Assembly (NCBI GenBank): GCA_029933125.1
Contig: JAOZOU010000005.1
Coordinates: 1-64,000 of the forward strand
DNA from: a bacterium
GTDB lineage: Bacteria > Arandabacterota > Arandabacteria > Arandabacterales > Arandabacteraceae
DNA length: 64,000 bases
Direction of reading: 5' to 3'
Part shown: positions 1 through 64,000 of the stretch, piece by piece
Layout of the letters: each line of letters opens with the position of its first letter
How positions within the stretch are numbered: the first letter of the stretch is position 1
Translations under genes and position numbers: made by a program
Notes under the pieces: generated by a model
Told to the model about the DNA's origin: nothing
The model's input: the letters and a program-made list of their open reading frames with translations, nothing else
The model's database searches: none

Positions 1-345
1 ACGATAGTAGCGTGGGGCGATAATGGCCGGGGTCAGTGTGATGTACCGGAGCCGAACAGAGGATTTGTAGCGATAGCGGCGGGGAGGTATCACAGTTTAG
101 GATTGCAGGCAGATGGTACGATAGTAGCGTGGGGGAGGAATGGCCATGGACAGTGTAATGTCCCGGAGCCCAACAGTGGATTTGTAGCGATAGCCGCAGG
201 GTCGTATCACAGTTTAGGATTGCGGGCAGATGGTACGATAGTAGCGTGGGGCTATAATTCGTCTGGTCAGTGTAATGTACCCGAGCCCAACACCGGCTTT
301 GTAGCGATATCAGGAGGAGAGTGGCACAGTTTAGGTTTGAGGCGG
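1..345 (+). repeat. 117-bp tandem repeats encoding RCC1 units
   Basis: The 18-base string starting ACGATAGTAGCG recurs at 1, 118 and 235, exactly 117 bp (39 codons) apart. Copies are close to identical at DNA level over much of their length; the third diverges at its end. The array probably continues to the left of the window. Confidence 0.9.
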
Positions 346-675
346 ATCATTGGTGTGGATCCGCTCAGCAGGAGTGGGATTGAGGCAGACACTTGGGGTG
401 GGGTTAGCATCAAGGCAATCAGACCCAATCCCTTCCGTTCTGGGGTAAAGATAAGTTATGAGGTGCCAATGGGTGTAGGGTATAGGGTTAGCGTTTATGA
501 TGTAAGGGGTCGGCTGTTGAGGGAGTTAGCGAGTGGGGTTGGAGGTAGAGGAGTAGGTAGGGTTGTTTGGGATGGTAAGACGGGAGAGGGCTCGAGAGTA
601 GTACCTGGGATATATTTTGTTGTAATAGAGGCGGGTGGTGGTAGCCGGGCGCAGAAGGTGATAAAGGTTCGTTAA
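1..675 (+). CDS. RCC1-repeat surface protein with FlgD-like C-terminal domain (5' end missing)
   Basis: The reading frame is open from base 1, so the start lies outside the window; 224 codons plus stop are visible. The N-terminal part is a series of 39-residue RCC1-type beta-propeller repeats with the core AWGxNxxGQCxVPEPN followed by FVAIAAGxYHSLGL. The last ~85 residues form a FlgD-like Ig / type-IX-style sorting domain (xRPNPF, VYDVRGR, VPGIYFV, ending KVIKVR). It is inferred to be exported and surface-attached through that domain; ligand unknown. Codon choice (many GTA, ATA, AGG, GGG, TTG) differs visibly from the next genes. A hairpin follows the stop at 710-733. Confidence 0.85.
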   Translation, partial: TIVAWGDNGRGQCDVPEPNRGFVAIAAGRYHSLGLQADGTIVAWGRNGHGQCNVPEPNSGFVAIAAGSYHSLGLRADGTIVAWGYNSSGQCNVPEPNTGFVAISGGEWHSLGLRRIIGVDPLSRSGIEADTWGGVSIKAIRPNPFRSGVKISYEVPMGVGYRVSVYDVRGRLLRELASGVGGRGVGRVVWDGKTGEGSRVVPGIYFVVIEAGGGSRAQKVIKVR

Positions 676-709
676 GGCTTAGTTAGTGAATTGCCAGCAC
701 TGATGTTCT

Positions 710-733
710 GGGCAGGGGATCGTTTCCCTGCCT
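710..733 (+). terminator. Hairpin downstream of RCC1 gene
   Basis: GGCAGGG (711-717) pairs perfectly with CCCTGCC (726-732) across an 8-nt loop, and a G-U pair extends it. No T-run follows, so it may be a 3' stabiliser rather than a true intrinsic terminator. Confidence 0.35.
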
Positions 734-968
734 GCTGAGAGCGGTGCATTTCAATATGTCAGGCGTCTGATTTAGCCTGCATGTTTTTGGCTCCCGCCCC
801 AGTTGCCACTATTGAAATTCAATATGGTTGTGGTGCTCGAGGCAGGCTCGATACATTCCTACCTGCTGAGTTTGAGCCTTCGCACGCTAAGCGTCTCACT
901 TGACCTTGCACGTTTTTAGCTCCGCCCCCCCCATTCCCCGCTGCCAAGCCGAATTTGATTGAACTAGC
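710..968 (+). repeat. Imperfect tandem duplication, unit about 130 bp
   Basis: Matching landmarks recur at an offset of 128-131 bp: GGCAGG (711 and 841), CCTRCCTGCTGAG (727 and 858), GCGTCT (763 and 891), GCAYGTTTTTRGCTC (779 and 908), YTGCCA, and RTTGTGGT. The promoter of the next gene lies at the end of the second copy. Confidence 0.65.
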
Positions 969-987
969 GCTGTGATTGTGGTATACT
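959..987 (+). promoter_or_regulatory. Sigma70-type promoter of the lamin-tail protein gene
   Basis: TTGAAC (959-964), 17-bp spacer, TATACT (982-987). Initiation near 994 would give a ~50-nt leader containing an AAGGGG/CCCCTT hairpin (1007-1025) just ahead of the ribosome site GAAGGAGG (1031-1038). Confidence 0.7.
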
Positions 988-1044
988 GTAGGCACTGAGA
1001 GAAAACAAGGGGGGAGTGTCCCCTTAAGGCGAAGGAGGTTAAAA

Positions 1045-3951
1045 ATGCGTTGGGTCGCTAGTGGTGTAGTATCCCTTTTTGTCCTTGGGCTCATTGTCGT
1101 GGGGGCTTCCTATGGAGCCAATCCAGGGGATGTTGTCATAAACGAGATCTATGTCAATACGGCTGATCCCTACGATGGCTCGGAATACATAGAGCTCTAC
1201 AACACCACACCTGATTCGATAGACCTTACAGGCTGGGTCTTAAGTGGTGTTGAATATGACGAGACCTGCGGTGAGCACCATCATGAGTTTCCATCGGGCT
1301 CAGGTATTCCTGGCTATGGCTACTTTGTTGTCGTGCGGGATGTCGCCGATGGCGACGGCTTTGTTGATCGCTTCGGCATGCGCAACATGCTCGAGAAGTA
1401 CGGACTCGAGATGTATGACAGTGGTATGTACTATGAGGTCGATGATCCTGGCGTTACTAATACAATTGTTCAGAATCCCGACGACTTTGACGATCAGATA
1501 AGATTCTATCCGATTAATAGCTACGGTGATTACGGCTACCGGTGTCCCGGCGGCGGTGTCTACGAAGTGCTCTTCCTCTTCGACAGTCCTTCACGCACCA
1601 ATCTCATAGATGCCATTGAATACAGATCGCAGGCTTGCACTCAGGATATGTGCGCAGGAGTCAATGGTACGGATGATGCCTATCCCAGGTATCCCAATGA
1701 AGGGGTTGCTCTCGGGCGCGACGAATCCTCAACAGATACCGACAATTCAGCAGCTGACCTTTATGAGGAAGCCCCAACGCCGTTTGCCCAGAACTCACTC
1801 AATCTGCCACCTGACGTCTGGTCACTTCACTATAGCCCGTGTGTCCCAACCTCAAGTGATAGCGTTGAGATATCCTGCTATGCCACAGATGACGATGGTA
1901 CTGTCGACTCGGTCATCTGCTATTATAGCGTTGAGATCCCACCAGATTATCTCCCATCGAGCTATTCGACCGTGAAGATGTATCCAGCCTCAGTTGGGGA
2001 TAGCCTATACATTGTTAATCTCCCACCTCAGGGAGATCAGTATCACATAAGATTCTATGTCAAAGCTTATGACAACCTTGGTGCAGTGACGACTCATCCA
2101 GGAGATGCTCCTGAAGGTGCGTACACCTGTTTCGTTGGAATATGTCCCATAAGTTCAATTCAGGCAGTCGATGTTGGTGATGACTCTTCTTACGTTATGG
2201 GTCAAGCAAGAAACATCACAGGTATCGTGACTGCAGGAAGAGGCGTCTATAAGGACAATCTCTTCGTTGTTCAGGAGGGTACTGGTCCGTGGTCGGGTAT
2301 CTATGTGCTTGATCCAAGCTATTCGGTGCCGGCCGAGACGGGCGACAGTGTAACCATCTCAGGCAAGGTCATCGAATACTACGGACTTACTGAGCTTATG
2401 GCCTTCAGTGGTTGCTACCAGGAGCACAGCAGTGGCAATGCGGTTCCTGAGCCTTTGCTTGTGACGACGGGTACCCTCAACACGAGCTCACCCACTGCCG
2501 AGCGCTATGAGGGTGTGCTCATAAGAGTTGATAATGTCACTGTAACCAACGACAGTCTTGGCTATGGCGAGTGGGAGATAAACGATGGCTCAGGTCCATG
2601 CATTGTCGATGATGATGCCTATTACTTCTATACTCCTCGCCTCAATGATGAGCTCGAGTCTGTAAGAGGTGTTCTTTACTACTCGTTTGGAGATTACAAG
2701 ATAGAGCCAAGAGGGGATGAAGACATAATTGGTCCGCCTGCCATCTATACGCTGAGGTATTCACCTCATGCTCCAACATCTTCTGATGTGATAGACTTAA
2801 GCTGTGTTGTCATAGGTGACAATCCCATCCTTTCGGTCAAGCTTTTCTATAGCACAAATGGTGGAGCAACCTTCGACAGCACTGCTATGACAACATCAGA
2901 TACGGTTTACACAGCGCAAATTGGCCCTTATCCTGACGATACCGTGGTTGACTATTATGTTGAGGTGTGGGACAACGCTGGCTATTCGGGGCGCAAGCCA
3001 CCTGCAGGCACTTATGATTTCAGAGTCGGCATGAACACCATCTATGAAGTCCAATATGTGACTGCTGGTGGTGACAGCTCAAGCTTGGCTGGTGAGCCAG
3101 TTAACGTCTCTGGTATAGTTACTGCAGCCACTGGCGAGTATAGCGATTTCTATTTCTACATTCAAAACTCCTATAGCGGTCCTGATACTCCAGCCTTTGA
3201 TGGAGTTAAGGTCTATGACAGGACGGGTACTGTGAGTGTGGCAAGAGGTGACAGCGTTACAGTCTCAGGTGATGTCTGGGAATATTATAAGGAGACTGAG
3301 ATAGCAATGTTCTTCCCTGAGGCAATAACAATTCACTCACACAACAATCCTGTACCCACACCCTATGTTGTCACACCCACAGCAGTGAATACTCAGGAGG
3401 ATTGGGAAGGCGTACTTGTCTCCGTAGAAGGTATCGAGGTCATCGATCCCGATCTCGGGCATGGGGAGTGGATGGTTGCTACAGTTGGCTCGCCCGGGGA
3501 TTCCTGCCGTATAGGTGACAACGGCTTTTACACATATCAGCCTGTGCTTGGTGAGGATCTCGGCTACATCCATGGCATTGGGGCTTATGCTTTCGGCTTA
3601 AGGATGCTTGAGCCAAGGGATGATGATGACATCTGTGCCTCAAGCGAAGCCGGTATCGATGAGAAGGGTGAGCCGCATGGGCTCACAATGTTCATAAGAC
3701 CCAATCCCATGACCAATGGCGGTCTGGTGAGGTTTGCTATTCCAACATCGGGCGAGGTTGAGCTCAAGATTTACAATGTCCAGGGCGCGCTGGTCAGGAC
3801 CCTGCGCGATGGCTATCTTGAGGCTGGAAGCTACAAGGTCGACTGGAACGGTCGCAATGATCAGGGTGTCAAGGTTACACCTGGTATCTACTTCGTGAGA
3901 CTCGAGGATAGAAGGGGTACCATTTCAAACAAAGTCATCATCCTCAAGTAG
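1045..3951 (+). CDS. Secreted lamin-tail-domain protein with two OB-like modules and a FlgD-like sorting domain
   Basis: 968 aa from ATG 1045, chosen because GAAGGAGG lies 6 nt upstream and a signal peptide (residues 1-24, cleavage after SYG) follows directly. Domains in order: lamin-tail domain (~25-250; DVVINEIYVN, EYIELYN, DLTGWVLSG); Ig-like (~255-365); OB-like module A (~369-560); second Ig-like (~562-665); OB-like module B (~666-864); FlgD-like/T9SS-type C-terminus (~880-968; FIRPNPM, VTPGIYFVRLE, ending NKVIILK). The OB-like modules end in a shared block resembling LGYGEWEI...DGSGP...PRDDDDI. Lamin-tail domains occur in many secreted bacterial nucleases and adhesins, but no nuclease domain is visible, so the function is unknown. 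Inferred exported. Confidence 0.88.
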   Translation: MRWVASGVVSLFVLGLIVVGASYGANPGDVVINEIYVNTADPYDGSEYIELYNTTPDSIDLTGWVLSGVEYDETCGEHHHEFPSGSGIPGYGYFVVVRDVADGDGFVDRFGMRNMLEKYGLEMYDSGMYYEVDDPGVTNTIVQNPDDFDDQIRFYPINSYGDYGYRCPGGGVYEVLFLFDSPSRTNLIDAIEYRSQACTQDMCAGVNGTDDAYPRYPNEGVALGRDESSTDTDNSAADLYEEAPTPFAQNSLNLPPDVWSLHYSPCVPTSSDSVEISCYATDDDGTVDSVICYYSVEIPPDYLPSSYSTVKMYPASVGDSLYIVNLPPQGDQYHIRFYVKAYDNLGAVTTHPGDAPEGAYTCFVGICPISSIQAVDVGDDSSYVMGQARNITGIVTAGRGVYKDNLFVVQEGTGPWSGIYVLDPSYSVPAETGDSVTISGKVIEYYGLTELMAFSGCYQEHSSGNAVPEPLLVTTGTLNTSSPTAERYEGVLIRVDNVTVTNDSLGYGEWEINDGSGPCIVDDDAYYFYTPRLNDELESVRGVLYYSFGDYKIEPRGDEDIIGPPAIYTLRYSPHAPTSSDVIDLSCVVIGDNPILSVKLFYSTNGGATFDSTAMTTSDTVYTAQIGPYPDDTVVDYYVEVWDNAGYSGRKPPAGTYDFRVGMNTIYEVQYVTAGGDSSSLAGEPVNVSGIVTAATGEYSDFYFYIQNSYSGPDTPAFDGVKVYDRTGTVSVARGDSVTVSGDVWEYYKETEIAMFFPEAITIHSHNNPVPTPYVVTPTAVNTQEDWEGVLVSVEGIEVIDPDLGHGEWMVATVGSPGDSCRIGDNGFYTYQPVLGEDLGYIHGIGAYAFGLRMLEPRDDDDICASSEAGIDEKGEPHGLTMFIRPNPMTNGGLVRFAIPTSGEVELKIYNVQGALVRTLRDGYLEAGSYKVDWNGRNDQGVKVTPGIYFVRLEDRRGTISNKVIILK

Positions 3952-3977
3952 CGAGGGAGGTGATGCCAGGCTAAGCA

Positions 3978-4020
3978 CTTTGAAGCGAAGCAAGGCTTTT
4001 GGGATCGTTTCAAAGGGAGG
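3978..4020 (+). promoter_or_regulatory. Leader hairpin abutting the ribosome binding site
   Basis: CTTTGAAGCG (3978-3987) pairs with CGTTTCAAAG (4006-4015) with one G-U pair. A small AAGC/GCTT stem lies inside. The last stem base is the first base of the ribosome site GGGAGG (4015-4020), so pairing and translation could interfere. A second ribosome-site-like GGGAGGTG lies unused at 3955-3962. Confidence 0.4.
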
Positions 4021-4029
4021 TGTTGAACG

Positions 4030-4740
4030 ATGAGGACATTGATACCGTTATTGATGTTGAGCCTGGTTGCAACCGTTGCCTTTGGGCAGCCTGTTGTGAC
4101 AACGATTTATGACATCCAGAACGGCACAATTCCTTCCGGGACCCATGTTCAGGTCAACGATGTCGTTGTGACTGCTGGTCCCTATGAGTTCACAAGCACT
4201 GGCGCCTACTGCTTCGTTGAGGAGCAGGGTGGTGGCATGTACAGTGGTGTTGAGGTCTACTGGGGATCCGATCAGGCAGGCGTTTACGGTGGTCTCCAGC
4301 GTGGCGACATCGTGACCATTATCGGTGTTACAGGTGAATACTACGACATGACCGAGATTGACATCAGTGCAGCCGGTGATACCCTTATAGTTGTAGGACA
4401 TGGGACTGTTCCTGGTCCGGATGCTGTGACGACTGCCGGTATGATGACTGAGGAGTGGGAAGGTGTGCTCGTTCAGACACCTTGTGCCACAGTGACCAAC
4501 CCTGATCTCGGCTATGGTGAATGGGAGATCGACGACGGCTCTGGTCCTGGTAGAGTCGATGACAAGGGGCAGATAACCTACGTGCCGACTCTCGGCGACT
4601 GCAACATTTACACAGGAATTCTGGCTTACTCCTATGGCGCCTACAAACTCTGGCCACGTGACGACAATGACATCGTTCCCTGTGGTCCATCGGCTACACA
4701 GCAGACGCAGTGGGGTTCTATTAAGGCACTTTACAGATAG
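4030..4740 (+). CDS. Secreted single OB-like-module protein with WGSIKALYR tail
   Basis: 236 aa. Signal peptide 1-19 (cleavage after AFG). The mature protein is essentially one copy of the OB-fold-like module found twice in the upstream lamin-tail protein and once in the PHP protein downstream (VQVNDVVVTAG, GDIVTIIGVTGEYYDMTEI, EEWEGVLVQ, LGYGEWEIDDGSGP, KLWPRDDNDI). It ends in PSATQQTQWGSIKALYR, a tail nearly repeated in the next gene product, and it lacks the FlgD-like domain. SD GGGAGG is 9 nt upstream. Probably exported; the role is unknown. Similar folds occur beside secreted nucleases (YhcR-type OB domain), but nothing catalytic is visible. Confidence 0.8.
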   Translation: MRTLIPLLMLSLVATVAFGQPVVTTIYDIQNGTIPSGTHVQVNDVVVTAGPYEFTSTGAYCFVEEQGGGMYSGVEVYWGSDQAGVYGGLQRGDIVTIIGVTGEYYDMTEIDISAAGDTLIVVGHGTVPGPDAVTTAGMMTEEWEGVLVQTPCATVTNPDLGYGEWEIDDGSGPGRVDDKGQITYVPTLGDCNIYTGILAYSYGAYKLWPRDDNDIVPCGPSATQQTQWGSIKALYR

Positions 4741-4775
4741 GAGATCGAAGTGAGAAGATTAGTTGAGGTCGATGG

Positions 4776-4805
4776 AAAAGGTTTAAATCTTTTGACGAAA
4801 GGAGG
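4776..4805 (+). promoter_or_regulatory. Ribosome site preceded by a small hairpin
   Basis: AAAAG/CTTTT arms (4776-4780, 4789-4793) precede a near-perfect anti-16S complement AAAGGAGGTGAG starting at 4798, 9 nt before ATG 4815. Confidence 0.4.
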
Positions 4806-4814
4806 TGAGACCAG

Positions 4815-5423
4815 ATGAAGTGGTTGCTAGTGTTGGCCAGTATCTGCATGCTGGCATCGACTGGCTATGCTTATGAGGTATCCTACGGATGGGAGGACTG
4901 CGGCACCATTCTCGGTATGTATCCAGACGGTTACATAATCCCGACGAATGTGGAGACCCCTGTCCACAGCGGCTCCCGTGCTCTCCAGCTCGAGGACAAT
5001 CATCCAAGTGGGACACCTCAGGCATTCGTTGCCTATATCTATGGCTTGACAGATGGCGATCAGGTCTATGTTAGTTTCTGGCGCTATGATGTAACTCCTG
5101 GTGCAGCACCATCCTGCCGTATCTGGGCGCACTGGAATGATTCAGATCCGCCAGACATCGGTGGATACAATGGTAGCGCCGGTGGTAACGACGACTATGG
5201 ACCTGGTACCGGCTGGGATATGACCGATTGGACGTGGACAGTTGCTGACGGGCACACAGGTATCGTGATTGAGTGCCGTACCTATTCCAATCCTGGTGAT
5301 ATCGTCTGGATAGATGATATGTACATCAGTGCACCTGATCATGCGACGATCCTTGTGCCTGAGCCAGGACCTTCAGCAACTGAGAAGACCAGCTGGGGCA
5401 GCATTAAGTCGCTCTATCGCTGA
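4815..5423 (+). CDS. Small secreted beta-rich protein with WGSIKSLYR tail
   Basis: 202 aa. Signal peptide 1-19 (cleavage after GYA). The mature part is rich in Trp, Tyr, Gly and Asp and reads like a jelly-roll or carbohydrate-binding-module fold (HSGSRALQLED, VYVSFWRYDVTPG, ending IVWIDDMYIS), but I cannot assign a family. The C-terminus PSATEKTSWGSIKSLYR closely matches the upstream protein's tail. A very strong ribosome site (GGAGGTGA) suggests high expression. It is the last gene before a strong terminator at 5443-5480, so 1045-5423 probably forms one transcription unit. Confidence 0.8.
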   Translation: MKWLLVLASICMLASTGYAYEVSYGWEDCGTILGMYPDGYIIPTNVETPVHSGSRALQLEDNHPSGTPQAFVAYIYGLTDGDQVYVSFWRYDVTPGAAPSCRIWAHWNDSDPPDIGGYNGSAGGNDDYGPGTGWDMTDWTWTVADGHTGIVIECRTYSNPGDIVWIDDMYISAPDHATILVPEPGPSATEKTSWGSIKSLYR

Positions 5424-5442
5424 GCCGGTTGTGCATCAATCA

Positions 5443-5480
5443 AGCTCCGACCCCCGCAGCGGGGTCGGAGCTGATTTTTT
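5443..5480 (+). terminator. Strong rho-independent terminator
   Basis: A perfect 12-bp stem (AGCTCCGACCCC at 5443-5454, GGGGTCGGAGCT at 5461-5472) with a 6-nt loop is followed by GA and a run of six T (5475-5480). It ends the secreted-protein unit. Confidence 0.92.
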
Positions 5481-5566
5481 CCCCTCCCTCAACTGATTTT
5501 GCTTCTTAGCTCAAAAAGCATGCATCCTCGAGCTCCCAAGATGAGTCCAAAAAGAGAGGGTCAGCG

Positions 5567-5595
5567 TTGTGGAATAGTGAATTTCGTGTTAGAAT
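5567..5595 (+). promoter_or_regulatory. Promoter of the PHP-domain secreted protein
   Basis: TTGTGG (5567-5572), 17-bp spacer, TAGAAT (5590-5595), 36 bp before the GTG start. Confidence 0.55.
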
Positions 5596-5631
5596 AGTAT
5601 TGAAGACTCACTGAGAACCAGGAGGAAGCAA

Positions 5632-7635
5632 GTGAAGAAATTTATTTTTCTCTTTTGTCTCATCATGGTGGCACAAAGTGCATACGCATACAATGTCTAC
5701 TATGGCAACTTGCATGCCCATTGTGATTACTCAGATGGGATCGGTACGGCTCAGCATGCTTACGCCTATGCGAGGGATACCGCACTTGTGGATGTTCAAG
5801 CACTCACCGATCACAGCCATATGCTTTCAGCATCCGAATACTCGAATATGAGGACCATAGCAGCAGCATATACCCAAGATGGTGTCTTTGTTGCTCTTGC
5901 CGGTCAGGAACATGGAAGCCTCAGTACAACCCATTCAGGTGCATTTGGACACATGAACTTCTATGAAGCCACAGTTGTCATCCCCCAGTATGAAAACGGT
6001 GGGACTGACTATCGTTACAATCTTGCTGGTACTTATTCGTGGCTTGTGAGCCATACGGATGGTATCCTTGGCAATCCTCTTTACGCCGTCTTCAACCATC
6101 CTTACTACTCAGGTGGCTGTGAGCCTGATGCTCAATTCCACCACTTTGCGTATTCGGTTACAGGGGATTCAGCGATGTCCTTGACGGAGATCCGCAATGG
6201 GCGGCGTGCAGATAACTATGAACCTGAATACTTCGATGTGCTTTCGAAAGGCTGGCATGTGGGGGTGACTGCCAATCAGGACAATCATGAGGGAATGTGG
6301 GGAGATCAACCCAACCCCTACAGTGGTAATGATATCTATCTTACCGGAATCCTGGCTGATACGCTGACCAAAGAGGCTATCCTTATAGCACTCAAGGATA
6401 GACGTACATTTGCTGTGGAGGTAAATCCCAAGAGTGATAGAATGGCCATTCTATTTCAGTGCGAAGGGCACTGGATGGGGGATGTTTTTGAGACAGCAGC
6501 TGATACAGTTCACTTTGACATAACCGTCTGGGCTCAAAATGACTTCATTTCAGTTGAGCTCATCCGCAACGGGATGCAGGTAGATTATGTGAGCCCTGGA
6601 ACAAACTATTATGAATGGCATCCTGAGGATGATCCCCCAATGGGCGAATCCTACTATTTCGTAAGAGCTCAGCAGACAGATGGAGACTATCTCTGGTCGA
6701 GTCCAATCTGGGTGATAAGTACCTCAGAGGAGTGGGATCCTATAAGTGCAGTCAATGAGGATGACTCAAATGGTGAGCCAGTTCTGCTCTATCAGCAGGT
6801 AACCATCAAGGGTAGAGTGACAGCTGGCACAGGCACCTTCTCATCGATCGATAACTATATCTTTGTTCAGGATGCAACAGGTGGAGTCAATGTTGTTAAG
6901 CGCAATTCACTTGAACCTTCTGTGAGCGTTGGAGATAGTGTGACCGTCAGTGGTACGGTGGATCAGTCAGCTGGCTTGACCAAGATATCCAGTCCAACGA
7001 TAACACTTGAGGCAACAGGTCTTGGCGAGCCTCTACCACTTCTTATAACGACAGGTGATATCGAGTCGAATGGAGAGATCTATGAAGGCCTCTTCGTGAA
7101 GGTTGAGGGCTGTAGTTTGTCGGCTGGTACATGGCCAGATGAAGGCTCTGATGGCTCTGTAACAATTGATGATGGAAGCGGTGGCTGTACCCTCTTCATA
7201 GATAGTGATACCGATATCGATGGCTCAACACCTCCTACGGGTAGATTTGATGTTGTAGGCATCGTAACCCAGTATGATCCTACCTTCCCTTACTGGTCAG
7301 GCTATCGCCTAATGCCGAGGTCGACTGCCGATATTCTGCCGACATCTGGAATCCCAAGCGCCATTGCTAGCTCATCACCATGGATATTCGTGAAGAGCCC
7401 TGGAAGGGGAAAGGTAGTCCTTGAGTTTGCCCGGGAGATTGTTGATAAACACAAGAAACTTACCTTCTACAATGTCAATGGTCGCAAGGTTGATGCTCTC
7501 ACTGTTCCATCTGGAAGGATGAGCCTTCGCTGGCCAGGAGAAAGTGCTATGAGGAATGTCTCGAGCGGCATCTACTTTGCAGTGGTGGATGTGGGAGGCG
7601 AGCGCCAAGTAGCTAAAGTTGTCCTCATAAGGTAA
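5632..7635 (+). CDS. Secreted PHP-domain metallo-phosphoesterase with OB-like and FlgD-like domains
   Basis: 667 aa from GTG 5632 (SD AGGAGGA). Signal peptide 1-19 (cleavage after AYA). The PHP domain (~20-260) keeps the expected metal ligands: H28 and H30 (GNLHAHCDYSDG), D60/H61 (LTDHSH), E93/H94 (GQEHG), H156 (FNHP), D217/H219 (NQDNHEG). An Ig-like segment (~270-365) follows, then one OB-like module (~370-570) of the type in the two upstream proteins, and a degenerate FlgD-like C-terminus (GIYFAVVDVGG, ending KVVLIR). PHP proteins hydrolyse phosphoesters using a trinuclear metal site; a secreted version could act on nucleic acids, phospho-sugars or phospholipid headgroups. The substrate is not determinable here. 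It has its own promoter. Confidence 0.88.
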   Translation: MKKFIFLFCLIMVAQSAYAYNVYYGNLHAHCDYSDGIGTAQHAYAYARDTALVDVQALTDHSHMLSASEYSNMRTIAAAYTQDGVFVALAGQEHGSLSTTHSGAFGHMNFYEATVVIPQYENGGTDYRYNLAGTYSWLVSHTDGILGNPLYAVFNHPYYSGGCEPDAQFHHFAYSVTGDSAMSLTEIRNGRRADNYEPEYFDVLSKGWHVGVTANQDNHEGMWGDQPNPYSGNDIYLTGILADTLTKEAILIALKDRRTFAVEVNPKSDRMAILFQCEGHWMGDVFETAADTVHFDITVWAQNDFISVELIRNGMQVDYVSPGTNYYEWHPEDDPPMGESYYFVRAQQTDGDYLWSSPIWVISTSEEWDPISAVNEDDSNGEPVLLYQQVTIKGRVTAGTGTFSSIDNYIFVQDATGGVNVVKRNSLEPSVSVGDSVTVSGTVDQSAGLTKISSPTITLEATGLGEPLPLLITTGDIESNGEIYEGLFVKVEGCSLSAGTWPDEGSDGSVTIDDGSGGCTLFIDSDTDIDGSTPPTGRFDVVGIVTQYDPTFPYWSGYRLMPRSTADILPTSGIPSAIASSSPWIFVKSPGRGKVVLEFAREIVDKHKKLTFYNVNGRKVDALTVPSGRMSLRWPGESAMRNVSSGIYFAVVDVGGERQVAKVVLIR

Positions 7636-7685
7636 GAAGAGCCTGGTTCTGCTTGAGCTAGCTTCTATCTCCTAGTGAGGTTTTG

Positions 7686-7715
7686 TTGACCCCACTTCTC
7701 ATTGTGTGCTAACAT
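7686..7715 (+). promoter_or_regulatory. Promoter of the DASS permease-usp unit
   Basis: TTGACC (7686-7691), 18-bp spacer, TAACAT (7710-7715) preceded by TGC. The surrounding TGCTAAxxTGCCACAG string recurs at the porin promoter (11446-11461). Confidence 0.5.
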
Positions 7716-7754
7716 GCCACAGCCTTTAGTATGGCTTGCTTGGAGTGAATGGAA

Positions 7755-7770
7755 GAGGGTTGCAACCCTC
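7755..7770. promoter_or_regulatory. Perfect 16-bp palindrome at the permease start
   Basis: GAGGGTTGCAACCCTC is a perfect dyad ending 4 bp before ATG 7775. It could be an operator or an RNA hairpin that occludes initiation. Confidence 0.4.
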
Positions 7771-7774
7771 ACCC

Positions 7775-9190
7775 ATGGGCCAGAAGCGATCAGGCAGGAG
7801 TTGGGGTGTGCCCAAACTTAAAGCTCCCTTCTTCGTCCTTGCTGTAATTGTGACCATCCTGATTCTCCTGATGCCACCGCGTGAAGGGCTCTCAAGCCAG
7901 GGGCAGGCAGCTCTTGCTGTCTTTGCCTTTTGCTTTATTCTCTGGACAACCGGGGCTTTGCCGCTTTCAGTGACAAGCCTCCTTGCAATTGCTCTCCTTC
8001 CGCTTCTGGGTGCAATGGATGCTGGCAAGGCTTTCTCACTTTTTGGGAATCGAGCTGTCTTTTTTATCTTAGGTGCATTTATCCTTTCGGCGGGTCTCAT
8101 GAGGTCAGGCTTGAGCTCGCGTATCGCTCTTATCTTTCTGCGAAGATTTGATCGTAGCCCCAAGCTTCTGCTTTCCGGCATAATCCTTTCCTGTGCCTTT
8201 ATGGCGATGTGGATGCCAGCCCATGCGGTCGCAGCCCTTACCTTTCCAATCGTGCTTGAGATAGCCTCAGCATTGAGGCTTGAACCAAGGTTCAGCAATT
8301 ATGGTAAGGCACTTTTTCTTTCCATGGCATGGGGATGTGTTACCGGAGGTGTGCTTACCCTACTGGGAGGAGCGCGCAATCCTCTGGCAATTGCTCTCTT
8401 GCGGGAACGTTATCATCTTACAATTGGATTTACTCAGTGGACACTCAGCGTTTTCCCGATCCCGTGTGTTCTTCTTGTCATAGTTCATCTCCTGGTTTTC
8501 AAGTTCTTTGCTCCTGAGATTGATGACGTAAGGGCTGCTCGTGATCTCATTGAAAGCAAGGTTTCGGAGCTTGGCCCAATGTCATCGACTGAGAAAAGAG
8601 TACTTGTTATTATGGTTGCTACCATAGGCTGCTGGGTTTTTCTGGGTGAGCATCTGGGGCTTGCCCCAATAGCCATCCTTGGAGCCTCAGCACTTTTTGT
8701 GGCTAGAGCAATTGACTGGCACGATGTGGAAAGGTATGTCAACTGGGGTGTTATTCTCTTATACGGTGGTGCGATCTCCCTTGCAGCAGCTCTTGAGCTG
8801 ACAGGTGCATCAAGGTGGCTTGTTGAATCCTTCCTAAAATCACATCACCTGGATCCCTTCACCTTCGTTGCTGTTATAGGATTCATCTCCATAGTTCTCA
8901 CTGAGGCTATGAGCAATGCCGCTGTTGTCGCCCTTGTCCTGCCGATCGCCTTCGAGATAGGGGAGACAGTTCCAGGCGTTACACCACTGCTTATGGTATT
9001 TGCCGTTGCAGTTCCTGCAGGTTTGGCATATTCCCTGCCTATAGGTACACCACCTAATGCAATAGCCTATTCAGCGAGGTATCATAGAATAAGGGATTCT
9101 GTTAAGGTTGGTGTCCTGCTCAACCTTACAACACTTGCAACTTTCCTTGTCGTTGCCAGGTTCTACTGGACAAAGATTGGGGTGTTTTGA
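7775..9190 (+). CDS. DASS/SLC13-family anion:Na+ symporter-like permease
   Basis: 471 aa from ATG 7775. In-frame TTG 7736 and GTG 7745 are also possible; none has a convincing ribosome site. About eleven to twelve hydrophobic segments with the two-fold DASS architecture are visible. The first half has GGARNP where an SNT-like loop is expected; the second half has MSNAAVVALVLP and PIGTPPNAIAYSA, the classic SNT/PP motif region. The family imports dicarboxylates, citrate, phosphate or sulfate with Na+ at the inner membrane. Sulfate is an attractive guess because sat and cysC lie 5-7 kb away, but that is inference only. It is followed closely by a universal-stress gene, a common partner of transporters. 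Confidence 0.85.
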   Translation: MGQKRSGRSWGVPKLKAPFFVLAVIVTILILLMPPREGLSSQGQAALAVFAFCFILWTTGALPLSVTSLLAIALLPLLGAMDAGKAFSLFGNRAVFFILGAFILSAGLMRSGLSSRIALIFLRRFDRSPKLLLSGIILSCAFMAMWMPAHAVAALTFPIVLEIASALRLEPRFSNYGKALFLSMAWGCVTGGVLTLLGGARNPLAIALLRERYHLTIGFTQWTLSVFPIPCVLLVIVHLLVFKFFAPEIDDVRAARDLIESKVSELGPMSSTEKRVLVIMVATIGCWVFLGEHLGLAPIAILGASALFVARAIDWHDVERYVNWGVILLYGGAISLAAALELTGASRWLVESFLKSHHLDPFTFVAVIGFISIVLTEAMSNAAVVALVLPIAFEIGETVPGVTPLLMVFAVAVPAGLAYSLPIGTPPNAIAYSARYHRIRDSVKVGVLLNLTTLATFLVVARFYWTKIGVF

Positions 9191-9206
9191 GATGGAGGCA
9201 TAGCTC

Positions 9207-9710
9207 ATGGGCTATCTTATGCTTGTACTCTCGCCAACAAGACACAATGAAAAATCGGTTGATCTTGCTCTTTCACTTGTCCAGCGGAGCAAGCGACCCT
9301 TGCTTGCGGTTTTTATTGTTGATACCCGTGTAACCGATGCGATCAGCGAACGCATAATTGACATAGGTTTTCTGGGTGATACGGTGAGCGAGCAGCTTGC
9401 CGAAGCGATCTTGAAGGATTATGAGGCAAGAGGCAGGCGCGAACTCGAGGAAGTCAAGGCAAGAGCAGAGAAGCTCGGGATCGAGTGTGAGCTCCTCGTG
9501 CGGAAAGGTGACTTCGTCGAGGAATGCCTCAAGGTTGCAAAGGAGCGCCAGGTCGAGGATATGGTTGTGTCACGTGCGGAGCGCTCAAATCTCTCCCGCA
9601 AACTTCTTGGCTCAGCTGTCAATGAGCTTCTTGAGAAAGCTCCATGCCCTGTTATGGTTGTAAGCCACTCAAAGGTTGAGAATCACAGCGAAAACGGAGG
9701 CGTTGACTAG
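9207..9710 (+). CDS. Universal stress protein (UspA) family
   Basis: 167 aa, one Usp alpha/beta domain: N-terminal VLSPTRHNEKSVDLALSLVQRS, then a C-terminal nucleotide-loop-like segment (VVSRAERSNLSRKLLGSAV) and APCPVMVVSHSK. The classical ATP-loop G-x2-G-x9-G-S/T is only partly kept (LLGSAVNELL), so ATP binding is uncertain. It starts 16 bp after the DASS permease and probably shares its transcript, suggesting a regulatory or sensory role for that transporter. Its 3' end converges with the minus-strand transglutaminase gene with only a 5-bp gap and no visible terminator. Confidence 0.85.
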   Translation: MGYLMLVLSPTRHNEKSVDLALSLVQRSKRPLLAVFIVDTRVTDAISERIIDIGFLGDTVSEQLAEAILKDYEARGRRELEEVKARAEKLGIECELLVRKGDFVEECLKVAKERQVEDMVVSRAERSNLSRKLLGSAVNELLEKAPCPVMVVSHSKVENHSENGGVD

Positions 9711-9715
9711 ACAAT

Positions 9716-11311
9716 CTATTCAAGTGGTTCCCAGTCAGCGTAGGCAGAAACATCGACCGAAGTGCGACCCTCATAGTGCGTCGTCAAGCCATAGTTATAG
9801 CTCCAGCCGACGTACTCGGAATCACCTCCACCGATGGTTGTTATGAGGATTCGGTTCTGGTATGAGCCAATTGCCTTGACGGCATCAGCCTGCCAGGTGG
9901 CATCCCCTGCACTTGCATCAATTGGAACCCAGCCATAGTTGGGAAGATAGACCTCAGTCCACCTGTGGAAGACATCGTCCATGCTCGCCCGGTCACCTCT
10001 TTCACAGACGCCTGCACAGAATCGGGTTGGAATGCCGGCTGCCCGTGCCATTGCCATGAAGACGAAGGAATATTCCGAGCATGATCCTGTGCCACGCTTG
10101 AGCACATTGGGAGCTGTATCCCAGCCGCCAACACGCTCATATTCGATGTGGTCATTCACATATTCGAAAATCTTTCTCACTATCCAGTAGGGATTCGTCT
10201 CATTGCCAACAGCTTCGGTGACTGCCTTCTGAATAATTGGATCCTTTATCATGAGGCGACTACCATCAACCGTATACTTCGCCTTCAAGTCAGCGGGAAT
10301 CTCCTCAAGGCCTCCGACCTTCTCCGGGATGATGTAGTGCTGGAGGTGCTGAAGTTTGACGGGGACCTCGTAGGAGACCCATCTTGTCTGGCCTGGCGCG
10401 AGATCCTCAATTACGAAGTGGGCAAACCTCTGACCCCACCTGTCACTGACGAAGGCAGGCTCGCCCGGTGAGAAGACCGGATCGGCCAGCAATTGTTGAT
10501 GCATAAGCTCGGTATGGGGGAGTGCAAGATAGATGTTGACCTTCCCAACGGGATCAGGCCCTTGGCATCTGACCTTGCACGTGAATTTCACTCTAGCTTC
10601 TTTGGGACCGCTTAGGACGGTGAGTTCATCACCGCTTACGGCAATGGCATAGAGTGAGTCGGTCTCGTAGTCAACATTCCAGAGGTGAGTGCCATCCCAG
10701 GCAAGCCCGAAGGCATAAGGACCTGGTGCATCGAGGCTCATTACGACCAGGCCCTTGCTGGGCTCCACCATGTATATACGATTGCGGTAGCGATCGGAGA
10801 CCCAGAGGTAGGTTCCATCCCAGGCAAGTCCATTTGAGACAGTTCGGGGAGCCTTGATCGAGGAAATCGGGGTGCCATCGTCAATTGAGAGTTTGACGAG
10901 CTCGTCCTTTGCAGCATCAATTGCCCAGAGGAAACCATCCTGCCAGGCAAGTCCAAGTGCTTGCGAGCTGGGTGCACTCAGGTTGTTTACCACTCTGCGG
11001 GTCCTTAGGTCGAGTTGGTAGATCACATCCTCATAGTAATCAGCTACCCAGAGGCAGCCATCGCCATAGGCAAGCCCTGTCGGGAAGAAGGCTGGACAGA
11101 CGACCGAGTCAACCCAGGCACCGGTGGAAGTATCGATGGCATAAATGTAGCCTGCATCTCGGTCGGCAAGCCAGAGGTGGCGCCCATCCCAGGCAAGCCC
11201 CGTCGGATAGTCACTTGCCGGCAGGGTTCCTAAAACATCTCCTGGTGTTGTTGCAAAGCCGGCATATGGAAAGCACGCAAAGAGGATTGCGAGGACCAGT
11301 AGGATTCTCAC
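9716..11311 (-). CDS. Secreted beta-propeller / transglutaminase-like protein
   Basis: 531 aa from GTG 11311 (SD GGGAGG just upstream). Signal peptide ~1-20. Residues ~25-235 hold five repeats of ~41 residues with the core GLAWDGxxLWxxDxxxxxIYxID, an NHL/SMP-30-like propeller. A beta-rich linker follows, then a transglutaminase-like domain (~365-475) with an intact triad: C411 (GTGSCSEYS), H449 (FHRWTEVY), D465 (PIDAS). Transglutaminase-like enzymes in bacteria are usually Cys proteases or amide-bond-forming enzymes. Export suggests action in the periplasm or outside the cell. It is monocistronic with its own promoter, divergent from the porin-like gene. Confidence 0.9.
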   Translation of the reverse strand: MRILLVLAILFACFPYAGFATTPGDVLGTLPASDYPTGLAWDGRHLWLADRDAGYIYAIDTSTGAWVDSVVCPAFFPTGLAYGDGCLWVADYYEDVIYQLDLRTRRVVNNLSAPSSQALGLAWQDGFLWAIDAAKDELVKLSIDDGTPISSIKAPRTVSNGLAWDGTYLWVSDRYRNRIYMVEPSKGLVVMSLDAPGPYAFGLAWDGTHLWNVDYETDSLYAIAVSGDELTVLSGPKEARVKFTCKVRCQGPDPVGKVNIYLALPHTELMHQQLLADPVFSPGEPAFVSDRWGQRFAHFVIEDLAPGQTRWVSYEVPVKLQHLQHYIIPEKVGGLEEIPADLKAKYTVDGSRLMIKDPIIQKAVTEAVGNETNPYWIVRKIFEYVNDHIEYERVGGWDTAPNVLKRGTGSCSEYSFVFMAMARAAGIPTRFCAGVCERGDRASMDDVFHRWTEVYLPNYGWVPIDASAGDATWQADAVKAIGSYQNRILITTIGGGDSEYVGWSYNYGLTTHYEGRTSVDVSAYADWEPLE

Positions 11312-11379
11312 TTTTAGCCTCCCTTCTCTAGCGATACTTGGGGACAGGATAGCGAGTTCTCCTTCTCAATTCCTCTCGA

Positions 11380-11408
11380 ATCATAGAAGACAGCCCTGGC
11401 ATTGTCAA
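11380..11408 (-). promoter_or_regulatory. Promoter of the transglutaminase gene
   Basis: On the minus strand: TTGACA (11408-11403), 17-bp spacer, TATGAT (11385-11380). It is back-to-back with the porin promoter. Confidence 0.75.
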
Positions 11409-11425
11409 ACCCCATATGATTTTGC

Positions 11426-11454
11426 TTGACAAGGTTGGGTTTGATTGCTAATGT
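11426..11454 (+). promoter_or_regulatory. Promoter of the porin-like gene
   Basis: TTGACA (11426-11431), 17-bp spacer, TAATGT (11449-11454). Its -35 lies 18 bp from the divergent -35, so a regulator here could act on both genes. The leader is ~130 nt long. Confidence 0.7.
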
Positions 11455-11538
11455 GCCACAGAATTTTTGGCTTTGGTAGCCAAAGGTTATGCAAGGTTAT
11501 TGCGGGCACCTATCCTCGAAACGCAAGAAGGAGGTGAG

Positions 11539-11595
11539 TTGAGACAGCTTAGGTGGTGTCACAGCTCCACTTTGAAAGGAGGGTGCTCGGTATGA
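11539..11595 (+). CDS. Possible 18-codon leader peptide coupled to the porin gene
   Basis: A perfect ribosome-site string AAGGAGGTGAG (11528-11538) stands ~55 nt upstream of the porin ATG, where it would otherwise be useless. It is followed at once by TTG 11539 opening MRQLRWCHSSTLKGGCSV. The stop TGA (11593-11595) overlaps the porin ATG (11592-11594) as ATGA, the classic arrangement for translational coupling. The porin has its own SD (AAGGAGGG) inside this ORF. The TTG start and short SD spacing (4 nt) keep confidence low. Confidence 0.3.
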   Translation: MRQLRWCHSSTLKGGCSV

Positions 11596-12764
11596 AGCAG
11601 ACGCTTTTGATCCTCTTAGTCTTGCTTCTAGTATCTGCTTGTATGGCAGATCCACAGATTGGCAAGCCCCAGGTAGGCGGCAACTTCTGGTTCCGCTATC
11701 ACATTGATCGTCGAGATGATTCAACCCAGAGGAGTGCCTTTACCGTTGAGCGGGGCTATTTCGGTTTAGGCTACAGGTGGAACGAGCGTGTCGATGGTCA
11801 GATGACCTTCAACGTTTTCAGCTCGCCCGACCAGAGTGGCTGGAATTTTGAACTTCGGGATGCCTATCTCAATCTTGCTTACTTTGTACCCAATGGTAAG
11901 ATGAGGGTCGGGCTACAGAAGAACTATTTCGGGACAGTCCATGACTGGAAGTATCTTACTGTTCGCAGAAGTCTTGCAGATGCTGTCGGTGTTGTGAGTG
12001 AGCGTGACTATGGCATAGCCTTCCTTGGGACTTTCCCCAACTATCCTGCTGAGTGGACCTTTGCTATTGTGAACGGCGAGGGGTATGACTCGGGCTTCAA
12101 TCCGCCTTATGCTGACAGGCAACCAGGTTTTACCGCTTCACTCAGATTCGTGCCAGTCACCAATATGACGGTTGGTTTCTCATTCCTCAGAGATAAGCGC
12201 TATGTCTACAGATGGGATGATGTTTCGGATTCCTCAAGGATTGGCTATGAGGATCGCACAGCCTATTCCTTTATGGCAAGGGTAGGGAATGGTCCTTTCA
12301 GCCTCCTCGGTGAATATCTCTTCTACGACTATCCAATCGCTTCAAGAGAAGATCCCAGCCAGCCAACCAATGTCAAAGGCACCGGCTTTACAATCTTTCC
12401 TATGCTCCGTGTGACACAGAAGTTCGATGTTGTAGCTCGCTATGACATGTGGGATCCTGACAAGGATAGCGATCAGGCAATATGGCAACCCAGCCATGGC
12501 TTTACCTCTACCACTGGATCACCTCAACCATGGTGGGTACCAGGGGATTACAAGGATGCACGCTATTACTTTGTCAAGCACAATGTCTATGTCTTTGGCT
12601 TCAACTACAACATCACCAAGCGCATGGAAGGTGAGCCAGGTGTGATGTTCCAGGTCAACTGGCAGCGTGTTGATCCTCAGGAGGATATAGGCGAGCAGAG
12701 CCTTGATCCTCTGGATTCCTTCATCTTCCAGATCAGATGGGGCTGGGGAGGTTTAGATTTTTGA
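11592..12764 (+). CDS. Outer-membrane beta-barrel (phosphate-selective porin O/P-like)
   Basis: 390 aa from ATG 11592 (SD AAGGAGGG 8 nt upstream). Signal peptide ~1-20 (ending ACMA). The rest is alternating beta strands rich in aromatic residues, with typical porin O/P strand pairs such as RRDDSTQRSAFTVERGYFG, FELRDAYLNLAYF, RVGLQKNYFG, FSLLGEYLFYDY and KFDVVARYDMWDP, and a C-terminal Phe (GWGGLDF) as expected for BAM-inserted barrels. It supports a diderm envelope. The substrate is unknown; anions are typical of the family. A GC-rich hairpin follows the stop. Confidence 0.85.
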   Translation: MKQTLLILLVLLLVSACMADPQIGKPQVGGNFWFRYHIDRRDDSTQRSAFTVERGYFGLGYRWNERVDGQMTFNVFSSPDQSGWNFELRDAYLNLAYFVPNGKMRVGLQKNYFGTVHDWKYLTVRRSLADAVGVVSERDYGIAFLGTFPNYPAEWTFAIVNGEGYDSGFNPPYADRQPGFTASLRFVPVTNMTVGFSFLRDKRYVYRWDDVSDSSRIGYEDRTAYSFMARVGNGPFSLLGEYLFYDYPIASREDPSQPTNVKGTGFTIFPMLRVTQKFDVVARYDMWDPDKDSDQAIWQPSHGFTSTTGSPQPWWVPGDYKDARYYFVKHNVYVFGFNYNITKRMEGEPGVMFQVNWQRVDPQEDIGEQSLDPLDSFIFQIRWGWGGLDF

Positions 12765-12772
12765 TGAAAACT

Positions 12773-12806
12773 TGCCGGCAGGTACGTTGAGGCGTGCCTG
12801 CCGGCA
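12773..12806 (+). terminator. GC-rich hairpin between porin and AP hydrolase genes
   Basis: TGCCGGCAGG pairs with CCTGCCGGCA, extended inward by ACG/CGT with one T-G pair, giving a ~14-bp stem and 6-nt loop. It is followed by TATTCTTTTG rather than a clean T-run. It probably terminates or attenuates transcription into the next gene, whose ribosome site (TGGAGG, 12817-12822) lies 10 nt on. Confidence 0.5.
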
Positions 12807-12827
12807 TATTCTTTTGTGGAGGCACCT

Positions 12828-14156
12828 ATGTGGTTTAAGAAGAAAACCAGGTTACTGATCATTGGACTCGATGGCACCCCCTTAAGCTTCGTAAAGTCAA
12901 ACGTCGAGAAGGGCAATCTCCCGGCCCTTGAGCAACTCTTCGCCAGCGGCTCGCTTGTTGAGATAAAGTCCACCCATCCCTTCGTATCGTGTGTTGCCTG
13001 GTCAACCTATATGACGGGCAAGAATGCTGGAAAGCACAATATCTTTGGATTCATAGATCGCAAACCAGGTACCTATTCCATCTACATTCCAAATTCTTCG
13101 AATATGACAAGTGCGACCATCTGGGAACTTCTAAGTGAGATGGGCAAGGCTGTGCTTGTTATGAATGTGCCCGTGACCTATCCACCTCGCAAGGTAAATG
13201 GCTATCTCGTATCCGGTTTTCTCGCTCCCAAGGTGGATGGAGCAACCTATCCTTCCGAGCTCGCGGTCAAGCTAAAGGCAATGGACTATGAGATTGATAT
13301 CGATCCTTGGCGTGCGAGGGAAAGTCTCGACAATCTCTATCCCGATCTCATGCGCGTCGTTAAGGCTCGTATAAGTGCATTCATAAAGCTTCTTAAGGAG
13401 CGCAAGTGGGATTTTGCACAACTTCACATCATGGAAACCGACAGACTCTACCACTTTATGTGGGAACATATGGAGGCTGGTCACCCCAAGTATGCTAAGG
13501 AGTTTATGGAAGTCATAAAGGCAATTGATGAGGGTGTTGGAGAGATTGTTGAAGCTGCTGGTAAGGACTACACTATTGTGGTTATGTCGGACCATGGCTT
13601 CTGCTCGGTCGAGAAGGAAATCTATCTCAATCATTTTCTTGAGAAACGCGGCTATCTCAACTATAAGACTGACAACCCAAAGTCCCTTGAAGACATAGAT
13701 CCCAAGACAACCAAAGTCTTTTGTATGGATCCGGGTCGCTTCTACATCAACCTTGAGGGGCGTGAGGCTCAAGGCTGCGTGGGTAAGAGCGAATACAATA
13801 AGCTCAGGGAAGAGCTTAAGGGTGAGCTTGAGGATTTAACAGACGAGAATGGAGTCAAAGTGATAAAAGATGTCTTCACCAAGGACGAGCTCTACAGTGG
13901 ACCCAACTTTGAGATTGCACCCGATATAGTCATCAATCCAGTTGATGGCTATGATCCCAAAGGTGCATTTGGCAAGAAGACACTTTCAGGAAAAGGTCCA
14001 ATTGTGGGAATGCACACCTATGACAACGCCATGCTCTTTGCTCAAGATCACGATCTCAGGCCAGGCGGTGGTGTAGTCGATGTGACGCCAACACTCTACG
14101 AGCTTCTGGGTATAAAACCACCTCAAGATTTTGACGGCGTTTCACTCATTGCCTAG
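12828..14156 (+). CDS. Alkaline-phosphatase-superfamily hydrolase (type I phosphodiesterase-like), AP1
   Basis: 442 aa from ATG 12828 (SD GGAGG 5 nt upstream; an in-frame GTG at 12816 is less likely). No signal peptide, so probably cytoplasmic. Expected AP-superfamily positions: D15 (IIGLDG), nucleophile position S54 (FVSCVAW), D205/H209 (ETDRLYHF), D255/H256 (MSDHGF) and a final His in GMHTYDN. The family hydrolyses phosphomono- or diesters, nucleotide pyrophosphates or sulfate esters by a two-metal mechanism. Ser replaces the Thr found at this position in two of its four paralogues here. No C-terminal LGY tail. It converges with cysC (18-bp gap). The substrate is unknown. Confidence 0.85.
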   Translation: MWFKKKTRLLIIGLDGTPLSFVKSNVEKGNLPALEQLFASGSLVEIKSTHPFVSCVAWSTYMTGKNAGKHNIFGFIDRKPGTYSIYIPNSSNMTSATIWELLSEMGKAVLVMNVPVTYPPRKVNGYLVSGFLAPKVDGATYPSELAVKLKAMDYEIDIDPWRARESLDNLYPDLMRVVKARISAFIKLLKERKWDFAQLHIMETDRLYHFMWEHMEAGHPKYAKEFMEVIKAIDEGVGEIVEAAGKDYTIVVMSDHGFCSVEKEIYLNHFLEKRGYLNYKTDNPKSLEDIDPKTTKVFCMDPGRFYINLEGREAQGCVGKSEYNKLREELKGELEDLTDENGVKVIKDVFTKDELYSGPNFEIAPDIVINPVDGYDPKGAFGKKTLSGKGPIVGMHTYDNAMLFAQDHDLRPGGGVVDVTPTLYELLGIKPPQDFDGVSLIA

Positions 14157-14174
14157 CCATACTTTTGTGCTTTA

Positions 14175-14786
14175 CTACTCTATGTAGCCGAGTCCCCTCA
14201 GGCGTTCCTTTATCTTTTCCTCTTCATCTGCACTGACTGTCTGAGGTGCATCCTTGCTTTTGCCTATGAAGCCAAGAGCTTCCATAGTTGCAATGACCTT
14301 CCTTACACATGTATCGACATCTTCGGTTTCGGTATCACATACAACCTCAGGCTTTTCAGGTTCTTCAAATGGCATGTGCCAACCAGCAATATCTTTTACC
14401 TCACCACGCTCAGCACGTTTGTATAGGCCCTTGGGATCACGCTGTTTGCAAGTGTCAAGCGATGCCTTCACGTAGACCTCGAGGAATTGATCAACCATGG
14501 CTCTTGCTCTATCACGGTGTTTTCTCAAAGGTGATACCGCCGCTACGATTGCGCAAACACCATTGCGCGTGAGAATTTTGCCCATGAAGGCAAGGCGCTT
14601 GGTATTGAGATCTCTGGCTTCTGGAGTATAGCCAAGATCTGGACTCAGATTTGCTCGAATCTCATCGGCATCGAGATTCTCAACCTTTATGCCCCTTTCC
14701 TTAAGAGCTTTCTCGACTCCCCTTCCAATTGTCGACTTGCCGGCAGCCGGTACACCTGTAAACCAGATGAGCGTTCCCTTTTCCAT
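14175..14786 (-). CDS. cysC: Adenylylsulfate (APS) kinase with extra C-terminal LGY tail
   Basis: 203 aa. Phosphorylates APS to PAPS with ATP in the cytoplasm. P-loop GVPAAGKST at 11-19; NLDADEIRANLSPDLGYTPEARDLN matches the CysC substrate region (Asp and Arg-binding loop), then VSPLRKHRDRAR, FLEVYVKASLDTCKQRDPKGLYKRA. It is the last gene of sat-AP2-cysC. The kinase fold should end near residue 178 (ALGF). The last ~25 residues are an add-on ending KIKERLRGLGYIE, matching tails on AP4 and AP5 in this window. Standalone kinase, not fused to Sat. PAPS implies downstream sulfotransfer or sulfate reduction; neither enzyme is in view. Confidence 0.95.
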   Translation of the reverse strand: MEKGTLIWFTGVPAAGKSTIGRGVEKALKERGIKVENLDADEIRANLSPDLGYTPEARDLNTKRLAFMGKILTRNGVCAIVAAVSPLRKHRDRARAMVDQFLEVYVKASLDTCKQRDPKGLYKRAERGEVKDIAGWHMPFEEPEKPEVVCDTETEDVDTCVRKVIATMEALGFIGKSKDAPQTVSADEEEKIKERLRGLGYIE

Positions 14787-14799
14787 TGAATCCCCCTTC

Positions 14800-16188
14800 C
14801 TATAGCTCGATTATCTTTCCTTCCATATCTTCAGGTACCTTGATACCCATTACATTAAGAACAGTTGGAGCGACATCATATATTGAAAGATCCTCAAGTT
14901 GCTTTCCTCTCTTGACCTTCGGATCCCAGAGAATGAAGATGCCATCTTCGGCATGAACAGCATCATCCGGGCCTACCTCGGTTTCAAAGGAATGAATTGA
15001 ATCGTGCCCGATTGTTCCAGTTGACCTCCAGTAAAGGTCGCCAAAGTAGATTATGAGGTCAGGAGCCTGATCTATGTTAGGTCCTGTGTAGGCTTCCTGT
15101 GGCTTGAAAACCCTTGTTCCGATGTTCTTACCCTTCTCATCTGTTATGGCTTTTAGCTTTTCAGCGATCTCATCCCGAACCTTTTCATAGTCATCGGGAT
15201 CAACTGCACCCATTTTCTCTCTTCCCTTAACATTGAGGAAGAGTCTGCCGTAGTAGCCACCTAAACCCCAGGCTTTGGTTCTTGGCCAGTCAATGTCAGC
15301 CTCTTCGAGTTTAACCAGCCCACTCGGTTTGCTCTTCAATGTCATGTAGCCTTCCTGGATGAGCCAATCGTTTATATTGATTGCTCCTTCCATCTTTTTG
15401 GCACCGTGGTCTGAGACAACAAGAACAACAGTTTCATCATCGATTATCTTGAGCAAGCCACCGATTCGCTCATCGAGGTACTTGTAGTATTCGTAGATTG
15501 CGTTCTCGTACTTATTTCCTGGTTCATACTTGCGATGGGTCTTGTCGAAGAACTTCCAGAAGCCATGCTGGATTCGATCTAAGCCTATTTCGACGAACAT
15601 AAAGAAATGCCAGGGCTTTTCCTTGAGAAAGTATTCCACAAGGTCAAAGCGCTTGGTTGTCATATCATGGATTTCAGCGAGCAGGGCGTCCTTGTTTTCA
15701 GTACGAAACTTCTCACAATCGAGCTTATAGTCCCCAACTGCCATTCTCACTTCATCCTTGATGAATTCAGGGAAGGTATAGTCAGCATTGGTATCAGGAG
15801 CAAGCCAGTCGGTAACCATGAAACCATTTACAGGTCGAGGTGGATACGTTTGGGGAACTCCAACCAATCCAACCTTGTAGCCCTCACGCCCTATTATGTC
15901 CCAGAGAGTTGGCTCCTTTATAGCAGTTGAATTGGCAATCCAGAAATTATCATAGGAATACTCACTGCGGTTGCGGAAACCAAAGATGCCGAGCATCCCG
16001 GGATTCTTACTTGTAACCATGCACATCCATGCTGGTATAGTAATCGGTGGGATACTGCTTCTGAGCTTCCCCCAGACACCCTCGCCGACAAGGCGCTTGA
16101 TGTTAGGCAGATCATCAAGCCATTGTTCAAATACCAATTCAGGAGCTGCGCAATCGAGACCTACAATCAGCACTTTTCGCTTAAGCAT
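14800..16188 (-). CDS. AP-superfamily hydrolase inside the sulfate-activation operon, AP2
   Basis: 462 aa, no signal peptide. Metal and nucleophile positions intact: D12 (IVGLDC), T50 (PPITIPAW), D204/H208 (GLDRIQHGF), D260/H261 (VSDHG) and a late His pair in TIGHDSIHSFE. Transcribed between sat (15 bp upstream) and cysC (13 bp downstream), so co-expressed with PAPS synthesis. That context suggests work on a nucleotide or sulfate-containing product, for example hydrolysis of APS/PAPS-type phosphosulfates or of 3',5'-ADP, or on a sulfated lipid. This is inference. It also carries YPPRPVNGFMV, close to YPPRKVNGYLV in AP1 and YPPEKINGVMI in AP4, marking a common subfamily. Confidence 0.87.
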   Translation of the reverse strand: MLKRKVLIVGLDCAAPELVFEQWLDDLPNIKRLVGEGVWGKLRSSIPPITIPAWMCMVTSKNPGMLGIFGFRNRSEYSYDNFWIANSTAIKEPTLWDIIGREGYKVGLVGVPQTYPPRPVNGFMVTDWLAPDTNADYTFPEFIKDEVRMAVGDYKLDCEKFRTENKDALLAEIHDMTTKRFDLVEYFLKEKPWHFFMFVEIGLDRIQHGFWKFFDKTHRKYEPGNKYENAIYEYYKYLDERIGGLLKIIDDETVVLVVSDHGAKKMEGAININDWLIQEGYMTLKSKPSGLVKLEEADIDWPRTKAWGLGGYYGRLFLNVKGREKMGAVDPDDYEKVRDEIAEKLKAITDEKGKNIGTRVFKPQEAYTGPNIDQAPDLIIYFGDLYWRSTGTIGHDSIHSFETEVGPDDAVHAEDGIFILWDPKVKRGKQLEDLSIYDVAPTVLNVMGIKVPEDMEGKIIEL

Positions 16189-16203
16189 GGGTGTACTCCT
16201 CTT

Positions 16204-17355
16204 TCACTGCACGAATGGGTTATCAAATTGCTTCTGGGCTTCAAAGACCTCTGGACGAATCATCTCGGGTGGAGGTGTTCCCCCTTCGAGCAAGAGTTTG
16301 CGGATAATTGTCCCTGAGAACTTAAGTTTCATCTCATCAGGGTGGGGACATGTTCGTTCACTCTCAAGACGCATACACTTCTTACAATAGAAGAAATCGC
16401 CTCTGATTGTTATAGGTTTTATCTCAAGATCGCCGAATTTATCAAAGATCTCAATGGCTGCTTCGGGATGATAGTAATTGCCAACACCGGCATGATCTCT
16501 TCCAACGATGAGATGAGTGCAACCGTGGTTCTTGCGTATTATTGCATGGTGGATGGCTTCGCGTGGCCCAGCATAGCGCATCTCCATTGGCAGAATGCTA
16601 AGGAGCACACGGTCTCTCGGAAAGTAATTGTCAAGCAGAACGTCATAGCACCGTAAGATGACCTCATCGCGGAAGTCACCTTTCTTTTTCTTGCCAATCA
16701 CAGGATGTATGAGAATACCATCGACGAGGCTGAGGACGATTTTCTGCATGTTCTCATGCCCAAGATGAGGGGCATTCCTTGTCTGAAATCCTGCAATTGT
16801 CTTCCAGCCATTCTTCTCAAAAGCTTCCCGTGTCTCAGTTGGATAGAGGTTGTACTTGGGGAAAGGATCACGTGAGGTATCAAGCAGATCAATCTCGCCA
16901 GCGAGAAAGACGTCCTTCATCTCCAATGTGGATTTAACTCCAGGATGATTGAGATCATCTGTGCCAAAGACAGCTCGCGCGATTTCATCCTTCGGGTAAG
17001 TGTATTTCTCACAAACATGGAGGATGGCAACAGGCTTACCCTCTTCGTTCTTAAGACAAATGTCTTCACCTTCTTTGACAGCATCAGCCTCCTCTTGAGA
17101 GACATCGAGGAGGATGGGGATCGTCCAGGCAACACCCGAAGTTAATCGCATGTTCTCAAGAATTGAAATCAGGTCATCTTTGCCAATGAAACCTTCAAGG
17201 GGGCTGTATCTGCCATGGGCGATATTCTTGGCATCGGTTACAGTCATGCGATCGATGGTAACACTTTTCATTTTTGAGACACTGGCGAGTGCATCCTGAA
17301 GGTGCTTTGCATCAAGTGATCTATCTACGAGTTTCCCACCATGCGGCTTTACCAT
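16204..17355 (-). CDS. sat: Sulfate adenylyltransferase (ATP sulfurylase)
   Basis: 383 aa from ATG 17355, chosen because GGAGG lies 8 nt before it (TTG 17373 is also in frame). It makes APS and pyrophosphate from sulfate and ATP. Motifs: GFQTRNAPHLGHE (ATP-binding QxRN...HxGH), MRYAGPREAIHH, LIVGRDHAGVG. A C-terminal Cys cluster FFYCKKCMRLESERTCPHP probably binds zinc, as in the bacterial/archaeal homo-oligomeric type. It has the family's usual length, without a fused APS-kinase domain. First gene of sat-AP2-cysC behind a near-consensus promoter. It could serve assimilation, PAPS for sulfation, or dissimilatory sulfur metabolism; no APS reductase is visible here. Confidence 0.96.
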   Translation of the reverse strand: MVKPHGGKLVDRSLDAKHLQDALASVSKMKSVTIDRMTVTDAKNIAHGRYSPLEGFIGKDDLISILENMRLTSGVAWTIPILLDVSQEEADAVKEGEDICLKNEEGKPVAILHVCEKYTYPKDEIARAVFGTDDLNHPGVKSTLEMKDVFLAGEIDLLDTSRDPFPKYNLYPTETREAFEKNGWKTIAGFQTRNAPHLGHENMQKIVLSLVDGILIHPVIGKKKKGDFRDEVILRCYDVLLDNYFPRDRVLLSILPMEMRYAGPREAIHHAIIRKNHGCTHLIVGRDHAGVGNYYHPEAAIEIFDKFGDLEIKPITIRGDFFYCKKCMRLESERTCPHPDEMKLKFSGTIIRKLLLEGGTPPPEMIRPEVFEAQKQFDNPFVQ

Positions 17356-17715
17356 CAAAAAACCCTCCTCCAAAGCGTATATACCTAAAATCGGCAGAGA
17401 TATACTGTGTCATTATACTCACTTGAAAAAGCTTCCGCAATAAGTCAGTTGGTGTGACTATGGGCTTGGCTTTTGTGCAAAATCACCCAGGCAGTGAGGC
17501 AATTAGCCCCAGATATTGCAAGCCTCCTCGCCTCTCAGGAAACCCATATCCTTTCATGCCCTTCTAATTGCTTGTATCAGAACAAATTAGGCTTTCAAAA
17601 GCTTGCTTCGCGCTCTGCACCTTATGGCACGAATCCTGCACAGACGAAAGTTTGGGTTTGAAAGGCACCGCCTGTCAGAGCCCAGAGCCCTCGCCGAGAC
17701 CAAGCGGGTGAATCG
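17356..17715. other. 360-bp divergent intergenic region
   Basis: It contains the minus-strand sat promoter (17412-17440) and sat ribosome site. From 17441 to 17715 I see no credible gene, RNA gene or strong hairpin, and no confident plus-strand promoter for the small lipoprotein gene. Confidence 0.6.
17412..17440 (-). promoter_or_regulatory. Promoter of the sat-AP2-cysC operon
   Basis: Minus strand: TTGCGG (17440-17435), 17-bp spacer, consensus TATAAT (17417-17412). The leader is ~50 nt. Confidence 0.75.
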
Positions 17716-18108
17716 ATGAAGCAAGTGGCATTGATACTAATTGTCCTCACGCCCCTAAGTGGCTGCTCGATGAGATCTGTAAGCCTAAAGAGCATGATGG
17801 GTCTTGAAAGGGTTGAGGTGAGATATCTTCTCAATGATGGACGCTGGGTACCCGAGGATAGTCTTTCATGGACTGATAGGTCCTGGTATAGAGAACTTCG
17901 ATTTGACACTGATGGTGATGGCAAGTGGAACTACCTTTATGCCGAAGTTTACGATGACGTCGCAGGCTGGACCTGGATACCCTCAAGCGCCCGCATTAAT
18001 CCTGAAGAGGAACCAGAGCTAGCCCGGACAAAGCGTTATCTGGTTCGCGATCGTGATGCCCCTCCCGTCCAGCCCAGCCTCGACGACTTCGGCTACGACA
18101 GACACTGA
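17716..18108 (+). CDS. Small hypothetical lipoprotein
   Basis: 130 aa. Signal peptide with lipobox LSGC (Cys17), so a lipid-anchored envelope protein. The mature part has TDGDGKWNYLYAEVYDD, a short Asp-rich stretch that could bind calcium, and an acidic proline-rich tail. No family recognised. Ribosome site CGGGTG is weak. Monocistronic, converging with the AP3 gene. Confidence 0.7.
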   Translation: MKQVALILIVLTPLSGCSMRSVSLKSMMGLERVEVRYLLNDGRWVPEDSLSWTDRSWYRELRFDTDGDGKWNYLYAEVYDDVAGWTWIPSSARINPEEEPELARTKRYLVRDRDAPPVQPSLDDFGYDRH

Positions 18109-18136
18109 AGCCCCCCTCCGGTTGCAGCCTGATCAT

Positions 18137-18157
18137 GGGAACCCTCAAGGGGTTCCC
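18137..18157. terminator. Hairpin in convergent 3' region
   Basis: GGGAACCC (18137-18144) and GGGTTCCC (18150-18157) form a perfect 8-bp stem. The AP3 stop codon lies in the loop. Neither side has a T-run, so it may be a bidirectional 3' stabiliser or a weak terminator. Confidence 0.4.
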
Positions 18158-19605
18158 GTGGCTTCTATCTTGAGAGTCCTGAGGATCGTGGGAAAGACCG
18201 ATGTGATATGCATGTCACCTTCAGATATTTCAAGAGGGCAGTTTTCAAGCATCAGGACACCATACTTACCATGTCCACCTGAGACCTTCTTGTGAGTCGA
18301 GCTGCGACCGGTAATACCGCAATAGATACTTCGATCGATGCCATAACCAGGTGTGAGCTCAAAAACGACATCAGGATATTTGTCAACATTGCGGCCAGTG
18401 AAAGCTTCTTCGCGCCGTTTTGCCCAGATGACGAGAGCCTCGCCTGATTTTGTCCTTAAAGACCTGAGGATGTTAAGGAGTTTTTCCCTTAAATCCTCGT
18501 AGGTGATTCCCCTTTGAGCAAGCAGCCTGCGATTGATCTCTATGCCACCGAATGATGTGCCACCGCCAACATCGGATACCCAGGCAAGACTTGCCTGGCG
18601 ATCGATTGCATATGCTGAAGTCTTGAGTCGCTTGCGGCGCTTCCGGGGTATGATGCTTGCTATACGATAAACCAGGTCCTCAAGATCGAGACGCTGCATA
18701 ATCTGGAGGAAACTATTCTTTGCCCATTCGGTAAGAGCAACTGAGGTTGATCCAAGAAGACCTGTCTTTGTAGGTTCAACAATACCCTCCCGGCGAAGCA
18801 CCTCATTGAGATAGACTGCATTGGGTGGACGCATGCCATGGCCGTGGTCGCTTACAATGAGCAAGGTCTGGCTTGGGGAAAGGCGTTCCATGAAACGCCC
18901 GACAATCGAATCGAAGAGCTCAAAGAAGTGTTTTATCTTGTTCTCAAAGGGATTCTTGCCTGGATAAGTTGGATCTTCGGGGTCAGTATATCTCCACAGA
19001 AAGTGCATGACTCTATCAAGGGTGAGAAAACAAAGGAAATAGACATCCCATGCCTCAAGGTCAAGGAGTTTGAGTCCAAAGTCAGCAAGATCGAGTGTCA
19101 CCTTCTCTGTTCTTTCGATGAAGTCCCTTAGCTCCTTCTTACCCGGGAAATCAACCATTCCACCCATTTCAGGCACTTCATAGGTGGAGAGAATCTCTCG
19201 GGGATATGCCTGAACCTCTCCAGTTATGAACACGGGCCCATTTACCATGATGCCATTGACAGGCCAGACTGGATAAGCGAGCAGGGGGTTGATAACACAA
19301 ACACGCTTTCCAGATCTGCTTGCCACGTCCCAGAAGGTGCGGCCTTTTATGAGGCTTGTATCGAGCACCTTGGCACCCCCGCGGATCTCGAGGTAGTCAA
19401 CCGAGTCCACTATCCCATGCTGCCAGGGTTGCATGCCGGTGTAAATACTCACCCATGCAGGGATTGAATCCGGTGGCATCGTTGATTCAAGACGTCGCAT
19501 GGAGCCGTGCATCATTATGCGGTTGAAATTGGGAAGGCTATCTCGCCATCTATGGAGAAGGTCAGGATCAAGCGCATCGATTCCAATTATGACGATCTTG
19601 CTCAA
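18145..19605 (-). CDS. AP-superfamily hydrolase in a GT4/kinase operon, AP3
   Basis: 486 aa, no signal peptide. D10 (IIGIDALD), nucleophile position S47 (PPDSIPAW), D197/H201 (TLDRVMHF), D253/H254 (VSDHGHG) and a final His in SGGHGKYGV. Between SDHG and the last His lies a ~190-residue lid-like region containing a strongly basic stretch (IIPRKRRKRLKTS), which could contact a membrane surface or an anionic substrate. It overlaps the upstream kinase-like gene by 4 bp (ATGA), so the two are translationally coupled. No LGY tail. Together with a GT4 and a P-loop kinase it is likely to act in making or trimming a glycan or phospho-glycan; the substrate is unknown. Confidence 0.85.
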   Translation of the reverse strand: MSKIVIIGIDALDPDLLHRWRDSLPNFNRIMMHGSMRRLESTMPPDSIPAWVSIYTGMQPWQHGIVDSVDYLEIRGGAKVLDTSLIKGRTFWDVASRSGKRVCVINPLLAYPVWPVNGIMVNGPVFITGEVQAYPREILSTYEVPEMGGMVDFPGKKELRDFIERTEKVTLDLADFGLKLLDLEAWDVYFLCFLTLDRVMHFLWRYTDPEDPTYPGKNPFENKIKHFFELFDSIVGRFMERLSPSQTLLIVSDHGHGMRPPNAVYLNEVLRREGIVEPTKTGLLGSTSVALTEWAKNSFLQIMQRLDLEDLVYRIASIIPRKRRKRLKTSAYAIDRQASLAWVSDVGGGTSFGGIEINRRLLAQRGITYEDLREKLLNILRSLRTKSGEALVIWAKRREEAFTGRNVDKYPDVVFELTPGYGIDRSIYCGITGRSSTHKKVSGGHGKYGVLMLENCPLEISEGDMHITSVFPTILRTLKIEATGTP

Positions 19606-20282
19606 GTCAGAGCTCCCTGCACGAGTCTGAAAATCTCATCACCTATCTCTTCAATACTCTGCGTTGCATCGATCACCTGAGCACCAAGAGCGTCTGCAAC
19701 TTTCTTGTAAAGAGGATCTCTTTCTTCAAGATACTCAAGTGACGGTATGTCGTCCTTCCTTTTCATTGCCTCTCTAGGTGTTATATCGAGCAATATTATC
19801 AGGTCTGGCTTGGGGAAAGAGCTTGTGAGAGGCGATCTCAAAAGCCGCATGACCTCTGACCCACCTTTGGCGAAAGCCGTATCTATATCAATTAGAGTGT
19901 CATAAAGGTATCTGTCGAAGATAAGAAATTCCACATCTGCCTCTACCTTCTTGAGAGCGAATTTAAGACTTAAGTAAGCATCGAAGATGGTGAGGCTCCT
20001 CCAGATGGCTCGCGTGAGGAAATTTCTGAAAAGGGCTTTCTTCCCCGAGACATATCTTTCATAGGATCTCTCGCCGATACCTTCTCCCCTTTTGCTCTGT
20101 CTAGGTGCTTTCAAAATATACTTGCCAGCCTTTATAAGGGGAAGGGTGAGATAGGACTCACCTCTCAGCCATATGACTGAAGCCTTCCTGCCAGCATCGT
20201 TGAGTCTCCTGCAAAGGATGTTTGCCTGAGTCGTTTTGCCACATCCATCCAATCCCATGATGACGATGCAAAAGCGCTTCAT
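19602..20282 (-). CDS. Thymidylate-kinase-like P-loop kinase
   Basis: 226 aa. P-loop GLDGCGKTT at residues 10-18, DRY motif (FDRYLYDTLID) and a C-terminal LLDITPREAMKRKDD segment place it in the TMPK-like family. It departs from ordinary dTMP kinases: DRY is followed by LYD instead of the usual Ser/Ala context, and there is a long basic insertion (~60-105, APRQSKRGEGIGERSYERY) before the DRY strand. It overlaps GT4 upstream and AP3 downstream by 4 bp each. Family members in glycan clusters may not phosphorylate dTMP; a lipid or sugar acceptor is possible. Without seeing another tmk, a housekeeping role cannot be excluded. Confidence 0.8.
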   Translation of the reverse strand: MKRFCIVIMGLDGCGKTTQANILCRRLNDAGRKASVIWLRGESYLTLPLIKAGKYILKAPRQSKRGEGIGERSYERYVSGKKALFRNFLTRAIWRSLTIFDAYLSLKFALKKVEADVEFLIFDRYLYDTLIDIDTAFAKGGSEVMRLLRSPLTSSFPKPDLIILLDITPREAMKRKDDIPSLEYLEERDPLYKKVADALGAQVIDATQSIEEIGDEIFRLVQGALT

Positions 20283-21304
20283 CCCAGATGCCTCTCTATA
20301 TGATCAATGATCTCAGAAGCGACCCTCTCCCAGGAGTAGGGTGATACAGCGTCTCGTGTTTTGCATTCTGCTTCTTCAAGATTGACAACAGCCAGTCTGA
20401 ACTCCTCAAGATCATGGCAGAAACAAATACCCTCCCCCTCACGGAAGAGCTCGGGAAGTCCTCCAAAGGGAGTTGTGAGAACGGGGAGGTTGGTTGCCAT
20501 TGCCTCTAGAACCGAGAGAGGTATCTCAATAGCACCTTTCTCATCAAACGTTGGAAAGACATAAGCATCGGCTGCTTGGTAGATCTCTTCAATTGCCTCA
20601 ATGTAAGTATCGATGACTTTTACGTCGCATTCATCAGGCTTGCTCATGATAGAAACTTCTCGACTCGTGCTTGTACTTGTAACAAGAACGATTCGCATAT
20701 TAAGACTGGAAAGCCCCATGAGAATCTCGAGATTGCGTCTGCGAGTGAGGTGACCAACGTGTAGCAGCAACTTTCCCTCGCCAAGGTCGTATTTCTTCCT
20801 CAGATTGGCTTTTGTCTTCTCATCTGGTGGCTTGAATCTCTCGAGATCAACCCCGAGGGGAATCTGCCCAACGCTTGCACCTAGGTCCCGCAAACAAGAT
20901 GCACTCCTTTGGGAAAGCACGAGTACAAGATCGGGAAGTAAAATTCTAAGCGGAATTCGGAGCAAGTTGGGATAGCTTCTATGCTGGAGTGAAATGAGAA
21001 CGACCGGTTTACCTGTTAGCTTCTTGAGAAGGTGGGAGCGAAGTAAGCTCATAGGGGTGGCTGCCGAACGCGGAATATAAAGGATGAGGTCAGGGTCGAG
21101 AGATTTAAGATTTCTTGCAAATGAAGAACCCAGGAGAAGGCGATTGGATGGCAGACCTTGCCAGTTATCGAATTCGTGATTGGTAAAACAACTAACACTT
21201 GCGCCAATCGAAGTGAGGCCTTGTGCTAAAGAGACTGTGGCTTTCTTGAAGCCTTCGTCGAGTGGGATGCTGATGTCTTCAGCTAAAAGGGCAATGTGCT
21301 TCAA
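20279..21304 (-). CDS. Glycosyltransferase family 4 (GT-B fold)
   Basis: 341 aa from TTG 21304 (SD GGGAGGAG). N-terminal Rossmann part with the acceptor side (GFKKATVSLAQGLTSIG), linker IPLGVDLERFKPP, then the C-terminal donor domain: LLHVGHLTRRRN, AADAYVFPTFDEKGAIEIPLSVLEAMATNLPVL. The ExxxLSVLEAMA segment is the conserved nucleotide-sugar E(x7)E region. Cytoplasmic retaining glycosyltransferase; donor and acceptor unknown. First gene of the three-gene GT4-kinase-AP3 operon, with its own promoter. Confidence 0.88.
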   Translation of the reverse strand: MKHIALLAEDISIPLDEGFKKATVSLAQGLTSIGASVSCFTNHEFDNWQGLPSNRLLLGSSFARNLKSLDPDLILYIPRSAATPMSLLRSHLLKKLTGKPVVLISLQHRSYPNLLRIPLRILLPDLVLVLSQRSASCLRDLGASVGQIPLGVDLERFKPPDEKTKANLRKKYDLGEGKLLLHVGHLTRRRNLEILMGLSSLNMRIVLVTSTSTSREVSIMSKPDECDVKVIDTYIEAIEEIYQAADAYVFPTFDEKGAIEIPLSVLEAMATNLPVLTTPFGGLPELFREGEGICFCHDLEEFRLAVVNLEEAECKTRDAVSPYSWERVASEIIDHIERHLG

Positions 21305-21324
21305 GGCTCCTCCCGTCAGGCTAG

Positions 21325-21353
21325 ATTCTATTTGCGGAGCCGTGCAGGGTCAA
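21325..21353 (-). promoter_or_regulatory. Promoter of the GT4-kinase-AP3 operon
   Basis: Minus strand: TTGACC (21353-21348), 17-bp spacer, TAGAAT (21330-21325). Only ~20 nt separate it from the start codon. Confidence 0.7.
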
Positions 21354-21377
21354 GAGGTGATCTTCATAGCAAGCGTA

Positions 21378-21407
21378 TTGACACAGCAGAGTGATTGGTA
21401 ATAAAGT
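21378..21407 (+). promoter_or_regulatory. Promoter of the C11 peptidase gene
   Basis: TTGACA (21378-21383), 18-bp spacer, TAAAGT (21402-21407). Divergent from the GT4 operon promoter. Confidence 0.6.
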
Positions 21408-21458
21408 TTCGACTGGAGTTCTCCTCCCGGGCGAGTCAGCAATGATAAGGAGGCTGCG

Positions 21459-22625
21459 ATGAGAAGCAAATCCAAAGCCAGGTCGCGCAAAACCACAAAG
21501 CGGGAGAAGCCCAAGCCTTCCGGTCCAGTGAAGAAAGCATGGACACTTCTTGCCTACATTGCTGGGGACAACAATCTGAGTGATGCTGGTCTTGTCGACA
21601 TAATTGAGCTCTGTAAGGTCGGGGCTTCACCGAGAGTGCATGTGGCAGTGGAGATTGATACTTACGGTGAGCATACAGGTTCGCTTCGCTATGAGATAAC
21701 TGAGCCTGACTGGACAGGCAAGGCTCACCGAATCGTGATTGAGCGTCTGCCTGAGAAGGACACAGGAGATCCTGAGACACTCACATCCTTTCTCAATTGG
21801 GGTCTTAATCGGTATCCAGCTGACAACTATCTCGTCGTCGTATGGAATCATGGAACAGGTTTTAGAACCATCAGACGGGATATAGGCTATGACGATTTTG
21901 GATCGTCTCTCGATATGCCTGAGATTGAGGGAGCAATGCGAGGGGCTGGGATCGGCGAGAAGGTGCGCATTGCCATCCTCGGCTTTGATGCTTGCCTCAT
22001 GAGTATGCTTGAGATTGCGCATCACTTGAGTGAGCAGGTTGACATCATAGTCGGCTCGCAGCAAACCGAACCGGGTGATGGCTGGCCATATGATGAGGTA
22101 CTCAAGGCTCTTGAGGTTGCGAGTGATGCCCGTGATCTGGCTCGGAGGATTGTAGATGTCTACATAGATGCTTACAGGAAAGTAGGGATCTATGATGTGA
22201 CCCATTCGGCTATTGAATGTTCCAAGACTGAGGGTGCGATAAAAGCTCTGAGTGATCTTGGAGATCTTCTAGCCTATCGGCTAGATGCGTATCATCGTGA
22301 CCTCAAGCGCCTGAGACTGGAGGCCCAGACGTTCGAAATGGCTGATTATGTTGACCTGATTCACATGGCTGAGCTCATAGGGCGAGGGCTTCCTGATCAA
22401 GCAATAGAGAAGGCCACAACCGAACTCGTAAGACTCGCTAAGGATTCTATCATAGTGTCAGAAAACATTGGTCCTGGTGTGACAAATGCCAATGGGCTTT
22501 CGATCTGGTTTCCAGCATCATCAAGGATTTATCAAAACTATCGGGCTAAGTATCTTGCTCTTAAGTTCGCAAGTACATATCGGGGCTGGATCCACTTTCT
22601 CGATGCCTATCATTCCCAAACATAG
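21459..22625 (+). CDS. Clostripain-family cysteine peptidase (C11)
   Basis: 388 aa, SD AAGGAGG (21447-21453). Catalytic dyad intact: H131 (VVWNHGTG) and C179 (GFDACLMSM), with SQQTEPGDGWPY, ANGLSIWFP and an N-terminal LAYIAGDNNL as in C11 peptidases, which cut after Lys/Arg. Unusually there is no signal peptide. The first ~25 residues are a Lys/Arg/Ser-rich tail (KSKARSRKTTKREKPKP), which could hold activation cleavage sites or bind an anionic partner. Most known C11 enzymes are secreted, so this may be cytoplasmic or released another way. Monocistronic between divergent and downstream promoters. Confidence 0.9.
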   Translation: MRSKSKARSRKTTKREKPKPSGPVKKAWTLLAYIAGDNNLSDAGLVDIIELCKVGASPRVHVAVEIDTYGEHTGSLRYEITEPDWTGKAHRIVIERLPEKDTGDPETLTSFLNWGLNRYPADNYLVVVWNHGTGFRTIRRDIGYDDFGSSLDMPEIEGAMRGAGIGEKVRIAILGFDACLMSMLEIAHHLSEQVDIIVGSQQTEPGDGWPYDEVLKALEVASDARDLARRIVDVYIDAYRKVGIYDVTHSAIECSKTEGAIKALSDLGDLLAYRLDAYHRDLKRLRLEAQTFEMADYVDLIHMAELIGRGLPDQAIEKATTELVRLAKDSIIVSENIGPGVTNANGLSIWFPASSRIYQNYRAKYLALKFASTYRGWIHFLDAYHSQT

Positions 22626-22697
22626 TTCTCAGATCACATATTTGTCTATCACTTGTCCACCTCTTGAGGATACCTTTGCTACAAAGCTTGCTTTGGG

Positions 22698-22726
22698 TTG
22701 ACCATCGTTCGAGCGTGGTATATAGT
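22698..22726 (+). promoter_or_regulatory. Promoter of the V/A-ATPase operon
   Basis: TTGACC (22698-22703), 17-bp spacer, TATAGT (22721-22726), ~70 bp before the first ATPase gene. Confidence 0.75.
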
Positions 22727-22799
22727 TATCGAATCGATACGCAATTTGATGTTTTCAGATTATCCCCGCCTTGGCAGAGGAACTGATAGGGGTAGGTAA

Positions 22800-23117
22800 G
22801 TGAAGGAGACTATTGAACACATTCTTAAAGCCGAGGCTCAGGCAAAAAGTATTATTGAGGAAGCCAGAAGCCAGGCCAGGCAGATTACAGATGCTGCCCG
22901 CAAGGAAGCAGGCAAAATAGTTCAGGATGCTCGCCACAAAGCCCAGGCTGAGGCTCAGGCTCTCCTGGAGAGGGCTAAGCAAGAGGCATTGGCTGAGAAG
23001 CAACGCATCATAGAGGGTGCCAAGGCCAAAACCAAGGCGAGAATTGAAGAGATGGGCGAGATAGATCCTCAAATCATAGCCTCCGCTGTGCACAAAATAG
23101 CTGGACTCGAGTCATGA
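22800..23117 (+). CDS. V/A-type ATPase coiled-coil stalk subunit (H/G type)
   Basis: 105 aa from GTG 22800. Almost entirely a heptad-like, Ala/Glu/Lys-rich coiled coil (AEAQAKSIIEEARSQARQ, repeated EAxxxAxxI pattern), as in the peripheral-stalk subunit that dimerises with subunit E. First gene of the ATPase operon and overlaps subunit C by 4 bp. Identity rests on composition, size and position rather than a strong motif. Confidence 0.8.
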   Translation: MKETIEHILKAEAQAKSIIEEARSQARQITDAARKEAGKIVQDARHKAQAEAQALLERAKQEALAEKQRIIEGAKAKTKARIEEMGEIDPQIIASAVHKIAGLES

Positions 23118-24151
23118 AATCACTTGCCAGGTATGCCGCTACCAATGCCTTAACGCGGACGATGCTTGGCGAGCTCCTCAAGCCCAAAGACTATGAAGCC
23201 CTGGCAAGAGCTGAATCCCTTGAAGGTGCCTGGCTGGCATTGCGCAAGACACCTTATGAGCAATGGCTTCCCGAAGAAGCACCAACTGAGGTTCTCGCTA
23301 TTGAGAGGGCCACAGCCGAAGCAACCGCTCTGAGATTCAGGCGTTCAGTTAGAAGTCTTAAGGGTAAGCCTCGAGAGGTAGGAAATCTTCTGCTCTCCCG
23401 CTGGGAACTGGATAACCTTGAGTTCACTTTGAGACTATGGCATGCCAGGGATATCTCACTTTCGAAATTCGTTTCACCACTTACCCTTGTCAACCGTATA
23501 CCTCTATATGACATCCTCGAGGCTGAATCCATTGAGGGGGTTGCACTTGCTCTTAAGGATACTCCCTATTTTGGACCCGTATCATCGAGTATCGCTGCTT
23601 ATAAGCGAAGGAAGGCAATCTTCTTTGTGGAGATGGAGCTCGAGAGGGATTACTATAAACGCCTTCTCGAAGCCACAGCTGCCCTCAGTGGGACAGATGC
23701 AAAGCGTGCAGCAAAGATCGTCGGAGCTGAGATCGATATAGTCAACATTGTAATGCTGACACGTCTCGTAGACTATTACGAATTCAAGCCCGAGGACTTC
23801 GGTGCCTACGCAATACCGGGACCTTCAGAGATATCAAGGCGACTTTCAACGGGTGTTCTTTCAGAAAAGGACATAGAAGACGCAAGAACTAAGGTTCTGA
23901 GTCAGTACCTTCCTGAGGCTTCATCGGCCCAGCTACGTGATTCAATATCCTTGCTTGAACGTGTCGTGAGGGAGATGGCAGTTGATGTCGCAAGATCTGC
24001 ACTCATGGGATATCCATTCAGCATAACCTGTGTTTTTGCTTTCTATCTTCTCAAGCGCAATGAGCTTGAAAACTTAAGAACCATTTTTGGTGGTAAGGCA
24101 ATCGGTGTGGATGAAGAAGAGATCATGAAGCATCTCTACGGTCTGGGATAA
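23114..24151 (+). CDS. V/A-type ATPase subunit C
   Basis: 345 aa. All-helical protein of the family that links the central rotor (D/F) to the membrane c-ring; length is usual. Typical features: an N-terminal YAATNALTRTMLGELLKPKDYEAL segment in the style of bacterial/archaeal NtpC, an internal repeat of the three-helix unit (ALAR...LAL), and a C-terminal YPFSITCVFAFYLLKRNELENLRTI block, which is a hallmark. Overlaps the preceding gene and is 4 bp from subunit I. Confidence 0.9.
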   Translation: MKSLARYAATNALTRTMLGELLKPKDYEALARAESLEGAWLALRKTPYEQWLPEEAPTEVLAIERATAEATALRFRRSVRSLKGKPREVGNLLLSRWELDNLEFTLRLWHARDISLSKFVSPLTLVNRIPLYDILEAESIEGVALALKDTPYFGPVSSSIAAYKRRKAIFFVEMELERDYYKRLLEATAALSGTDAKRAAKIVGAEIDIVNIVMLTRLVDYYEFKPEDFGAYAIPGPSEISRRLSTGVLSEKDIEDARTKVLSQYLPEASSAQLRDSISLLERVVREMAVDVARSALMGYPFSITCVFAFYLLKRNELENLRTIFGGKAIGVDEEEIMKHLYGLG

Positions 24152-24155
24152 AGTT

Positions 24156-26159
24156 ATGGCACTTGTAGCTGAGCGTATGAATCTTGTGACCTTCCTTGTC
24201 ATGCGAGATGACATGGATGCTGTTATCGAGGAGGTTGCCAGGCGAGGTGTTCTTCATCTTACCAGGGTGGAGGAAGTCGATGAGTGGGCGGAAAAGCTTG
24301 GGAAGATAAGCGTGGAGACACTTTCGGGAGAATATTCCAAGCGGCGCCGCAGGCTTACCGAGATACTTGAACAGCTTGGCTGTGAGGATACATCAGGTGT
24401 TGCGGTTTCAGGACATGCGACTACCGTGGTTGATCTTAAGAGCATGGATCACGAGATAGCAGAGATTGAGACAGAGATCCAGCCGGTTCTTCTTAAGCGG
24501 CGTCAGCTTGTTGAGAAAAAACGCGAGCTTGAGAGCTTGCGTGATCAGATTGAAGCGCTTGGGCCCAGAGGTCTACCCGTAGGCGGCCTGATGAAATCCT
24601 CACTGCTTGCAACTGCGATCGGCGTGATTGAAGATCGCAATCTTGAGTATCTCCGCAGTCTCCTTGGGAGCATACCATCTGTCGTTTTGCCATTCAGGGT
24701 AGAGGGCAAGAAGGTGCATATTATCTGTGTCGTTCTTAGGAGGGATAGAGGAAGACTCGATGAAGCCTTGAAGAAGGTGGGCTTTGAAGAGATTGAGATA
24801 TCCGGAGATGTTACCACGCTTTCCGAAGAAGTTGGAGGCGATATCACTCAAAAGATATTAAAGATTGAGGAGCAGCTGAGGGAGGTGGCAGATGAGGTCC
24901 AGTCCCTTCGCCACAAATACGAGGGCAAGCTAAGGGAGCTTCTGGCAAGAGTTGAAGCTGCATTACTCCTTCTTAAGATAGAGACCTATTGTAAGGTGAC
25001 TGAGAAGACATGCCTTTTTGCGGGTTGGGTTCCCGCGAAGAGGACACAATCCTTGATCGAAGCTGTCAAAAGCAGGACGGGTGGAAGAGCAATTGCTGAA
25101 GTTGTTGAAGCTGATAAGGTGGTTGCTGAGAAAGGGGGAAAAGTTGAAGTACCAGTTCTCCTCGAACAGCCATCCTTCCTAAAACCCTTTCAGATGCTTG
25201 TAAGTGGCTATGGGATGCCCGCATATGGCACAATCGATCCAACCATTTTTGTTGGCGTGACCTTTCTTTTCATGTTTGGGATGATGTTTGGTGATGTTGG
25301 ACATGGACTCGTGCTTCTTTTAGCGAGCATCATCCTCTTCCTTAAGTCAAAGCGACTACGTGAACCAGCAAAACTGGGCATCTATTGCGCAAGCTCATCA
25401 ATTGTCTTTGGTTTCCTCTACGGTAGTATCTTTGGTCTTGAAGATGTTCTGCCAACGTTGTGGCTTAAGCCCCTCGACAGCATAACCGACCTCTTCAAGG
25501 TTGCCATCGGTTTTGGAATCATCGTCGTCAGCCTTGGCATAATTCTCAACATCATAAATTCCTTACGAACTCATGCCTTCCTTGAAAACTTCTTTGACAA
25601 GGCTGGCCCCCTCATAGGCGTTGTCTACTGGGCAAGTGTTGGATTGGCAATCAAGTGGATGGTAAGCGGCAGCTCGCCTTTGAGCACCTCACTTGGCTAC
25701 TATCTCATTGCGATTCCGCTTGCTATTTTCGTTGTCCGTGGCCCGATCCTTCGCATCATGGGTAAACGCAAGCGTATGTTCCCTGATGGCGTTGGGACCT
25801 ACATTCTCGAGTCAGCAGTTGAAATCCTTGAGATATTCATGGGTTATCTTGCCAACACAGTCTCCTTCATTCGTGTTGCGGCATTTGGCCTTGCTCATGC
25901 AGGGCTCTTCATTGCTGTTTTCAGTCTGGCTGATGTTGTTGCTTCCAAACCCGGAGGGACATTGCTTTCATGGATCGTGATCATTTTCGGCAACATCGTC
26001 ATAATCTTGCTTGAAGGTCTTGTTGTAACAATTCAAGCACTCAGGCTTGAGTATTACGAGTTTTTTGGTAAGTTCTTCAAAGGCCTTGGTTCGAAATACC
26101 AGCCTGCTGGATTCTCTGAAGCTGGCCTGGCATTTCAACATGAGAAAGGTGGTGGATAG
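24156..26159 (+). CDS. V/A-type ATPase subunit I (a subunit, membrane stator)
   Basis: 667 aa. The N-terminal ~330 residues are cytoplasmic and coiled-coil rich; about seven to eight membrane segments follow. They include PTIFVGVTFLFMFGMMFGDVGHGL and a late segment TVSFIRVAAFGLAHAGLF carrying the essential Arg of the ion half-channel, then GLVVTIQALRLEYYEFFGKFF, all hallmark motifs. It forms the ion path with the K ring. The length is normal for the family. The gene ends 1 bp before the favoured K start. Confidence 0.95.
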   Translation: MALVAERMNLVTFLVMRDDMDAVIEEVARRGVLHLTRVEEVDEWAEKLGKISVETLSGEYSKRRRRLTEILEQLGCEDTSGVAVSGHATTVVDLKSMDHEIAEIETEIQPVLLKRRQLVEKKRELESLRDQIEALGPRGLPVGGLMKSSLLATAIGVIEDRNLEYLRSLLGSIPSVVLPFRVEGKKVHIICVVLRRDRGRLDEALKKVGFEEIEISGDVTTLSEEVGGDITQKILKIEEQLREVADEVQSLRHKYEGKLRELLARVEAALLLLKIETYCKVTEKTCLFAGWVPAKRTQSLIEAVKSRTGGRAIAEVVEADKVVAEKGGKVEVPVLLEQPSFLKPFQMLVSGYGMPAYGTIDPTIFVGVTFLFMFGMMFGDVGHGLVLLLASIILFLKSKRLREPAKLGIYCASSSIVFGFLYGSIFGLEDVLPTLWLKPLDSITDLFKVAIGFGIIVVSLGIILNIINSLRTHAFLENFFDKAGPLIGVVYWASVGLAIKWMVSGSSPLSTSLGYYLIAIPLAIFVVRGPILRIMGKRKRMFPDGVGTYILESAVEILEIFMGYLANTVSFIRVAAFGLAHAGLFIAVFSLADVVASKPGGTLLSWIVIIFGNIVIILLEGLVVTIQALRLEYYEFFGKFFKGLGSKYQPAGFSEAGLAFQHEKGGG

Positions 26160-26160
26160 A

Positions 26161-26511
26161 TTGAAATCAAAGAATGCTCTGCAGAAAGCTATAGTTTATT
26201 CATTTGTTGTGGTGGTTGTTGTTGCCTTATCGGTGCTTGCAATTACAATAGCGAAAGCCCATGCGCAGCAGTCGCAAGGTACACCAATTGATAGTAGGAC
26301 AGTCGGGTGGGCATTCCTTGCTGCAGCAATCTCTACAGGTTTCGGTTGCGTCGGTGCGGGGATAGCTGTGGCATACGTTGGTGCTGCTGCCGTGGGTGCG
26401 GTGGGCGAGAAGCCTGAGGTTGCAGGCAGGACACTTATCTTCGTCGGTCTTGCTGAAGGAATAGCAATTTATGGTCTCATCATCGCAATCATGATTCTGG
26501 GCAAGGTTTGA
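26161..26511 (+). CDS. V/A-type ATPase subunit K (c-ring proteolipid)
   Basis: 116 aa from TTG 26161, favoured because AAAGGTGG lies 8 nt upstream and the subunit I stop is 1 bp before; ATG 26140 is in frame but lacks a ribosome site. An N-terminal hydrophobic stretch ending AKAHAQ looks like a cleavable signal peptide. Two transmembrane helices follow: the first glycine-rich (GFGCVGAGIAVAYVGAAAVG), the second with the ion-carrying E99 in GLAEGIAIYGLII. GEKPE forms the polar loop. I cannot tell H+ from Na+ use with confidence. A single hairpin per subunit, as in bacterial F/V c-subunits, not the duplicated NtpK type. Confidence 0.9.
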   Translation: MKSKNALQKAIVYSFVVVVVVALSVLAITIAKAHAQQSQGTPIDSRTVGWAFLAAAISTGFGCVGAGIAVAYVGAAAVGAVGEKPEVAGRTLIFVGLAEGIAIYGLIIAIMILGKV

Positions 26512-26512
26512 G

Positions 26513-26818
26513 ATGAAATTCTTTGTGATCGGCGATTGGCATACAGTAGCTGGTTTCGGACTTGTTGGTATAGAGGGTAAAAGTGTTAGTGATCGCAACC
26601 AGGCAAAGGAAGCACTGGATTCAGCAGTTGAACGGAAGGATATAGGTGTTGTCCTCATCACTGAGGACATCGCTGAGATCATACGTGATGAAGTCGATGC
26701 TAGACTCTATGGAATCGGCTTCCCCCTGGTGCTTGAGATCCCGGGTCCAAAGGGGCCTTCCGAGAAGCGGCTCAAGATAGAGGATGTAGTACGCAAGGCT
26801 ATTGGAATAAGCATATGA
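26513..26818 (+). CDS. V/A-type ATPase subunit F (NtpG-like)
   Basis: 101 aa. Compact alpha/beta protein: MKFFVIGDWHTVAGFGLVGI, then DIGVVLITEDIAEIIRDEV, then LVLEIPGPKGPSEK, all typical of the rotor subunit F that pairs with D. Starts 1 bp after subunit K and overlaps subunit E by 4 bp. Confidence 0.93.
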   Translation: MKFFVIGDWHTVAGFGLVGIEGKSVSDRNQAKEALDSAVERKDIGVVLITEDIAEIIRDEVDARLYGIGFPLVLEIPGPKGPSEKRLKIEDVVRKAIGISI

Positions 26819-27456
26819 CAAATTCATCATCAGAAGAGGCGATTGTCGAGAAGATTCTCGAGGATGCCCAGAAGCAGGCAAAGCGAATCCTTGACGGTGC
26901 TGAGCGTACAGCGGAAAGTCAGCGCAAGAAGGCGGATAGTGAGGCTTCAAAGATCCGCGAGCAAACTCTCGACCAGGCAAAAGTGAAAGCTGAGATGCTT
27001 CGAGCAAAAGAGATTGCAACAGCAAGATTGGAAGCAAAGCGCATCTTGCTTGATGCGAGGGAGGGAATTATCAGGAAGGCTTTTGCAGCGATTGAGAGGG
27101 AACTCGCTCGGTTGAGGAAAGCCAATGAATATCGTGAGACACTTCTAAGGCTTGCACTTGAGGCGATTGCTGCTGTTGGGGGAAAGCAGGTAAAGCTAGT
27201 CGTCTCAAAGGAAGATGAGGCTTTGGTGGATGAAGGTTTCATGACGGAGCTTGAGCAGAGAATCGCTGGTGGCTCGAGCCGGGCAGGGGTTGAAATTGAT
27301 TTAGAAGTTGCTCAAAACTTAGAAGACGGGGGCTGCATAGCGACATCACCCGACGGCAGAATAGTTTTTGATAATACTCTTAAGAGGAGATTTGAGCGTA
27401 TGAAGCCCACGCTCAGGGCAATGCTAATCGAGAGGTTATCTGTGAAAGATGAGTGA
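26815..27456 (+). CDS. V/A-type ATPase subunit E (peripheral stalk)
   Basis: 213 aa. N-terminal half (~1-110) is a long Ala/Arg/Lys/Glu coiled coil partnering the first gene's product; C-terminal half is a globular head with VVSKEDEALVDEGF and GGCIATSPDGRIVFDNTLKRR, the signature end of subunit E, which attaches to the A/B head. Overlaps F by 4 bp and A by 8 bp. Confidence 0.92.
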   Translation: MTNSSSEEAIVEKILEDAQKQAKRILDGAERTAESQRKKADSEASKIREQTLDQAKVKAEMLRAKEIATARLEAKRILLDAREGIIRKAFAAIERELARLRKANEYRETLLRLALEAIAAVGGKQVKLVVSKEDEALVDEGFMTELEQRIAGGSSRAGVEIDLEVAQNLEDGGCIATSPDGRIVFDNTLKRRFERMKPTLRAMLIERLSVKDE

Positions 27457-29218
27457 ACGCATAGTAGGGAAAGTTGGAAGAGTTGTTGGACCTGTTGTCG
27501 AGGCACACGATGTGAGTGGTGTTGAGATGCTCGAGCTCGTTTATGTTGGGGAAGAGCGTCTTGTGGGGGAGGTTGTAAGAATCAACAAGGACAGAGCATG
27601 GATACAGGTTTATGAGGATACTACGGGCCTTAGACCTGGTACACCTGTCTATGGTCAAGGCGAACCTCTTTCAATCGAACTTGGACCGGGTCTTGTGGGT
27701 AGCATCTATGATGGGATTCAGAGACCCCTCGATATGATAAGGGCACGCTCAGGTGACTTTGTTGCAAAAGGTGTTCACATACCTGCACTTGATAGAGACA
27801 GGAAGTGGCATTTCATACCAAGTGCTTCACCGGGTGATCACCTTCAGGGTGGAAGTGTACTGGGAACTGTTGCCGAAACAGATGTGGTCGAGCATCGCAT
27901 TATGGTACCTCCGCGTATGGAGGGGGAGCTTGTTGATATTGTTGCCGAAGGTGACTACACCGTTGATACCACAATCGGTCGCCTCACGAGTAATGGTGGA
28001 GATATCGAACTCAAGCTCTTCCACAAATGGCCAGTGCGAGTTGGGAGACCTTACAAGCAGAGGCTTCCCCACTCCGAGCCCCTGATAACAGGTCAGCGTG
28101 TTCTTGATACCCTCTTCCCTGTTGCAAGGGGTGGGGTCGTTGTTGTGCCTGGTGGCTTCGGAACCGGCAAAACGATGATTCAGCATGCTCTTGCCAAGTG
28201 GTGTGATGCTGACATTGTTGTCTATATCGGATGCGGGGAGCGTGGCAATGAAATGACTGAGGTCTTACTTGAGTTTCCGAAACTCATAGATCCTCGCACT
28301 GGCAAGTATCTCATGGAGCGAACAATTCTCATAGCCAATACATCCAACATGCCAGTGGCAGCTCGAGAAGCAAGCATCTATACGGGCATAACGATTGCAG
28401 AATACTTCAGGGACATGGGCTATGATGTTGCTGTGATGGCTGACTCCACCTCGCGCTGGGCTGAAGCCCTGCGCGAGCTCTCAGGCAGAATGGAGGAGAT
28501 GCCAGCAGATGAAGGTTTTCCTGCCTATCTGCCCACAAGGCTTGCTGAATTCTACGAGCGAGCAGGTCTTGTTGAGACGCTTTCAGGAAAGCGAGGATCT
28601 ATCACAACTATTGGAGCTGTATCGCCTCCTGGAGGGGACTTCTCCGAGCCAGTTACTCAACATACCAAGCGTTTTGTAAGAGCCTTCTGGGCACTGGATA
28701 AGCAGCTTGCAAATGCGCGTCATTATCCATCAGTTAGCTGGCTAGACTCTTATAGCGAGTATACAGAGGATGTGGCAGATTGGTGGGATGAGCATACCCA
28801 GGGAGAGTGGCGTCAGCTGAGATCAGAGATAATGTCCGTGATGCAGCGTGAAGCTCGACTTGAGAGAGTGGTAAAGTTGGTAGGTGCAGATGTTCTTCCA
28901 GACAGTCAGCGTTTAGTACTTGAGACGGCAAAGATCTTCAAGGGCGCTTTCCTCCAGCAGAATGCCTATGACGAGGTTGATGCTTTTTGCAGTGCTGAGA
29001 AACAGTACCGCATGCTCAAGATCATTGTCACCTTCCATCGCCTTGCAGGCGATGCAATCAAGAAGGGTGGAACGCTGGTAGGTCTTAAGAAACTTGAAGT
29101 GATGCGGGATATAATGCAGATGAAATATGAGTACACAAATGAGGAGGCTTCCAAACTAGCCGACCTCCAAAAGAAGCTCGAGGAGGCTATTAGCGATTAT
29201 GCATCAACTTTCGAATGA
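27449..29218 (+). CDS. atpA: V/A-type ATPase catalytic subunit A
   Basis: 589 aa, full family length. N-terminal beta-barrel, the bulge domain unique to V/A-type A subunits (~115-195), then the P-loop GFGTGKT at 236-242, then [15 protein letters not shown] (catalytic Glu region), [14 protein letters not shown] and a helical C-terminus. It hydrolyses or makes ATP, alternating with B in the hexamer. Most A subunits have GPFGSGKT here; this one reads GGFGTGKT. Overlaps E by 8 bp and B by 20 bp. The name follows the archaeal/bacterial V/A convention and does not mean F-ATPase alpha. Confidence 0.97.
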
Positions 29219-30602
29219 CAGAAGAAACCTTTTGAACGAGCGGGAATACGTTGGAGTTGATGAAATATACGGTCCTATTGTTGCCGTAAGTGGAATCCAT
29301 GATGTTGGCTATAACGAGCTTGTTGAGATAGTAGATGACACAGGACGGGTAAGGCTAGGTATGACACTTGAAGTTGCTACCGGTGCAGCTATTGTACAGG
29401 TCTTTGAGGGAACCTCCGGGCTAAAACTGGCCACGACGCGTGTTCGCTTTCGCGGAGAACCCCTGCGCATGCCTGTTTCAGAAGAGGTGCTTGGAAGGGT
29501 TTTCGATGGTTTGGGTAGACCCGCCGATGGTGGGCCTGAGCCTGTAGGTGAACCACGGGATGTAAACGGACTGCCTGTCAATCCAACCGCCAGAGAATAT
29601 CCCCGGCAGTTCATTCAAACAGGCATATCTGCAATTGATGGGATGAATACCCTTGTGAGGGGACAGAAGCTCCCCATATTTTCAGGAAGTGGATTGCCCC
29701 ACATGCAGCTTGTTGCTCAGATAACACGGCAGGCAAAGATAGTTGGTGAGGATACTCCCTTTGCGGTTGTTTTCGGTGGCATGGGGATAAAACATGATGA
29801 AGCTATGTTCTACATCCGTAATTTTGAGGAATCGGGTGCAATGGAGCGGGCAGCTGTTTTCTTGAGCCTGGCAGATTCGCCAAGTGTTGAGAGACTCGTC
29901 ACGCCGAGGGTGGCTTTGACGGTTGCAGAATACCTGGCAATTGATATGGGTATGCATGTCCTCGTCATCCTGACGGATATGACAAACTATTGCGAAGCCT
30001 TGCGTGAAATATCCACCGAGCGTGAAGAGATACCAAGTCGCAAGGGTTATCCTGGCTACCTTTACAGTGATCTGGCTAGCATCTATGAGCGTTCGGGGAT
30101 GATTCAGGGCAAGCCCGGATCCATAACCCAGATGCCTGTTCTTACCATGCCAAACGATGACATTTCACATCCTGTCCCGGATCTGTCTGGCTACATAACC
30201 GAAGGCCAGATTGTGCTAGAAAGGGATCTTGACCAGCGCGGGATATATCCACCCATTGCCGGGCTTCCATCGCTTTCACGTCTTATGAAGGATGGAATTG
30301 GCAAGGGTATGACAAGGGAGGATCACGCTCATCTTGCAAGCCAGCTCTTTGCTGCCTATGCGCATGTGAAAGACATAAGAGCTCTTGCATCGGTGATAGG
30401 TGAGGAGGAGCTCACCCCAGTTGATCATACCTATCTTGAGTTCGGTGACGCCTTCGAGCGACAATTTCTCAGTCAGCGTTTTGATGAAGATCGTTCGATA
30501 GAGCAAACCCTTGATCTCGGTTGGAAAGTGCTCTCCATACTCCCTCGTGAAGAGCTTCACCGCATAACGGAAGAGGAGATACGCAAGTACTACGGTAAGT
30601 GA
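29199..30602 (+). CDS. atpB: V/A-type ATPase regulatory subunit B
   Basis: 467 aa. ATP-synthase alpha/beta fold without a functional P-loop, as usual for [19 protein letters not shown] in place of the Walker A. Then [35 protein letters not shown] and [22 protein letters not shown], all diagnostic. Start ATG 29199 overlaps subunit A by 20 bp with GAGGAGG 12 nt upstream; TTG 29232 is an alternative. Forms the non-catalytic half of the A3B3 head. Confidence 0.96.
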
Positions 30603-30606
30603 CACT

Positions 30607-31236
30607 ATGGCAAGGTATGAAGTTGCTCCGACAAGAACAAATCTGCTGAGTCTGAAGCGCGATCTCGAATTTGCTGTTGAGGGATATGAGCTCTTGGAGC
30701 AGAAACGCGAGATACTGATTGTTGAGCTCAAGGGATTGACTGCTCGAGCTGTCGAAGCCCAACGCAAGGTGGATGAGGAACTTGCGAAGGCTTATGATGC
30801 ACTTAAGCAGGCACAGTTAGCTGTTGGATACACCGGTATAGCCTTTGCTTCAAAGGCTGTAAATGTCCAGGCCAATATAAGGCTTCAGGAACGTCGCATA
30901 ATGGGGGTTGGGATTCCACGGGTAAGTGTGGACATTGATGATGTAAAACCCTATTATGGGCCAAGAGCAACCTCCATCTGGACAGATGAGGCAGTTCAAA
31001 GGTTTAAGAGTGCGCTTGGTGCCTTAGGCAGGCTCGCTGAATCTCGGATATCGTTGGTGAGACTTGCAAGTGAGATACAGAAGACGATCAGAAGGGTAAA
31101 TGCACTTGAGAAGATTTTCATTCCCGATTATGAGGAGACCATTAAATACATCCAGGATTCGCTTGAAGAGGCTGAGCGTGAGGACTTTTTCATTCTAAAG
31201 CTCGTCAAAGGCAGGCTCGAGGAGCGCAGGGGGTAA
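30607..31236 (+). CDS. V/A-type ATPase subunit D (central rotor shaft)
   Basis: 209 aa. Two long coiled-coil helices with the family start ARYEVAPTRTNLLSLKRDLEFAVEGYELLEQKR-like pattern and C-terminal RRVNALEKIFIPDYEETI, the hallmark of subunit D. It is the rotor equivalent of F-ATPase gamma. Last ATPase gene; the usp gene starts 4 bp later, so the transcript probably continues. Confidence 0.95.
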   Translation: MARYEVAPTRTNLLSLKRDLEFAVEGYELLEQKREILIVELKGLTARAVEAQRKVDEELAKAYDALKQAQLAVGYTGIAFASKAVNVQANIRLQERRIMGVGIPRVSVDIDDVKPYYGPRATSIWTDEAVQRFKSALGALGRLAESRISLVRLASEIQKTIRRVNALEKIFIPDYEETIKYIQDSLEEAEREDFFILKLVKGRLEERRG

Positions 31237-31240
31237 GGTG

Positions 31241-31729
31241 ATGAAAGGTGGACCTATTGAGAAGGTATTGCTCCATGTAGATGCCACCGAAGCTGCGCTT
31301 ACTGCGGCACGTTATGCCATTGTTCTGGCAAAGACCTATGGTGCTGAAATCCATGCTGTCTATGTGATCAATGAGAAGCTTCTCGAAGATCTTCTCAGAG
31401 CAAAGGTCTTTCTCGAGGAGGAGGAGGTTGACCTCGAGCATGATCTCGAAGCTGATGGACAGCGCTATCTTGATGCTGTCGATAGGCTTGCAAAAGCTAA
31501 AGAAGTCACCATTTCTGGCGAGATTCTAAGAGGGGTAGTACACAGGGAGGTTATAGATAGGGCTACCCAGATTGGCGCCAGTCTTATTGTCATAGGTGAG
31601 CTGGAACAGACGGCAAGTAGAAGGGATTCTTTTTTTGATGAGAGTGAGATGATATTGAGGCTTGCGAAGTGTCCTGTTCTCAGTGTAAAAGGGGATGATT
31701 TTGTGAAGAGCCTCTACGACAGCCTATGA
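31241..31729 (+). CDS. Universal stress protein (UspA) family
   Basis: 162 aa from ATG 31241 (GTG 31238 directly precedes it). Single Usp domain: IEKVLLHVDATEAALTAARYAIVLAK, VTISGEILRGVVHREVIDRA, ASLIVIGELEQT, AKCPVLSV. The glycine-rich ATP loop is not conserved (ELEQTASRRDSF), so it is probably a non-ATP-binding Usp. Placed between ATPase subunit D and an EIIA protein, likely on one mRNA. Confidence 0.85.
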   Translation: MKGGPIEKVLLHVDATEAALTAARYAIVLAKTYGAEIHAVYVINEKLLEDLLRAKVFLEEEEVDLEHDLEADGQRYLDAVDRLAKAKEVTISGEILRGVVHREVIDRATQIGASLIVIGELEQTASRRDSFFDESEMILRLAKCPVLSVKGDDFVKSLYDSL

Positions 31730-31756
31730 CTGTGATAAGTTGCGGAGGTAGTGGTA

Positions 31757-32221
31757 ATGGTTCTTGAGAGAATAATCACAAAAGAACGGATCATGCTCGA
31801 TATTTCAGATATCGACAAGTGGACAGCAATCGAGGACTTGGCTGAACTTATAGTGACGACAGTTACAGGAAGCGATCGCGAGGTCCTGCTCAACGACGTT
31901 ATCAGCCGCGAAGAGAAGGCAAGCACAGGTATAGGTAAGGGCATAGCGATACCCCACGCGAGAACCTCAGGCGTGCCGACAACTGTTGGGGCTCTCGGTA
32001 TCTCACGTGAAGGCATCGATTTTGAAAGCGATGACGGTAAGCCCTGCCATCTCATTTTCCTCATAATTGCCCCTCAGCAGGAATCGACCAAGTATCTTAA
32101 GGCTCTATCTGAAGTTGCAGCCATTGCGAAAGATGCGGATCGAATCAAGCGTCTCGTAGGAGCGACTACACCTGATGAGGCAATGGCTGTCCTTGGTGAA
32201 GCTAAGGGGACTGGATACTAA
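31757..32221 (+). CDS. PTS EIIA-type (PtsN-like) domain protein
   Basis: 154 aa from ATG 31757 (CGGAGG 8 nt upstream; GTG 31751 is too close to it). EIIA fructose/mannitol-class fold with the phosphorylatable His67 in GKGIAIPHART, preceded by LLNDVISREEKASTGIG and followed by HLIFLIIAPQQESTKYLKALSEVA. No EIIB/EIIC is in view. Such single EIIA proteins act as nitrogen-PTS regulators or as domains that control transporters and ion pumps. Its place after the ATPase and usp genes suggests regulation of ion or anion transport; this is inference. Confidence 0.9.
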   Translation: MVLERIITKERIMLDISDIDKWTAIEDLAELIVTTVTGSDREVLLNDVISREEKASTGIGKGIAIPHARTSGVPTTVGALGISREGIDFESDDGKPCHLIFLIIAPQQESTKYLKALSEVAAIAKDADRIKRLVGATTPDEAMAVLGEAKGTGY

Positions 32222-32239
32222 ACCCAGCCGGTTCTATAA

Positions 32240-33424
32240 ATGACATCACGTGAGAAATCTTTGCTAGCTGTTGTCTCCATCTGTCATGCTTTAATTCATG
32301 CCTACATGCTAGTTTTCCCAACAATCTACAATAGCCTCAAACAAACACTTGACTTTAGATTCTCAGCCGTGGGCTTTGTAGGAATGGCTTCATATCTTGC
32401 CTTCGGTTTTGGTGCATTGCCCTCAGGTTTTCTAGCTGACCGCCTCGGCGCACGCCTCGTGCTCATAATGTGTATCGGTGGCACATCAGCTGCATCGCTT
32501 GTAGCGTTGCTTTCATCCACTCCTCTTGGCGCTATTGTAGCTCTTGTTCTGGTTGGATTGTTTGCTAGTATGTATCATCCTGCTGGGCTTTCGCTCCTGA
32601 GCACATCTATCGCACATCGGGATCTGGGAAAAGCTCTTGGCATCCATGGTATGGCAGGTACTCTTGGTGTAGCTGCTGCTCCTGTTATTGCAGGTTCAAT
32701 GACAGCTCGCTTTGGATGGGGTTATGCGTATCTTACACTTGGGATAGCCGGGATTGTCGTGCTTGGATGGCTCGTACGCCTTGCACCACACTCAGCGATC
32801 GCAGATCCAGAGGTTGAATCGAGTGAGCAGAGCAGGAGCAGCCTCTCAAAGGAGTTGCTTCTCATCTACGCCATAGGTGCAGTCTATGGATTGGTCTATC
32901 GTAGCATTATGACTTTCTTCCCCCCCTATCTTGCAGAAAGGGTATCCTACATTGGTAGCGATGTGGGTAGACTTGGCTTGGTGAGCTCGGGGATTCTTGT
33001 CATATCCATTATCGGACCCCTTGTGGGTGGCTATCTTGCTTCACGAAGAAGCCTCATCGAGAAGAATCTTCTTGTGGTCTTCATCCTGCTTGCTGGGCTC
33101 ATCTTAGGATTCTATTTTAGCCAAGAGGGTGTGCTGATAGCCCTGGCCATCCCCACGGTGCTTCTGATATTTGGCTTTCAGCCTTTGCAGAACACACTTA
33201 TTGCTAAAAGTTCGCATGCCGGACGGCGAGGAGCTGTCTATGGGATAAACTACACAGTAGGTTTTGGGATTGGGGCAAGTGCCAGTGGAATCGGAGGGGT
33301 GCTGGGCGAAGCATTTGGCCTGAGGTCAATTTTTCTGATGGCATTTGGACTTTGTCTCATCGAGATTCTACTAATCGGCTTTGCAATAAGACAAAGGAGG
33401 TATAGCCGTGAAAGACTGCATTAA
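32240..33424 (+). CDS. Major facilitator superfamily transporter
   Basis: 394 aa with about 12 transmembrane segments. The MFS loop 2-3 motif appears as [27 protein letters not shown] resembles the fosmidomycin-resistance-like / sugar-phosphate MFS branch. Inner-membrane exporter or importer; the substrate is unknown. It overlaps the DUF6485 gene by 17 bp. Confidence 0.85.
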
Positions 33425-33605
33425 CTTTGAACAAAACCTTGCTAATTGCAATTGTACCTATGAACCTTGTTCGCGAAAGGGAAGGTGTTGTGAGTGCATT
33501 GCCTACCATCGCAGAGCACGCGAATTGCCTGCTTGCTATTTTCCTGACGATGTTGAGCGTACCTATGATAGGTCTTTTAAGAGGTTCAAGGCCTTACTCG
33601 ACTAG
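33408..33605 (+). CDS. DUF6485-like small Cys-rich protein
   Basis: 65 aa from GTG 33408 (AAAGGAGG 7 nt upstream). Eight Cys, six in a tight cluster: [19 protein letters not shown], followed by [15 protein letters not shown] and [13 protein letters not shown]. This matches my memory of the DUF6485 family, small probable metal-binding proteins of unknown function. The pattern suggests a zinc or Fe-S site. It sits between MFS and the System II cytochrome c genes. Confidence 0.85.
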
Positions 33606-33632
33606 AATCCTGGTTTGCAAGAGGCAGGCACA

Positions 33633-34934
33633 ATGGCATTCCTGAGGAAGATTTTCGGGGTTGTGACCTCGACGAAGATCGGTTTGATTGTCATGATTGT
33701 AATCGCCGGTCTTTCGCTCATTGGGGGAGTGATTCCACAAAATGCTCCGAGGGATTTCTATTTGCAGCAATATGGTCCCGGCTTTGGGAAATTGCTATTG
33801 ACGCTTGAACTCGATCACGTTTTTAGAACGAACTATTACAGCATTCTTCTCATCGCTTTTTCTTTGATGGTCTTTGCCTGTGCACTCAAACGCTTACCCG
33901 TGGCTATTCGTCTTGCAAGGAGACCCGAGCCGCTAACCGAGATCGAGCAGCTGAGGAAGCAGCCGTTCAAGGCTTCTCTCATCCTTGATGTTGACCCTGA
34001 AGAAGCTCGGCTTCACATTGTTGATGTCCTCAAGCGCAGGTTTTACAAGGTGGCGACCAAGGCTGTTGACTCGCGAACCTATGTGCAGGCATCCAAGAAT
34101 GCATTTTCAAGATACGGTAGCTTCATACTTCATCTAAGCTTTGTACTCCTGCTGATTGGTGGCTTAGCCATAGCGAGATTTGGCAGGGAGAGAATCCACG
34201 AAGTAAGGGTTGGGAATTCGTTCGATTTTGTCGCTGCTCGTGGGGAAACTATCAATGTTGATGTCGAGGATTTCAGAGTTGAGACGGACAATGAAGGGAG
34301 GCTTAGGGATTACATTTGTGAAGTTGAAGCTGCTGGTAAGGACTTAGGTCGAGCATGGTACAGGATCCGGCCCAACCATCCGCTGGGTTACGGAGGAGTT
34401 GATATCTATCTTGAATCGTATGAAGAAGATGCTGAGAATCCTTCAGGCTTCCTTGTCTCGGTCTATGATTCAAGCGGTGAACTCATCGTTCCTCATGTAT
34501 TCGTGCCGCGTGACGACTACGTTAGGGTTGATGAAATCGACGCAACACTCAAGGCAGATGTTGGCGTGGTTCCAACAATCAGGGAGATTAGCGATGCCGG
34601 TGTGACAACCCATTTCATCTACCAGAGCGCCGAGGAGGCCTCAAGCGATAGTCTTCCCATACGATTTGTCCTTATCCATGCTATTCCATCCGTTATCGTT
34701 TCACTCAAGGAGGTAAGACAGCCGGGGCAAGTGTTCATAATTGCTGGGTTTACTCTTCTTACCTTTGGAACTATTGTTTCGCTTTACTTGTCTCACCGCA
34801 AGATTTGGTTTATAGTTGAACCAACCTCGGAAGGCAGGAGCCAGGTCCACTTCGGTGGAAGAAGCAACAGGCATACACGAGCATTCGAGGCAGAATTTGA
34901 AAGGGTGAAAGCCACACTTGATGAACTATCCTGA
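33633..34934 (+). CDS. resB: ResB-like cytochrome c biogenesis protein
   Basis: 433 aa from ATG 33633 (TTG 33615 also in frame). System II haem-handling partner of CcsA at the inner membrane. N-terminal membrane helices (SSTKIGLIVMIVIAGLSLIGGVIP; FRTNYYSILLIAFSLMVFACALKR), a third helix near residue 165 (SFILHLSFVLLLIGGLAIARFG), a large periplasmic domain and a final helix near 385-405, matching ResB topology and length. Overlaps ccsA by 14 bp. Confidence 0.88.
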   Translation: MAFLRKIFGVVTSTKIGLIVMIVIAGLSLIGGVIPQNAPRDFYLQQYGPGFGKLLLTLELDHVFRTNYYSILLIAFSLMVFACALKRLPVAIRLARRPEPLTEIEQLRKQPFKASLILDVDPEEARLHIVDVLKRRFYKVATKAVDSRTYVQASKNAFSRYGSFILHLSFVLLLIGGLAIARFGRERIHEVRVGNSFDFVAARGETINVDVEDFRVETDNEGRLRDYICEVEAAGKDLGRAWYRIRPNHPLGYGGVDIYLESYEEDAENPSGFLVSVYDSSGELIVPHVFVPRDDYVRVDEIDATLKADVGVVPTIREISDAGVTTHFIYQSAEEASSDSLPIRFVLIHAIPSVIVSLKEVRQPGQVFIIAGFTLLTFGTIVSLYLSHRKIWFIVEPTSEGRSQVHFGGRSNRHTRAFEAEFERVKATLDELS

Positions 34935-35709
34935 CATTACACTCACCATTGTTGCAGTTGCGCTTTACTTTCTTGGATTGGTCGTGATCGCCGCTGAGAT
35001 CACCTTCAAGAGGGAAAACCTTGAAAAAATCTGGCAGGTGAGCGTTGGCTGTGGCATAGGATTTCAGACGGCAGCCCTGGTTGCCAGGGGTATTCTTGCG
35101 CAACAGGTTCCGTTAACAGACCTGTTTGAGTATACCCTCGTCTTCACATGGGCACTTGCCCTGATTTTCTTTTTGTTGTTCAGAAAACATTTCCCCAAAC
35201 AGGCTTCTCTTGTTCTTCTCATAACTATTACTCTGCTTATGGGCATATCATTCCTTTACTATACGGATCCCAAAGGGGTGACGATGCCTGCTCTCAGGAG
35301 CTTCTGGCTCTATGTGCATGTCTCGCTTGCTGCTTTGGGGGAGACCTTTTTTGCTATAGCTTTTGTCACGAGTATCGTTGACCTTGTAAGGTGGGCTAAG
35401 GCGAAAGATGGAAATCTTGGGGAATTGACCTACCGTGCTATCAGCATGGGATTTCCACTTTTTACTGCTGGAGCCCTTGTTGCTGGTGCCATATGGGCTA
35501 AGAAAGCTTGGGGTTCCTATTGGTCTTGGGATCCCAAGGAGGTGCTATCCCTAGTTGTCTGGCTGGTTTATGCCGCTTACCTTCATGCAAGACTGGTGAA
35601 AGGCTTCAAGGGAAGAGCACTTGCCATCATATCGATAGTTGGGTTCTTGCTTACACTTTTCACAATCTTCGGGAGTTTGATCCTCGGCGGATTGCACTCC
35701 TATAGCTAA
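34921..35709 (+). CDS. ccsA: CcsA/ResC cytochrome c assembly protein
   Basis: 262 aa from ATG 34921, about eight membrane segments. Carries the haem-binding WWD-type motif WGSYWSWDPKEVLSL and conserved His residues (YVHVSLAA, GGLHSYS at the C-terminus) that ligate haem. With ResB it exports haem and attaches it to apocytochromes c. It implies that the organism makes c-type cytochromes, although none is coded here. Confidence 0.93.
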   Translation: MNYPDITLTIVAVALYFLGLVVIAAEITFKRENLEKIWQVSVGCGIGFQTAALVARGILAQQVPLTDLFEYTLVFTWALALIFFLLFRKHFPKQASLVLLITITLLMGISFLYYTDPKGVTMPALRSFWLYVHVSLAALGETFFAIAFVTSIVDLVRWAKAKDGNLGELTYRAISMGFPLFTAGALVAGAIWAKKAWGSYWSWDPKEVLSLVVWLVYAAYLHARLVKGFKGRALAIISIVGFLLTLFTIFGSLILGGLHSYS

Positions 35710-35721
35710 GGGGGCTAAATC

Positions 35722-36072
35722 TTGTGGCAAGTATTCCGTCAGCACCGCTGGTTGCCATCTTTGCTATGGATATGTCTTATCTTTGGTATTTCATCAATTC
35801 CCAGGCTGGCAGTGCAGCGAACACCCTTTCCAGGTTGCGACAAGGCTGCCCACTTCATAGAATATCTGGTACTCGGGATTGCACTGAGATACTGGTCGGG
35901 AGGACGCCGGGCTGGACATTTCTTTGGAGGTGTCTTACTTGGTCTGGCAGATGAATTGCATCAGAGATACATTCCCGGCAGGGAGGCAAGCGTCTGGGAT
36001 TTTGCAGCTGATGCTGCAGGTGTGACTTTTGGTTATTTCCTCGTGAGGAAGCGCAGAGGAGATCATGGCTAA
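35722..36072 (+). CDS. VanZ-like family membrane protein
   Basis: 116 aa from TTG 35722 (SD AAGGGGG). Three to four hydrophobic segments with the VanZ core: an N-terminal SIPRLAV region, CDKAAHFIEYLVLGIAL, then GLADELHQRYIPGREASVWDFAADAAGV. The KxxHFxEY and DExHQxFxPGR...D...D motifs are clear. Function of the family is poorly known (teicoplanin resistance in the founding member). Overlaps hisS by 8 bp. Confidence 0.9.
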   Translation: MWQVFRQHRWLPSLLWICLIFGISSIPRLAVQRTPFPGCDKAAHFIEYLVLGIALRYWSGGRRAGHFFGGVLLGLADELHQRYIPGREASVWDFAADAAGVTFGYFLVRKRRGDHG

Positions 36073-37345
36073 GAGAATCAAGGCAATGCGTGGTACCCAT
36101 GATGTGCTGCCTGAGCAGGCATCAAGGTGGCGCGCGATTGAAGATGAATTTGCCAAAATCTGCAGGCAGTACGGCTACAGGGAAATTCGTACACCCATCT
36201 TTGAAGCGACCGAGCTTTTCGAGCGTGGGACTGGGTTTAGCACTGATGTTGTTCAAAAGGAGATGTACACATTTGAGGATAAGAAGGGAAGGAGAGTAAG
36301 CCTGCGGCCTGAGGCAACTCCATCGGTAATTCGAGCCTACCTTGAGCACAGTCTTGCCAAGCAGGGCAAGGTGCTCAAGCTCTTCTACTTAGGACCGATG
36401 TTCAGATACGACAGGCCAGGAGCTGGACGCTATCGCCAATTCCATCAGCTAGGCATAGAAATCATCGGAACTCCAAGTGCTGTTGCAGATGCTGAGGCAA
36501 TAGTCCTGCTTTGGGAATTTCTGAGGGGAATCGGGCTTAGTGGGCTTAAGATGAGGGTGAATAGTTTGGGGTGCGAGAAATGTAGAGTAGAATATTCTCG
36601 CCTCATCAGGGAATTCCTTAAGGAGAGGTTGGAAAGGTTGTGCGATGATTGCCATGAGCGTTTCGAGCGCAACCCCTTAAGGGTGCTCGATTGCAAGCAG
36701 GAAATGTGTAAGGCCGTTGTGGCTGAGGCACCAGAGATAGGAAGCATTCTGTGTGAGGCATGTCAGGAGCACCTTGCTGAGGTTGAGAATCTTGTAAGCC
36801 AGGCAAATGTGGATTATTATATCGATTCGAGGCTGGTGAGGGGGCTTGATTACTATACCAGGACAGTCTTTGAAGTTTTCCATGTCTCTTCAGGTGTCGA
36901 TAATTCCCTGGGTGGCGGGGGGCGCTATGATAGGCTTGTTGAGGATCTTGGTGGACCACAAACGCCAGCTGTTGGTTTTTCCGCAGGGATGGAACGCATA
37001 GCACAGGCGCTTGAGGCTGACGGCGTTGATGTCAAGGGTGAGAGTAGGCTCGATGTCTTCATTGCACCAATGGGAAAGCAGGCTTTTCCAACTGCCTTCA
37101 AGCTTGCTCTTGACCTTAGACAGGCGCTAAGTGTCTGGCTCGAGTTTGACGACCGCAAAATCGATCGCCAGCTTCGAAGCGCATCCCGTCTTGGGGCTCG
37201 CTTTGCAGCTATTATCGGATCGGAAGAGATTTCAAAGGGAATAGTGAAGATGAAAGATATGATCAGTGGTGAACAATTTGAAGTACCGCAATCAGAGGCT
37301 CTCAAATGGCTCAAACACCGCCTCAAGGAGGATTCTCTTGAGTGA
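36065..37345 (+). CDS. hisS: Histidyl-tRNA synthetase
   Basis: 426 aa, bacterial length. Class II core: RGTHDVLP at the N-terminus, motif 2 RPEATPSVIRAYLE and FRYDRPGAGRYRQFHQ, HisA motifs LVRGLDYYTRTVFE and GGGGRYDRL, motif 3 GFSAGMERI, then the C-terminal anticodon-binding domain. A C-x2-C...C-x2-C set (LGCEKC, CDDC, CEAC) lies in the insertion domain and may bind zinc, which is seen only in some lineages. First of two synthetase genes; 4 bp from aspS. Confidence 0.96.
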   Translation: MAKRIKAMRGTHDVLPEQASRWRAIEDEFAKICRQYGYREIRTPIFEATELFERGTGFSTDVVQKEMYTFEDKKGRRVSLRPEATPSVIRAYLEHSLAKQGKVLKLFYLGPMFRYDRPGAGRYRQFHQLGIEIIGTPSAVADAEAIVLLWEFLRGIGLSGLKMRVNSLGCEKCRVEYSRLIREFLKERLERLCDDCHERFERNPLRVLDCKQEMCKAVVAEAPEIGSILCEACQEHLAEVENLVSQANVDYYIDSRLVRGLDYYTRTVFEVFHVSSGVDNSLGGGGRYDRLVEDLGGPQTPAVGFSAGMERIAQALEADGVDVKGESRLDVFIAPMGKQAFPTAFKLALDLRQALSVWLEFDDRKIDRQLRSASRLGARFAAIIGSEEISKGIVKMKDMISGEQFEVPQSEALKWLKHRLKEDSLE

Positions 37346-37349
37346 GGGT

Positions 37350-39119
37350 ATGAAAGGATTCAGGCGAACCCACACATGTGGTGAGTTGGGTAGGCAGGAA
37401 GTAGGTAAGGATGTCGTTTTGATGGGATGGGTTCACCGTAGACGTGATCATGGAGGTGTTATCTTCATAGACATCCGTGATCGTGAAGGCTTAACCCAGG
37501 TAGTATTCAAGCCTGATCAACCCGAATTGATGGAAAAAGCAAGGAACCTCAAGCAGGAGTATGTGGTTGCAGTTAAGGGTGTAGTGGATCCACGTCCTCC
37601 TGAAATGGTCAATACCGATCTCAAGACTGGTGAGATAGAGGTAAGGGCCCATGAACTTCGTATTCTCAATGAAGCCAGAACTCCTCCCTTTGTCATCGAG
37701 GATGAGGCTCAGGCTAATGAGGATCTAAGGTTTAGGTATCGCTATCTCGATCTGAGAAACCGCATTCTCAAGGAGAACATCATCCGAAGGCATCATGCTG
37801 CCCAGGCTGTGAGGCAATATTTGAACAAGCGAGGCTTTCTTGAAATCGAGACACCTCTTCTTGTAAAAAGAACCCCCGAAGGGGCTAGGGATTTTCTCGT
37901 TCCAAGCCGTCTCAATCCAGGAAAGTTCTATGCACTTCCTCAGTCACCACAGCTCTACAAGCAAATTCTTATGGTTGCGGGCTTTGATAGGTACTACCAG
38001 CTACCGCGCTGCTTGCGAGATGAAGACCTCCGAGCTGATCGCCAACCCGAACATACTCAAATAGACATAGAGATGAGCTTTGTTGAGGAGGAGGATGTCT
38101 TCGCGCTTGTTGAAGGGCTCATGCAGCATGTTTTTTCCGAGACAATAGGTGTAAGGGTTGAAATTCCATTTCCCCGGCTCACCTTTGCCGAGAGTCTCTC
38201 ACGATATGGAACAGATAAGCCAGATCTGAGATTTGGTCTTGAGATTTCGGATATAACCTCACTTGTGGCTCAAAGCGAATCGGATCTTCTCAAGAATGCT
38301 GCAAGTAAGGGTGGTGCCTTCGCCATTAGCGTTCAAGGGGCATCCGGGATCTCTCGCAAGACAATTGAACAGCTTGAGGCTGTCGCAAAGAAGGCAGGTG
38401 CTCCGGGCCTTGCGTGGGGTAAGATCTCGGGTGATAAAGCTTCAGGTATATTGAGATACTTTGGTGCAGAGGCACTTGAGAAACTCCGTGCAGGTCAGGA
38501 TGAGACTCTTGTTCTAATTGTTGCCGGTGAGCGTGTGCATTCACTTAAGGTTCTTGGCCAGGTCAGGGTTGAACTCGCAAAAATTCTTGGACTCATAGCC
38601 GGGGACGACTATCGTTTCGTCTGGATTACTGAGTTTCCAATTTTTGAATGGGATGAGAAGGAAGCTAGATGGGCGCCAGCTCATCACATGTTCAGTATGC
38701 CTTTTGATGAGGATCTTGAGTTTCTTGAGTCAGATCCGGGGAGGGTCAGGGGGCGCATCTATGATCTTGTCCTCAACGGAGTTGAGCTTGGGTCAGGCAG
38801 CATTCGAAATCACTTAAGGAGCATCCAGGAGCGAGTCATGAGGGTGATAGGGCTTGATAGGGAGGAGGCTTATCGAAGATTTGGTTTTCTGCTCGAAGCC
38901 TTCGAGTATGGAGCTCCTCCTCATGGCGGTATAGCTCTTGGATTCGATAGGATTGTCATGCTGCTTTCAGGCAGACAGACCATAAGAGATGTGATTGCAT
39001 TTCCCAAGACAACGAGCGGAACATCCCTAATGGATGACTGTCCGTCCGAGGTTGATGAGGCTGATCTTAAGGAATTGCATATAAGACTCGATTTGCCAGA
39101 TGGTGGTGGGAAGGCTTAA
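37350..39119 (+). CDS. aspS: Aspartyl-tRNA synthetase (probably non-discriminating Asp/Asn type)
   Basis: 589 aa from ATG 37350. Bacterial-type AspRS: N-terminal OB anticodon domain, class II core (RDEDLRADRQPEHTQ, then GIALGFDRIVMLL), and the GAD insertion. The anticodon domain reads HRRRDHGGVIFID. A His rather than Leu after RRRD is the published hallmark of non-discriminating AspRS (as in Pseudomonas), which also charges tRNA-Asn and needs GatCAB to amidate it. RQPEHTQ has His where most bacteria have Phe. Likely co-transcribed with hisS. Confidence 0.95.
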   Translation: MKGFRRTHTCGELGRQEVGKDVVLMGWVHRRRDHGGVIFIDIRDREGLTQVVFKPDQPELMEKARNLKQEYVVAVKGVVDPRPPEMVNTDLKTGEIEVRAHELRILNEARTPPFVIEDEAQANEDLRFRYRYLDLRNRILKENIIRRHHAAQAVRQYLNKRGFLEIETPLLVKRTPEGARDFLVPSRLNPGKFYALPQSPQLYKQILMVAGFDRYYQLPRCLRDEDLRADRQPEHTQIDIEMSFVEEEDVFALVEGLMQHVFSETIGVRVEIPFPRLTFAESLSRYGTDKPDLRFGLEISDITSLVAQSESDLLKNAASKGGAFAISVQGASGISRKTIEQLEAVAKKAGAPGLAWGKISGDKASGILRYFGAEALEKLRAGQDETLVLIVAGERVHSLKVLGQVRVELAKILGLIAGDDYRFVWITEFPIFEWDEKEARWAPAHHMFSMPFDEDLEFLESDPGRVRGRIYDLVLNGVELGSGSIRNHLRSIQERVMRVIGLDREEAYRRFGFLLEAFEYGAPPHGGIALGFDRIVMLLSGRQTIRDVIAFPKTTSGTSLMDDCPSEVDEADLKELHIRLDLPDGGGKA

Positions 39120-39180
39120 TTGTGTGGTTTGACAGAAATGTGGGGCGGAGTGCGTCAAAGCTGATGTAAGGCAATTTGGC

Positions 39181-39210
39181 TTGACAAGACCGAGCCAGCA
39201 TTGCTAAAGT
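39181..39210 (+). promoter_or_regulatory. Promoter of the lipoprotein-LysM unit
   Basis: TTGACA (39181-39186), 18-bp spacer ending TTGC, TAAAGT (39205-39210). Confidence 0.65.
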
Positions 39211-39274
39211 TTGGCAGGTTCAGAGCGAAAACTCGTTGTGAACGCTATATCAATTTGCTAGAAGGGGGTGGTAA

Positions 39275-39565
39275 ATGATGTTCACGAGGCGGATTTGGGT
39301 GGTGGTGGCCGTGGCGGGTCTGGTTCTCGTAGGACTGACTATTGGTTGTGGACCCAAACCGCCTTGTCCCGTGGCTCCTGAAGTGGTTAAGCAGTCGCAG
39401 GCTGAGACAGCGAAGGTGGAAAGTGACCTTGCTGAAGCCACTGCCGAGCGGCAGCGCCTCGAGAAGGAGCTTAGCGAAAAGCAAGCTCGCCTTAGTGAGC
39501 TGAGGGGCAAGCCGGATGAACTCAAGAAAAAGCTCGAAGCCCTGAAGAGGGGTAGCGGGCGATAG
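39275..39565 (+). CDS. Small coiled-coil lipoprotein
   Basis: 96 aa; ATG 39275 and ATG 39278 are adjacent (SD AAGGGGGTGG). Signal peptide with lipobox LTIGC (Cys25), Pro-rich linker (GPKPPCPVAP), then a ~60-residue charged coiled coil (KVESDLAEATAERQRLEKEL). The overall plan resembles Lpp-like or small periplasmic spacer lipoproteins that link the outer membrane to other layers. Function inferred only. The LysM gene follows 46 bp later and probably shares the promoter. Confidence 0.8.
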   Translation: MMFTRRIWVVVAVAGLVLVGLTIGCGPKPPCPVAPEVVKQSQAETAKVESDLAEATAERQRLEKELSEKQARLSELRGKPDELKKKLEALKRGSGR

Positions 39566-39611
39566 GTTGGGCAGGACGATGCCTAGTAGATTTCAAAAGG
39601 AGCTGATCAAA

Positions 39612-40295
39612 ATGAAGTCTCGTCTGGGTATTGTAGGACTTGCCGCAATATCGCTCGCCTTCATCACTCTGATGGCATCGAGCGTTCTTGCGGTGGACGT
39701 ATCGAAGGGACAGTTCTATACCGAAGAAGAGTATCAGAAACTGTCGAAGAAGGAAAGAGAGGCATATTGTTCAGCCTTGGCCGAGGAGGCAAAGCGACAG
39801 GAAGCTCGGCTCAAGGATGCACAGTCGAAGCTCCAAGCTGAGCGTGCTAAGATCGAAGATCTCAAGGCAAAGCTCAAGAAGGTTGACAGCGAGCTTACGC
39901 CTCTTGAAACGCAGGTCGCTGACCTCGAGCGGCAGATAAAGGAGCTCGAGGCACTTCCCAAGGAATGGACTGTCAAGGAAGGTGAGAATCTTTACAAGAT
40001 CTCGGGCTATACCGAGATTTACAGCGATCCGACCAAGTGGCCCAGGATTTACAGGGCGAATAGGGACAAAATAGAGGATCCTAGTCTCATCTATCCTGGC
40101 TGGGTTCTGAGGATTCCGAGGGGACTCCCAACAATGCATACCGTTGTTGAAGGAGAGTGGCTAGCCAAAATTGCTGGTTACTGGGAGATATATGATGACT
40201 GGCGCCAGTGGACCAGGATCTATGAGGCTAACAAGGACAAGATCAGCGATCCTGATCTCATTCTCCCTGGTTGGGAACTCAGAATTCCGAGGTAG
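39612..40295 (+). CDS. Secreted coiled-coil protein with two LysM-like domains
   Basis: 227 aa from ATG 39612 (SD AAAGGAG; an in-frame start at 39567 would break the signal peptide). Signal peptide ending SSVLA (~27). A charged coiled coil (~55-115) is followed by two ~53-residue LysM-like repeats, WTVKEGENLYKISGY...LRIPRG and HTVVEGEWLAKIAGY...LRIPR. Each carries an unusual insertion (EIYSDPTKW, EIYDDWRQW) between the first helix and strand. LysM domains bind peptidoglycan, so this is likely a periplasmic cell-wall-binding protein working with the adjacent coiled-coil lipoprotein. Confidence 0.88.
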   Translation: MKSRLGIVGLAAISLAFITLMASSVLAVDVSKGQFYTEEEYQKLSKKEREAYCSALAEEAKRQEARLKDAQSKLQAERAKIEDLKAKLKKVDSELTPLETQVADLERQIKELEALPKEWTVKEGENLYKISGYTEIYSDPTKWPRIYRANRDKIEDPSLIYPGWVLRIPRGLPTMHTVVEGEWLAKIAGYWEIYDDWRQWTRIYEANKDKISDPDLILPGWELRIPR

Positions 40296-40367
40296 GTTTT
40301 GGGCGAAATAAGCAAGAGGTGACGGGAGAGGATTTCAAGGATTCTGATTGAGATTATTGCCGAAGCC

Positions 40368-40413
40368 TGAAGCTCTTGCCCCTTAGTGTGGGGACGAGGG
40401 CTTCAGTGCTTTT
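40368..40413 (+). terminator. Imperfect hairpin with short T-run
   Basis: TGAAGCTCTTGCCCC (40368-40382) pairs imperfectly with GGGGACGAGGGCTTCA (40390-40405), followed after 4 bases by TTTT. It probably ends the lipoprotein-LysM unit, but phoH starts within 12 bp, so attenuation is also possible. Confidence 0.45.
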
Positions 40414-40424
40414 AAGAGCCCGAG

Positions 40425-41405
40425 GTGAAGCACGTGGATATTGTTACCAAAAGGATCGATCTTGGAGGAGTCGATCAGCTTAAGCTTTTCGGAATGCATG
40501 ATGCTAACCTCAGACTCCTCAGGAGGGAGTTCAATGTCAAGATAGTTGCTAGAGGCGAGGAGATAGTCATAGAGGGTCCAGAGCAAGATGTCGAACGCTT
40601 AGGCTCAATAATCGAAGATCTCCTTGTAAGTGCGAAGAGGGGCATATTCATAGGTGAAGCTGATGTGAGATATGCTCTGTCTATGGCATCCGAGAACGGT
40701 AAGCAACTTGCCTCCTTTCATGAGAATCGCCTCGAGTATCACGATCTTAGGAAGGTAATAAGAGCCAAGACGCACGGACAGCAGGAATACGTCAAGGCGA
40801 TGCGAGCCTATGACATTGTCTTTGCAATTGGTCCAGCTGGTACCGGTAAGACATATCTCGCTATGGCACAGGCTGTTTCTTCCCTTAAGCGTAGAGATGT
40901 TGACCGTATTCTCCTGGTTCGCCCGGCCGTTGAGGCTGGCGAAAGCCTCGGCTTCTTGCCAGGCGATTACACAGAGAAGGTTGGACCGTACTTACGCCCT
41001 CTCTATGACGCCCTTTATGAGATGATGCCGGCTGAGAAAATTCGTAAGTCCCTTGAGATGGGTATAATAGAGGTGGCACCCCTGGCCTATATGCGTGGTC
41101 GTACCCTCAATAACTCTTTTGTCATTCTTGATGAGGCTCAGAATACAACACTCGATCAGATGAAAATGTTCCTGACGCGCCTCGGATTCAACTCCAAGGC
41201 TGTTATAACGGGGGATGTAACCCAGATAGATCTTGCCCGTAAGGAGGAGTCAGGGCTGGTTTTGATTCAATCAGTTCTAAAGCGGGTTCAGGGCATAAAA
41301 TTCATCTATCTGACAGGCCAGGATGTTGTGAGACATCGCCTCGTCCAGGAAATAATAAGGGCATTCGACAAGTATGAGGATGAGAAACGAAAAGGTAAGT
41401 CTTAA
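40425..41405 (+). CDS. phoH: PhoH-like ATPase
   Basis: 326 aa from GTG 40425; GTG 40434 has a better-placed GAGGTG and may be the real start. An N-terminal KH-like RNA-binding segment (~1-70) precedes the PhoH P-loop ATPase with Walker A GPAGTGKT (136-143), LLVRPAVEAGESLGFLPGD, and Walker B FVILDEAQNTTLDQMKMFLTR. Cytoplasmic, probably RNA-related together with YbeY. Start of the conserved phoH-ybeY-corC-recO-glyQS order. Confidence 0.92.
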   Translation: MKHVDIVTKRIDLGGVDQLKLFGMHDANLRLLRREFNVKIVARGEEIVIEGPEQDVERLGSIIEDLLVSAKRGIFIGEADVRYALSMASENGKQLASFHENRLEYHDLRKVIRAKTHGQQEYVKAMRAYDIVFAIGPAGTGKTYLAMAQAVSSLKRRDVDRILLVRPAVEAGESLGFLPGDYTEKVGPYLRPLYDALYEMMPAEKIRKSLEMGIIEVAPLAYMRGRTLNNSFVILDEAQNTTLDQMKMFLTRLGFNSKAVITGDVTQIDLARKEESGLVLIQSVLKRVQGIKFIYLTGQDVVRHRLVQEIIRAFDKYEDEKRKGKS

Positions 41406-41433
41406 TTGTATCTCGCTTATTCACTTGAGGCTC

Positions 41434-41462
41434 TTGATTCAAAGCCAAAACTGAGTTATTCT
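41434..41462 (+). promoter_or_regulatory. Possible promoter before ybeY
   Basis: TTGATT (41434-41439), 17-bp spacer, TATTCT (41457-41462), in the only sizeable gap (93 bp) of this gene run. Confidence 0.45.
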
Positions 41463-41498
41463 TACATTTGGGTCGAGAGTCCCTATCACTGAGGTAGC

Positions 41499-41969
41499 AT
41501 GGACGATTCACAATCTGGCTCTACACTTGATGTCAGGGGGCTACCTCGTGCTTTCGGCTATCTCAGGCCTCTTATCCATCAGGTGGCTCGAGACATCCTT
41601 AAAGAGCATAAGATTGACTCCTTCGCGATAAGCATTACCTTTGTCAAGGATTCCCAGATAAGCAAGCTCAACAAGGCTGCCCTCGGCAGGGATGGTCCAA
41701 CCGATGTGATAGCATTCGATCTTTCGGAGAGAGGCCTCCGTTTCGATAAGGTCGGTGACGTATACATCTCGAGTGAGCGTGCAGTTGAAAATAGTCTCCG
41801 GTTTGGTGTATCTTGTGATGAGGAATTCCTTCGCCTTGTCATTCACGGCATCCTACATGTCCTTGGCTATACCGATGATTCAACTTCGAGACGAAGGAAA
41901 ATGCATCGAACACAGGAGATGTTCTTGAAAAGATACTTAGGTAGTCTCACTTCGAGACGAAATCAATAG
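41499..41969 (+). CDS. ybeY: Endoribonuclease YbeY
   Basis: 156 aa, usual length. YbeY core: LNKAALGRDGPTDVIAFDLSE and the metal region VIHGILHVLGYTDD. The first two ligand His are present, but the third position of the H-x3-H-x5-H motif is Asp (YTDD) instead of His, a change I believe is also found in some FCB-group YbeY proteins. Role: 16S rRNA 3'-end maturation and 70S quality control. Between phoH and a CorC-like gene. Confidence 0.92.
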   Translation: MDDSQSGSTLDVRGLPRAFGYLRPLIHQVARDILKEHKIDSFAISITFVKDSQISKLNKAALGRDGPTDVIAFDLSERGLRFDKVGDVYISSERAVENSLRFGVSCDEEFLRLVIHGILHVLGYTDDSTSRRRKMHRTQEMFLKRYLGSLTSRRNQ

Positions 41970-41981
41970 ATAGGGAGAGTG

Positions 41982-43271
41982 ATGGAATTGGAACCGTCGT
42001 CATGGATCGACCTAGTCCTGCTTTTGGTCTTCCTTGGACTCTCGGCTCTCTTTTTTGCCGGTGAGTTTGCCTTTTTCTCGGCTTCGGAGGACGAACTTGA
42101 GAAGAGTGATGACAAGCGTGCAAGAATAGCGCTAAGTATGCTTGGAAAGCCACACGAGCTGATGATCAATCTCCTCATCGCCAGCTCGCTATCGAGTGCA
42201 CTTGCTGCTGTCCTTGCCCTTCGCATAGCCTGGCGAGAGTTCCCTGAGGGCAGAGTGAGGACACTGGGGTCGATAGGTGCATTACTCATCATTTCGATCG
42301 TAATTGCGATACTTGCAAGGCTTCTACCTCGAATTTATGTTGCCAAGGATCCAGAGGGTGCTGCCAAACGCCTTGCCAGACCCATCTTCGTGCTTTTTGT
42401 GCCAATATGGCCGCTGGTGAGAGCAGTGCTTTTCATAACGCGAGGTCTTTTCGTAGCCGGTGCACGGGCAAGAGAGCTTCTGTTAAAGTCAGGGCAACTA
42501 AGGGCAATCGCACGTGCTGAGGAAAACGAAGATACAGATAATCAAGATGAGCAGGAGATGATAAATGCAATCTTCGAGATGCGTGATACGACTGTGAGAG
42601 AGGTAATGGTTCCGCGGATCGATATGGTCTGTGCTGAGCTTACCACAACGGTAAGAGAAGCCATCAGAATAATAGCTGAGGGTGGCCATTCGCGCATCCC
42701 TGTCTATCACAAAACCATAGATGACATCCGCGGTATCCTTCATGCAAGAGATCTCTTCAAGCTTGTAAACGAGGGAGGACTCGATGCTGACATAAGTCCC
42801 ATATTGCGCGAAGCTTTCTTCATTCCTGAGAGTAAGAAGGTGAACGATTTGCTTACCGACCTTCGAAAGCGGAAAACACATATGGCAATAGTTGTTGATG
42901 AATTTGGTGGGGTCGTGGGTTTGGTAACTCTTGAGGATGTGCTTGAAGAAATCGTTGGTGAAATCTATGACGAGTACGAGGAGGAGGAAAAGCTTATCCA
43001 GGTTGTCAATGATGATGAGGTTAGAGTTGATGGCAAGGTTCGCATAGACGAGCTTAACGAAGCCATCAAAACCGGGATTGCGGAAGCTGAAGACTATGAT
43101 ACCCTGGCAGGCTATCTCTATGACCTCCTCGGTAAAGTTCCTTCGGAAGGTGATGAGTTTGAAGCCGACGGATTGAGATTCGTTGTTGATAAGGTTACGG
43201 GTCAGAGAATAGAGAAGGTTGTGATAAGGGGGAAGGGAGTGGGAAAGGCAGCCCGCAAGGCTCGGGACTAG
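41982..43271 (+). CDS. CNNM/CorC-type (HlyC/CorC, DUF21-CBS) membrane protein
   Basis: 429 aa from ATG 41982 (SD AGGGAG; GTG 41979 adjacent). DUF21 transmembrane domain (~1-175; FAGEFAFFSASEDELEKS is a CNNM hallmark), two CBS domains (~200-325; REVMVPRIDMVCAE, MAIVVDEFGGVVGLVTLEDVLEEIVGEIYDE), then a CorC_HlyC domain (~345-425). The family is linked to Mg2+ or Co2+ export/homeostasis. Called haemolysin in older annotations, without support. Followed 9 bp later by recO. Confidence 0.9.
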   Translation: MELEPSSWIDLVLLLVFLGLSALFFAGEFAFFSASEDELEKSDDKRARIALSMLGKPHELMINLLIASSLSSALAAVLALRIAWREFPEGRVRTLGSIGALLIISIVIAILARLLPRIYVAKDPEGAAKRLARPIFVLFVPIWPLVRAVLFITRGLFVAGARARELLLKSGQLRAIARAEENEDTDNQDEQEMINAIFEMRDTTVREVMVPRIDMVCAELTTTVREAIRIIAEGGHSRIPVYHKTIDDIRGILHARDLFKLVNEGGLDADISPILREAFFIPESKKVNDLLTDLRKRKTHMAIVVDEFGGVVGLVTLEDVLEEIVGEIYDEYEEEEKLIQVVNDDEVRVDGKVRIDELNEAIKTGIAEAEDYDTLAGYLYDLLGKVPSEGDEFEADGLRFVVDKVTGQRIEKVVIRGKGVGKAARKARD

Positions 43272-43280
43272 GGGCCTTTG

Positions 43281-44054
43281 ATGAGTATTCATCGCACCCA
43301 TGGTGTTGTATTGCGAACACGCAAACTTCGCGAGTCAAGTAAGATCGTCATATTTTTCACTCGCGACTTTGGCAAAATCTCTGCTGTAGCCAAGGGTGGT
43401 TACAAGCCAAAGAGCAAGTTTGGATCGAGCCTTGAGCTCTTCACGAGGTCTGCAATCATATTCTACAAGAAGGAGAATCGTGAACTGCACACCCTGAGTC
43501 ACAGTGAGGTCTTGAGCCCATACGAGAATCTAAAGAAGGACGTGATAAAGGTAGCTTATGCGAGTGTAGTTGGGGAGATGGTCGAGCGTTTGCTCCCTGC
43601 TGAGGAACCCAACAAGAAGATCTACCAATTGCTTATCAATGTACTCAAGCAAATAGACCTTGCCAATCGTAACCAGCTTGAAGTAATACTATCGTCCTAT
43701 GAACTCAAACTTCTGCATCTCATTGGGTATGGGCCTCAGCTTCGAAGCTGTGTTCGATGTGGACATGAGATTTCTCAGGGAGCCTGGTTTGGATTGATAT
43801 CTGGTGGGTTGCTTTGCAAAAGATGCCATGATCATGATCTAAATGCTGTGAGCTTATCCGATAGGGCTTTAGCGCTCCTCAGGGAGCTTGAAACTGAATC
43901 TGTAGAAAGCCTGAGGGGGAAGTATTCTTCGGATAGATATAGCAGGGAGGTTTCGAATCTCCTGAACTCCTTTGTGCGCAGTCAAGTAGGTGAGACAGCC
44001 AATATCAAGTCGCTTGATTTTCTTGAAAGGATTAGAGATGTCTCGGTGGAATGA
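43281..44054 (+). CDS. recO: DNA repair protein RecO
   Basis: 257 aa from ATG 43281. N-terminal OB-fold ([40 protein letters not shown], shown here in parts), helical middle, and a C-terminal zinc-binding pair C-x2-C (CVRCGHE) and C-x2-C (CKRCHDHD). It loads RecA with RecR in gap repair. Overlaps glyQ by 17 bp, so the two are likely coupled. Confidence 0.92.
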
Positions 44055-44940
44055 GAAAACCTTGACCTTGCAGGATCTCATAATGAAGCTTGAGAGCTTC
44101 TGGGCAGACTATGGCTGCGCTATTCATCAACCCTACAACAGCGAGGTTGGGGCCGGTACTTTCAATCCTGCAAGCTTTTTGCGTGCACTTGGGCCTGAAC
44201 CATGGCGAGCTGCGCATGTCGAGCCATCACGGAGACCAAGGGATGGGCGATATGGCGAGAACCCGATGCGGGTTCAGCAGTTTCTCCAATACCAGGTAGT
44301 CATCAAGCCTTCGCCTCAGGACATCCAGGAGGTCTATCTGGAAACTCTGAAGAAAATAGGCATAGATCCCAGAGAGCATGACATAAGGTTTGCTGAGGAT
44401 GACTGGGAGTCACCAACCCTCGGGGCTTGGGGTCTCGGCTGGCAGGTCTGGCTGGATGGGATGGAAATAACCCAGTTCACCTACTTTCAGCAAGCTGGTG
44501 GCTTTGATCTAGATCCCATAACTTGCGAAATAACATATGGTCTTGAGCGCATCGCCATGTGTATTCAGGAAGTCGACGATATAAAAGCAATAAAATGGAA
44601 TGATACCCTTACATGGAATGACATATGCGGGCGCAATGAGGTTGAGTTCTCTAAATACAACTTTGAAGAGGCCGACCTCGAAGCTCACTTCCAGATGTTT
44701 CAGTTCTTTGAGAAAGAGGCAGGGCGCCTTGCACGAGAAGGTCTTGTTATGCCAGCCTATGACTTTGTTCTGAAGTGCTCCCACATTTTCAATGTGCTCG
44801 ACGCCCGTGGAGCAATAAGCGTAACAGAAAGAGCATCCTACATCCTTAGGGTGAGGAGGCTTGCGAGGCTGGTTGCTCAAAAATACATGGAACAACGTGA
44901 GGAGCTTGGTTTTCCACTGCTAAAGGGGTGCTCAAGTTGA
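44038..44940 (+). CDS. glyQ: Glycyl-tRNA synthetase alpha subunit
   Basis: 300 aa from ATG 44038 (GAAAGG upstream), starting inside recO. Class II core: [32 protein letters not shown]-type start, [63 protein letters not shown]. Bacterial alpha2-beta2 enzyme. Overlaps glyS by 13 bp. Confidence 0.96.
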
Positions 44941-47006
44941 ATCTTCTCTTCGAGATAGGAACCGAGGAACTTCCTCCATCCTACATTGGACCCGCTCTTA
45001 AACAGATGGAGAGGCTTGCCCAAGAAAGATTTGGTGAGGCAAGGATCGCGTACGGCGAAATCAAAACGTATGGCACACCGCGAAGGCTCGTTCTCATTGT
45101 TAGGGGGCTCTCTGAGAAGCAGGAAGACATTAGCGAGAAGGTTTTCGGTCCGCCTGCCAGTGTTGCTTTTGATACATTGGGCAAACCCACTCAGGCAGCC
45201 ATTGGCTTTGCGAAGTCTCAAGGGGTGGATGTTGGCGATCTTGTCATTGAAGAGAGGGGAAAGGGAGAATATGTCTGCATTGAAAAAACCAAGATTGGGA
45301 AACCGACACGCGATAGGCTTCCTGCGATTCTGGCTGATCTGGTTAAATCTATCTCTTTTCCGAAAGCGATGCGGTGGGAAAGTTCGGGCATGCGTTTTGC
45401 TCGTCCTATCCGGTGGCTTGTAGCGATAGCTGACAGTGAGGTTATTGAAGTCCAGATAGCCGGAGTTAGTGGCTCATGCTTTACGAGGGGACATCGCTTT
45501 CTCGGGAAGCAGCGGATCACAGTATCGAGTGTCGATGAATACATTGAGCTCCTGAGGCGCGAATTTGTGATAGTCAATCAAGAGGAGCGTAAGGCTGCAA
45601 TTGCTCGGGAGATAGGTGAAGCAGCTTCGGCGGTTGGTGGCAAAATCGTTGATGATGAGGAGTTGCTCGAGCGCGTTACCTTCATGGTGGAATATCCCCT
45701 TGCAATTGCCGGAAGTTTTTCAAAGAAGTTCCTCGAGATGCCGCGGGATGTTGTTGTGACTGCTCTTAGAGAACACCAGGACTTCTTCTCAGTCCATGAT
45801 GGCTCAGGAAATCTAATGCCATATTTCGTTGCTGTTGCCAATGTGGATGCTGATCGAAATGGGAAAATCAGAAGTGGTAACGAAAGGGTTCTGAAGGCAC
45901 GTCTTGAAGATGCCCTCTTCTACTGGAAGCAAGATCTCAAAGATGGGTTAAGTGCGATGGTTGAGCGCCTGAGTAAGGTTATCTGGCAGGAGAGGCTTGG
46001 GACTCTCCGGGAGAAGACGGATCGCCTGGTCGCAATCTCTTCGTGGTTGTGTGAGAAAACAGGTTTAGGAGATATCTCCAAGGTCTCGCGTGCAGCATTT
46101 CTTGCGAAGGCTGATCTTACCTCAAACATGGTAAGAGAGAAGGAATTCTCTGGACTGCAGGGTACAATGGGCAAGGAATATGCACTCGCTCTAGGGGAGG
46201 ATGAGGAGGTTGCTCAGGCTATCTATGAGCAATATCTTCCAAGATTTGCGAACGACGTTCTGCCCGCTACCGAAACCGGAACAATCCTTTCGCTAAGCGA
46301 CAGAATTGATACGCTTGTAGGCTACTTTGGTATCGGATTGATTCCCTCAGGTTCTGAGGATCCCTACGCTTTGAGAAGGGTGGCTACGGGTCTTACGAGA
46401 ATCCTCATCGCAAGGCGCCTCCATGTTCCACTCGATGCTGTGGTTGAAGAGGCAGCTAACCTGTTTGGCGAAAAGCTATCCGTCCCTTTGGAGGAGCTTA
46501 CGGCAAGCCTTAAGGATTTCATCCGCCAGAGACTGGCTACAATCCTTACCGAAAGCGGCTATCGCCAGGATATGGTTGATGCTATCACAGATGTGGGTCT
46601 AGATGATGTTGCTGATGCTTTGCTGCGACTTGAAGCACTCAAAGAATTTGAGACAGATGAGAGATTTGGTGTTTTGATAACCGCTTTCAAGCGAGCCTAC
46701 AATATCACCAAGGGAAAGTATCGGGGCAATCTTGAGCCGAATGGCTTTGAGAGTGAGTATGAGCGAAAGCTCTTTGAAATTTTCGGATCTGTAAAACCTC
46801 GCTTTCAAGAACATATTGAGAGACGCGATTTCAGAGGAGCCCTTGGTGTTCTGCTAGAGCTCGCTGAGCCAATTGATAAGTTCTTTGAAAATGTGATGGT
46901 CATGGTTGATGATGAGAATCTGCGAAATCTGCGCCTTAATCTGCTCGGCAATATTACCCACCTTTTCTTAAGGATAGCCAACTTCTCCAGACTGGAATCG
47001 AGCTGA
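44928..47006 (+). CDS. glyS: Glycyl-tRNA synthetase beta subunit
   Basis: 692 aa from GTG 44928. Starts [15 protein letters not shown], the hallmark of GlyS. EITR-like GTPRRLVL and [21 protein letters not shown] follow, then HD-like and C-terminal anticodon-binding regions. Needed with GlyQ for tRNA-Gly charging. Its stop (TGA) overlaps the next ATG by one base, so the AP4 gene is translationally linked to a tRNA synthetase gene. Confidence 0.96.
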
Positions 47007-48715
47007 TGGCATCTCGAGGAAGTCGCAAGGTTCTAATTCTAGGTTTGGACGGTGCTACATGGGATCTGCTTCTTAAGCTGATTGAAGATGGCACTATGCC
47101 CAACCTCGGTTCTCTGCTCAAGAAGGGCGTCTGGGGGAACCTTGTTACGGTTGTGCCTCCCGTAACAGCCACTTCCTGGACAACTTTTTTTACGGGTCTC
47201 GATCCTGGCAAGCACGGTGTCTTTGAGTTTCTCCTGAGAAGGAAAGGGATTTCACAATCGGCTGTCTCGAAGCGCAATCCTTTTGGGGAAGTACCGGTTA
47301 ACTCAACGCTCAGGGACGGTAAACCCCTCTGGGTACTTGCAGATGAGGCAGGTCTTAAGTCTGTGGTTATAAGTGTTCCTATAACCTATCCACCGGAGAA
47401 GATAAATGGTGTGATGATAAGTGGCTTTCTTACTCCACTTGGCAAGCGCGACTTCGTGGAACCTCCCGGTGTTCTTGAAGAGCTCGAGGGGAAATTCGGA
47501 CCATACAAGCTCTATCACAGGCAGGTTTATTCACGCAGGGGGGTTGGGAAGGTTATCGATGAACTCTATGACGTTCTTGATTTCAACATCAAGGTCACAC
47601 GCTATCTTATGAAAACACGCGATTGGGATCTTTTCTTCGCTCATTTCTGGGGAACAGACCGTGCGCAGCATGAACTGTGGCATCTTCTTGATGATCAACA
47701 TCCTCAGCATTCAGAAGAGGAAGCAAAGGTTTATGCGCCAAGACTTAAGGGATTCTATAGGATGCTTGATGAGGGGCTTGCTCAGATCGTTGAAGATGCA
47801 GATGATGCCAGCATCGTTATAGCTTCTGATCATGGTTTTGGACCCATCCACACATTCTTGAGTTTCAATGTCTGGCTTATGGAGCGAGGATATCTTCACT
47901 TCAAAAGCGATTTCGTGAGCTGGTTCAAGCGAGTTTGGTTTTCGCTTGGATTCACACCTGTATTGTTCTATAGACTATCGATGGCACTTGGATTGGCAAG
48001 ACATAGACTCGCTGGTGGTTTTCACTCGAGGCAGAGGATGCAGATGCTTTTGAACAGGTTTTTCCTTTCGCTTGAGAATGTTGACTGGTCAAGAACTGTG
48101 GCTTATTCACGAGGTAATTATGGACAGATATACGTCAATCTCAAGGGCCGGGAGCCTTACGGGTGTGTAAATCCGGGAAGTGAGTATGATGACATAAGAG
48201 AAAAGATAAGGTCAGAACTTCTGGCAACGTCCGATCCCGCGACTGGCGAGCAGCTTATTGATAGAGTCTACCTTAGGGAGGAAATCTATCACGGTCCTTA
48301 TGTTGACGAAGCCCCCGACCTCGTATTCCTGCCCAAGGACATGAAGAACAAGGCACTTGGTACACTTGACTTCACAAGCAATAGATTCATCTTCCCAGCC
48401 CATGGCAACTCGGGAGATCATCGCATGGAAGGCATTTTGCTCGGACTCGGCAATGGCTTCAGACGAGACCACAATTTTGGCTCGCTATCCATACTCGATG
48501 TTGCCCCAACTGTGCTTCATCTCTTGGGTCTTGAGGTTCCACGCCAGATGGATGGTAGGGTGGCGCATGACATTCTTGACGATGATTTTGCACGTCACAA
48601 TCCAGTGAAATATTCCGATAACCAATTGATAGGAAGGGCTAGGGGGTCCCTTCTTTCGGGTGAGGCAAGTGAGGAGATCAGAAGAAGATTGGAAGGGATA
48701 GGTTACGTAGGATGA
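47006..48715 (+). CDS. AP-superfamily hydrolase with LGY tail, AP4
   Basis: 569 aa, no signal peptide. D15 (ILGLDG), nucleophile position T54 (PPVTATSW), D/H in WGTDRAQHELW, SDHGFG, and the final His in SGDHRMEGILLGLG. A ~190-residue insert between SDHG and the last His contains hydrophobic stretches (WFKRVWFSLGFTPVLFYRLSMALGLA, in parts), which could be membrane-associated. The C-terminus ends EEIRRRLEGIGYVG after a low-complexity linker, the same tail plan as AP5 and CysC. First gene of the glycan/lipid run, followed by GT2 with a 4-bp overlap. The substrate is unknown; a lipid-linked phosphate is a reasonable guess. Confidence 0.87.
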   Translation: MASRGSRKVLILGLDGATWDLLLKLIEDGTMPNLGSLLKKGVWGNLVTVVPPVTATSWTTFFTGLDPGKHGVFEFLLRRKGISQSAVSKRNPFGEVPVNSTLRDGKPLWVLADEAGLKSVVISVPITYPPEKINGVMISGFLTPLGKRDFVEPPGVLEELEGKFGPYKLYHRQVYSRRGVGKVIDELYDVLDFNIKVTRYLMKTRDWDLFFAHFWGTDRAQHELWHLLDDQHPQHSEEEAKVYAPRLKGFYRMLDEGLAQIVEDADDASIVIASDHGFGPIHTFLSFNVWLMERGYLHFKSDFVSWFKRVWFSLGFTPVLFYRLSMALGLARHRLAGGFHSRQRMQMLLNRFFLSLENVDWSRTVAYSRGNYGQIYVNLKGREPYGCVNPGSEYDDIREKIRSELLATSDPATGEQLIDRVYLREEIYHGPYVDEAPDLVFLPKDMKNKALGTLDFTSNRFIFPAHGNSGDHRMEGILLGLGNGFRRDHNFGSLSILDVAPTVLHLLGLEVPRQMDGRVAHDILDDDFARHNPVKYSDNQLIGRARGSLLSGEASEEIRRRLEGIGYVG

Positions 48716-49437
48716 ATCCTGGAGAGCGCAAATCGATTTCCTTTGTCCTTCCGGCCTACAACGAGGAAGAGAACATAGAGCGGGCAGTGAGAGCCATTGT
48801 TGATGTTGCCGAAGGGCTTGATCTTGAAGATTGGGAAGTAATAGTCGTTGACGATGGTAGTAGCGACAGAACCGGTGAGATAATAGATAGATTGCACGAA
48901 GAAAATGAGCGTATAAGGCCTATCCACCATGAGCAAAACCTCGGCTATGCTGATGCACTTCGTACAGGTTTTAAGAGCGCAAGGTGTAAGCTCATCTTCT
49001 ATACAGATTCTGATCTTCAGTTTGATGTTAGGGAGGTAAAGAATTTCCTTCCGGCAATTGAGGATTACGATATAGTCACGGGTTTCCGTATCTACCGCTA
49101 TGATCCCTTTTCAAGACTTGTGCTCGCATGGGGCTACAACTTAATTGCCAGAACGATATTCCGCCTGAAGGTAAGGGATATCGATTGTGCCTTTAAGCTT
49201 TTCAGGCGCGAGGTATTTGATGTGATAGATATACGTTCCAAGAAGTTTTTCGTTGATACCGAGATTTTGGCAAAGGCGCGCTATCATGGTTTCAGAATGA
49301 CAGAGATTGGAGTAAGGCACTATCCGCGTGCAGGTGGGCGAAGTACAGTTCGCCCAAGCCATGTTTTGAGCACCTTAAGGGAGTTGGCCAAGATGTGGTT
49401 CGAAATATATCTCGGTATTGGCAAGAGAAAATCGTGA
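48712..49437 (+). CDS. Family 2 glycosyltransferase (dolichol-phosphate-mannose-synthase-like)
   Basis: 241 aa, no membrane anchor visible. GT-A core: SFVLPAYNEEENIERAV, VIVVDDGSSDRTGEI, the DxD-type FYTDSDLQFD, KSARCKLI, and CAFKLFRREVFD. The family moves sugars from nucleotide donors to polyprenyl phosphate, which then feeds GT-C/GT39 enzymes on the far side of the membrane; two such enzymes follow. It overlaps AP4 by 4 bp. Confidence 0.9.
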   Translation: MNPGERKSISFVLPAYNEEENIERAVRAIVDVAEGLDLEDWEVIVVDDGSSDRTGEIIDRLHEENERIRPIHHEQNLGYADALRTGFKSARCKLIFYTDSDLQFDVREVKNFLPAIEDYDIVTGFRIYRYDPFSRLVLAWGYNLIARTIFRLKVRDIDCAFKLFRREVFDVIDIRSKKFFVDTEILAKARYHGFRMTEIGVRHYPRAGGRSTVRPSHVLSTLRELAKMWFEIYLGIGKRKS

Positions 49438-49438
49438 T

Positions 49439-51832
49439 ATGCACAAAGTGTCGAGAGATCTCGTTGCTATCCTTCTGCTCGTCGTCCTGATCACCCTTTT
49501 CTTCCTCAATGAACTGGTCACAGATGAGACGATAGTTACCTACAGGTTGAAAAATGTCTATCCCTGGTTGGCAGAGGCCACCAGTGAGGATCTCCAGAAG
49601 CCATCTATCACATCTGACTGCACCTTCTCCTACTATCCAAGACGCTTCTTCGCTACGGAGAGTTTGAGGCACGGCGAGATACCCTTCTGGAATCCACATC
49701 AGTTCTGCGGGATTCCTTTCCTTGCAACCTTCCAATCTGCTGTTTTCTATCCTGTAAACATCCTGCTCTATGCTTTTGATCCTCCTACACAGATGGATCT
49801 TTTTGTCTACATTCACTTCCTGATTGCTGCAATCTTCAGCTTTCTGCTTGCAAGGAAACTGGGAATCTCGATTGCTGGTTCATCAATAACCTCGCTAACT
49901 TTTACTTTTTGTAGTTTCATGATTACACGCTATGGTCAGCCAACTTTCATTTCAACAGCAAGCTGGGTTCCGGCATTGGTTTTGCTTGGAGAGCGCCTGA
50001 GAGAGAAGCCAACATTGAGGCGTGCAGGATTTCTGGCCCTCGGACTGGTCTTAAGTATACTTTCTGGATTTCCTCAGCTTGTAATCTACAGTATCTATAT
50101 CCTGGGGATTTACTTGATCATAAGGAGTTCGCTTGAAAGGCAAAGGGGTCTAAGGGAGCGACTGATTCCCCTTATCTACATGCTCATTGCAGTATGTGTG
50201 GCTATTCTCATTACTTCCTATCAGCTTCTGCCAACCTATGAGCTTAGCAGGTTCTCTTATCGCAAGATACTCCCCTTTGAGATGATCGCATCGAGTGCCC
50301 ATACAAAGCTTGCAGCAGTCAAGTATTTCATTCCTGACTTCCTAGGCAATCCCGTTGATCTTGGAGCAAAGAGCAAGATCCTTCATGGAGCTCATGGTGG
50401 CTCAACTTTCTCGCGCAACTATGTAAGCACAACTGGCTATGTGGGTATCCTTCCCTTGCTCCTGGCTCTTATTTCTTTCCTCAAGCCATCGCGTAGATCC
50501 CTTCCATTTGTTGCTCTTGCTGTCTTGAGTCTGCTGATAGTGTTTGGTACGGGCCTTCTTCGCATCGTCTATCATCTACCCGGGTTCAATTTTTCTCGAA
50601 TTGATCGAGTCATTGTCGCCTATATGTTCTCGATTGCTGTGCTTGCGGGTCACGGTTTTGATAAGATCTTCTCAGGCAGAGAAAGACATGTGCCTATTGC
50701 GGCGGTTTGCTTTGCTGCATTTGCGATCGTGTTGGCTTTGTGGATTGGCAAGGTTGGCGTCGCTAATATAATCGCTCAGGCTGGTGAACGTGTGCCAGCG
50801 GATCTCTATCGGAACTATGTGCTCAGAAAAATTGTCTTCTTTGTCATCCTGAGCCTTCCAGCTTCTTTGTTTGTCATACTTGCATGGCGCCAAAGATTAT
50901 CGCATAGGGCTTTCACGATTGCAGCCTTGTGCATCCTGCTGGTTGATTTGCTTCCAGGAGCGGCTAAGTTCAAGGTGACTCAGAAGGCTTCTGAGATCGT
51001 GCCGGAGAGCGTTTTCATTGACCGTCTCCGTTCGGATGAGAGCATGTGGCGTTTCGCCAAGTTTGGGGCTGATGTAATCCCAGCAAACACGGCAACGCTT
51101 ATTGGCCTTGATGACATTCATGGTTATGATGCCCTCAATGTGAACCACTATATCGAGGTGCTTGGAGCAATTGACAAGTCAGTCATATCCGTCAGCAATG
51201 CTGCCCTGAGAAGGCGCATAGGTCCCTTTGGCAGAAGCTCGGCTCTTACTTCGAAGATCCTAGATCTGCTCAATGTCAAATATATCTTGGGTGTTGCTGA
51301 TGTTGGAAGCACACATCCTGAGGCTATTCGCTGGGTTAACAAAGATTGCTTGTCTCGGGCTTTTCTTGTAGCCAGGGCTCATTTTCTTGATACCTATGAT
51401 GCTATTCTTGCATACATGGGAAGCCAGGAATTCGATCCGGCAAGTGAGGTTCTCCTTAAAAGAGATGAAAGTGTGGCGGGTGTGGTAAGTGAAGGTGGCA
51501 TGGCAGGCGGCGAGGCATTGCCAGGGCACGCAAGAATAACAAGATATGAATCAAATAGGGTTGAGATCGAAGCTATCTGTAATGGTCCCTGCTATCTTGT
51601 CGTCTCAGATGTTTGGTATCCCGGATGGAAGGTATATGTTGACGGAAATGAGGCGGAGCTCCTGAGGGCGGATTACGCCTTCAGAGGCGTGAGGCTGGAG
51701 GGTGGAAAGCACTCGGTTGTTTTTTCCTACTTCCCACGAAGCTTTAGGCTGGGCCTTTTGCTAACAATATCTGGTCTTGCCCTTCTTGGAGCGATGCTTT
51801 CCTCAGTAAAAGATTTCTACAACTTGAGGTAA
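49439..51832 (+). CDS. YfhO-like large membrane protein (GT-C type), first copy
   Basis: 797 aa from ATG 49439 (1 bp after GT2; TTG 49418 in frame). About 12-13 membrane segments. Motifs shared with the second copy at 54433: PFWNPHQFCGIPFLA and FYPVNILLYAFDP near the start, FCSFMITRYGQPTFISTASWVP, FLGNPVDLG, FSRIDRVIVAY, and the C-terminal hallmark VWYPGWKVYVDGNEAELLRADYAFRGV, given in parts, with AGKHSVVF-like end. YfhO proteins are putative glycosyltransferases that use polyprenyl-linked sugars. Inferred to modify an envelope polymer or lipid. Confidence 0.88.
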   Translation: MHKVSRDLVAILLLVVLITLFFLNELVTDETIVTYRLKNVYPWLAEATSEDLQKPSITSDCTFSYYPRRFFATESLRHGEIPFWNPHQFCGIPFLATFQSAVFYPVNILLYAFDPPTQMDLFVYIHFLIAAIFSFLLARKLGISIAGSSITSLTFTFCSFMITRYGQPTFISTASWVPALVLLGERLREKPTLRRAGFLALGLVLSILSGFPQLVIYSIYILGIYLIIRSSLERQRGLRERLIPLIYMLIAVCVAILITSYQLLPTYELSRFSYRKILPFEMIASSAHTKLAAVKYFIPDFLGNPVDLGAKSKILHGAHGGSTFSRNYVSTTGYVGILPLLLALISFLKPSRRSLPFVALAVLSLLIVFGTGLLRIVYHLPGFNFSRIDRVIVAYMFSIAVLAGHGFDKIFSGRERHVPIAAVCFAAFAIVLALWIGKVGVANIIAQAGERVPADLYRNYVLRKIVFFVILSLPASLFVILAWRQRLSHRAFTIAALCILLVDLLPGAAKFKVTQKASEIVPESVFIDRLRSDESMWRFAKFGADVIPANTATLIGLDDIHGYDALNVNHYIEVLGAIDKSVISVSNAALRRRIGPFGRSSALTSKILDLLNVKYILGVADVGSTHPEAIRWVNKDCLSRAFLVARAHFLDTYDAILAYMGSQEFDPASEVLLKRDESVAGVVSEGGMAGGEALPGHARITRYESNRVEIEAICNGPCYLVVSDVWYPGWKVYVDGNEAELLRADYAFRGVRLEGGKHSVVFSYFPRSFRLGLLLTISGLALLGAMLSSVKDFYNLR

Positions 51833-51836
51833 CTGG

Positions 51837-53468
51837 ATGGCGGGTAAACACACGGCGACTGTGGGGGCGCTCCTTGTCTTCGTAGCTGCCCTATTGTATT
51901 TCCTTTCGTATGCGCGCTATGGGCTTGCCTATGACGAGGGATACCTTCTCGATGCTGTTAAGAAGATAATGGAAGGGCAAGTAATCTACCGTGACTTCCA
52001 CCATACATATGCCCCGGGAAGATTTTATCTCATCGCTTGGGCTTTCCGCCTATTCGGAAACGACCTCATGGTCGAGAGGATAATCTTTGCCATACTCGAA
52101 TCCGTCAAATGCCTTCTGGCCTTTGTAATTGCGAGAAAACTGCGAGCAGGTGCTTTCGCCTGGCTAGCCCCATTGCTCATATGTCTTGCACCTGGACCGT
52201 GGCACAAGGTTTTCTTTTCCACCTTCGGGTTCTTGGCGATCTATGCGGTTCTCATCATGCTCGAGAAAAATTGGAAGGGGGCATTGGCTTGCGGGCTGAT
52301 TGTTGGGATAAGTGGCATCTTCAGGCAGGATGCGGCCGCATTTGCTCTGCTTGGGGCTCTTGGAGGGCTGGCGCTTGCGAGAGCCACACATTTGCTGACC
52401 TGGCGTGATGTCTTGAAGCGTCTTGGTGGAATGATTGGTGGAACATTGGTCAGCGTTGTGCCGGTGCTTGGCTACTTTCTGTGGCAGCATGCCCTCGGTG
52501 CAATGATAGAGAAGGTCACGAGAGAGGGGATGCTAGATAACTTAACAAATCGCATTCCTTATCCTGGAATTCTTCCCACAACAAAGCTTGACGCAATGTA
52601 CATAAAGGTCATACTTGGATCAAAGATCCTTTTTTATCTTCCCTTCATAGTTTATGCCCTTGCCGTCTTTGTCATAATCAGGACCTTGGTGAAGAAGCAA
52701 GATACTATCCTTACCGCCGGTATCGCGGTTGTGGCAACTGCTGCTATTTTGGCTTTCAACCAGAGTGTGTGGCGCTCTGACGTTGGTCACCTGCTCCAGA
52801 CAATGCAATTTGTATTCCTTCTCTTCCCTATCGTCGCTGCACAGCTAAATAGGTGGGTTGAAGAGATCGTGAGAGCAAGAGTTGGCCGCAGAAGCGTGAC
52901 CGTACTGCTCTTTGCTATCTTGCCTTTCATCGTTCTCTCGGCAATCTATGGTTGCTATCTCGCGACGACATCAAGACGGGTGGCAATGCGTTTCGTTGAG
53001 GAGGGTATATCGGTAGGTGATATCGAATATCTTGGATCAATTGTAGTGAGGTTTGGCAACGATACCAGGCTGGGGCTCGAGCGTGTACCTATTTATCTGC
53101 GCAGGGACGAAGCTGCCTTTTTCATGGCGATAAAAGAATTTCTTGATAAGCATACTCTGCCAGGTGACTATGTGCTCGCTGTGCCCCAGCTTCAGATGCT
53201 CTATTTCTTCTACGATCGGAGAAACCCAACAAGATATGCCCACTATCGGAGGGCGCTGGACCCAGATGAGGAGGAGCGCTACATCGAGGATATAAGAACC
53301 CATGCAACAAAATATATTTTTCTCGTGGAGCCTTACGAGGGAGCACGCATAGGGGCAACTCGGCAGCCTTTCAGCCAGTATGCTCAACGGGTGAGATCGT
53401 GGATCCTGGCCAACTATGAAGAGGTTGAGAGAATAGGTCCTGTAAGAATCCTGAGAATGAAGAAATGA
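51837..53468 (+). CDS. GT39-like (PMT/ArnT-type) membrane glycosyltransferase
   Basis: 543 aa, start ATG 51837 four bases after the previous stop. Around 10 membrane segments; RYGLAYDEGYLLDAVKKIMEG near the N-terminus has the Asp/Glu-rich first loop (YDEGY) expected of GT39/ArnT-like enzymes, then DFHHTYAPGRFYLIAWAFRLFG. A soluble C-terminal part (~430-543) includes YFFYDRRNPTRYAHYRRALDPDEE. It takes sugars from lipid carriers. Overlaps the YbhN-like gene by 4 bp. Confidence 0.85.
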   Translation: MAGKHTATVGALLVFVAALLYFLSYARYGLAYDEGYLLDAVKKIMEGQVIYRDFHHTYAPGRFYLIAWAFRLFGNDLMVERIIFAILESVKCLLAFVIARKLRAGAFAWLAPLLICLAPGPWHKVFFSTFGFLAIYAVLIMLEKNWKGALACGLIVGISGIFRQDAAAFALLGALGGLALARATHLLTWRDVLKRLGGMIGGTLVSVVPVLGYFLWQHALGAMIEKVTREGMLDNLTNRIPYPGILPTTKLDAMYIKVILGSKILFYLPFIVYALAVFVIIRTLVKKQDTILTAGIAVVATAAILAFNQSVWRSDVGHLLQTMQFVFLLFPIVAAQLNRWVEEIVRARVGRRSVTVLLFAILPFIVLSAIYGCYLATTSRRVAMRFVEEGISVGDIEYLGSIVVRFGNDTRLGLERVPIYLRRDEAAFFMAIKEFLDKHTLPGDYVLAVPQLQMLYFFYDRRNPTRYAHYRRALDPDEEERYIEDIRTHATKYIFLVEPYEGARIGATRQPFSQYAQRVRSWILANYEEVERIGPVRILRMKK

Positions 53469-54436
53469 AAAAGTCCTCTCTGCTAAAAATTGTAAGACTG
53501 GTCGTAAGCACCGGGCTGATTCTTTATTTGATCTCGAGACTTGATCTTGGTGCTGTGGCTCATAATTTTCGATCACTGAGCCCCTTCTACTTAATTCTTG
53601 CAGGTGCCCTCATATTTGTGATGGTACTTGCCAATGCTTTACGCTGGAAGGTCATACTCAAGTCAAAGGATGTTAGAGTACCCTACTGGCGTCTGGTGTA
53701 TTTTTATCTTGTCGGCATCTTTTTCAGTTCGATTCTGCCTACGAGCATTGGTGGCGATTTCGCAAGAGTCGTTGCAGTGGCTAATGCGACCGAAAGGGGA
53801 GCTGACGCTTTAGCCTCAGTTGTGGTTGAGCGATTTCTGGGTTTCTTTATTTTGCTTCCTGTCGCCCTTTTTTCACTACCCTTCGTCAGCGATAGAATCT
53901 CAGAATGGAAGCTACTGGTGATAGTCGGATGCGTTGCAATTGCTGTTTTTGTGGGGGCTTATCTCATGCTCCTGAGGCCTGTTGCCAGGCGGCTTGCTAT
54001 GGTGCTCAATCCCCTCCTTAGTATTCTCGTGCGTTTCCGCGCAAGAGAAAGGCTTGAGAAGGCTTATGAAGCCGTTGTTGCGTATAGCAAGTACAGGGGT
54101 ACTATCCTCATTGCACTGCTTCTCAGTCTGGTTGCGAGATTGCTATGGATAGGGGGTTGCTTCGTCCTTGCACAATCCCTTGAGATTAGATCGGGCTTCA
54201 TGGCTCTTCTGCTTGTTGTTCCCGTTGTAGAGCTCGTGAGAATGATACCGATATCGATAAGTGGTCTGGGACTGCGCGAGGCCGCTTTCGTTGTCATGTT
54301 GAAGCAGTTTGGTGTCGCAGATAGCAAGGCTTTCACGCTGGCCGTTACCATTTATGTTCTTTTCTTCCTTCTTGGTATAGTGGGCGGCGTTCTCTATGGT
54401 ACACGCCAATTGCTCCCGGCTAGGAGTGCGAAGTGA
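53465..54436 (+). CDS. YbhN / LPG-synthase-TM family flippase-like protein
   Basis: 323 aa, about 8 membrane segments. Matches the UPF0104 / lysylphosphatidylglycerol-synthase TM family: ISRLDLGAVAHNF, ANALRWKVILKSKDV, ILPTSIGGDFARVVAV, ASVVVERFLGFFILLP, and PISISGLGLREAAFVVML. No LysPG soluble domain, so it is the stand-alone flippase-like form, found often next to membrane glycosyltransferases. It may move a lipid-linked sugar. Overlaps both neighbours by 4 bp. Confidence 0.88.
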   Translation: MKKSSLLKIVRLVVSTGLILYLISRLDLGAVAHNFRSLSPFYLILAGALIFVMVLANALRWKVILKSKDVRVPYWRLVYFYLVGIFFSSILPTSIGGDFARVVAVANATERGADALASVVVERFLGFFILLPVALFSLPFVSDRISEWKLLVIVGCVAIAVFVGAYLMLLRPVARRLAMVLNPLLSILVRFRARERLEKAYEAVVAYSKYRGTILIALLLSLVARLLWIGGCFVLAQSLEIRSGFMALLLVVPVVELVRMIPISISGLGLREAAFVVMLKQFGVADSKAFTLAVTIYVLFFLLGIVGGVLYGTRQLLPARSAK

Positions 54437-57400
54437 AATCCCTCAAGATAGCCATGGTATGTGTGCTTTTCATTGTCATTGTTTGTGCATTCTTCAGTGA
54501 TGTGATATTTGGTAAGCGCATTCTCTTGACATGCAATCCCCATATCTGGAGTCCATGGAAGGCTTATACATCAGCGCAGAGCGCCGCAACGAAGACATAT
54601 CGAACAGATTCGGCGCTTACCTACCTTCCTCGTCTTTACGAACTCAAGCGTGCAATCGGCGGTGGGAGACTTCCTCTATGGAATCCCCATGTCTTTATGG
54701 GATATCCCTTCTTCGCTGATCCTCAATCGCGGGTTTTTTATCCTATCTCACTCCTGCTTAGCCTCGGTGATCCTGAGCGAGCTCTTGGTTTTGATGTCGC
54801 AATTCACTTGGGAATAGCTCTAATGGGGATGTATGCTTTCCTGACATCGCTTGGAGCATCCAAGCCTGGAGCAGTTCTTGGTGCTCTCACCTTTGGATTT
54901 TCATCATTTTTCTTCACACGAATGGGGCATCCAACATTTGTTGCCACAGCCAGCTGGATACCCTGGCAATTCTTCGGTTTTCACTTAGCGCCTAGACGCT
55001 GCATGGGCAAGGCCGTATTGCTTGGCGCGCTTGTACTGGGATACCTTGCAGGCTTTCCACAGGTGTTTTTCCTCGGAGTTGGCGCACTCCTCTTCTATGC
55101 CATCTGGATCTCAGTCGAGGAGATCGTGCAACGCGATAGATCAAGGTTGTTTGAGAATGTGAAGATCTTGCTAATCATTGGTGGAATTGCCTTCCTCATT
55201 GTGTCACCGCAGCTTCTGGCTTTCATTGAGTTCATACGTAACTCCAGAGGACTCGGCATTGATTTTGAAACAATGAAGACTTCATACATGTCAAGCCCAT
55301 GGGTGCTTTTGAGGGTGCTCGTCCCTGGATTTTTTGGCAATCCTGTTGAGGGCACAAGCTGGCTAAGATTACTGAATCCAACCTTCCATCCTTACAACGA
55401 AGGCTTCCTGGTTTATGCTGGTGTGGGAAGTGCTCTCGTAGCACTTGGTGGCTTGGCTTTCTTGAAGAGCTCAAGAGAGATCAGAGCCTTCTGGGGTCTG
55501 CTTGTGCTTGCCTGCGCTCTCGCCCTTAGTTCCTCGCTTCTCAAGCCATTTTACGTTGCCATTCCGTTTCTGAGGTTCTCCCAGATCGACCGTATATCGG
55601 TCATAGCGTGTTTGAGTCTTTCAACTGTGGCAGCTCTTTCATTTTCCCAAATCTCAGAGGCTTCGAGGAGCCAGAGGAGAAGATTTGTAATCATTGTTCT
55701 CGTTGCTACTACCATGATCCTTGTTGGCTATTTGGGCTTTAGCATCAATCGCTATTCCATAATGGGAAGTATAAAGCAGGAGGCAAAGAGATTTGGGCAT
55801 TCCTTCTGGCAGACCCAGGCGTCGCATAGGATTTGGAACTGGGCTAGAAGTGAACGCCCAGAGTGGGCAAGGTTCGAGGCTGAAAACTTAAAGTTTTCAC
55901 TCGTGATGGCGCTTGTCTCTGGATCACTCCTTCTGGGATATGTGATGAGACGTGATAAGCGATGGTTCCCGATCGTCCTTGGCTGGGTTTTTGTTGCACT
56001 GACATCTGGCGATCTCATGAAGGTTGCAAGGTCATACTATGTTAGCCAGCCTTCGGGGAGTCTCTGTGAAACCGAGGGAATAGCCCTGCTCAGGGAGCTC
56101 GTTAGCGATGGGGCTGGGTGGCGAGTTCTTCATTATGGCAGTGCTAGTGAGGTTTTGCCTGCAAATACCAATGCGATTTTCGAAATCCCATCAATCTCAG
56201 GACGCTCAACCCTTGTTCCTGAGGGTTTTGCAAACTATGCACTCGTTTCAAGCAGCCTCTCTTCAAGATCTGCATCGAGCCAGGAAGTACTTAGCCTGAA
56301 GGATATTGCTTGTGCAAGATATCTTCTGGCGGATACGCTTTATCCTGAGATGCTTCGTTCTCCTATCCTGGCTGGGATGATGGCAACCCTTAAGCGGAAG
56401 CCCGAGGTTTTGGCTGTAGCAAAGGAGGCAAGGCTGGCCTTTCCGCTCACGGTAGGTAAGATTGACATGGAAGTCGTACTCCCCCAGGCCGAGGGCCTGG
56501 AATTTTACTTCGCGTTTGAATCTCAAAGCACATTGAGAGACTCCATTTATCTCAGTCTCAACGTCTCAAACAGGCTAACGGTCAGTTCGACCTATGCCTT
56601 TGATTCGGCTTGGGATGCTGGGATATGGCACAGACTATATCTTGACATATCCCGCTTGAGCGGAGGCAGATCAAAGGTTGAGATTGAGCTCAGAAGCAAG
56701 CATCCGGCTCAGCCGCAATGTTACCTTGCGGGGGGAGACATTGTGGAGAGGATCTGTGAGGTGAGGTCTTCTCAAGGAGGCTATACGCTTGAAGGGATAG
56801 GGAAGGAGGGGAGAATACTTATCGACCTTTCGAGTCACAATCCGCTGCTTAAACTCTCTTTGGACTGGGGTGACTTCAAGACGGTTGGTTACATTACATT
56901 TCCTCCTGGATGGGAGCACCGCTCCATAACTATCCCCGTTGAAGGCGGCGCTGGCAGGCTCAGAATCGAGGGGGATGGTGAATTTGAAATAGCAAGAGCA
57001 AGGGTCATCGAGACTGCTGAGGCATATGTCCCTGGATTCGAAGTTCTCTACAATGGTGATATGGTCATAGTTGAGAACACGCGAGCGATTGAGAAGGGCA
57101 TTTTCATAGACAAGTCTCGGACTGTATTCCATAGGAAAGGTGACGAGATCTTGCTCAGCTTCGATCCCTCAAGCATGCTTAGGGATGAGGCGGGCTCGTG
57201 CCTTATTCTTCATTATGGTCCCGAGCACATCGAAGCAGAGGTCACAGCAAGGCGAGAGGGTTATCTTTTGTTACAGGATGTTCACTACCCGGGTTGGAAA
57301 GGCTATGTGGATGGTAGGCCAACTGAGGTTTTGCCAAGCTATCCTGGGATACGTGCTATAGATGTTCCAGCGGGCAAGCATCGCATCATCATGGAATATC

Positions 57401-57483
57401 GACCATTCTGGATGAGATTGGGATTGGGCCTTATGGTAGCAGGTCTTATTGTTGGAATCATTTATGTCAGGAAGTCAAGCTAG
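54433..57483 (+). CDS. YfhO-like large membrane protein (GT-C type), second copy with beta-rich insertion
   Basis: 1016 aa, about 220 longer than the first copy. The membrane part is clearly paralogous: PLWNPHVFMGYPFFADPQSRVFYP, SSFFFTRMGHPTFVATASWIP, VPGFFGNPVEGTSW, FLRFSQIDRISVIA. The C-terminus has VHYPGWKGYVDGRPTEVLP and GKHRIIMEY. The extra residues (~675-860) look like a beta-sandwich or carbohydrate-binding-type domain (LPQAEGLEFYFAFES, LTVSSTYAFDSAWDAGIW, LPISSYIP-type strands are absent). It overlaps the YbhN-like gene and the next GT39-TPR gene. Confidence 0.87.
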   Translation: MKSLKIAMVCVLFIVIVCAFFSDVIFGKRILLTCNPHIWSPWKAYTSAQSAATKTYRTDSALTYLPRLYELKRAIGGGRLPLWNPHVFMGYPFFADPQSRVFYPISLLLSLGDPERALGFDVAIHLGIALMGMYAFLTSLGASKPGAVLGALTFGFSSFFFTRMGHPTFVATASWIPWQFFGFHLAPRRCMGKAVLLGALVLGYLAGFPQVFFLGVGALLFYAIWISVEEIVQRDRSRLFENVKILLIIGGIAFLIVSPQLLAFIEFIRNSRGLGIDFETMKTSYMSSPWVLLRVLVPGFFGNPVEGTSWLRLLNPTFHPYNEGFLVYAGVGSALVALGGLAFLKSSREIRAFWGLLVLACALALSSSLLKPFYVAIPFLRFSQIDRISVIACLSLSTVAALSFSQISEASRSQRRRFVIIVLVATTMILVGYLGFSINRYSIMGSIKQEAKRFGHSFWQTQASHRIWNWARSERPEWARFEAENLKFSLVMALVSGSLLLGYVMRRDKRWFPIVLGWVFVALTSGDLMKVARSYYVSQPSGSLCETEGIALLRELVSDGAGWRVLHYGSASEVLPANTNAIFEIPSISGRSTLVPEGFANYALVSSSLSSRSASSQEVLSLKDIACARYLLADTLYPEMLRSPILAGMMATLKRKPEVLAVAKEARLAFPLTVGKIDMEVVLPQAEGLEFYFAFESQSTLRDSIYLSLNVSNRLTVSSTYAFDSAWDAGIWHRLYLDISRLSGGRSKVEIELRSKHPAQPQCYLAGGDIVERICEVRSSQGGYTLEGIGKEGRILIDLSSHNPLLKLSLDWGDFKTVGYITFPPGWEHRSITIPVEGGAGRLRIEGDGEFEIARARVIETAEAYVPGFEVLYNGDMVIVENTRAIEKGIFIDKSRTVFHRKGDEILLSFDPSSMLRDEAGSCLILHYGPEHIEAEVTARREGYLLLQDVHYPGWKGYVDGRPTEVLPSYPGIRAIDVPAGKHRIIMEYRPFWMRLGLGLMVAGLIVGIIYVRKSS

Positions 57484-59818
57484 GGCAAAGGGCACCAGGC
57501 CCACAGATGGGGTCGTATCAAGAGGGCTTAGAAAGGGTGAGTGGCTTGCCTTTTGCTGCATCTTTGGTGTAGCCACTCTGTTGAGAATTGCCTATGCGCT
57601 TCAATCGCGCCAAAGTCCTTTCTTTGACCAGCTTGATCTCGATTCACGCTTCTACGACCTGTGGGCTAAGAAGATAGCCAGGGGCAATTGGATTGGTGAT
57701 GATGTCTTTTTCATGGGCCCGCTCTATCCTTACTTTCTTGCAACCATCTACTCTCTCTTTGGACCTAACCTGCTTGGGGTTCGTTTGATCCAGAGTGTGC
57801 TTGGCGGATTTACTGCTGGCTTCACCTTCCTGCTTGGCAGGGAATGCTTCAATGCTACTGTTGGTTTAATTGCAGGGTGTTTGGTAGCTCTCTATGTTCC
57901 TTTTATCTTCTACGACAATGCCATTCTTTTTCCTGTTCTAGCTGCGTTTCTCAATACCATCATGCTGTATATGCTTTGCCGCGGAGTCACCCGTCGAGAG
58001 AAAGTTGCATTCCTTCTTGGAGGTCTCTTCTGTGGCCTTTCGGCTGCTGGCAACGCAAGTGTATTAGCATATGTACCCTTTGTGGCTATTTTTCTGCTTA
58101 AATATGGGCACATAAAGCTCGGGGCCAAGGTCCGAAGCCTTGCGCTTGTTGTTGCCGGCATAGCCATAGTTGTTCTTCCCATAACCATACGCAACTACGT
58201 CATTGGGAAGGATTTCGTACCTTTGACGTCTAATGCTGGTCTCAATCTCTACATAGGGAACAATCTGCGATCAACAGGTGCATATGTCAAACCTGAGGGA
58301 TTAGACATTTACAGTGACCCATCGGGTAGAACGATTGCGGAAGCGGCTCTGGGCAGGAAACTTAAGCCGTCTGAGGTTTCATCATATTGGACGGGGCGAG
58401 CTCTTGAATTCATCAAGACGCATCCCAGAGATTTCCTTGGCAATCTCGTGCGCAAGTTTTTCTTCTTCTGGTCAGTTTATGAAATACCCCAGATTGAGCA
58501 CTTGGAGTTTGAAAAGCGCTTCTCATGGATACTCAGACTCCCGGCTCCATCATTTGGCATAATTTGTCCACTCGGAATAGTCGGCATTGGAATTGCACTT
58601 CGCAGAAGAAGGAGGGCATGGCTGCTATTCCTCTTCATCGCTGTTTACTCGCTTACGATCATTGCCTTTTTCGTCGTAGCGCGCTACAGGCTCCCGATGA
58701 TACCCGCCCTCATGACTTTCGCTGGTTACAGCATCTATTACTTTACCCAAACAGATCGTCGCGAGCTTGTGAAGAAACTAATTTTGCTTGGAGCACTTTT
58801 TACTGTCGTCCATATAAACTTCTTTGGAATTGACCCCCACAGCGGCTATGCTCAGTCTCATTACAGATTGGGACTCGCATACGAGAAGAAGGGTAATTAT
58901 CGAGCCGCAATCGAGAGTTATCGCAAAGCTACACAGATGGATCCCAAACTAAAGGCCGCTTATCTCAATCTTGGAATCCTGCTTTCAAGGCTTGGCAGAT
59001 ATGATCAAGCCAAGCAGCCAATCCTGGAGGCAATTCGCCTCGACTCAACTTATGCAAAAGCTTACTATGACTTGGGACTTGTTTATGCTGAAGAGGCAAA
59101 TCTCGACTCAGCTTTAGCCATGTTTGAGCGAGCACTAAAGATAGAACCCGGCTATGACCTGGCTCTTCTGGGGCGTGCGAGTGCCCTTTATGAGATGGGA
59201 AGGCTCGAAGAAGCGAATGAGTTGCTCTCTGGTCTCAGGCGCAAGGCATCTCTCGAGCCTGCGTCACTCAAGCAAGTTCGTGCGTTGCTGAGATTGATCC
59301 CCGAAAGAAAGGCATGGCTTGAGTCGAGAAAGCTCGAATATCAGCGACTTTCGGATAGATTTCTTCTCAGGGGTGATGATCTTCTTGCCATTGGGCTAAT
59401 TGATAGGGCACGAAAAGCTTATCAGCGGGCGATCGGGGCGGATGAGCATTCTGCCCCTGCACTTTATCAGCTTGGGACAATTTACCTAAGAGCTGGCCAG
59501 ATCAGACAGGCTGAGACCTATTTTAAAAAGGCAATTGCGAGTGATCCTTCCATCAAGTTTGCTCATCTTGCCTTGGGGGGAATTGCCCTTAGAAGGGGTG
59601 ACTTTGAAAAGGCATGCAAGGAGTTCGAAGCGGAGCTTGGGGTCAACCCGGATTCACCTCAAGCTCACATCAACCTGGCAATGTGCTATGAGGAACATCT
59701 CGGGATTCTTCGCAAGGCAGCCTACCATCTTCGAAAGTATATAGAACTGACGGGTGGAACGCAGGAGCTTAGAAGACATCTAAAGGAAATCGAAAGGAGA
59801 TTGCAAAATGAAGGTTAA
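57464..59818 (+). CDS. GT39-like membrane glycosyltransferase fused to TPR repeats
   Basis: 784 aa from ATG 57464 (TTG 57449 in frame). First ~460 residues: membrane GT39-type domain with DQLDLDSRFYDLWAKKIARG (acidic first loop) and FMGPLYPYFLATIYSLFG. Then at least six TPR units (GLAYEKKGNYRAAIESYRKA, ILLSRLGRYDQAKQ, LVYAEEANLDSALAMFERAL, TIYLRAGQIRQAETYFKKAI, IALRRGDFEKACKEF). The TPRs probably gather partners on one face of the membrane. Overlaps the second YfhO gene by 20 bp and AP5 by 11 bp. Confidence 0.88.
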   Translation: MSGSQARAKGTRPTDGVVSRGLRKGEWLAFCCIFGVATLLRIAYALQSRQSPFFDQLDLDSRFYDLWAKKIARGNWIGDDVFFMGPLYPYFLATIYSLFGPNLLGVRLIQSVLGGFTAGFTFLLGRECFNATVGLIAGCLVALYVPFIFYDNAILFPVLAAFLNTIMLYMLCRGVTRREKVAFLLGGLFCGLSAAGNASVLAYVPFVAIFLLKYGHIKLGAKVRSLALVVAGIAIVVLPITIRNYVIGKDFVPLTSNAGLNLYIGNNLRSTGAYVKPEGLDIYSDPSGRTIAEAALGRKLKPSEVSSYWTGRALEFIKTHPRDFLGNLVRKFFFFWSVYEIPQIEHLEFEKRFSWILRLPAPSFGIICPLGIVGIGIALRRRRRAWLLFLFIAVYSLTIIAFFVVARYRLPMIPALMTFAGYSIYYFTQTDRRELVKKLILLGALFTVVHINFFGIDPHSGYAQSHYRLGLAYEKKGNYRAAIESYRKATQMDPKLKAAYLNLGILLSRLGRYDQAKQPILEAIRLDSTYAKAYYDLGLVYAEEANLDSALAMFERALKIEPGYDLALLGRASALYEMGRLEEANELLSGLRRKASLEPASLKQVRALLRLIPERKAWLESRKLEYQRLSDRFLLRGDDLLAIGLIDRARKAYQRAIGADEHSAPALYQLGTIYLRAGQIRQAETYFKKAIASDPSIKFAHLALGGIALRRGDFEKACKEFEAELGVNPDSPQAHINLAMCYEEHLGILRKAAYHLRKYIELTGGTQELRRHLKEIERRLQNEG

Positions 59819-61067
59819 TCCGTGGAAAGCCGCGATTCTGGTTTGCCTCCTCGGGGTAATTGCAATCTTAGGCTGTTCGTCTGAGACCAAGCCGCCAACC
59901 AAGATAATTTTTGTAGGAATCGATGCGGCTGACTGGGATGTTATGAAGCCATTGCTTGAGGCAGGCAAGCTCCCCAATTTCACTCGATTGATCAAGCAAG
60001 GGGCAACAGGGAGGATCGAAACGTTCATACCTCTTCGTAAGTCACCCGTGCTCTGGACTTCGATTGCAACATCCAAAATGCCTGATGAGCATGGAATCGG
60101 TGGATATATTGCTTCCACACCTTCGGGGGAGGCAGTCCCTTACACGGGAAATACGCGGCGTGTCAAAGCCATATGGAATATTCTGAGTGAAAAAGGATAC
60201 AAGGTTGCAATTGTTGGCTGGATGGTAACCTGGCCAGCCGAAGAGGTGAATGGCTACCTCGTGAGCGATTACATCCAGTATGAGACTGACAAGCACATAA
60301 AGCTTGACAGGCAGACCTGTCCGGACAGTCTTTTCAAGGACATTGATCGGTTTAGGGTTACCCAGAACGATGCTACAGATGAGGATATTGCAAACATTTT
60401 CCCTGTTGATATTGATCTTGAGAAGGCGGGTATCGCTCCCTGGCAGAAAGACTATGTCAAAATGATTTGGGCAACCGATGAGACATACAGAAGAATCGCT
60501 CATTACCTTAATGATAAAGGCATTGACTTTCTTGCTGTCTACTTCAATGGTATAGACTCAATGGGTCATGCCTTCTGGGACTACAGAGACAAGGAAGGGC
60601 ATCCTCTTCAGCATATTATTGATTACTATTATGTCTGGATTGATGGGGTGCTGGGTGAATTTCTTGACCTTGTGGATGAGAATACCCTTCTCATTACGTG
60701 TTCCGATCATGGCTTCCACGGACCTCGACATGCCGCCGACGGAAGTTTGCTGCTCGGAGTCTATATGCACGCCCGCTATGGTATTGTCGGTTTGATGGGT
60801 AAGGGTGTGAAGCCAGGTTCTCATATCGTTGGGGCTAGTATACTCGACATAACCCCTACGATCCTCTATGCGTTTGGCCTTCCTGTAGCGAAAGATATGA
60901 AAGGCAAGATTCTCACAGATGCATTTGAGCAGGATTTCCTCAGAGCAAATCCTGTCAAGTTCATTGAGACCTATGAAACGGGTGAAAGGGTTGTGGGTGA
61001 GCCCATAAAGACTCCAGTTGATGAGAAGATAAAGAAGCGTCTCAAGACATTGGGCTATATCCAGTAG
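59808..61067 (+). CDS. AP-superfamily lipoprotein with LGY tail, AP5
   Basis: 419 aa. Unlike the other four AP proteins it has a lipoprotein signal peptide with lipobox ILGC (Cys23). Core: D39 (VGIDAADWD), nucleophile position S79 (RKSPVLW), NGIDSMGHAFW, CSDHGFHG and the last His in PRHAADGSLLLG. The stretch between SDHG and the last His is only ~10 residues, so the large lid region of AP1-AP4 is missing. The C-terminus is KIKKRLKTLGYIQ. It overlaps the GT39-TPR gene by 11 bp and ends the run; the minus-strand gene converges 2 bp later. Likely a periplasmic or outer-membrane phosphodiesterase/phosphotransferase of the same pathway. Confidence 0.88.
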   Translation: MKVNPWKAAILVCLLGVIAILGCSSETKPPTKIIFVGIDAADWDVMKPLLEAGKLPNFTRLIKQGATGRIETFIPLRKSPVLWTSIATSKMPDEHGIGGYIASTPSGEAVPYTGNTRRVKAIWNILSEKGYKVAIVGWMVTWPAEEVNGYLVSDYIQYETDKHIKLDRQTCPDSLFKDIDRFRVTQNDATDEDIANIFPVDIDLEKAGIAPWQKDYVKMIWATDETYRRIAHYLNDKGIDFLAVYFNGIDSMGHAFWDYRDKEGHPLQHIIDYYYVWIDGVLGEFLDLVDENTLLITCSDHGFHGPRHAADGSLLLGVYMHARYGIVGLMGKGVKPGSHIVGASILDITPTILYAFGLPVAKDMKGKILTDAFEQDFLRANPVKFIETYETGERVVGEPIKTPVDEKIKKRLKTLGYIQ

Positions 61068-61069
61068 GC

Positions 61070-63010
61070 TCAATCCTTAAGCTTATAAAGCGTTATACGA
61101 TTTGATCTGTGGATTGGCTCGAGGCGCTTGGTGATGAACTCCTTGAGGAGATTGATGGCAGGAGCTTTGTAACGTGGTGCGAAGACTTGTCCAAGAAGAT
61201 TATTTACGAGAAAGTATCTAAAGCCCATCGATCGAATCCACCTCTCAAAGTTCTCAACCGAGCCTGAGCGTTCAACTGTCCTCATCAAGGTTGATGCCTC
61301 GAAAAAACTATCCGCAAAATAAGGACGATCAAGGTAGTAGCCTCGATTTTCCCAGATGAGAAGTATAGGTTCATTTGGCGGCAGATTCTTGTTTATGTAT
61401 TCCATCATTTCATACTCCTGAGTTGTTCGAGCGAGATAGGCTTGCTTTTGCTCGAGACCAGCAACAATAGGCAGACGATCGCAAAATGCTCCCGATGCAA
61501 CAGGTTTGCCATATTGGTCGGGCAAGATCATACCTGATATCTCAACTGCAAAAATCAGTAGAAGCACTATTGCCAGAAACTTCTTTCCAAAATATGTCCT
61601 GAGGTTTTCGAGAGCATATGAAGCAGCGATTCCAAGAAGAGCGAGAACAGGCAATAAGAATCTAAGCTGCTGGCTTGTAATCATCCAGAACACAAAGCCG
61701 ACTAGTGCAACAATGAGGACTTTCGTCATATTCCTGTCGCGTTTAAGGAATACCAGAGGCAGGAGAACAAGGAGGAGGGGATTGATCGTGCCATCAAACC
61801 TTGTGTAATTGAGTCCGGGTTTGCCCCGAGTGAAAACATTGAAAGGAAGCATGAGGTAATCGCCTATTCCTCTTCCCATCCCCATCGATCTTTGCCAATT
61901 CATAAGCTGTGCTGCCTGAACATTATCCCAGTTCTTGCCATCAAAGATTCTCTCGAGAAGCGGATAGAGGGGATTACCTATGTAAAGTTGGTTCTTCACC
62001 ATCCATGGCATAAAAGCTAGGAAGGTAACAAGGATTGCTATGCCGAGATGCTTGAGGTTTACTCTATCGTAAAGCACGGCGATGATGATACCAATTAGCA
62101 TGCCAGCTGCACTGTACTTTATTCCAAGCATGAAGCCTAGGAGAAGACCGAGCACGAAGAACTTCCGGTTACCCGCTATCTCCTTGCCACTCATAAGCAC
62201 CAGTACCACTGCGAGAGTAAACAGGGTGAGCAGGATATCAACATTGCAAACGATGCGATTATCGATGAGAAGCGGCTCAACGATGAGAATACTTGTTGCC
62301 ACAAGTGCCGCTGTTTTTCCACCGCAACGTCTTGCCGAAGTGTAAAGAGCAAAAGCCGTTGCCACAATGAGCAGGAAGTAAAATACCCTCGAGCCAACCT
62401 CTCCTGTTATTGAATAGGTTGCAGTGTAGAGTATCTCACCATTGTGGGGCATGTTTGCATACACGTTGAAAGGCAATTTCTCCAAGTGATGGAAGCGACA
62501 GTATGTCTTTGGCAGGTTGATGTGATAGACGAGGGCATCATTGGCTGTCAGAGGTGCGAGGCAATTGATAAGAGTGATGGAGAGTGCGAAAGCCAGCATG
62601 CCAAGGAAGAGCACCTCAAGAATATGAAACTCCCTCGGAAGACGTTTCGCAACAAACTTACCTATATCAATGATCTCATGGCGGGCGATCAAAGCAAGCA
62701 AGCCAAGTAAGAGACCCGTTGCAATTCCATATAGGAGACCAGCTGAGGCGAGGGCGAGGATCATGAGTCCGATGATGGCGAGACCAACACTTGTTCCAAT
62801 TACGATCCTCGTCTCCCTGATTTCGCCCTTGCCCAAAATCTTTAAGCCAACTCCACTGGCTATGACAAGAAATCCAGCACCAACCAAGATTGCAATTACA
62901 AAGATTGGGAGATTGTTTTGCTTGAGGAAAGGATGTGCCTGGCTCAAGATGAACACAAGCCACAGTATGATAGACCAGGCGCCGAAAATTATTGTCCATA
63001 GCTTTCGCAT
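61070..63010 (-). CDS. GT39/RgtA-like membrane glycosyltransferase
   Basis: 646 aa from ATG 63010 (AAAGGA 8 nt upstream; TTG 63067 and an inner ATG are in frame). About 13-14 membrane segments. A first luminal loop ALVYHINLPKTYCRFHHLEKLPFNVYANMPHNGE (in parts) with its acidic/His residues, VATSILIVEPLLIDNRIVCNVDILLTLF, and a soluble C-terminus (NRGYYLDRPYFADSFFEAS). The pattern fits the GT39/RgtA-RgtD group that uses polyprenyl-phosphate sugars. Convergent with AP5. I see no confident promoter; the start region lies back-to-back with the promoter of the next plus-strand gene. Confidence 0.83.
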   Translation of the reverse strand: MRKLWTIIFGAWSIILWLVFILSQAHPFLKQNNLPIFVIAILVGAGFLVIASGVGLKILGKGEIRETRIVIGTSVGLAIIGLMILALASAGLLYGIATGLLLGLLALIARHEIIDIGKFVAKRLPREFHILEVLFLGMLAFALSITLINCLAPLTANDALVYHINLPKTYCRFHHLEKLPFNVYANMPHNGEILYTATYSITGEVGSRVFYFLLIVATAFALYTSARRCGGKTAALVATSILIVEPLLIDNRIVCNVDILLTLFTLAVVLVLMSGKEIAGNRKFFVLGLLLGFMLGIKYSAAGMLIGIIIAVLYDRVNLKHLGIAILVTFLAFMPWMVKNQLYIGNPLYPLLERIFDGKNWDNVQAAQLMNWQRSMGMGRGIGDYLMLPFNVFTRGKPGLNYTRFDGTINPLLLVLLPLVFLKRDRNMTKVLIVALVGFVFWMITSQQLRFLLPVLALLGIAASYALENLRTYFGKKFLAIVLLLIFAVEISGMILPDQYGKPVASGAFCDRLPIVAGLEQKQAYLARTTQEYEMMEYINKNLPPNEPILLIWENRGYYLDRPYFADSFFEASTLMRTVERSGSVENFERWIRSMGFRYFLVNNLLGQVFAPRYKAPAINLLKEFITKRLEPIHRSNRITLYKLKD

Positions 63011-63074
63011 GACATCATCCTTTTGCGCTGTCATCTTAGGGTAACTCAGCTCTCCACTCAAGGGCAAAAATGGC

Positions 63075-63103
63075 TTGACACCCAGATTGGGCTTGCTTAT
63101 AGT
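63075..63103 (+). promoter_or_regulatory. Promoter of the PD40/PEGA lipoprotein gene
   Basis: TTGACA (63075-63080), 17-bp spacer, TATAGT (63098-63103); ~75-nt leader with GGAGG at 63161-63165. Confidence 0.75.
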
Positions 63104-63178
63104 GAAGCGAGCTAGTGGTGATTTCTAACCTATGGTGCCTTCCAAGGCGGATAAAATACTGGAGGTTCGTGACCTATC

Positions 63179-64000
63179 ATGAATCGCAAGGCAATCTATC
63201 TGATCTTGGCTAGTGTGGTGCTAGCACTATGGAGTTCGTGTGGCGAAGAGGGCGGTGTAACCCCTCCATGTATCAACTGTGATTTTTGGACACAGGCTTT
63301 CGGAGGTTCTGGCCGTCTTCCATCTGTTTCACCTGTAGACCCTAGCCTGATCGCCTTTTGCTCAACGAGGGATACCTCGGGTCTAGATACTTACTATCAC
63401 ATATGGGTTGTAAAACTCACTCAGACAGCTTCCGACACCAATTGGTTTTACCAGATAACGGCTGATCCATATCATGACTTCAATCCCGCCTGGTCGCCTG
63501 ATGGCAACAAGATTGCCTTTCAGCGCAGCGTAGGACCTGGCGACAGGTGGCAAATCTACGTCGTTGACGTCAGTGATCTCTCGAATCCTGGCACTCCTGA
63601 AGCAGTTACTGACGTTGTAACAGCCACCGATACCTTAACAATTCCATATTCTAACAAATGTCCCTCTTGGGTGAGCTTGGCTGGAGAGACCTGGATTGCT
63701 TTTTGCAACAGCCCCAAGGGTGGCGCCGACTCTGACATAGGAATGGTGCATTATCCTGATCTCGATAGCCTTGTCTGGGTAACAATAGATCCGAGTGACT
63801 TTGCAAACAACCAGGAAGGTGGAGTTCTTTCTTTTACCTTTGAGGACTATCAGGAATATAGCAATGGCTCCAACAAGATTGTTTTTGCCTCACCGAGCAG
63901 GAAAAAGGTCGGAGACTTAAGAGTCGTAGCAAAGAGCGAGGAGCAGCCTGACACAGTTGAAGCTGCCGATATCTTCATAAACGGAAAAGACTCTGGAAAG
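63179..64000 (+). CDS. PD40/TolB-like lipoprotein with PEGA-like domain (3' end missing)
   Basis: 274 codons from ATG 63179 to the window edge without a stop. The frame before the ATG is closed by a TGA at 63170, so the start is firm, though GGAGG is 13 nt away. Signal peptide with a Cys at residue 21 in ALWSSCGEE (lipobox-like). The mature part begins with a Cys-rich stretch (PPCINCDFW), then PD40/WD40-like propeller repeats (DFNPAWSPDGNKIAFQR, KCPSWV...WIAFCNSPKGG) and, at the edge, the start of a PEGA-like domain (AADIFINGKDSGK). Surface or periplasmic lipoprotein. Confidence 0.88.
   Translation, partial: MNRKAIYLILASVVLALWSSCGEEGGVTPPCINCDFWTQAFGGSGRLPSVSPVDPSLIAFCSTRDTSGLDTYYHIWVVKLTQTASDTNWFYQITADPYHDFNPAWSPDGNKIAFQRSVGPGDRWQIYVVDVSDLSNPGTPEAVTDVVTATDTLTIPYSNKCPSWVSLAGETWIAFCNSPKGGADSDIGMVHYPDLDSLVWVTIDPSDFANNQEGGVLSFTFEDYQEYSNGSNKIVFASPSRKKVGDLRVVAKSEEQPDTVEAADIFINGKDSGK

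Follow-up and report, generated by a model that had tools for sequence, protein, structure and literature searches.

Near the start of the window, by which we mean the whole stretch of 64,000 nucleotides that was analyzed, two adjacent genes encode exported proteins that end in nearly the same 18 residues, and the locus raises the question of what this shared end is for. The original prediction held that the two proteins are otherwise dissimilar and that their common end may be a compact sorting or processing signal used alongside a type-IX-style domain. The proteins and their tails are as follows.

4030 to 4740, forward strand: exported protein 1 (236 amino acids), with a Sec signal-peptide-like N-terminus, a tandem OB-fold body and a WGxIKxLYR tail
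4684 to 4737, forward strand: tail of protein 1, GPSATQQTQWGSIKALYR, with the core WGSIKALYR at 4711 to 4737 and the stop codon TAG (4738 to 4740) directly after it
4815 to 5423, forward strand: exported protein 2 (202 amino acids), with a signal-peptide-like N-terminus, a beta-rich body and a WGxIKxLYR tail
5367 to 5420, forward strand: tail of protein 2, GPSATEKTSWGSIKSLYR, with the core WGSIKSLYR at 5394 to 5420 and the stop codon TGA (5421 to 5423) directly after it

The assignment of protein 1 rests on its open reading frame, its signal-peptide-like N-terminus, an OB-fold model and matches in the PDB. BLASTP aligned the two proteins only over their last 18 residues, of which 14 are identical (E value, 3e-7; common pattern, GPSAT..T.WGSIK.LYR), and because the alignment is confined to that end, the bodies are considered unrelated. 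The description of a shared C-terminal motif on two adjacent and otherwise dissimilar secreted proteins was thus accurate; the range first given for it, 4680 to 5423, does contain both tails but spans the end of the first open reading frame and all of the second. AlphaFold modeled protein 1 as a mostly confident tandem OB-fold body, with the tail (residues 221 to 236) predicted to be disordered at a pLDDT of about 30. The model of protein 2 was beta-rich and of low confidence, its body had no match in Pfam or NCBIfam, and a search of the PDB gave no convincing relative for protein 2 or for the tail. The tail sequences bear out the predicted lack of a hydrophobic helix, and without a transmembrane helix, a PEP-CTERM or LPXTG identity is ruled out.

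A degenerate DNA pattern for exact copies, W..[IV]K.[hydrophobic][YF]R followed by a stop, matched the 3.2-Mb source genome 21 times (11 forward and 10 reverse), and the reversed control matched nowhere. The tail found on the two proteins is therefore far beyond chance. An 18-residue profile search of the same genome recovered about 30 good copies, among them some variants ending in K or H. The 8 Arandabacterota genomes available, which represent 6 genera and 3 families, all carry the tail, with 9 to 31 exact copies each and 149 in total, and all controls were zero. The proposal would have been refuted had no other secreted proteins in the genome carried the tail; the scan of the genome and its relatives found many.

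Taken together, the loci supplied 9,046 distinct reading frames that end in a stop codon, and among them the core W[GS]x[IV]Kx[LMI][YF][RK] occurred 187 times. It was flush with the stop codon in 182 cases, within two residues of it in 4 and internal in 1, and the reversed motif did not occur in the same frames. These loci had been selected for tails, which biases the tail count and leaves the near-absence of internal copies unbiased. Counting back from the stop, S or T is found at -10 in 96% of tails, G at -8 in 91%, I at -6 in 92% and R at -1 in 96%, with W at -9, K at -5, L, M or I at -3 and Y or F at -2. The high frequency at positions fixed by the search pattern is partly a matter of construction, and the lysine at -5, present in 188 of 188 tails and invariant also in A1, is required by the motif. 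A looser P-(V/T)-E lies N-terminal to the core at about -15 to -13, so that the consensus reads P-[VTA]-E-x-x-[ST]-W-G-x-I-K-x-[LM]-Y-R-COOH, its upstream part being loose. By a home-made heuristic, signal-peptide-like N-termini were present on 88% of 155 tailed proteins versus 21% of 302 other open reading frames at the same loci. UAG stop codons ended 113 of 188 tailed genes and 43 of 72 genes of the other, FlgD-like tail class versus 107 of 297 other open reading frames; as a tail-specific feature, this excess was set aside, being mostly accounted for by the terminal Arg/Lys context.

Tandem paralogues do occur among the tailed genes, such as four successive genes at 147 to 151 kb of contig C152 of the source genome, and they would suit a tail that is merely the fold of one duplicated family; chance or a DNA repeat might also produce similar ends. 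At the conserved positions, however, all six arginine codons and all six leucine codons are used, so that conservation acts on the protein and a DNA repeat is ruled out. The bodies are unrelated as well, the tail is disordered in the model and the reversed controls are zero. A duplicated-family, chance or repeat origin is thus ruled out and keeps next to no weight with us, and the suspicion that the motif is part of one duplicated fold falls with the unrelated bodies and the predicted disorder.

Nor does the form of the tail point readily to simple adhesion. The last nine residues have a mean helical hydrophobic moment of 0.57 versus 0.40 for shuffles (strand moment, 0.50 versus 0.39), and W at -9, I at -6, L at -3 and Y at -2 can share one face, so the tail might be an amphipathic helix by which secreted proteins adhere to a membrane or some other surface with no specific receptor. 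We find this improbable: a near-invariant W, K and R and an exact stop position are over-specific for membrane binding, the tail is very short and the model of protein 1 has no helix there. PDZ domains read free C-termini with defined last residues, and a tail of this kind could suit quality control, recognized by a PDZ-type protease or chaperone in the periplasm. The usual PDZ ligand, however, has a hydrophobic last residue, whereas 96% of the tails end in R; the tailed proteins are also mature, exported and intact in their domains, and the tail swaps with secretion tails, so that a quality-control tag seems very improbable indeed.

The bodies of 93 tailed proteins matched NosD/beta-helix, LTD, NHL, laminin-G and thioester domain families, the NCBI choice-of-anchor J, E and V domains, and families named for PEP-CTERM, MYXO-CTERM and rhombosortase-dependent proteins. 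Neither Pfam (2025) nor NCBIfam (June 2026) has a model that spans the tail in these 93 proteins. After removal of the tails, 21 of 188 tailed proteins still matched at least one of about 75 sampled proteins with a FlgD-like end, and in the best pairs the alignment reaches the tail junction or nearly so. The window offers a case of its own among the following neighbors.

103 to 675, forward strand: fragment of an RCC1-repeat exported protein with a FlgD-Ig/T9SS type A tail
976 to 3951, forward strand: exported protein with LTD and OB-fold segments and a FlgD-Ig/T9SS type A tail, the tail-swap partner of protein 1
5443 to 5472, forward strand: strong intrinsic-terminator-like hairpin 3' of protein 2, a 12-pair stem followed by a T run
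5632 to 7635, forward strand: the next gene, an exported CehA/McbA-like metallohydrolase with a DUF5689/OB region and a divergent FlgD-like tail

Neighbors ending in FlgD-like Ig domains had been noted at the outset, and this is so for the proteins at 103 to 675 and 976 to 3951, both above the cut-offs of Pfam FlgD_ig and TIGR04183 (36.8 bits against 23 for TIGR04183 in the second), but the protein at 5632 to 7635 matches TIGR04183 only weakly. The OB body of protein 1 is 42% identical over 161 amino acids to a segment of the protein at 976 to 3951 (E value, 4e-25) and is also related to the FlgD-like-tailed protein at 5632 to 7635. The body of protein 2 is 58% identical to part of a protein in another class (L065), which has about 170 residues between that part and its own tail. 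Judged by these alignments, the bodies occur with either tail, like proteins with interchangeable sorting tails, and the window itself holds a swap. The hairpin probably marks the end of a transcription unit, and since it follows the second stop codon, the co-directional genes at 976 to 3951, 4030 to 4740 and 4815 to 5423 are probably one transcription unit, an operon that is inferred.

Elsewhere in the window, open reading frame translations indicate several paralogues resembling the alkaline phosphatase/phosphodiesterase superfamily (12816 to 16188, 18145 to 19605, 47006 to 48715 and 59808 to 61067), which sit amid membrane proteins and glycosyltransferase-like genes. A V/A-type ATPase operon, complete-looking by the same kind of evidence, lies at 23114 to 31236.

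The exact C-terminal placement, the association with signal peptides, the unrelated bodies and the exchange with the type A/FlgD tail lead us to conclude that the tail is very probably a C-terminal sorting signal, although there are no cleavage data.

A scan of 84,980 genomes yielded at least 113 stretches with the tail. Among the matches listed, the labels were Eisenbacteria, Krumholzibacteriota, Latescibacterota, Zixibacteria, Cloacimonadota, Gemmatimonadota, Coatesbacteria, WOR-3, Poribacteria, UBP1 and Effluviviaceae; none of those listed was labeled Bacteroidota, and absence elsewhere is unproved. The labels are the submitters' own, and a lone match within a phylum may be due to chance. 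Judged by matching contigs and hit coordinates, NCBI carries Arandabacterota members themselves under the names "Candidatus Eisenbacteria" or "bacterium" MAGs (CSMAG_463, CSMAG_2923, M3-30_Bin_374 and Meg22_1012_Bin_348). As no more than a guess, the phylum might be the Joyebacterota of PMC9727166, a close relative of Eisenbacteriota. Tails were found in 39 of 47 Eisenbacteriota genomes (381 copies, with controls at zero) and were missing from the other 8. A search centered on Zixibacteria SM23_81, which covered just 4 genomes, gave few copies. As far as can be read from the sequences, hundreds of exported proteins, otherwise unrelated to one another, finish in this tail in a range of uncultured phyla allied to Bacteroidota. 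Separately, a WSKIKLLFR C-terminus was seen in two genomes of a small Zixibacteria-labeled lineage (G057, contig C15, 4763 to 4792; G060, contig C18, 10131 to 10160); it could be the form that the tail takes in this clade, or the match may be due to chance.

What, then, reads the tail? The anticipated co-occurrence with T9SS genes is present, as 8 of 8 Arandabacterota genomes encode SprA, the PorV family and C25 proteases as well as type A/FlgD tails. The SprA of the source genome scored 536 bits against a cut-off of 200, and each genome of the phylum has 9 to 18 PorV-family barrels, 9 to 27 C25 proteases and 54 to 138 FlgD_ig domains. SprA matches were obtained in 49 of 50 named genomes with tails, 42 of them over the cut-off, and in none of 14 controls. 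A few of these 49 are too weak to be real SprA, and a handful of tail-bearing MAGs have no convincing SprA, for which incompleteness is possible. No covariation of SprA with the tail was found within the 47 Eisenbacteriota genomes, where SprA is near-universal (36 of 39 genomes with tails versus 7 of 8 without; P = 0.54). Tail count followed PorV count in Eisenbacteriota only via genome size (partial correlation, 0.18; P = 0.23).

Tailed genes showed no overall enrichment near PorV or C25 genes. A PorV-like barrel near tailed genes nevertheless recurs in the source genome (G000) and in G001, G003 and G004, and it is divergent to the tailed gene in several genera. Two tailed genes followed by a C25 gene form an order that is repeated, wholly or in part, in G000, G001 and G005. 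An arrangement seen across genera combines a PorV-like barrel in divergent orientation with one or two tailed proteins and a PorU-like C25 protease of about 1,480 to 1,500 amino acids whose own end is a type A/FlgD tail (L245, at 24000 to 35425 of contig C161 in the source genome, L255, L256, L257, L258 and L262). PorV/PorQ-family barrels are expanded, to the 9 to 18 copies mentioned for Arandabacterota (e.g., L231 to L238) and to 6 to 15 in Eisenbacteriota, which suggests several T9SS shuttles. The original prediction had also raised a dedicated peptidase; clustering of open reading frames in the at least 113 stretches and the loci of the phylum itself revealed no recurrent neighbor that could be a dedicated peptidase or receptor.

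On these observations we propose a pathway in which Sec would first export the tailed proteins by way of their N-terminal signal peptides and the tail would then take them through the outer membrane or bring them onto it. The most likely reader would be the type IX translocon (SprA and shuttle barrels of the PorV family), and the tail may be a stripped-down type A CTD that has retained the K-x-[hydrophobic]-[aromatic]-R end without the beta-sandwich. The invariant lysine is inferred to contact the reader, and release, anchoring or cleavage afterwards is inference only. This T9SS reading is favored because SprA, PorV and C25 co-occur with the tail, FlgD tails swap with it and the K...R ends are alike. 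It is weakened because the tail matches no CTD model, does not track the near-universal SprA within Eisenbacteriota and shows no overall clustering with PorV or C25, and because it lacks motifs B and D, which known CTDs need. On balance, our confidence that T9SS reads the tail is evenly divided; the reader is inferred, and there are no export data.

Alternatively, and tentatively, the tail could belong to a separate, undescribed export or anchoring route beside T9SS in FCB candidate phyla, with its own receptor binding the free C-terminal nonapeptide. Such a receptor would fit the lack of similarity to T9SS CTD models and a residue order and register unlike those of FlgD tails, which at the same loci end K(-6)...R/K(-1), whereas the tail has its lysine at -5 and an invariant W. 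The few tailed MAGs without SprA agree with it, and 7 of the 8 tail-less Eisenbacteriota genomes have SprA, so that another factor decides whether tails are present. Yet no recurrent neighbor gene was found, nearly all tailed genomes have SprA and the PorV family, and the exchange of bodies with type A/FlgD tails suggests a common destination. As for the compact signal first proposed, then, the sorting role is supported and T9SS genes co-occur, but processing, the identity of the reader and dependence on T9SS lack demonstration.

An unmodeled signal of this kind lets the surface and secreted proteomes of phyla known almost only from MAGs be read from sequence. If T9SS reads the tail, it is far smaller than the T9SS signals in the literature cited here and puts to the test whether the beta-sandwich or the last residues carry the information of a CTD; if T9SS does not, a second export or anchoring pathway awaits discovery. 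Eisenbacteriota, with 39 genomes that have tails and 8 that lack them, offer a set for a comparative receptor search.

A literature search for the tail motif, limited to open-licence papers and covering 5.39 million of them for its letters, returned nothing relevant; the comparison here is with known signals of other sequence. The T9SS type A CTD (TIGR04183/PF18962) is likewise C-terminal, occurs on Sec-exported proteins with diverse bodies and is exchangeable with the tail; both have a near-invariant lysine close to the C-terminus, which in the tail the motif itself requires, and the last residue is often R or K. The type A CTD is a beta-sandwich of about 70 to 80 amino acids with motifs B, D and E, whereas the tail has about 18 residues, is predicted to be disordered and has an invariant W. 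Neither TIGR04183 nor PF18962 (Por_Secre_tail) matched the window tails or emerged as a common family of the 93 tailed proteins. In Bacteroidota CTDs, the near-invariant, functionally important lysine near the C-terminus touches PorV (PMC10994853); CTDs do not function without their C-terminal end, and in HBP35 the signal for targeting lies in the last 22 residues (PMC11285876). The shortest T9SS signals in the cited literature are those of Prevotella intermedia, functional CTDs of 40 to 55 amino acids with motifs B, D and E (PMC11969387). Like the tail, they are shortened, conserve a basic residue (theirs lies in motif E) and exist beside long CTDs; unlike it, they have three predicted beta-strands, another sequence and another lineage, and they keep motifs B and D (GxY), which are absent from the tail logo. 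Set against them, the tail reads most naturally as a signal cut down to an end resembling motif E. Type B CTDs with their PorP/SprF shuttles (PMC12618676) are a precedent for a second signal class with shuttle barrels of its own, but the type B CTD folds as a domain and has five conserved motifs, and no shuttle is assigned to the tail. The PEP-CTERM, LPXTG, MYXO-CTERM and rhombosortase anchors are also short, modular and C-terminal on choice-of-anchor bodies, but each of those combines a motif with a transmembrane helix and a basic cluster, whereas the tail has no hydrophobic helix. C-terminal sorting signals are thus already a known kind, and it is in sequence, size and lineage that the tail is new.

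Follow-up and report, generated by a model that had tools for sequence, protein, structure and literature searches.

Multicomponent transmembrane glycosylation systems, such as CsbB-GtcA-YfhO, combine a GT-A enzyme producing a C55-P-sugar with a flippase and with a GT-C enzyme of the YfhO or PMT_2 type (PMC8035078). As for the flippase, the transport of polyprenyl-P-sugars by UPF0104 proteins is a prediction in the literature; in archaea, arCOG00899 (UPF0104) adjoins AglD-like and PMT/STT3-like genes and was proposed as a flippase in glycosylation loci (PMC5898192). Further partial parallels are the Pgf operon of Streptococcus mutans, which has GT2 and membrane glycosyltransferase proteins in one operon, together with an epimerase (PMC5856776), and gpgSDF of Pseudomonas aeruginosa, which pairs a glycosyltransferase with a predicted UPF0104 flippase and makes glucosaminyl phosphatidylglycerol (PMC12713373). 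In animals, the TPRs that follow the GT-C domain of the O-mannosyltransferases TMTC1-4 and TMEM260 are thought to recruit Ig-like acceptors (PMC11292533). In Bacillus subtilis, the release of UndP from lipid-linked sugars or polymers has been suggested as the task of the enzymes UshA and UpsH (PMC11898649).

The window analyzed here, a stretch of 64,000 nucleotides, is part of one contig (G000:C171) of a 3.23 Mb genome whose nearest named matches, a class-mate among them, are Candidatus Eisenbacteria. It contains a run of eight genes that probably specifies a single glycosylation pathway, dependent on polyprenyl-monophosphate sugars and operating across the cytoplasmic membrane. The run shares with CsbB-GtcA-YfhO the plan of a GT-A enzyme, a flippase, and YfhO or PMT_2 GT-C transferases; it differs in having UPF0104 instead of GtrA/Wzx, a GT2 devoid of TM helices, four GT-Cs (one with TPRs), and two enzymes of the alkaline phosphatase (AP) superfamily. 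The Pgf operon has neither an AP nor a UPF0104 gene (PMC5856776) and, as judged by Pfam, none of the eight genes of the run encodes a UDP-sugar epimerase like PgfE. The archaeal arCOG00899 neighborhoods share GT2, UPF0104 and GT-C with the run, and the accessible part of the source mentions no AP-superfamily partner or TPR-GT-C (PMC5898192); gpgSDF lacks both a GT-C and an AP enzyme (PMC12713373). An AP-superfamily gene combined with YfhO, UPF0104 or GT39 is not described in the searchable literature, outside of which many subscription papers fall. Within this scope, novelty lies in the constant presence of an AP partner and in the YbhN/TPR-GT-C make-up, so that the "undescribed pathway" of a preliminary description holds for these traits, but not for the plan of GT2, flippase and GT-C, which is known (PMC8035078), nor for UPF0104 beside PMT/STT3-like and AglD-like genes, which the archaeal study already noted (PMC5898192).

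Layout of the Locus

The eight ORFs lie head to tail on the + strand from 47006 to 61067, behind glyS, in the order glyS-AP4-GT2-YfhO1-GT39a-YbhN-YfhO2-GT39b-TPR-AP5. The eight-gene run had been described before, and it was found again in full at these coordinates and as a recurring unit in other genomes. The features are the following:

glyS, 44928..47006, + strand: housekeeping gene directly upstream, with a 1-bp overlap with AP4; the linkage is conserved and no pathway role is assigned to it
AP4, 47006..48715, + strand: 569 aa, predicted NPP-type phosphodiesterase, PF01663 1.6e-37
GT2, 48712..49437, + strand: 241 aa, predicted polyprenyl-phosphate glycosyltransferase (DPM synthase/ArnC type), PF00535 1.7e-34
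YfhO1, 49418..51832, + strand: 804 aa, putative GT-C fold membrane glycosyltransferase, PF09586 4e-12
GT39a, 51837..53468, + strand: 543 aa, PMT_2-like GT-C membrane protein, PMT_2 9.7e-5, below the curated cut-off
YbhN, 53465..54436, + strand: 323 aa, UPF0104 flippase-like membrane protein, PF03706 3.3e-45, above the cut-off
YfhO2, 54433..57483, + strand: 1016 aa, second YfhO-like protein, PF09586 2e-4, below the cut-off
GT39b-TPR, 57449..59818, + strand: 789 aa, PMT_2 4.8e-9 at residues 91-241, TPRs from about residue 468 (several TPR models)
AP5, 59808..61067, + strand: 419 aa, predicted extracytoplasmic AP-superfamily lipoprotein, PF01663 1.5e-25
PMT_2 / LIC_10190-type membrane protein, 61070..63067, - strand: PMT_2 5e-11, LIC_10190 family 6e-21

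From glyS/AP4 on, the junctions measure -1, -4, -20, +4, -4, -4, -35 and -11 bp, minus denoting overlap. The 35-bp overlap, at YfhO2/GT39b, presupposes that GT39b starts with the TTG at 57449; if the in-frame ATG that lies about 15 bp further downstream were used instead, about 20 bp would be left. The convergent PMT_2 / LIC_10190-type gene keeps its place and orientation in two other genomes (G004 and G106), and its product is a possible accessory GT-C.

Predicted Glycosyltransferases and Flippase

Regarding GT2, its sequence is that expected of a GT-A enzyme of the polyprenyl-phosphate glycosyltransferase type: the best PDB matches of its profile were ArnC (1.4e-25) and DPM synthase (5.7e-21), with the sll0501 glycosyltransferase also found, and its best NCBIfam matches were PgfS, far below the cut-off, and ArnC. 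GT2 has no TM helix, whereas many CsbB-type enzymes do, and this counts against the pathway reading. YbhN is assigned to the UPF0104/YbhN flippase-like proteins by PF03706, and it also matched TIGR00374 (NCBIfam) above the cut-off; a PDB sequence search with its profile gave no match, and no GtrA or Wzx match occurred among the eight proteins. GpgF, also a UPF0104 protein, is linked to a glycosylated phospholipid and not to a polyprenyl-P-sugar (PMC12713373), a second point against the pathway reading.

As for the GT-C type proteins, the PF09586 match of YfhO1 covers only about 60 C-terminal residues, while its structural model (pLDDT 68.8) supports a GT-C fold; the first 22 PDB matches found with Foldseek were all GT-C enzymes or complexes containing one, including EmbA, STT3, ArnT, AftD, PglB, and PMT. 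The TM-scores were low, so that the fold class is supported and a closer relation is not. In YfhO1, D67 is invariant and the best NCBIfam match is PgfM2, far below the cut-off. GT39a and GT39b are assigned to GT-C by PMT_2 only; GT39a orthologues were found in synteny, and PDB sequence searches with the YfhO1 and GT39a profiles gave no match. YfhO2 has a similarity figure of 31% with YfhO1, positional orthologues in G003, G004 and G005, and a soluble insert of about 200 aa ahead of the last TM helix, compared with the 805-819-aa forms of relatives. Among the families called in the preliminary description, those of AP4, AP5, GT2 and YbhN agree with Pfam and the YfhO1 model has a GT-C fold, but GT39a and YfhO2 are weak by sequence.

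GT39b has the build of TMTC1-4 and TMEM260, namely a GT-C domain followed by TPRs; it differs from TMEM260 in that it matched PMT_2 and not the TMEM260-like model (PF11028), which was absent among 25 of 27 families listed. PF11028 was matched only in a second module, L121 and L128. This module occurs in the same genome (C152:116392), where YbhN and a TPR-bearing, TMEM260-like GT-C precede a second AP4-like gene; in G007, an AP4-like gene, a TMEM260-like TPR protein, and YbhN are likewise adjacent, and judged by position alone the arrangement recurs in G003 and G004, where no Pfam assignment underlies the middle gene.

Whether proteins are the acceptor is a nearly balanced question, with the answer leaning slightly to the negative. 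In favor of proteins, the TPRs of GT39b and the TMEM260-like TPR GT-C of the second module correspond to the protein O-mannosyltransferase architecture (PMC11292533), and the best NCBIfam matches of YfhO1 and GT2, although far below the cut-offs, are Pgf protein-glycosylation components (PMC5856776). By analogy with CsbB-GtcA-YfhO systems, the acceptor might instead be LPS, a glycolipid or another envelope polymer, which is plausible, if on the whole somewhat doubtful; known YfhO and PMT_2 GT-C enzymes modify teichoic acids and cell-wall polysaccharides (PMC8035078), and both YfhO1 and YfhO2 have large extracytoplasmic-type domains.

AP-Superfamily Enzymes

A search for a signal peptide or TM helix in AP4 found none (0 TM), and the protein appears cytoplasmic. 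The nearest PDB folds of its AF2 model (pLDDT 87.6; Foldseek) are NPP/ENPP phosphodiesterases. The residues that are presumably the metal ligands (D15, D218, H222, D275, H276, H472) and the nucleophile (T54), assigned by motif alignment with known NPPs and not by superposition, are well preserved: the ligands are invariant in 20/20 relatives, and position 54 is Thr in 17/20 and Ser in 3/20. With the fold, the two-metal ligand set, and a Thr/Ser nucleophile, AP4 is predicted to be an NPP-type phosphodiesterase with its catalytic residues intact. It shares with NPP/ENPP enzymes the fold, the metal ligands, and the Thr at the nucleophile position; it differs in its cytoplasmic location, in its conserved C-terminal LGY tail (the tail of AP4 is RRRLEGIGYVG), and in an identity of 12-16%. 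Compared to AP5, AP4 has an extra domain of about 170 residues. AP5 carries a lipobox-like signal (..ILGC) and the tail KKRLKTLGYIQ, and the G004 orthologue shares its lipobox-like Cys and candidate catalytic residues. For AP4, a membrane-binding amphipathic helix (around residues 303-345) was also considered; several relatives pass the discriminant, the window copy fails it, and the helix is therefore not used as evidence.

AP domains also occur in fusions. In L134 a single frame encodes YfhO and a PF01663 domain, the two being joined at a lipobox-like stretch, and in L149 and L151 UPF0104 is fused to a sulfatase-type AP domain with Thr in place of the sulfatase Cys/Ser. These fusions, as well as the predicted extracytoplasmic location of AP5, a PF01663 lipoprotein, would suit a role of AP4 and/or AP5 as phosphodiester transferases that, like GPI ethanolamine-phosphate transferases, LtaS, and EptA, place a phospho-headgroup, here on the sugar or on its acceptor; the product would be a phosphorylated glycan or lipid. 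In GPI synthesis, eukaryotic PF01663-type enzymes work beside Dol-P-Man-dependent GT-C enzymes; however, the transferases known to belong to this type sit in the membrane and are active outside the cytoplasm, whereas neither a TM helix nor a signal was found in AP4, which comes closest in fold to the hydrolytic NPPs. Since AP4 appears cytoplasmic and NPP-like, less weight was given to a GPI-like transferase role for it, and for AP4 and/or AP5 a transferase role is unlikely.

Conservation and Co-occurrence

The run is a real conserved unit. An AP4 orthologue is present in 8/8 genomes of the phylum examined; one locus (L052, in G004) has the identical order glyQ-glyS-AP4-GT2-YfhO1-GT39a-YbhN-YfhO2-GT39b-AP5 and the convergent PMT_2 gene, while the pieces in G001, G002, G003, G005 and G006 agree with the run as far as the contig ends. 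In G007 the order is reshuffled to glyS-AP4-GT2-YbhN-YfhO-GT39b, with YfhO1-GT39a on another contig, and the members are retained. Outside the phylum, close relatives of AP4 (AP4-proper, >=580 bits, paralogues scoring <=526 bits) occur in G073, G214, G106, G242 and G125. Behind glyQ-glyS, G106 (L137) has GT2-YfhO-YfhO-AP4-GT39a-YbhN-GT39b-TPR and then the convergent PMT_2 gene; G242 (L136) has the same order up to YbhN, where its contig ends. The G073 locus (L134) comprises an AP5-like gene, a DUF3604 protein, AP4, GT2, a GT-C-like protein, the YfhO-AP fusion, and GT39b. Overall, the number of GTDB families beyond the phylum in which the same gene types lie behind glyQ-glyS is at least two, and across the outside groups GT2 is 63-69% identical to the window copy. 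AP4, GT2 and YbhN are adjacent, away from glyS, in four Blastocatellia/Chloracidobacterium (Acidobacteriota) loci, a number that is not a class-wide count, and one of these loci runs on into GT-C-like genes. Scattering of the genes in relatives, which would have spoken against a single pathway, was looked for: instead, the genes stay together both in the phylum and in those outside families, and their AP4-GT2-YbhN core stays together in Acidobacteriota. Long ORFs that extend AP4 upstream in L137 and L054/L069 were judged open-frame start artefacts and not fusions; for L137, this is because the extension coincides with two YfhO matches that lie on its strand but are read in a different frame.

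The genes phoH-ybeY-corC-recO-glyQ-glyS, upstream of the run, are conserved as well, and therefore part of the synteny is regional. This would fit genes kept adjacent only through ancestral synteny behind a housekeeping operon and not as a single pathway, a highly improbable explanation given that the AP4-GT2-YbhN triad is away from glyS in Blastocatellia, that G007, G106 and G242 keep the membership with a reshuffled order, that the second module lies elsewhere in the genome, and that AP fusions occur.

Among 290 genomes, close relatives of AP4 were found in 12 and those of GT2 (GT2-proper, >330 bits, the next score being 291) in 11, all within those 12; G125 is the sole genome with AP4-proper and without GT2-proper. 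The lineages involved are few and related, so the events behind this co-occurrence cannot be counted as independent. Conversely, the GT39b-TPR type is present in G076 and G217, which lack both AP4-proper and GT2-proper; like G125, these genomes count against the pathway reading. In genome searches TPR-GT-C paralogues are frequent, which makes the GT39b profile on its own of little use as a marker. A YbhN, Wzx, YfhO or GT39 profile match was found <=8 kb from the AP4-type gene in 10/11 Eisenbacteria loci (p = 2.6e-6), 16/20 loci of other phyla (p = 1.1e-6), and 8/15 named loci (p = 1.9e-3), against 1/20 random 16-kb windows drawn from genomes with long contigs; in these comparisons the loci within each group are not phylogenetically independent, and the Wzx, GT2, YfhO, YbhN and GT39 profiles were partly built from the tested loci, the Wzx proteins being independently called by Pfam. 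Chance synteny was rejected on the basis of this enrichment and by the matching presence/absence profiles. Some AP4-type genes adjoin Wzx-type flippases and others no transport gene, so that the substrate need not be a monophosphate sugar.

Taken together, the conserved order and membership, the AP4-GT2-YbhN triad, the profiles, the enrichment, the folds, the AP fusions, and the second module make it probable that the genes serve one pathway, as the preliminary description had supposed.

Proposed Pathway

The scheme that follows starts from the observed gene content, order and co-occurrence, the folds of AP4 and YfhO1, and the intact catalytic residues of AP4; all of its reactions are inferred, as are its sugar and acceptor and what the AP enzymes act on. 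At the inner face of the membrane, GT2 would charge polyprenyl phosphate with a sugar taken from a nucleotide sugar, YbhN would move the lipid-linked sugar to the outer face, and YfhO1, YfhO2, GT39a and GT39b-TPR would pass sugars to acceptors outside; the TPRs of GT39b probably serve to pick protein acceptors, a role also proposed in the case of the animal enzymes TMTC1-4 and TMEM260. This logic of loading, flipping and transfer, already put forward for the locus, is supported by families and folds: GT2 resembles ArnC and DPM synthase, YbhN belongs to UPF0104, and YfhO1 is modeled as a GT-C. AP4 most likely cleaves the donor, either the polyprenyl-P-sugar or its nucleotide sugar, thus freeing the carrier lipid or limiting the flux, while AP5 would work on a phosphodiester outside.

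As for the AP4 substrate, action on the lipid-linked sugar itself is proposed tentatively. The task would be the one suggested for UshA and UpsH, which differ from AP4 in being an alpha/beta-hydrolase and a metallophosphoesterase, and in lying outside a glycosylation operon. AP4 could also be a nucleotide-sugar pyrophosphatase or another nucleotide phosphodiesterase, adjusting the donor pool without acting on any lipid-linked sugar, with the rest of the pathway unchanged: it has the NPP fold, NPP3 crystallized with UDP-GlcNAc is among its fold matches listed, and in many loci AP4 lies directly 5' of GT2. This role is rather unlikely; it leaves unexplained the AP4-type genes and AP fusions beside flippases and GT-Cs, and the extracytoplasmic AP relatives in the loci. 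Returning to the lipid-linked sugar, a broader and rather doubtful extension is that AP4-type enzymes are a widespread, hitherto undescribed class of cytoplasmic phosphodiesterases, which in several phyla would be dedicated to YbhN- or Wzx-based pathways of lipid-linked sugars and would free or edit the carrier lipid, and that here one of them would serve a bacterial protein O-glycosylation of the TMTC/TMEM260 kind.

In conclusion, if the pathway is as proposed, a large orphan branch of the AP superfamily that lies near flippases and GT-Cs in several uncultured phyla would acquire a testable function, and UPF0104 would be suggested as a flippase type for monophosphate-linked sugars in bacteria. 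The locus would also offer a bacterial setting for studying the TPR-GT-C architecture of animal O-mannosyltransferases, and it would indicate that a glycosylation operon can include the means to recover its carrier lipid.

Alkaline phosphatase genes and fusions

The genome carrying the window (G000) has 33 matches to PF01663 in roughly 25 genes, and its set of alkaline phosphatase (AP) superfamily genes is unusually large for 3.2 Mb. Two proteins resembling AP5, the predicted lipoprotein of the run behind glyS, have 911-934 aa with the extra length at the C-terminus (loci L129 and L130); the domain scan covered L129 of this pair and returned many TPRs.

In other loci, AP domains are fused in a single frame with membrane proteins of types seen in the run, and in both UPF0104 fusions Thr replaces the sulfatase Cys/Ser:
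L134, 4541-8902: YfhO fused to PF01663
L149, 10178-13366: UPF0104 fused to a sulfatase-type AP domain
L151, 10481-13705: UPF0104 fused to a sulfatase-type AP domain

In L134 and in L135, a protein similar to that of a window ORF lies near AP4, the cytoplasmic PF01663 protein; the similar protein may be an additional phosphoesterase of the pathway:
Window, 5632-7635: the ORF
L134, 12420-13922: similar protein between AP4 and AP5, matching DUF3604
L135, 11088-12587: similar protein adjoining AP4

As for the flippase and GT-C neighbours, a convergent PMT_2/LIC_10190-type gene (window 61070-63067, minus strand) occupies the same position behind the run in G004, of the same phylum, and in G106, from outside it. 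A further AP4-like gene (L124, G000:C176:133279-134913) immediately adjoins a Wzx-type flippase, so G000 has Wzx-type export genes elsewhere.

A possible sulfate-activation unit and the C-terminal tail

Genes for ATP sulfurylase and APS kinase are interleaved with AP-superfamily genes in the window and at loci L142 (G109), L143 and L151 (G226), and this module could be a sulfate-activation unit having its own AP enzymes:
Window, 12816-17373: sat, AP2 and cysC, with AP1 adjoining, convergent on the other strand

The same arrangement was seen again in G109 (L142), and an altered version in G226 (L151). Elsewhere in the window (23114-31236), an operon resembles, by its sequence, a V/A-type ATPase with subunits C, I, K, E, A, B and D, an enzyme uncommon among bacteria.

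Among 1913 distinct ORFs with a length of 150 aa or more, 84 carry the motif RL..LGY[IVL] as their C-terminal tail. The majority of these 84 are AP-superfamily proteins, both cytoplasmic and secreted, but the remainder includes four CysC-type APS kinases. The tail is present at many loci beyond the window, within which it occurs at:
48662-48712: tail of AP4
about 61020-61064: tail of AP5
about 14178-14230: tail of CysC

The final residues of AP4 have low confidence in the predicted structure, and the motif may be a docking tail.
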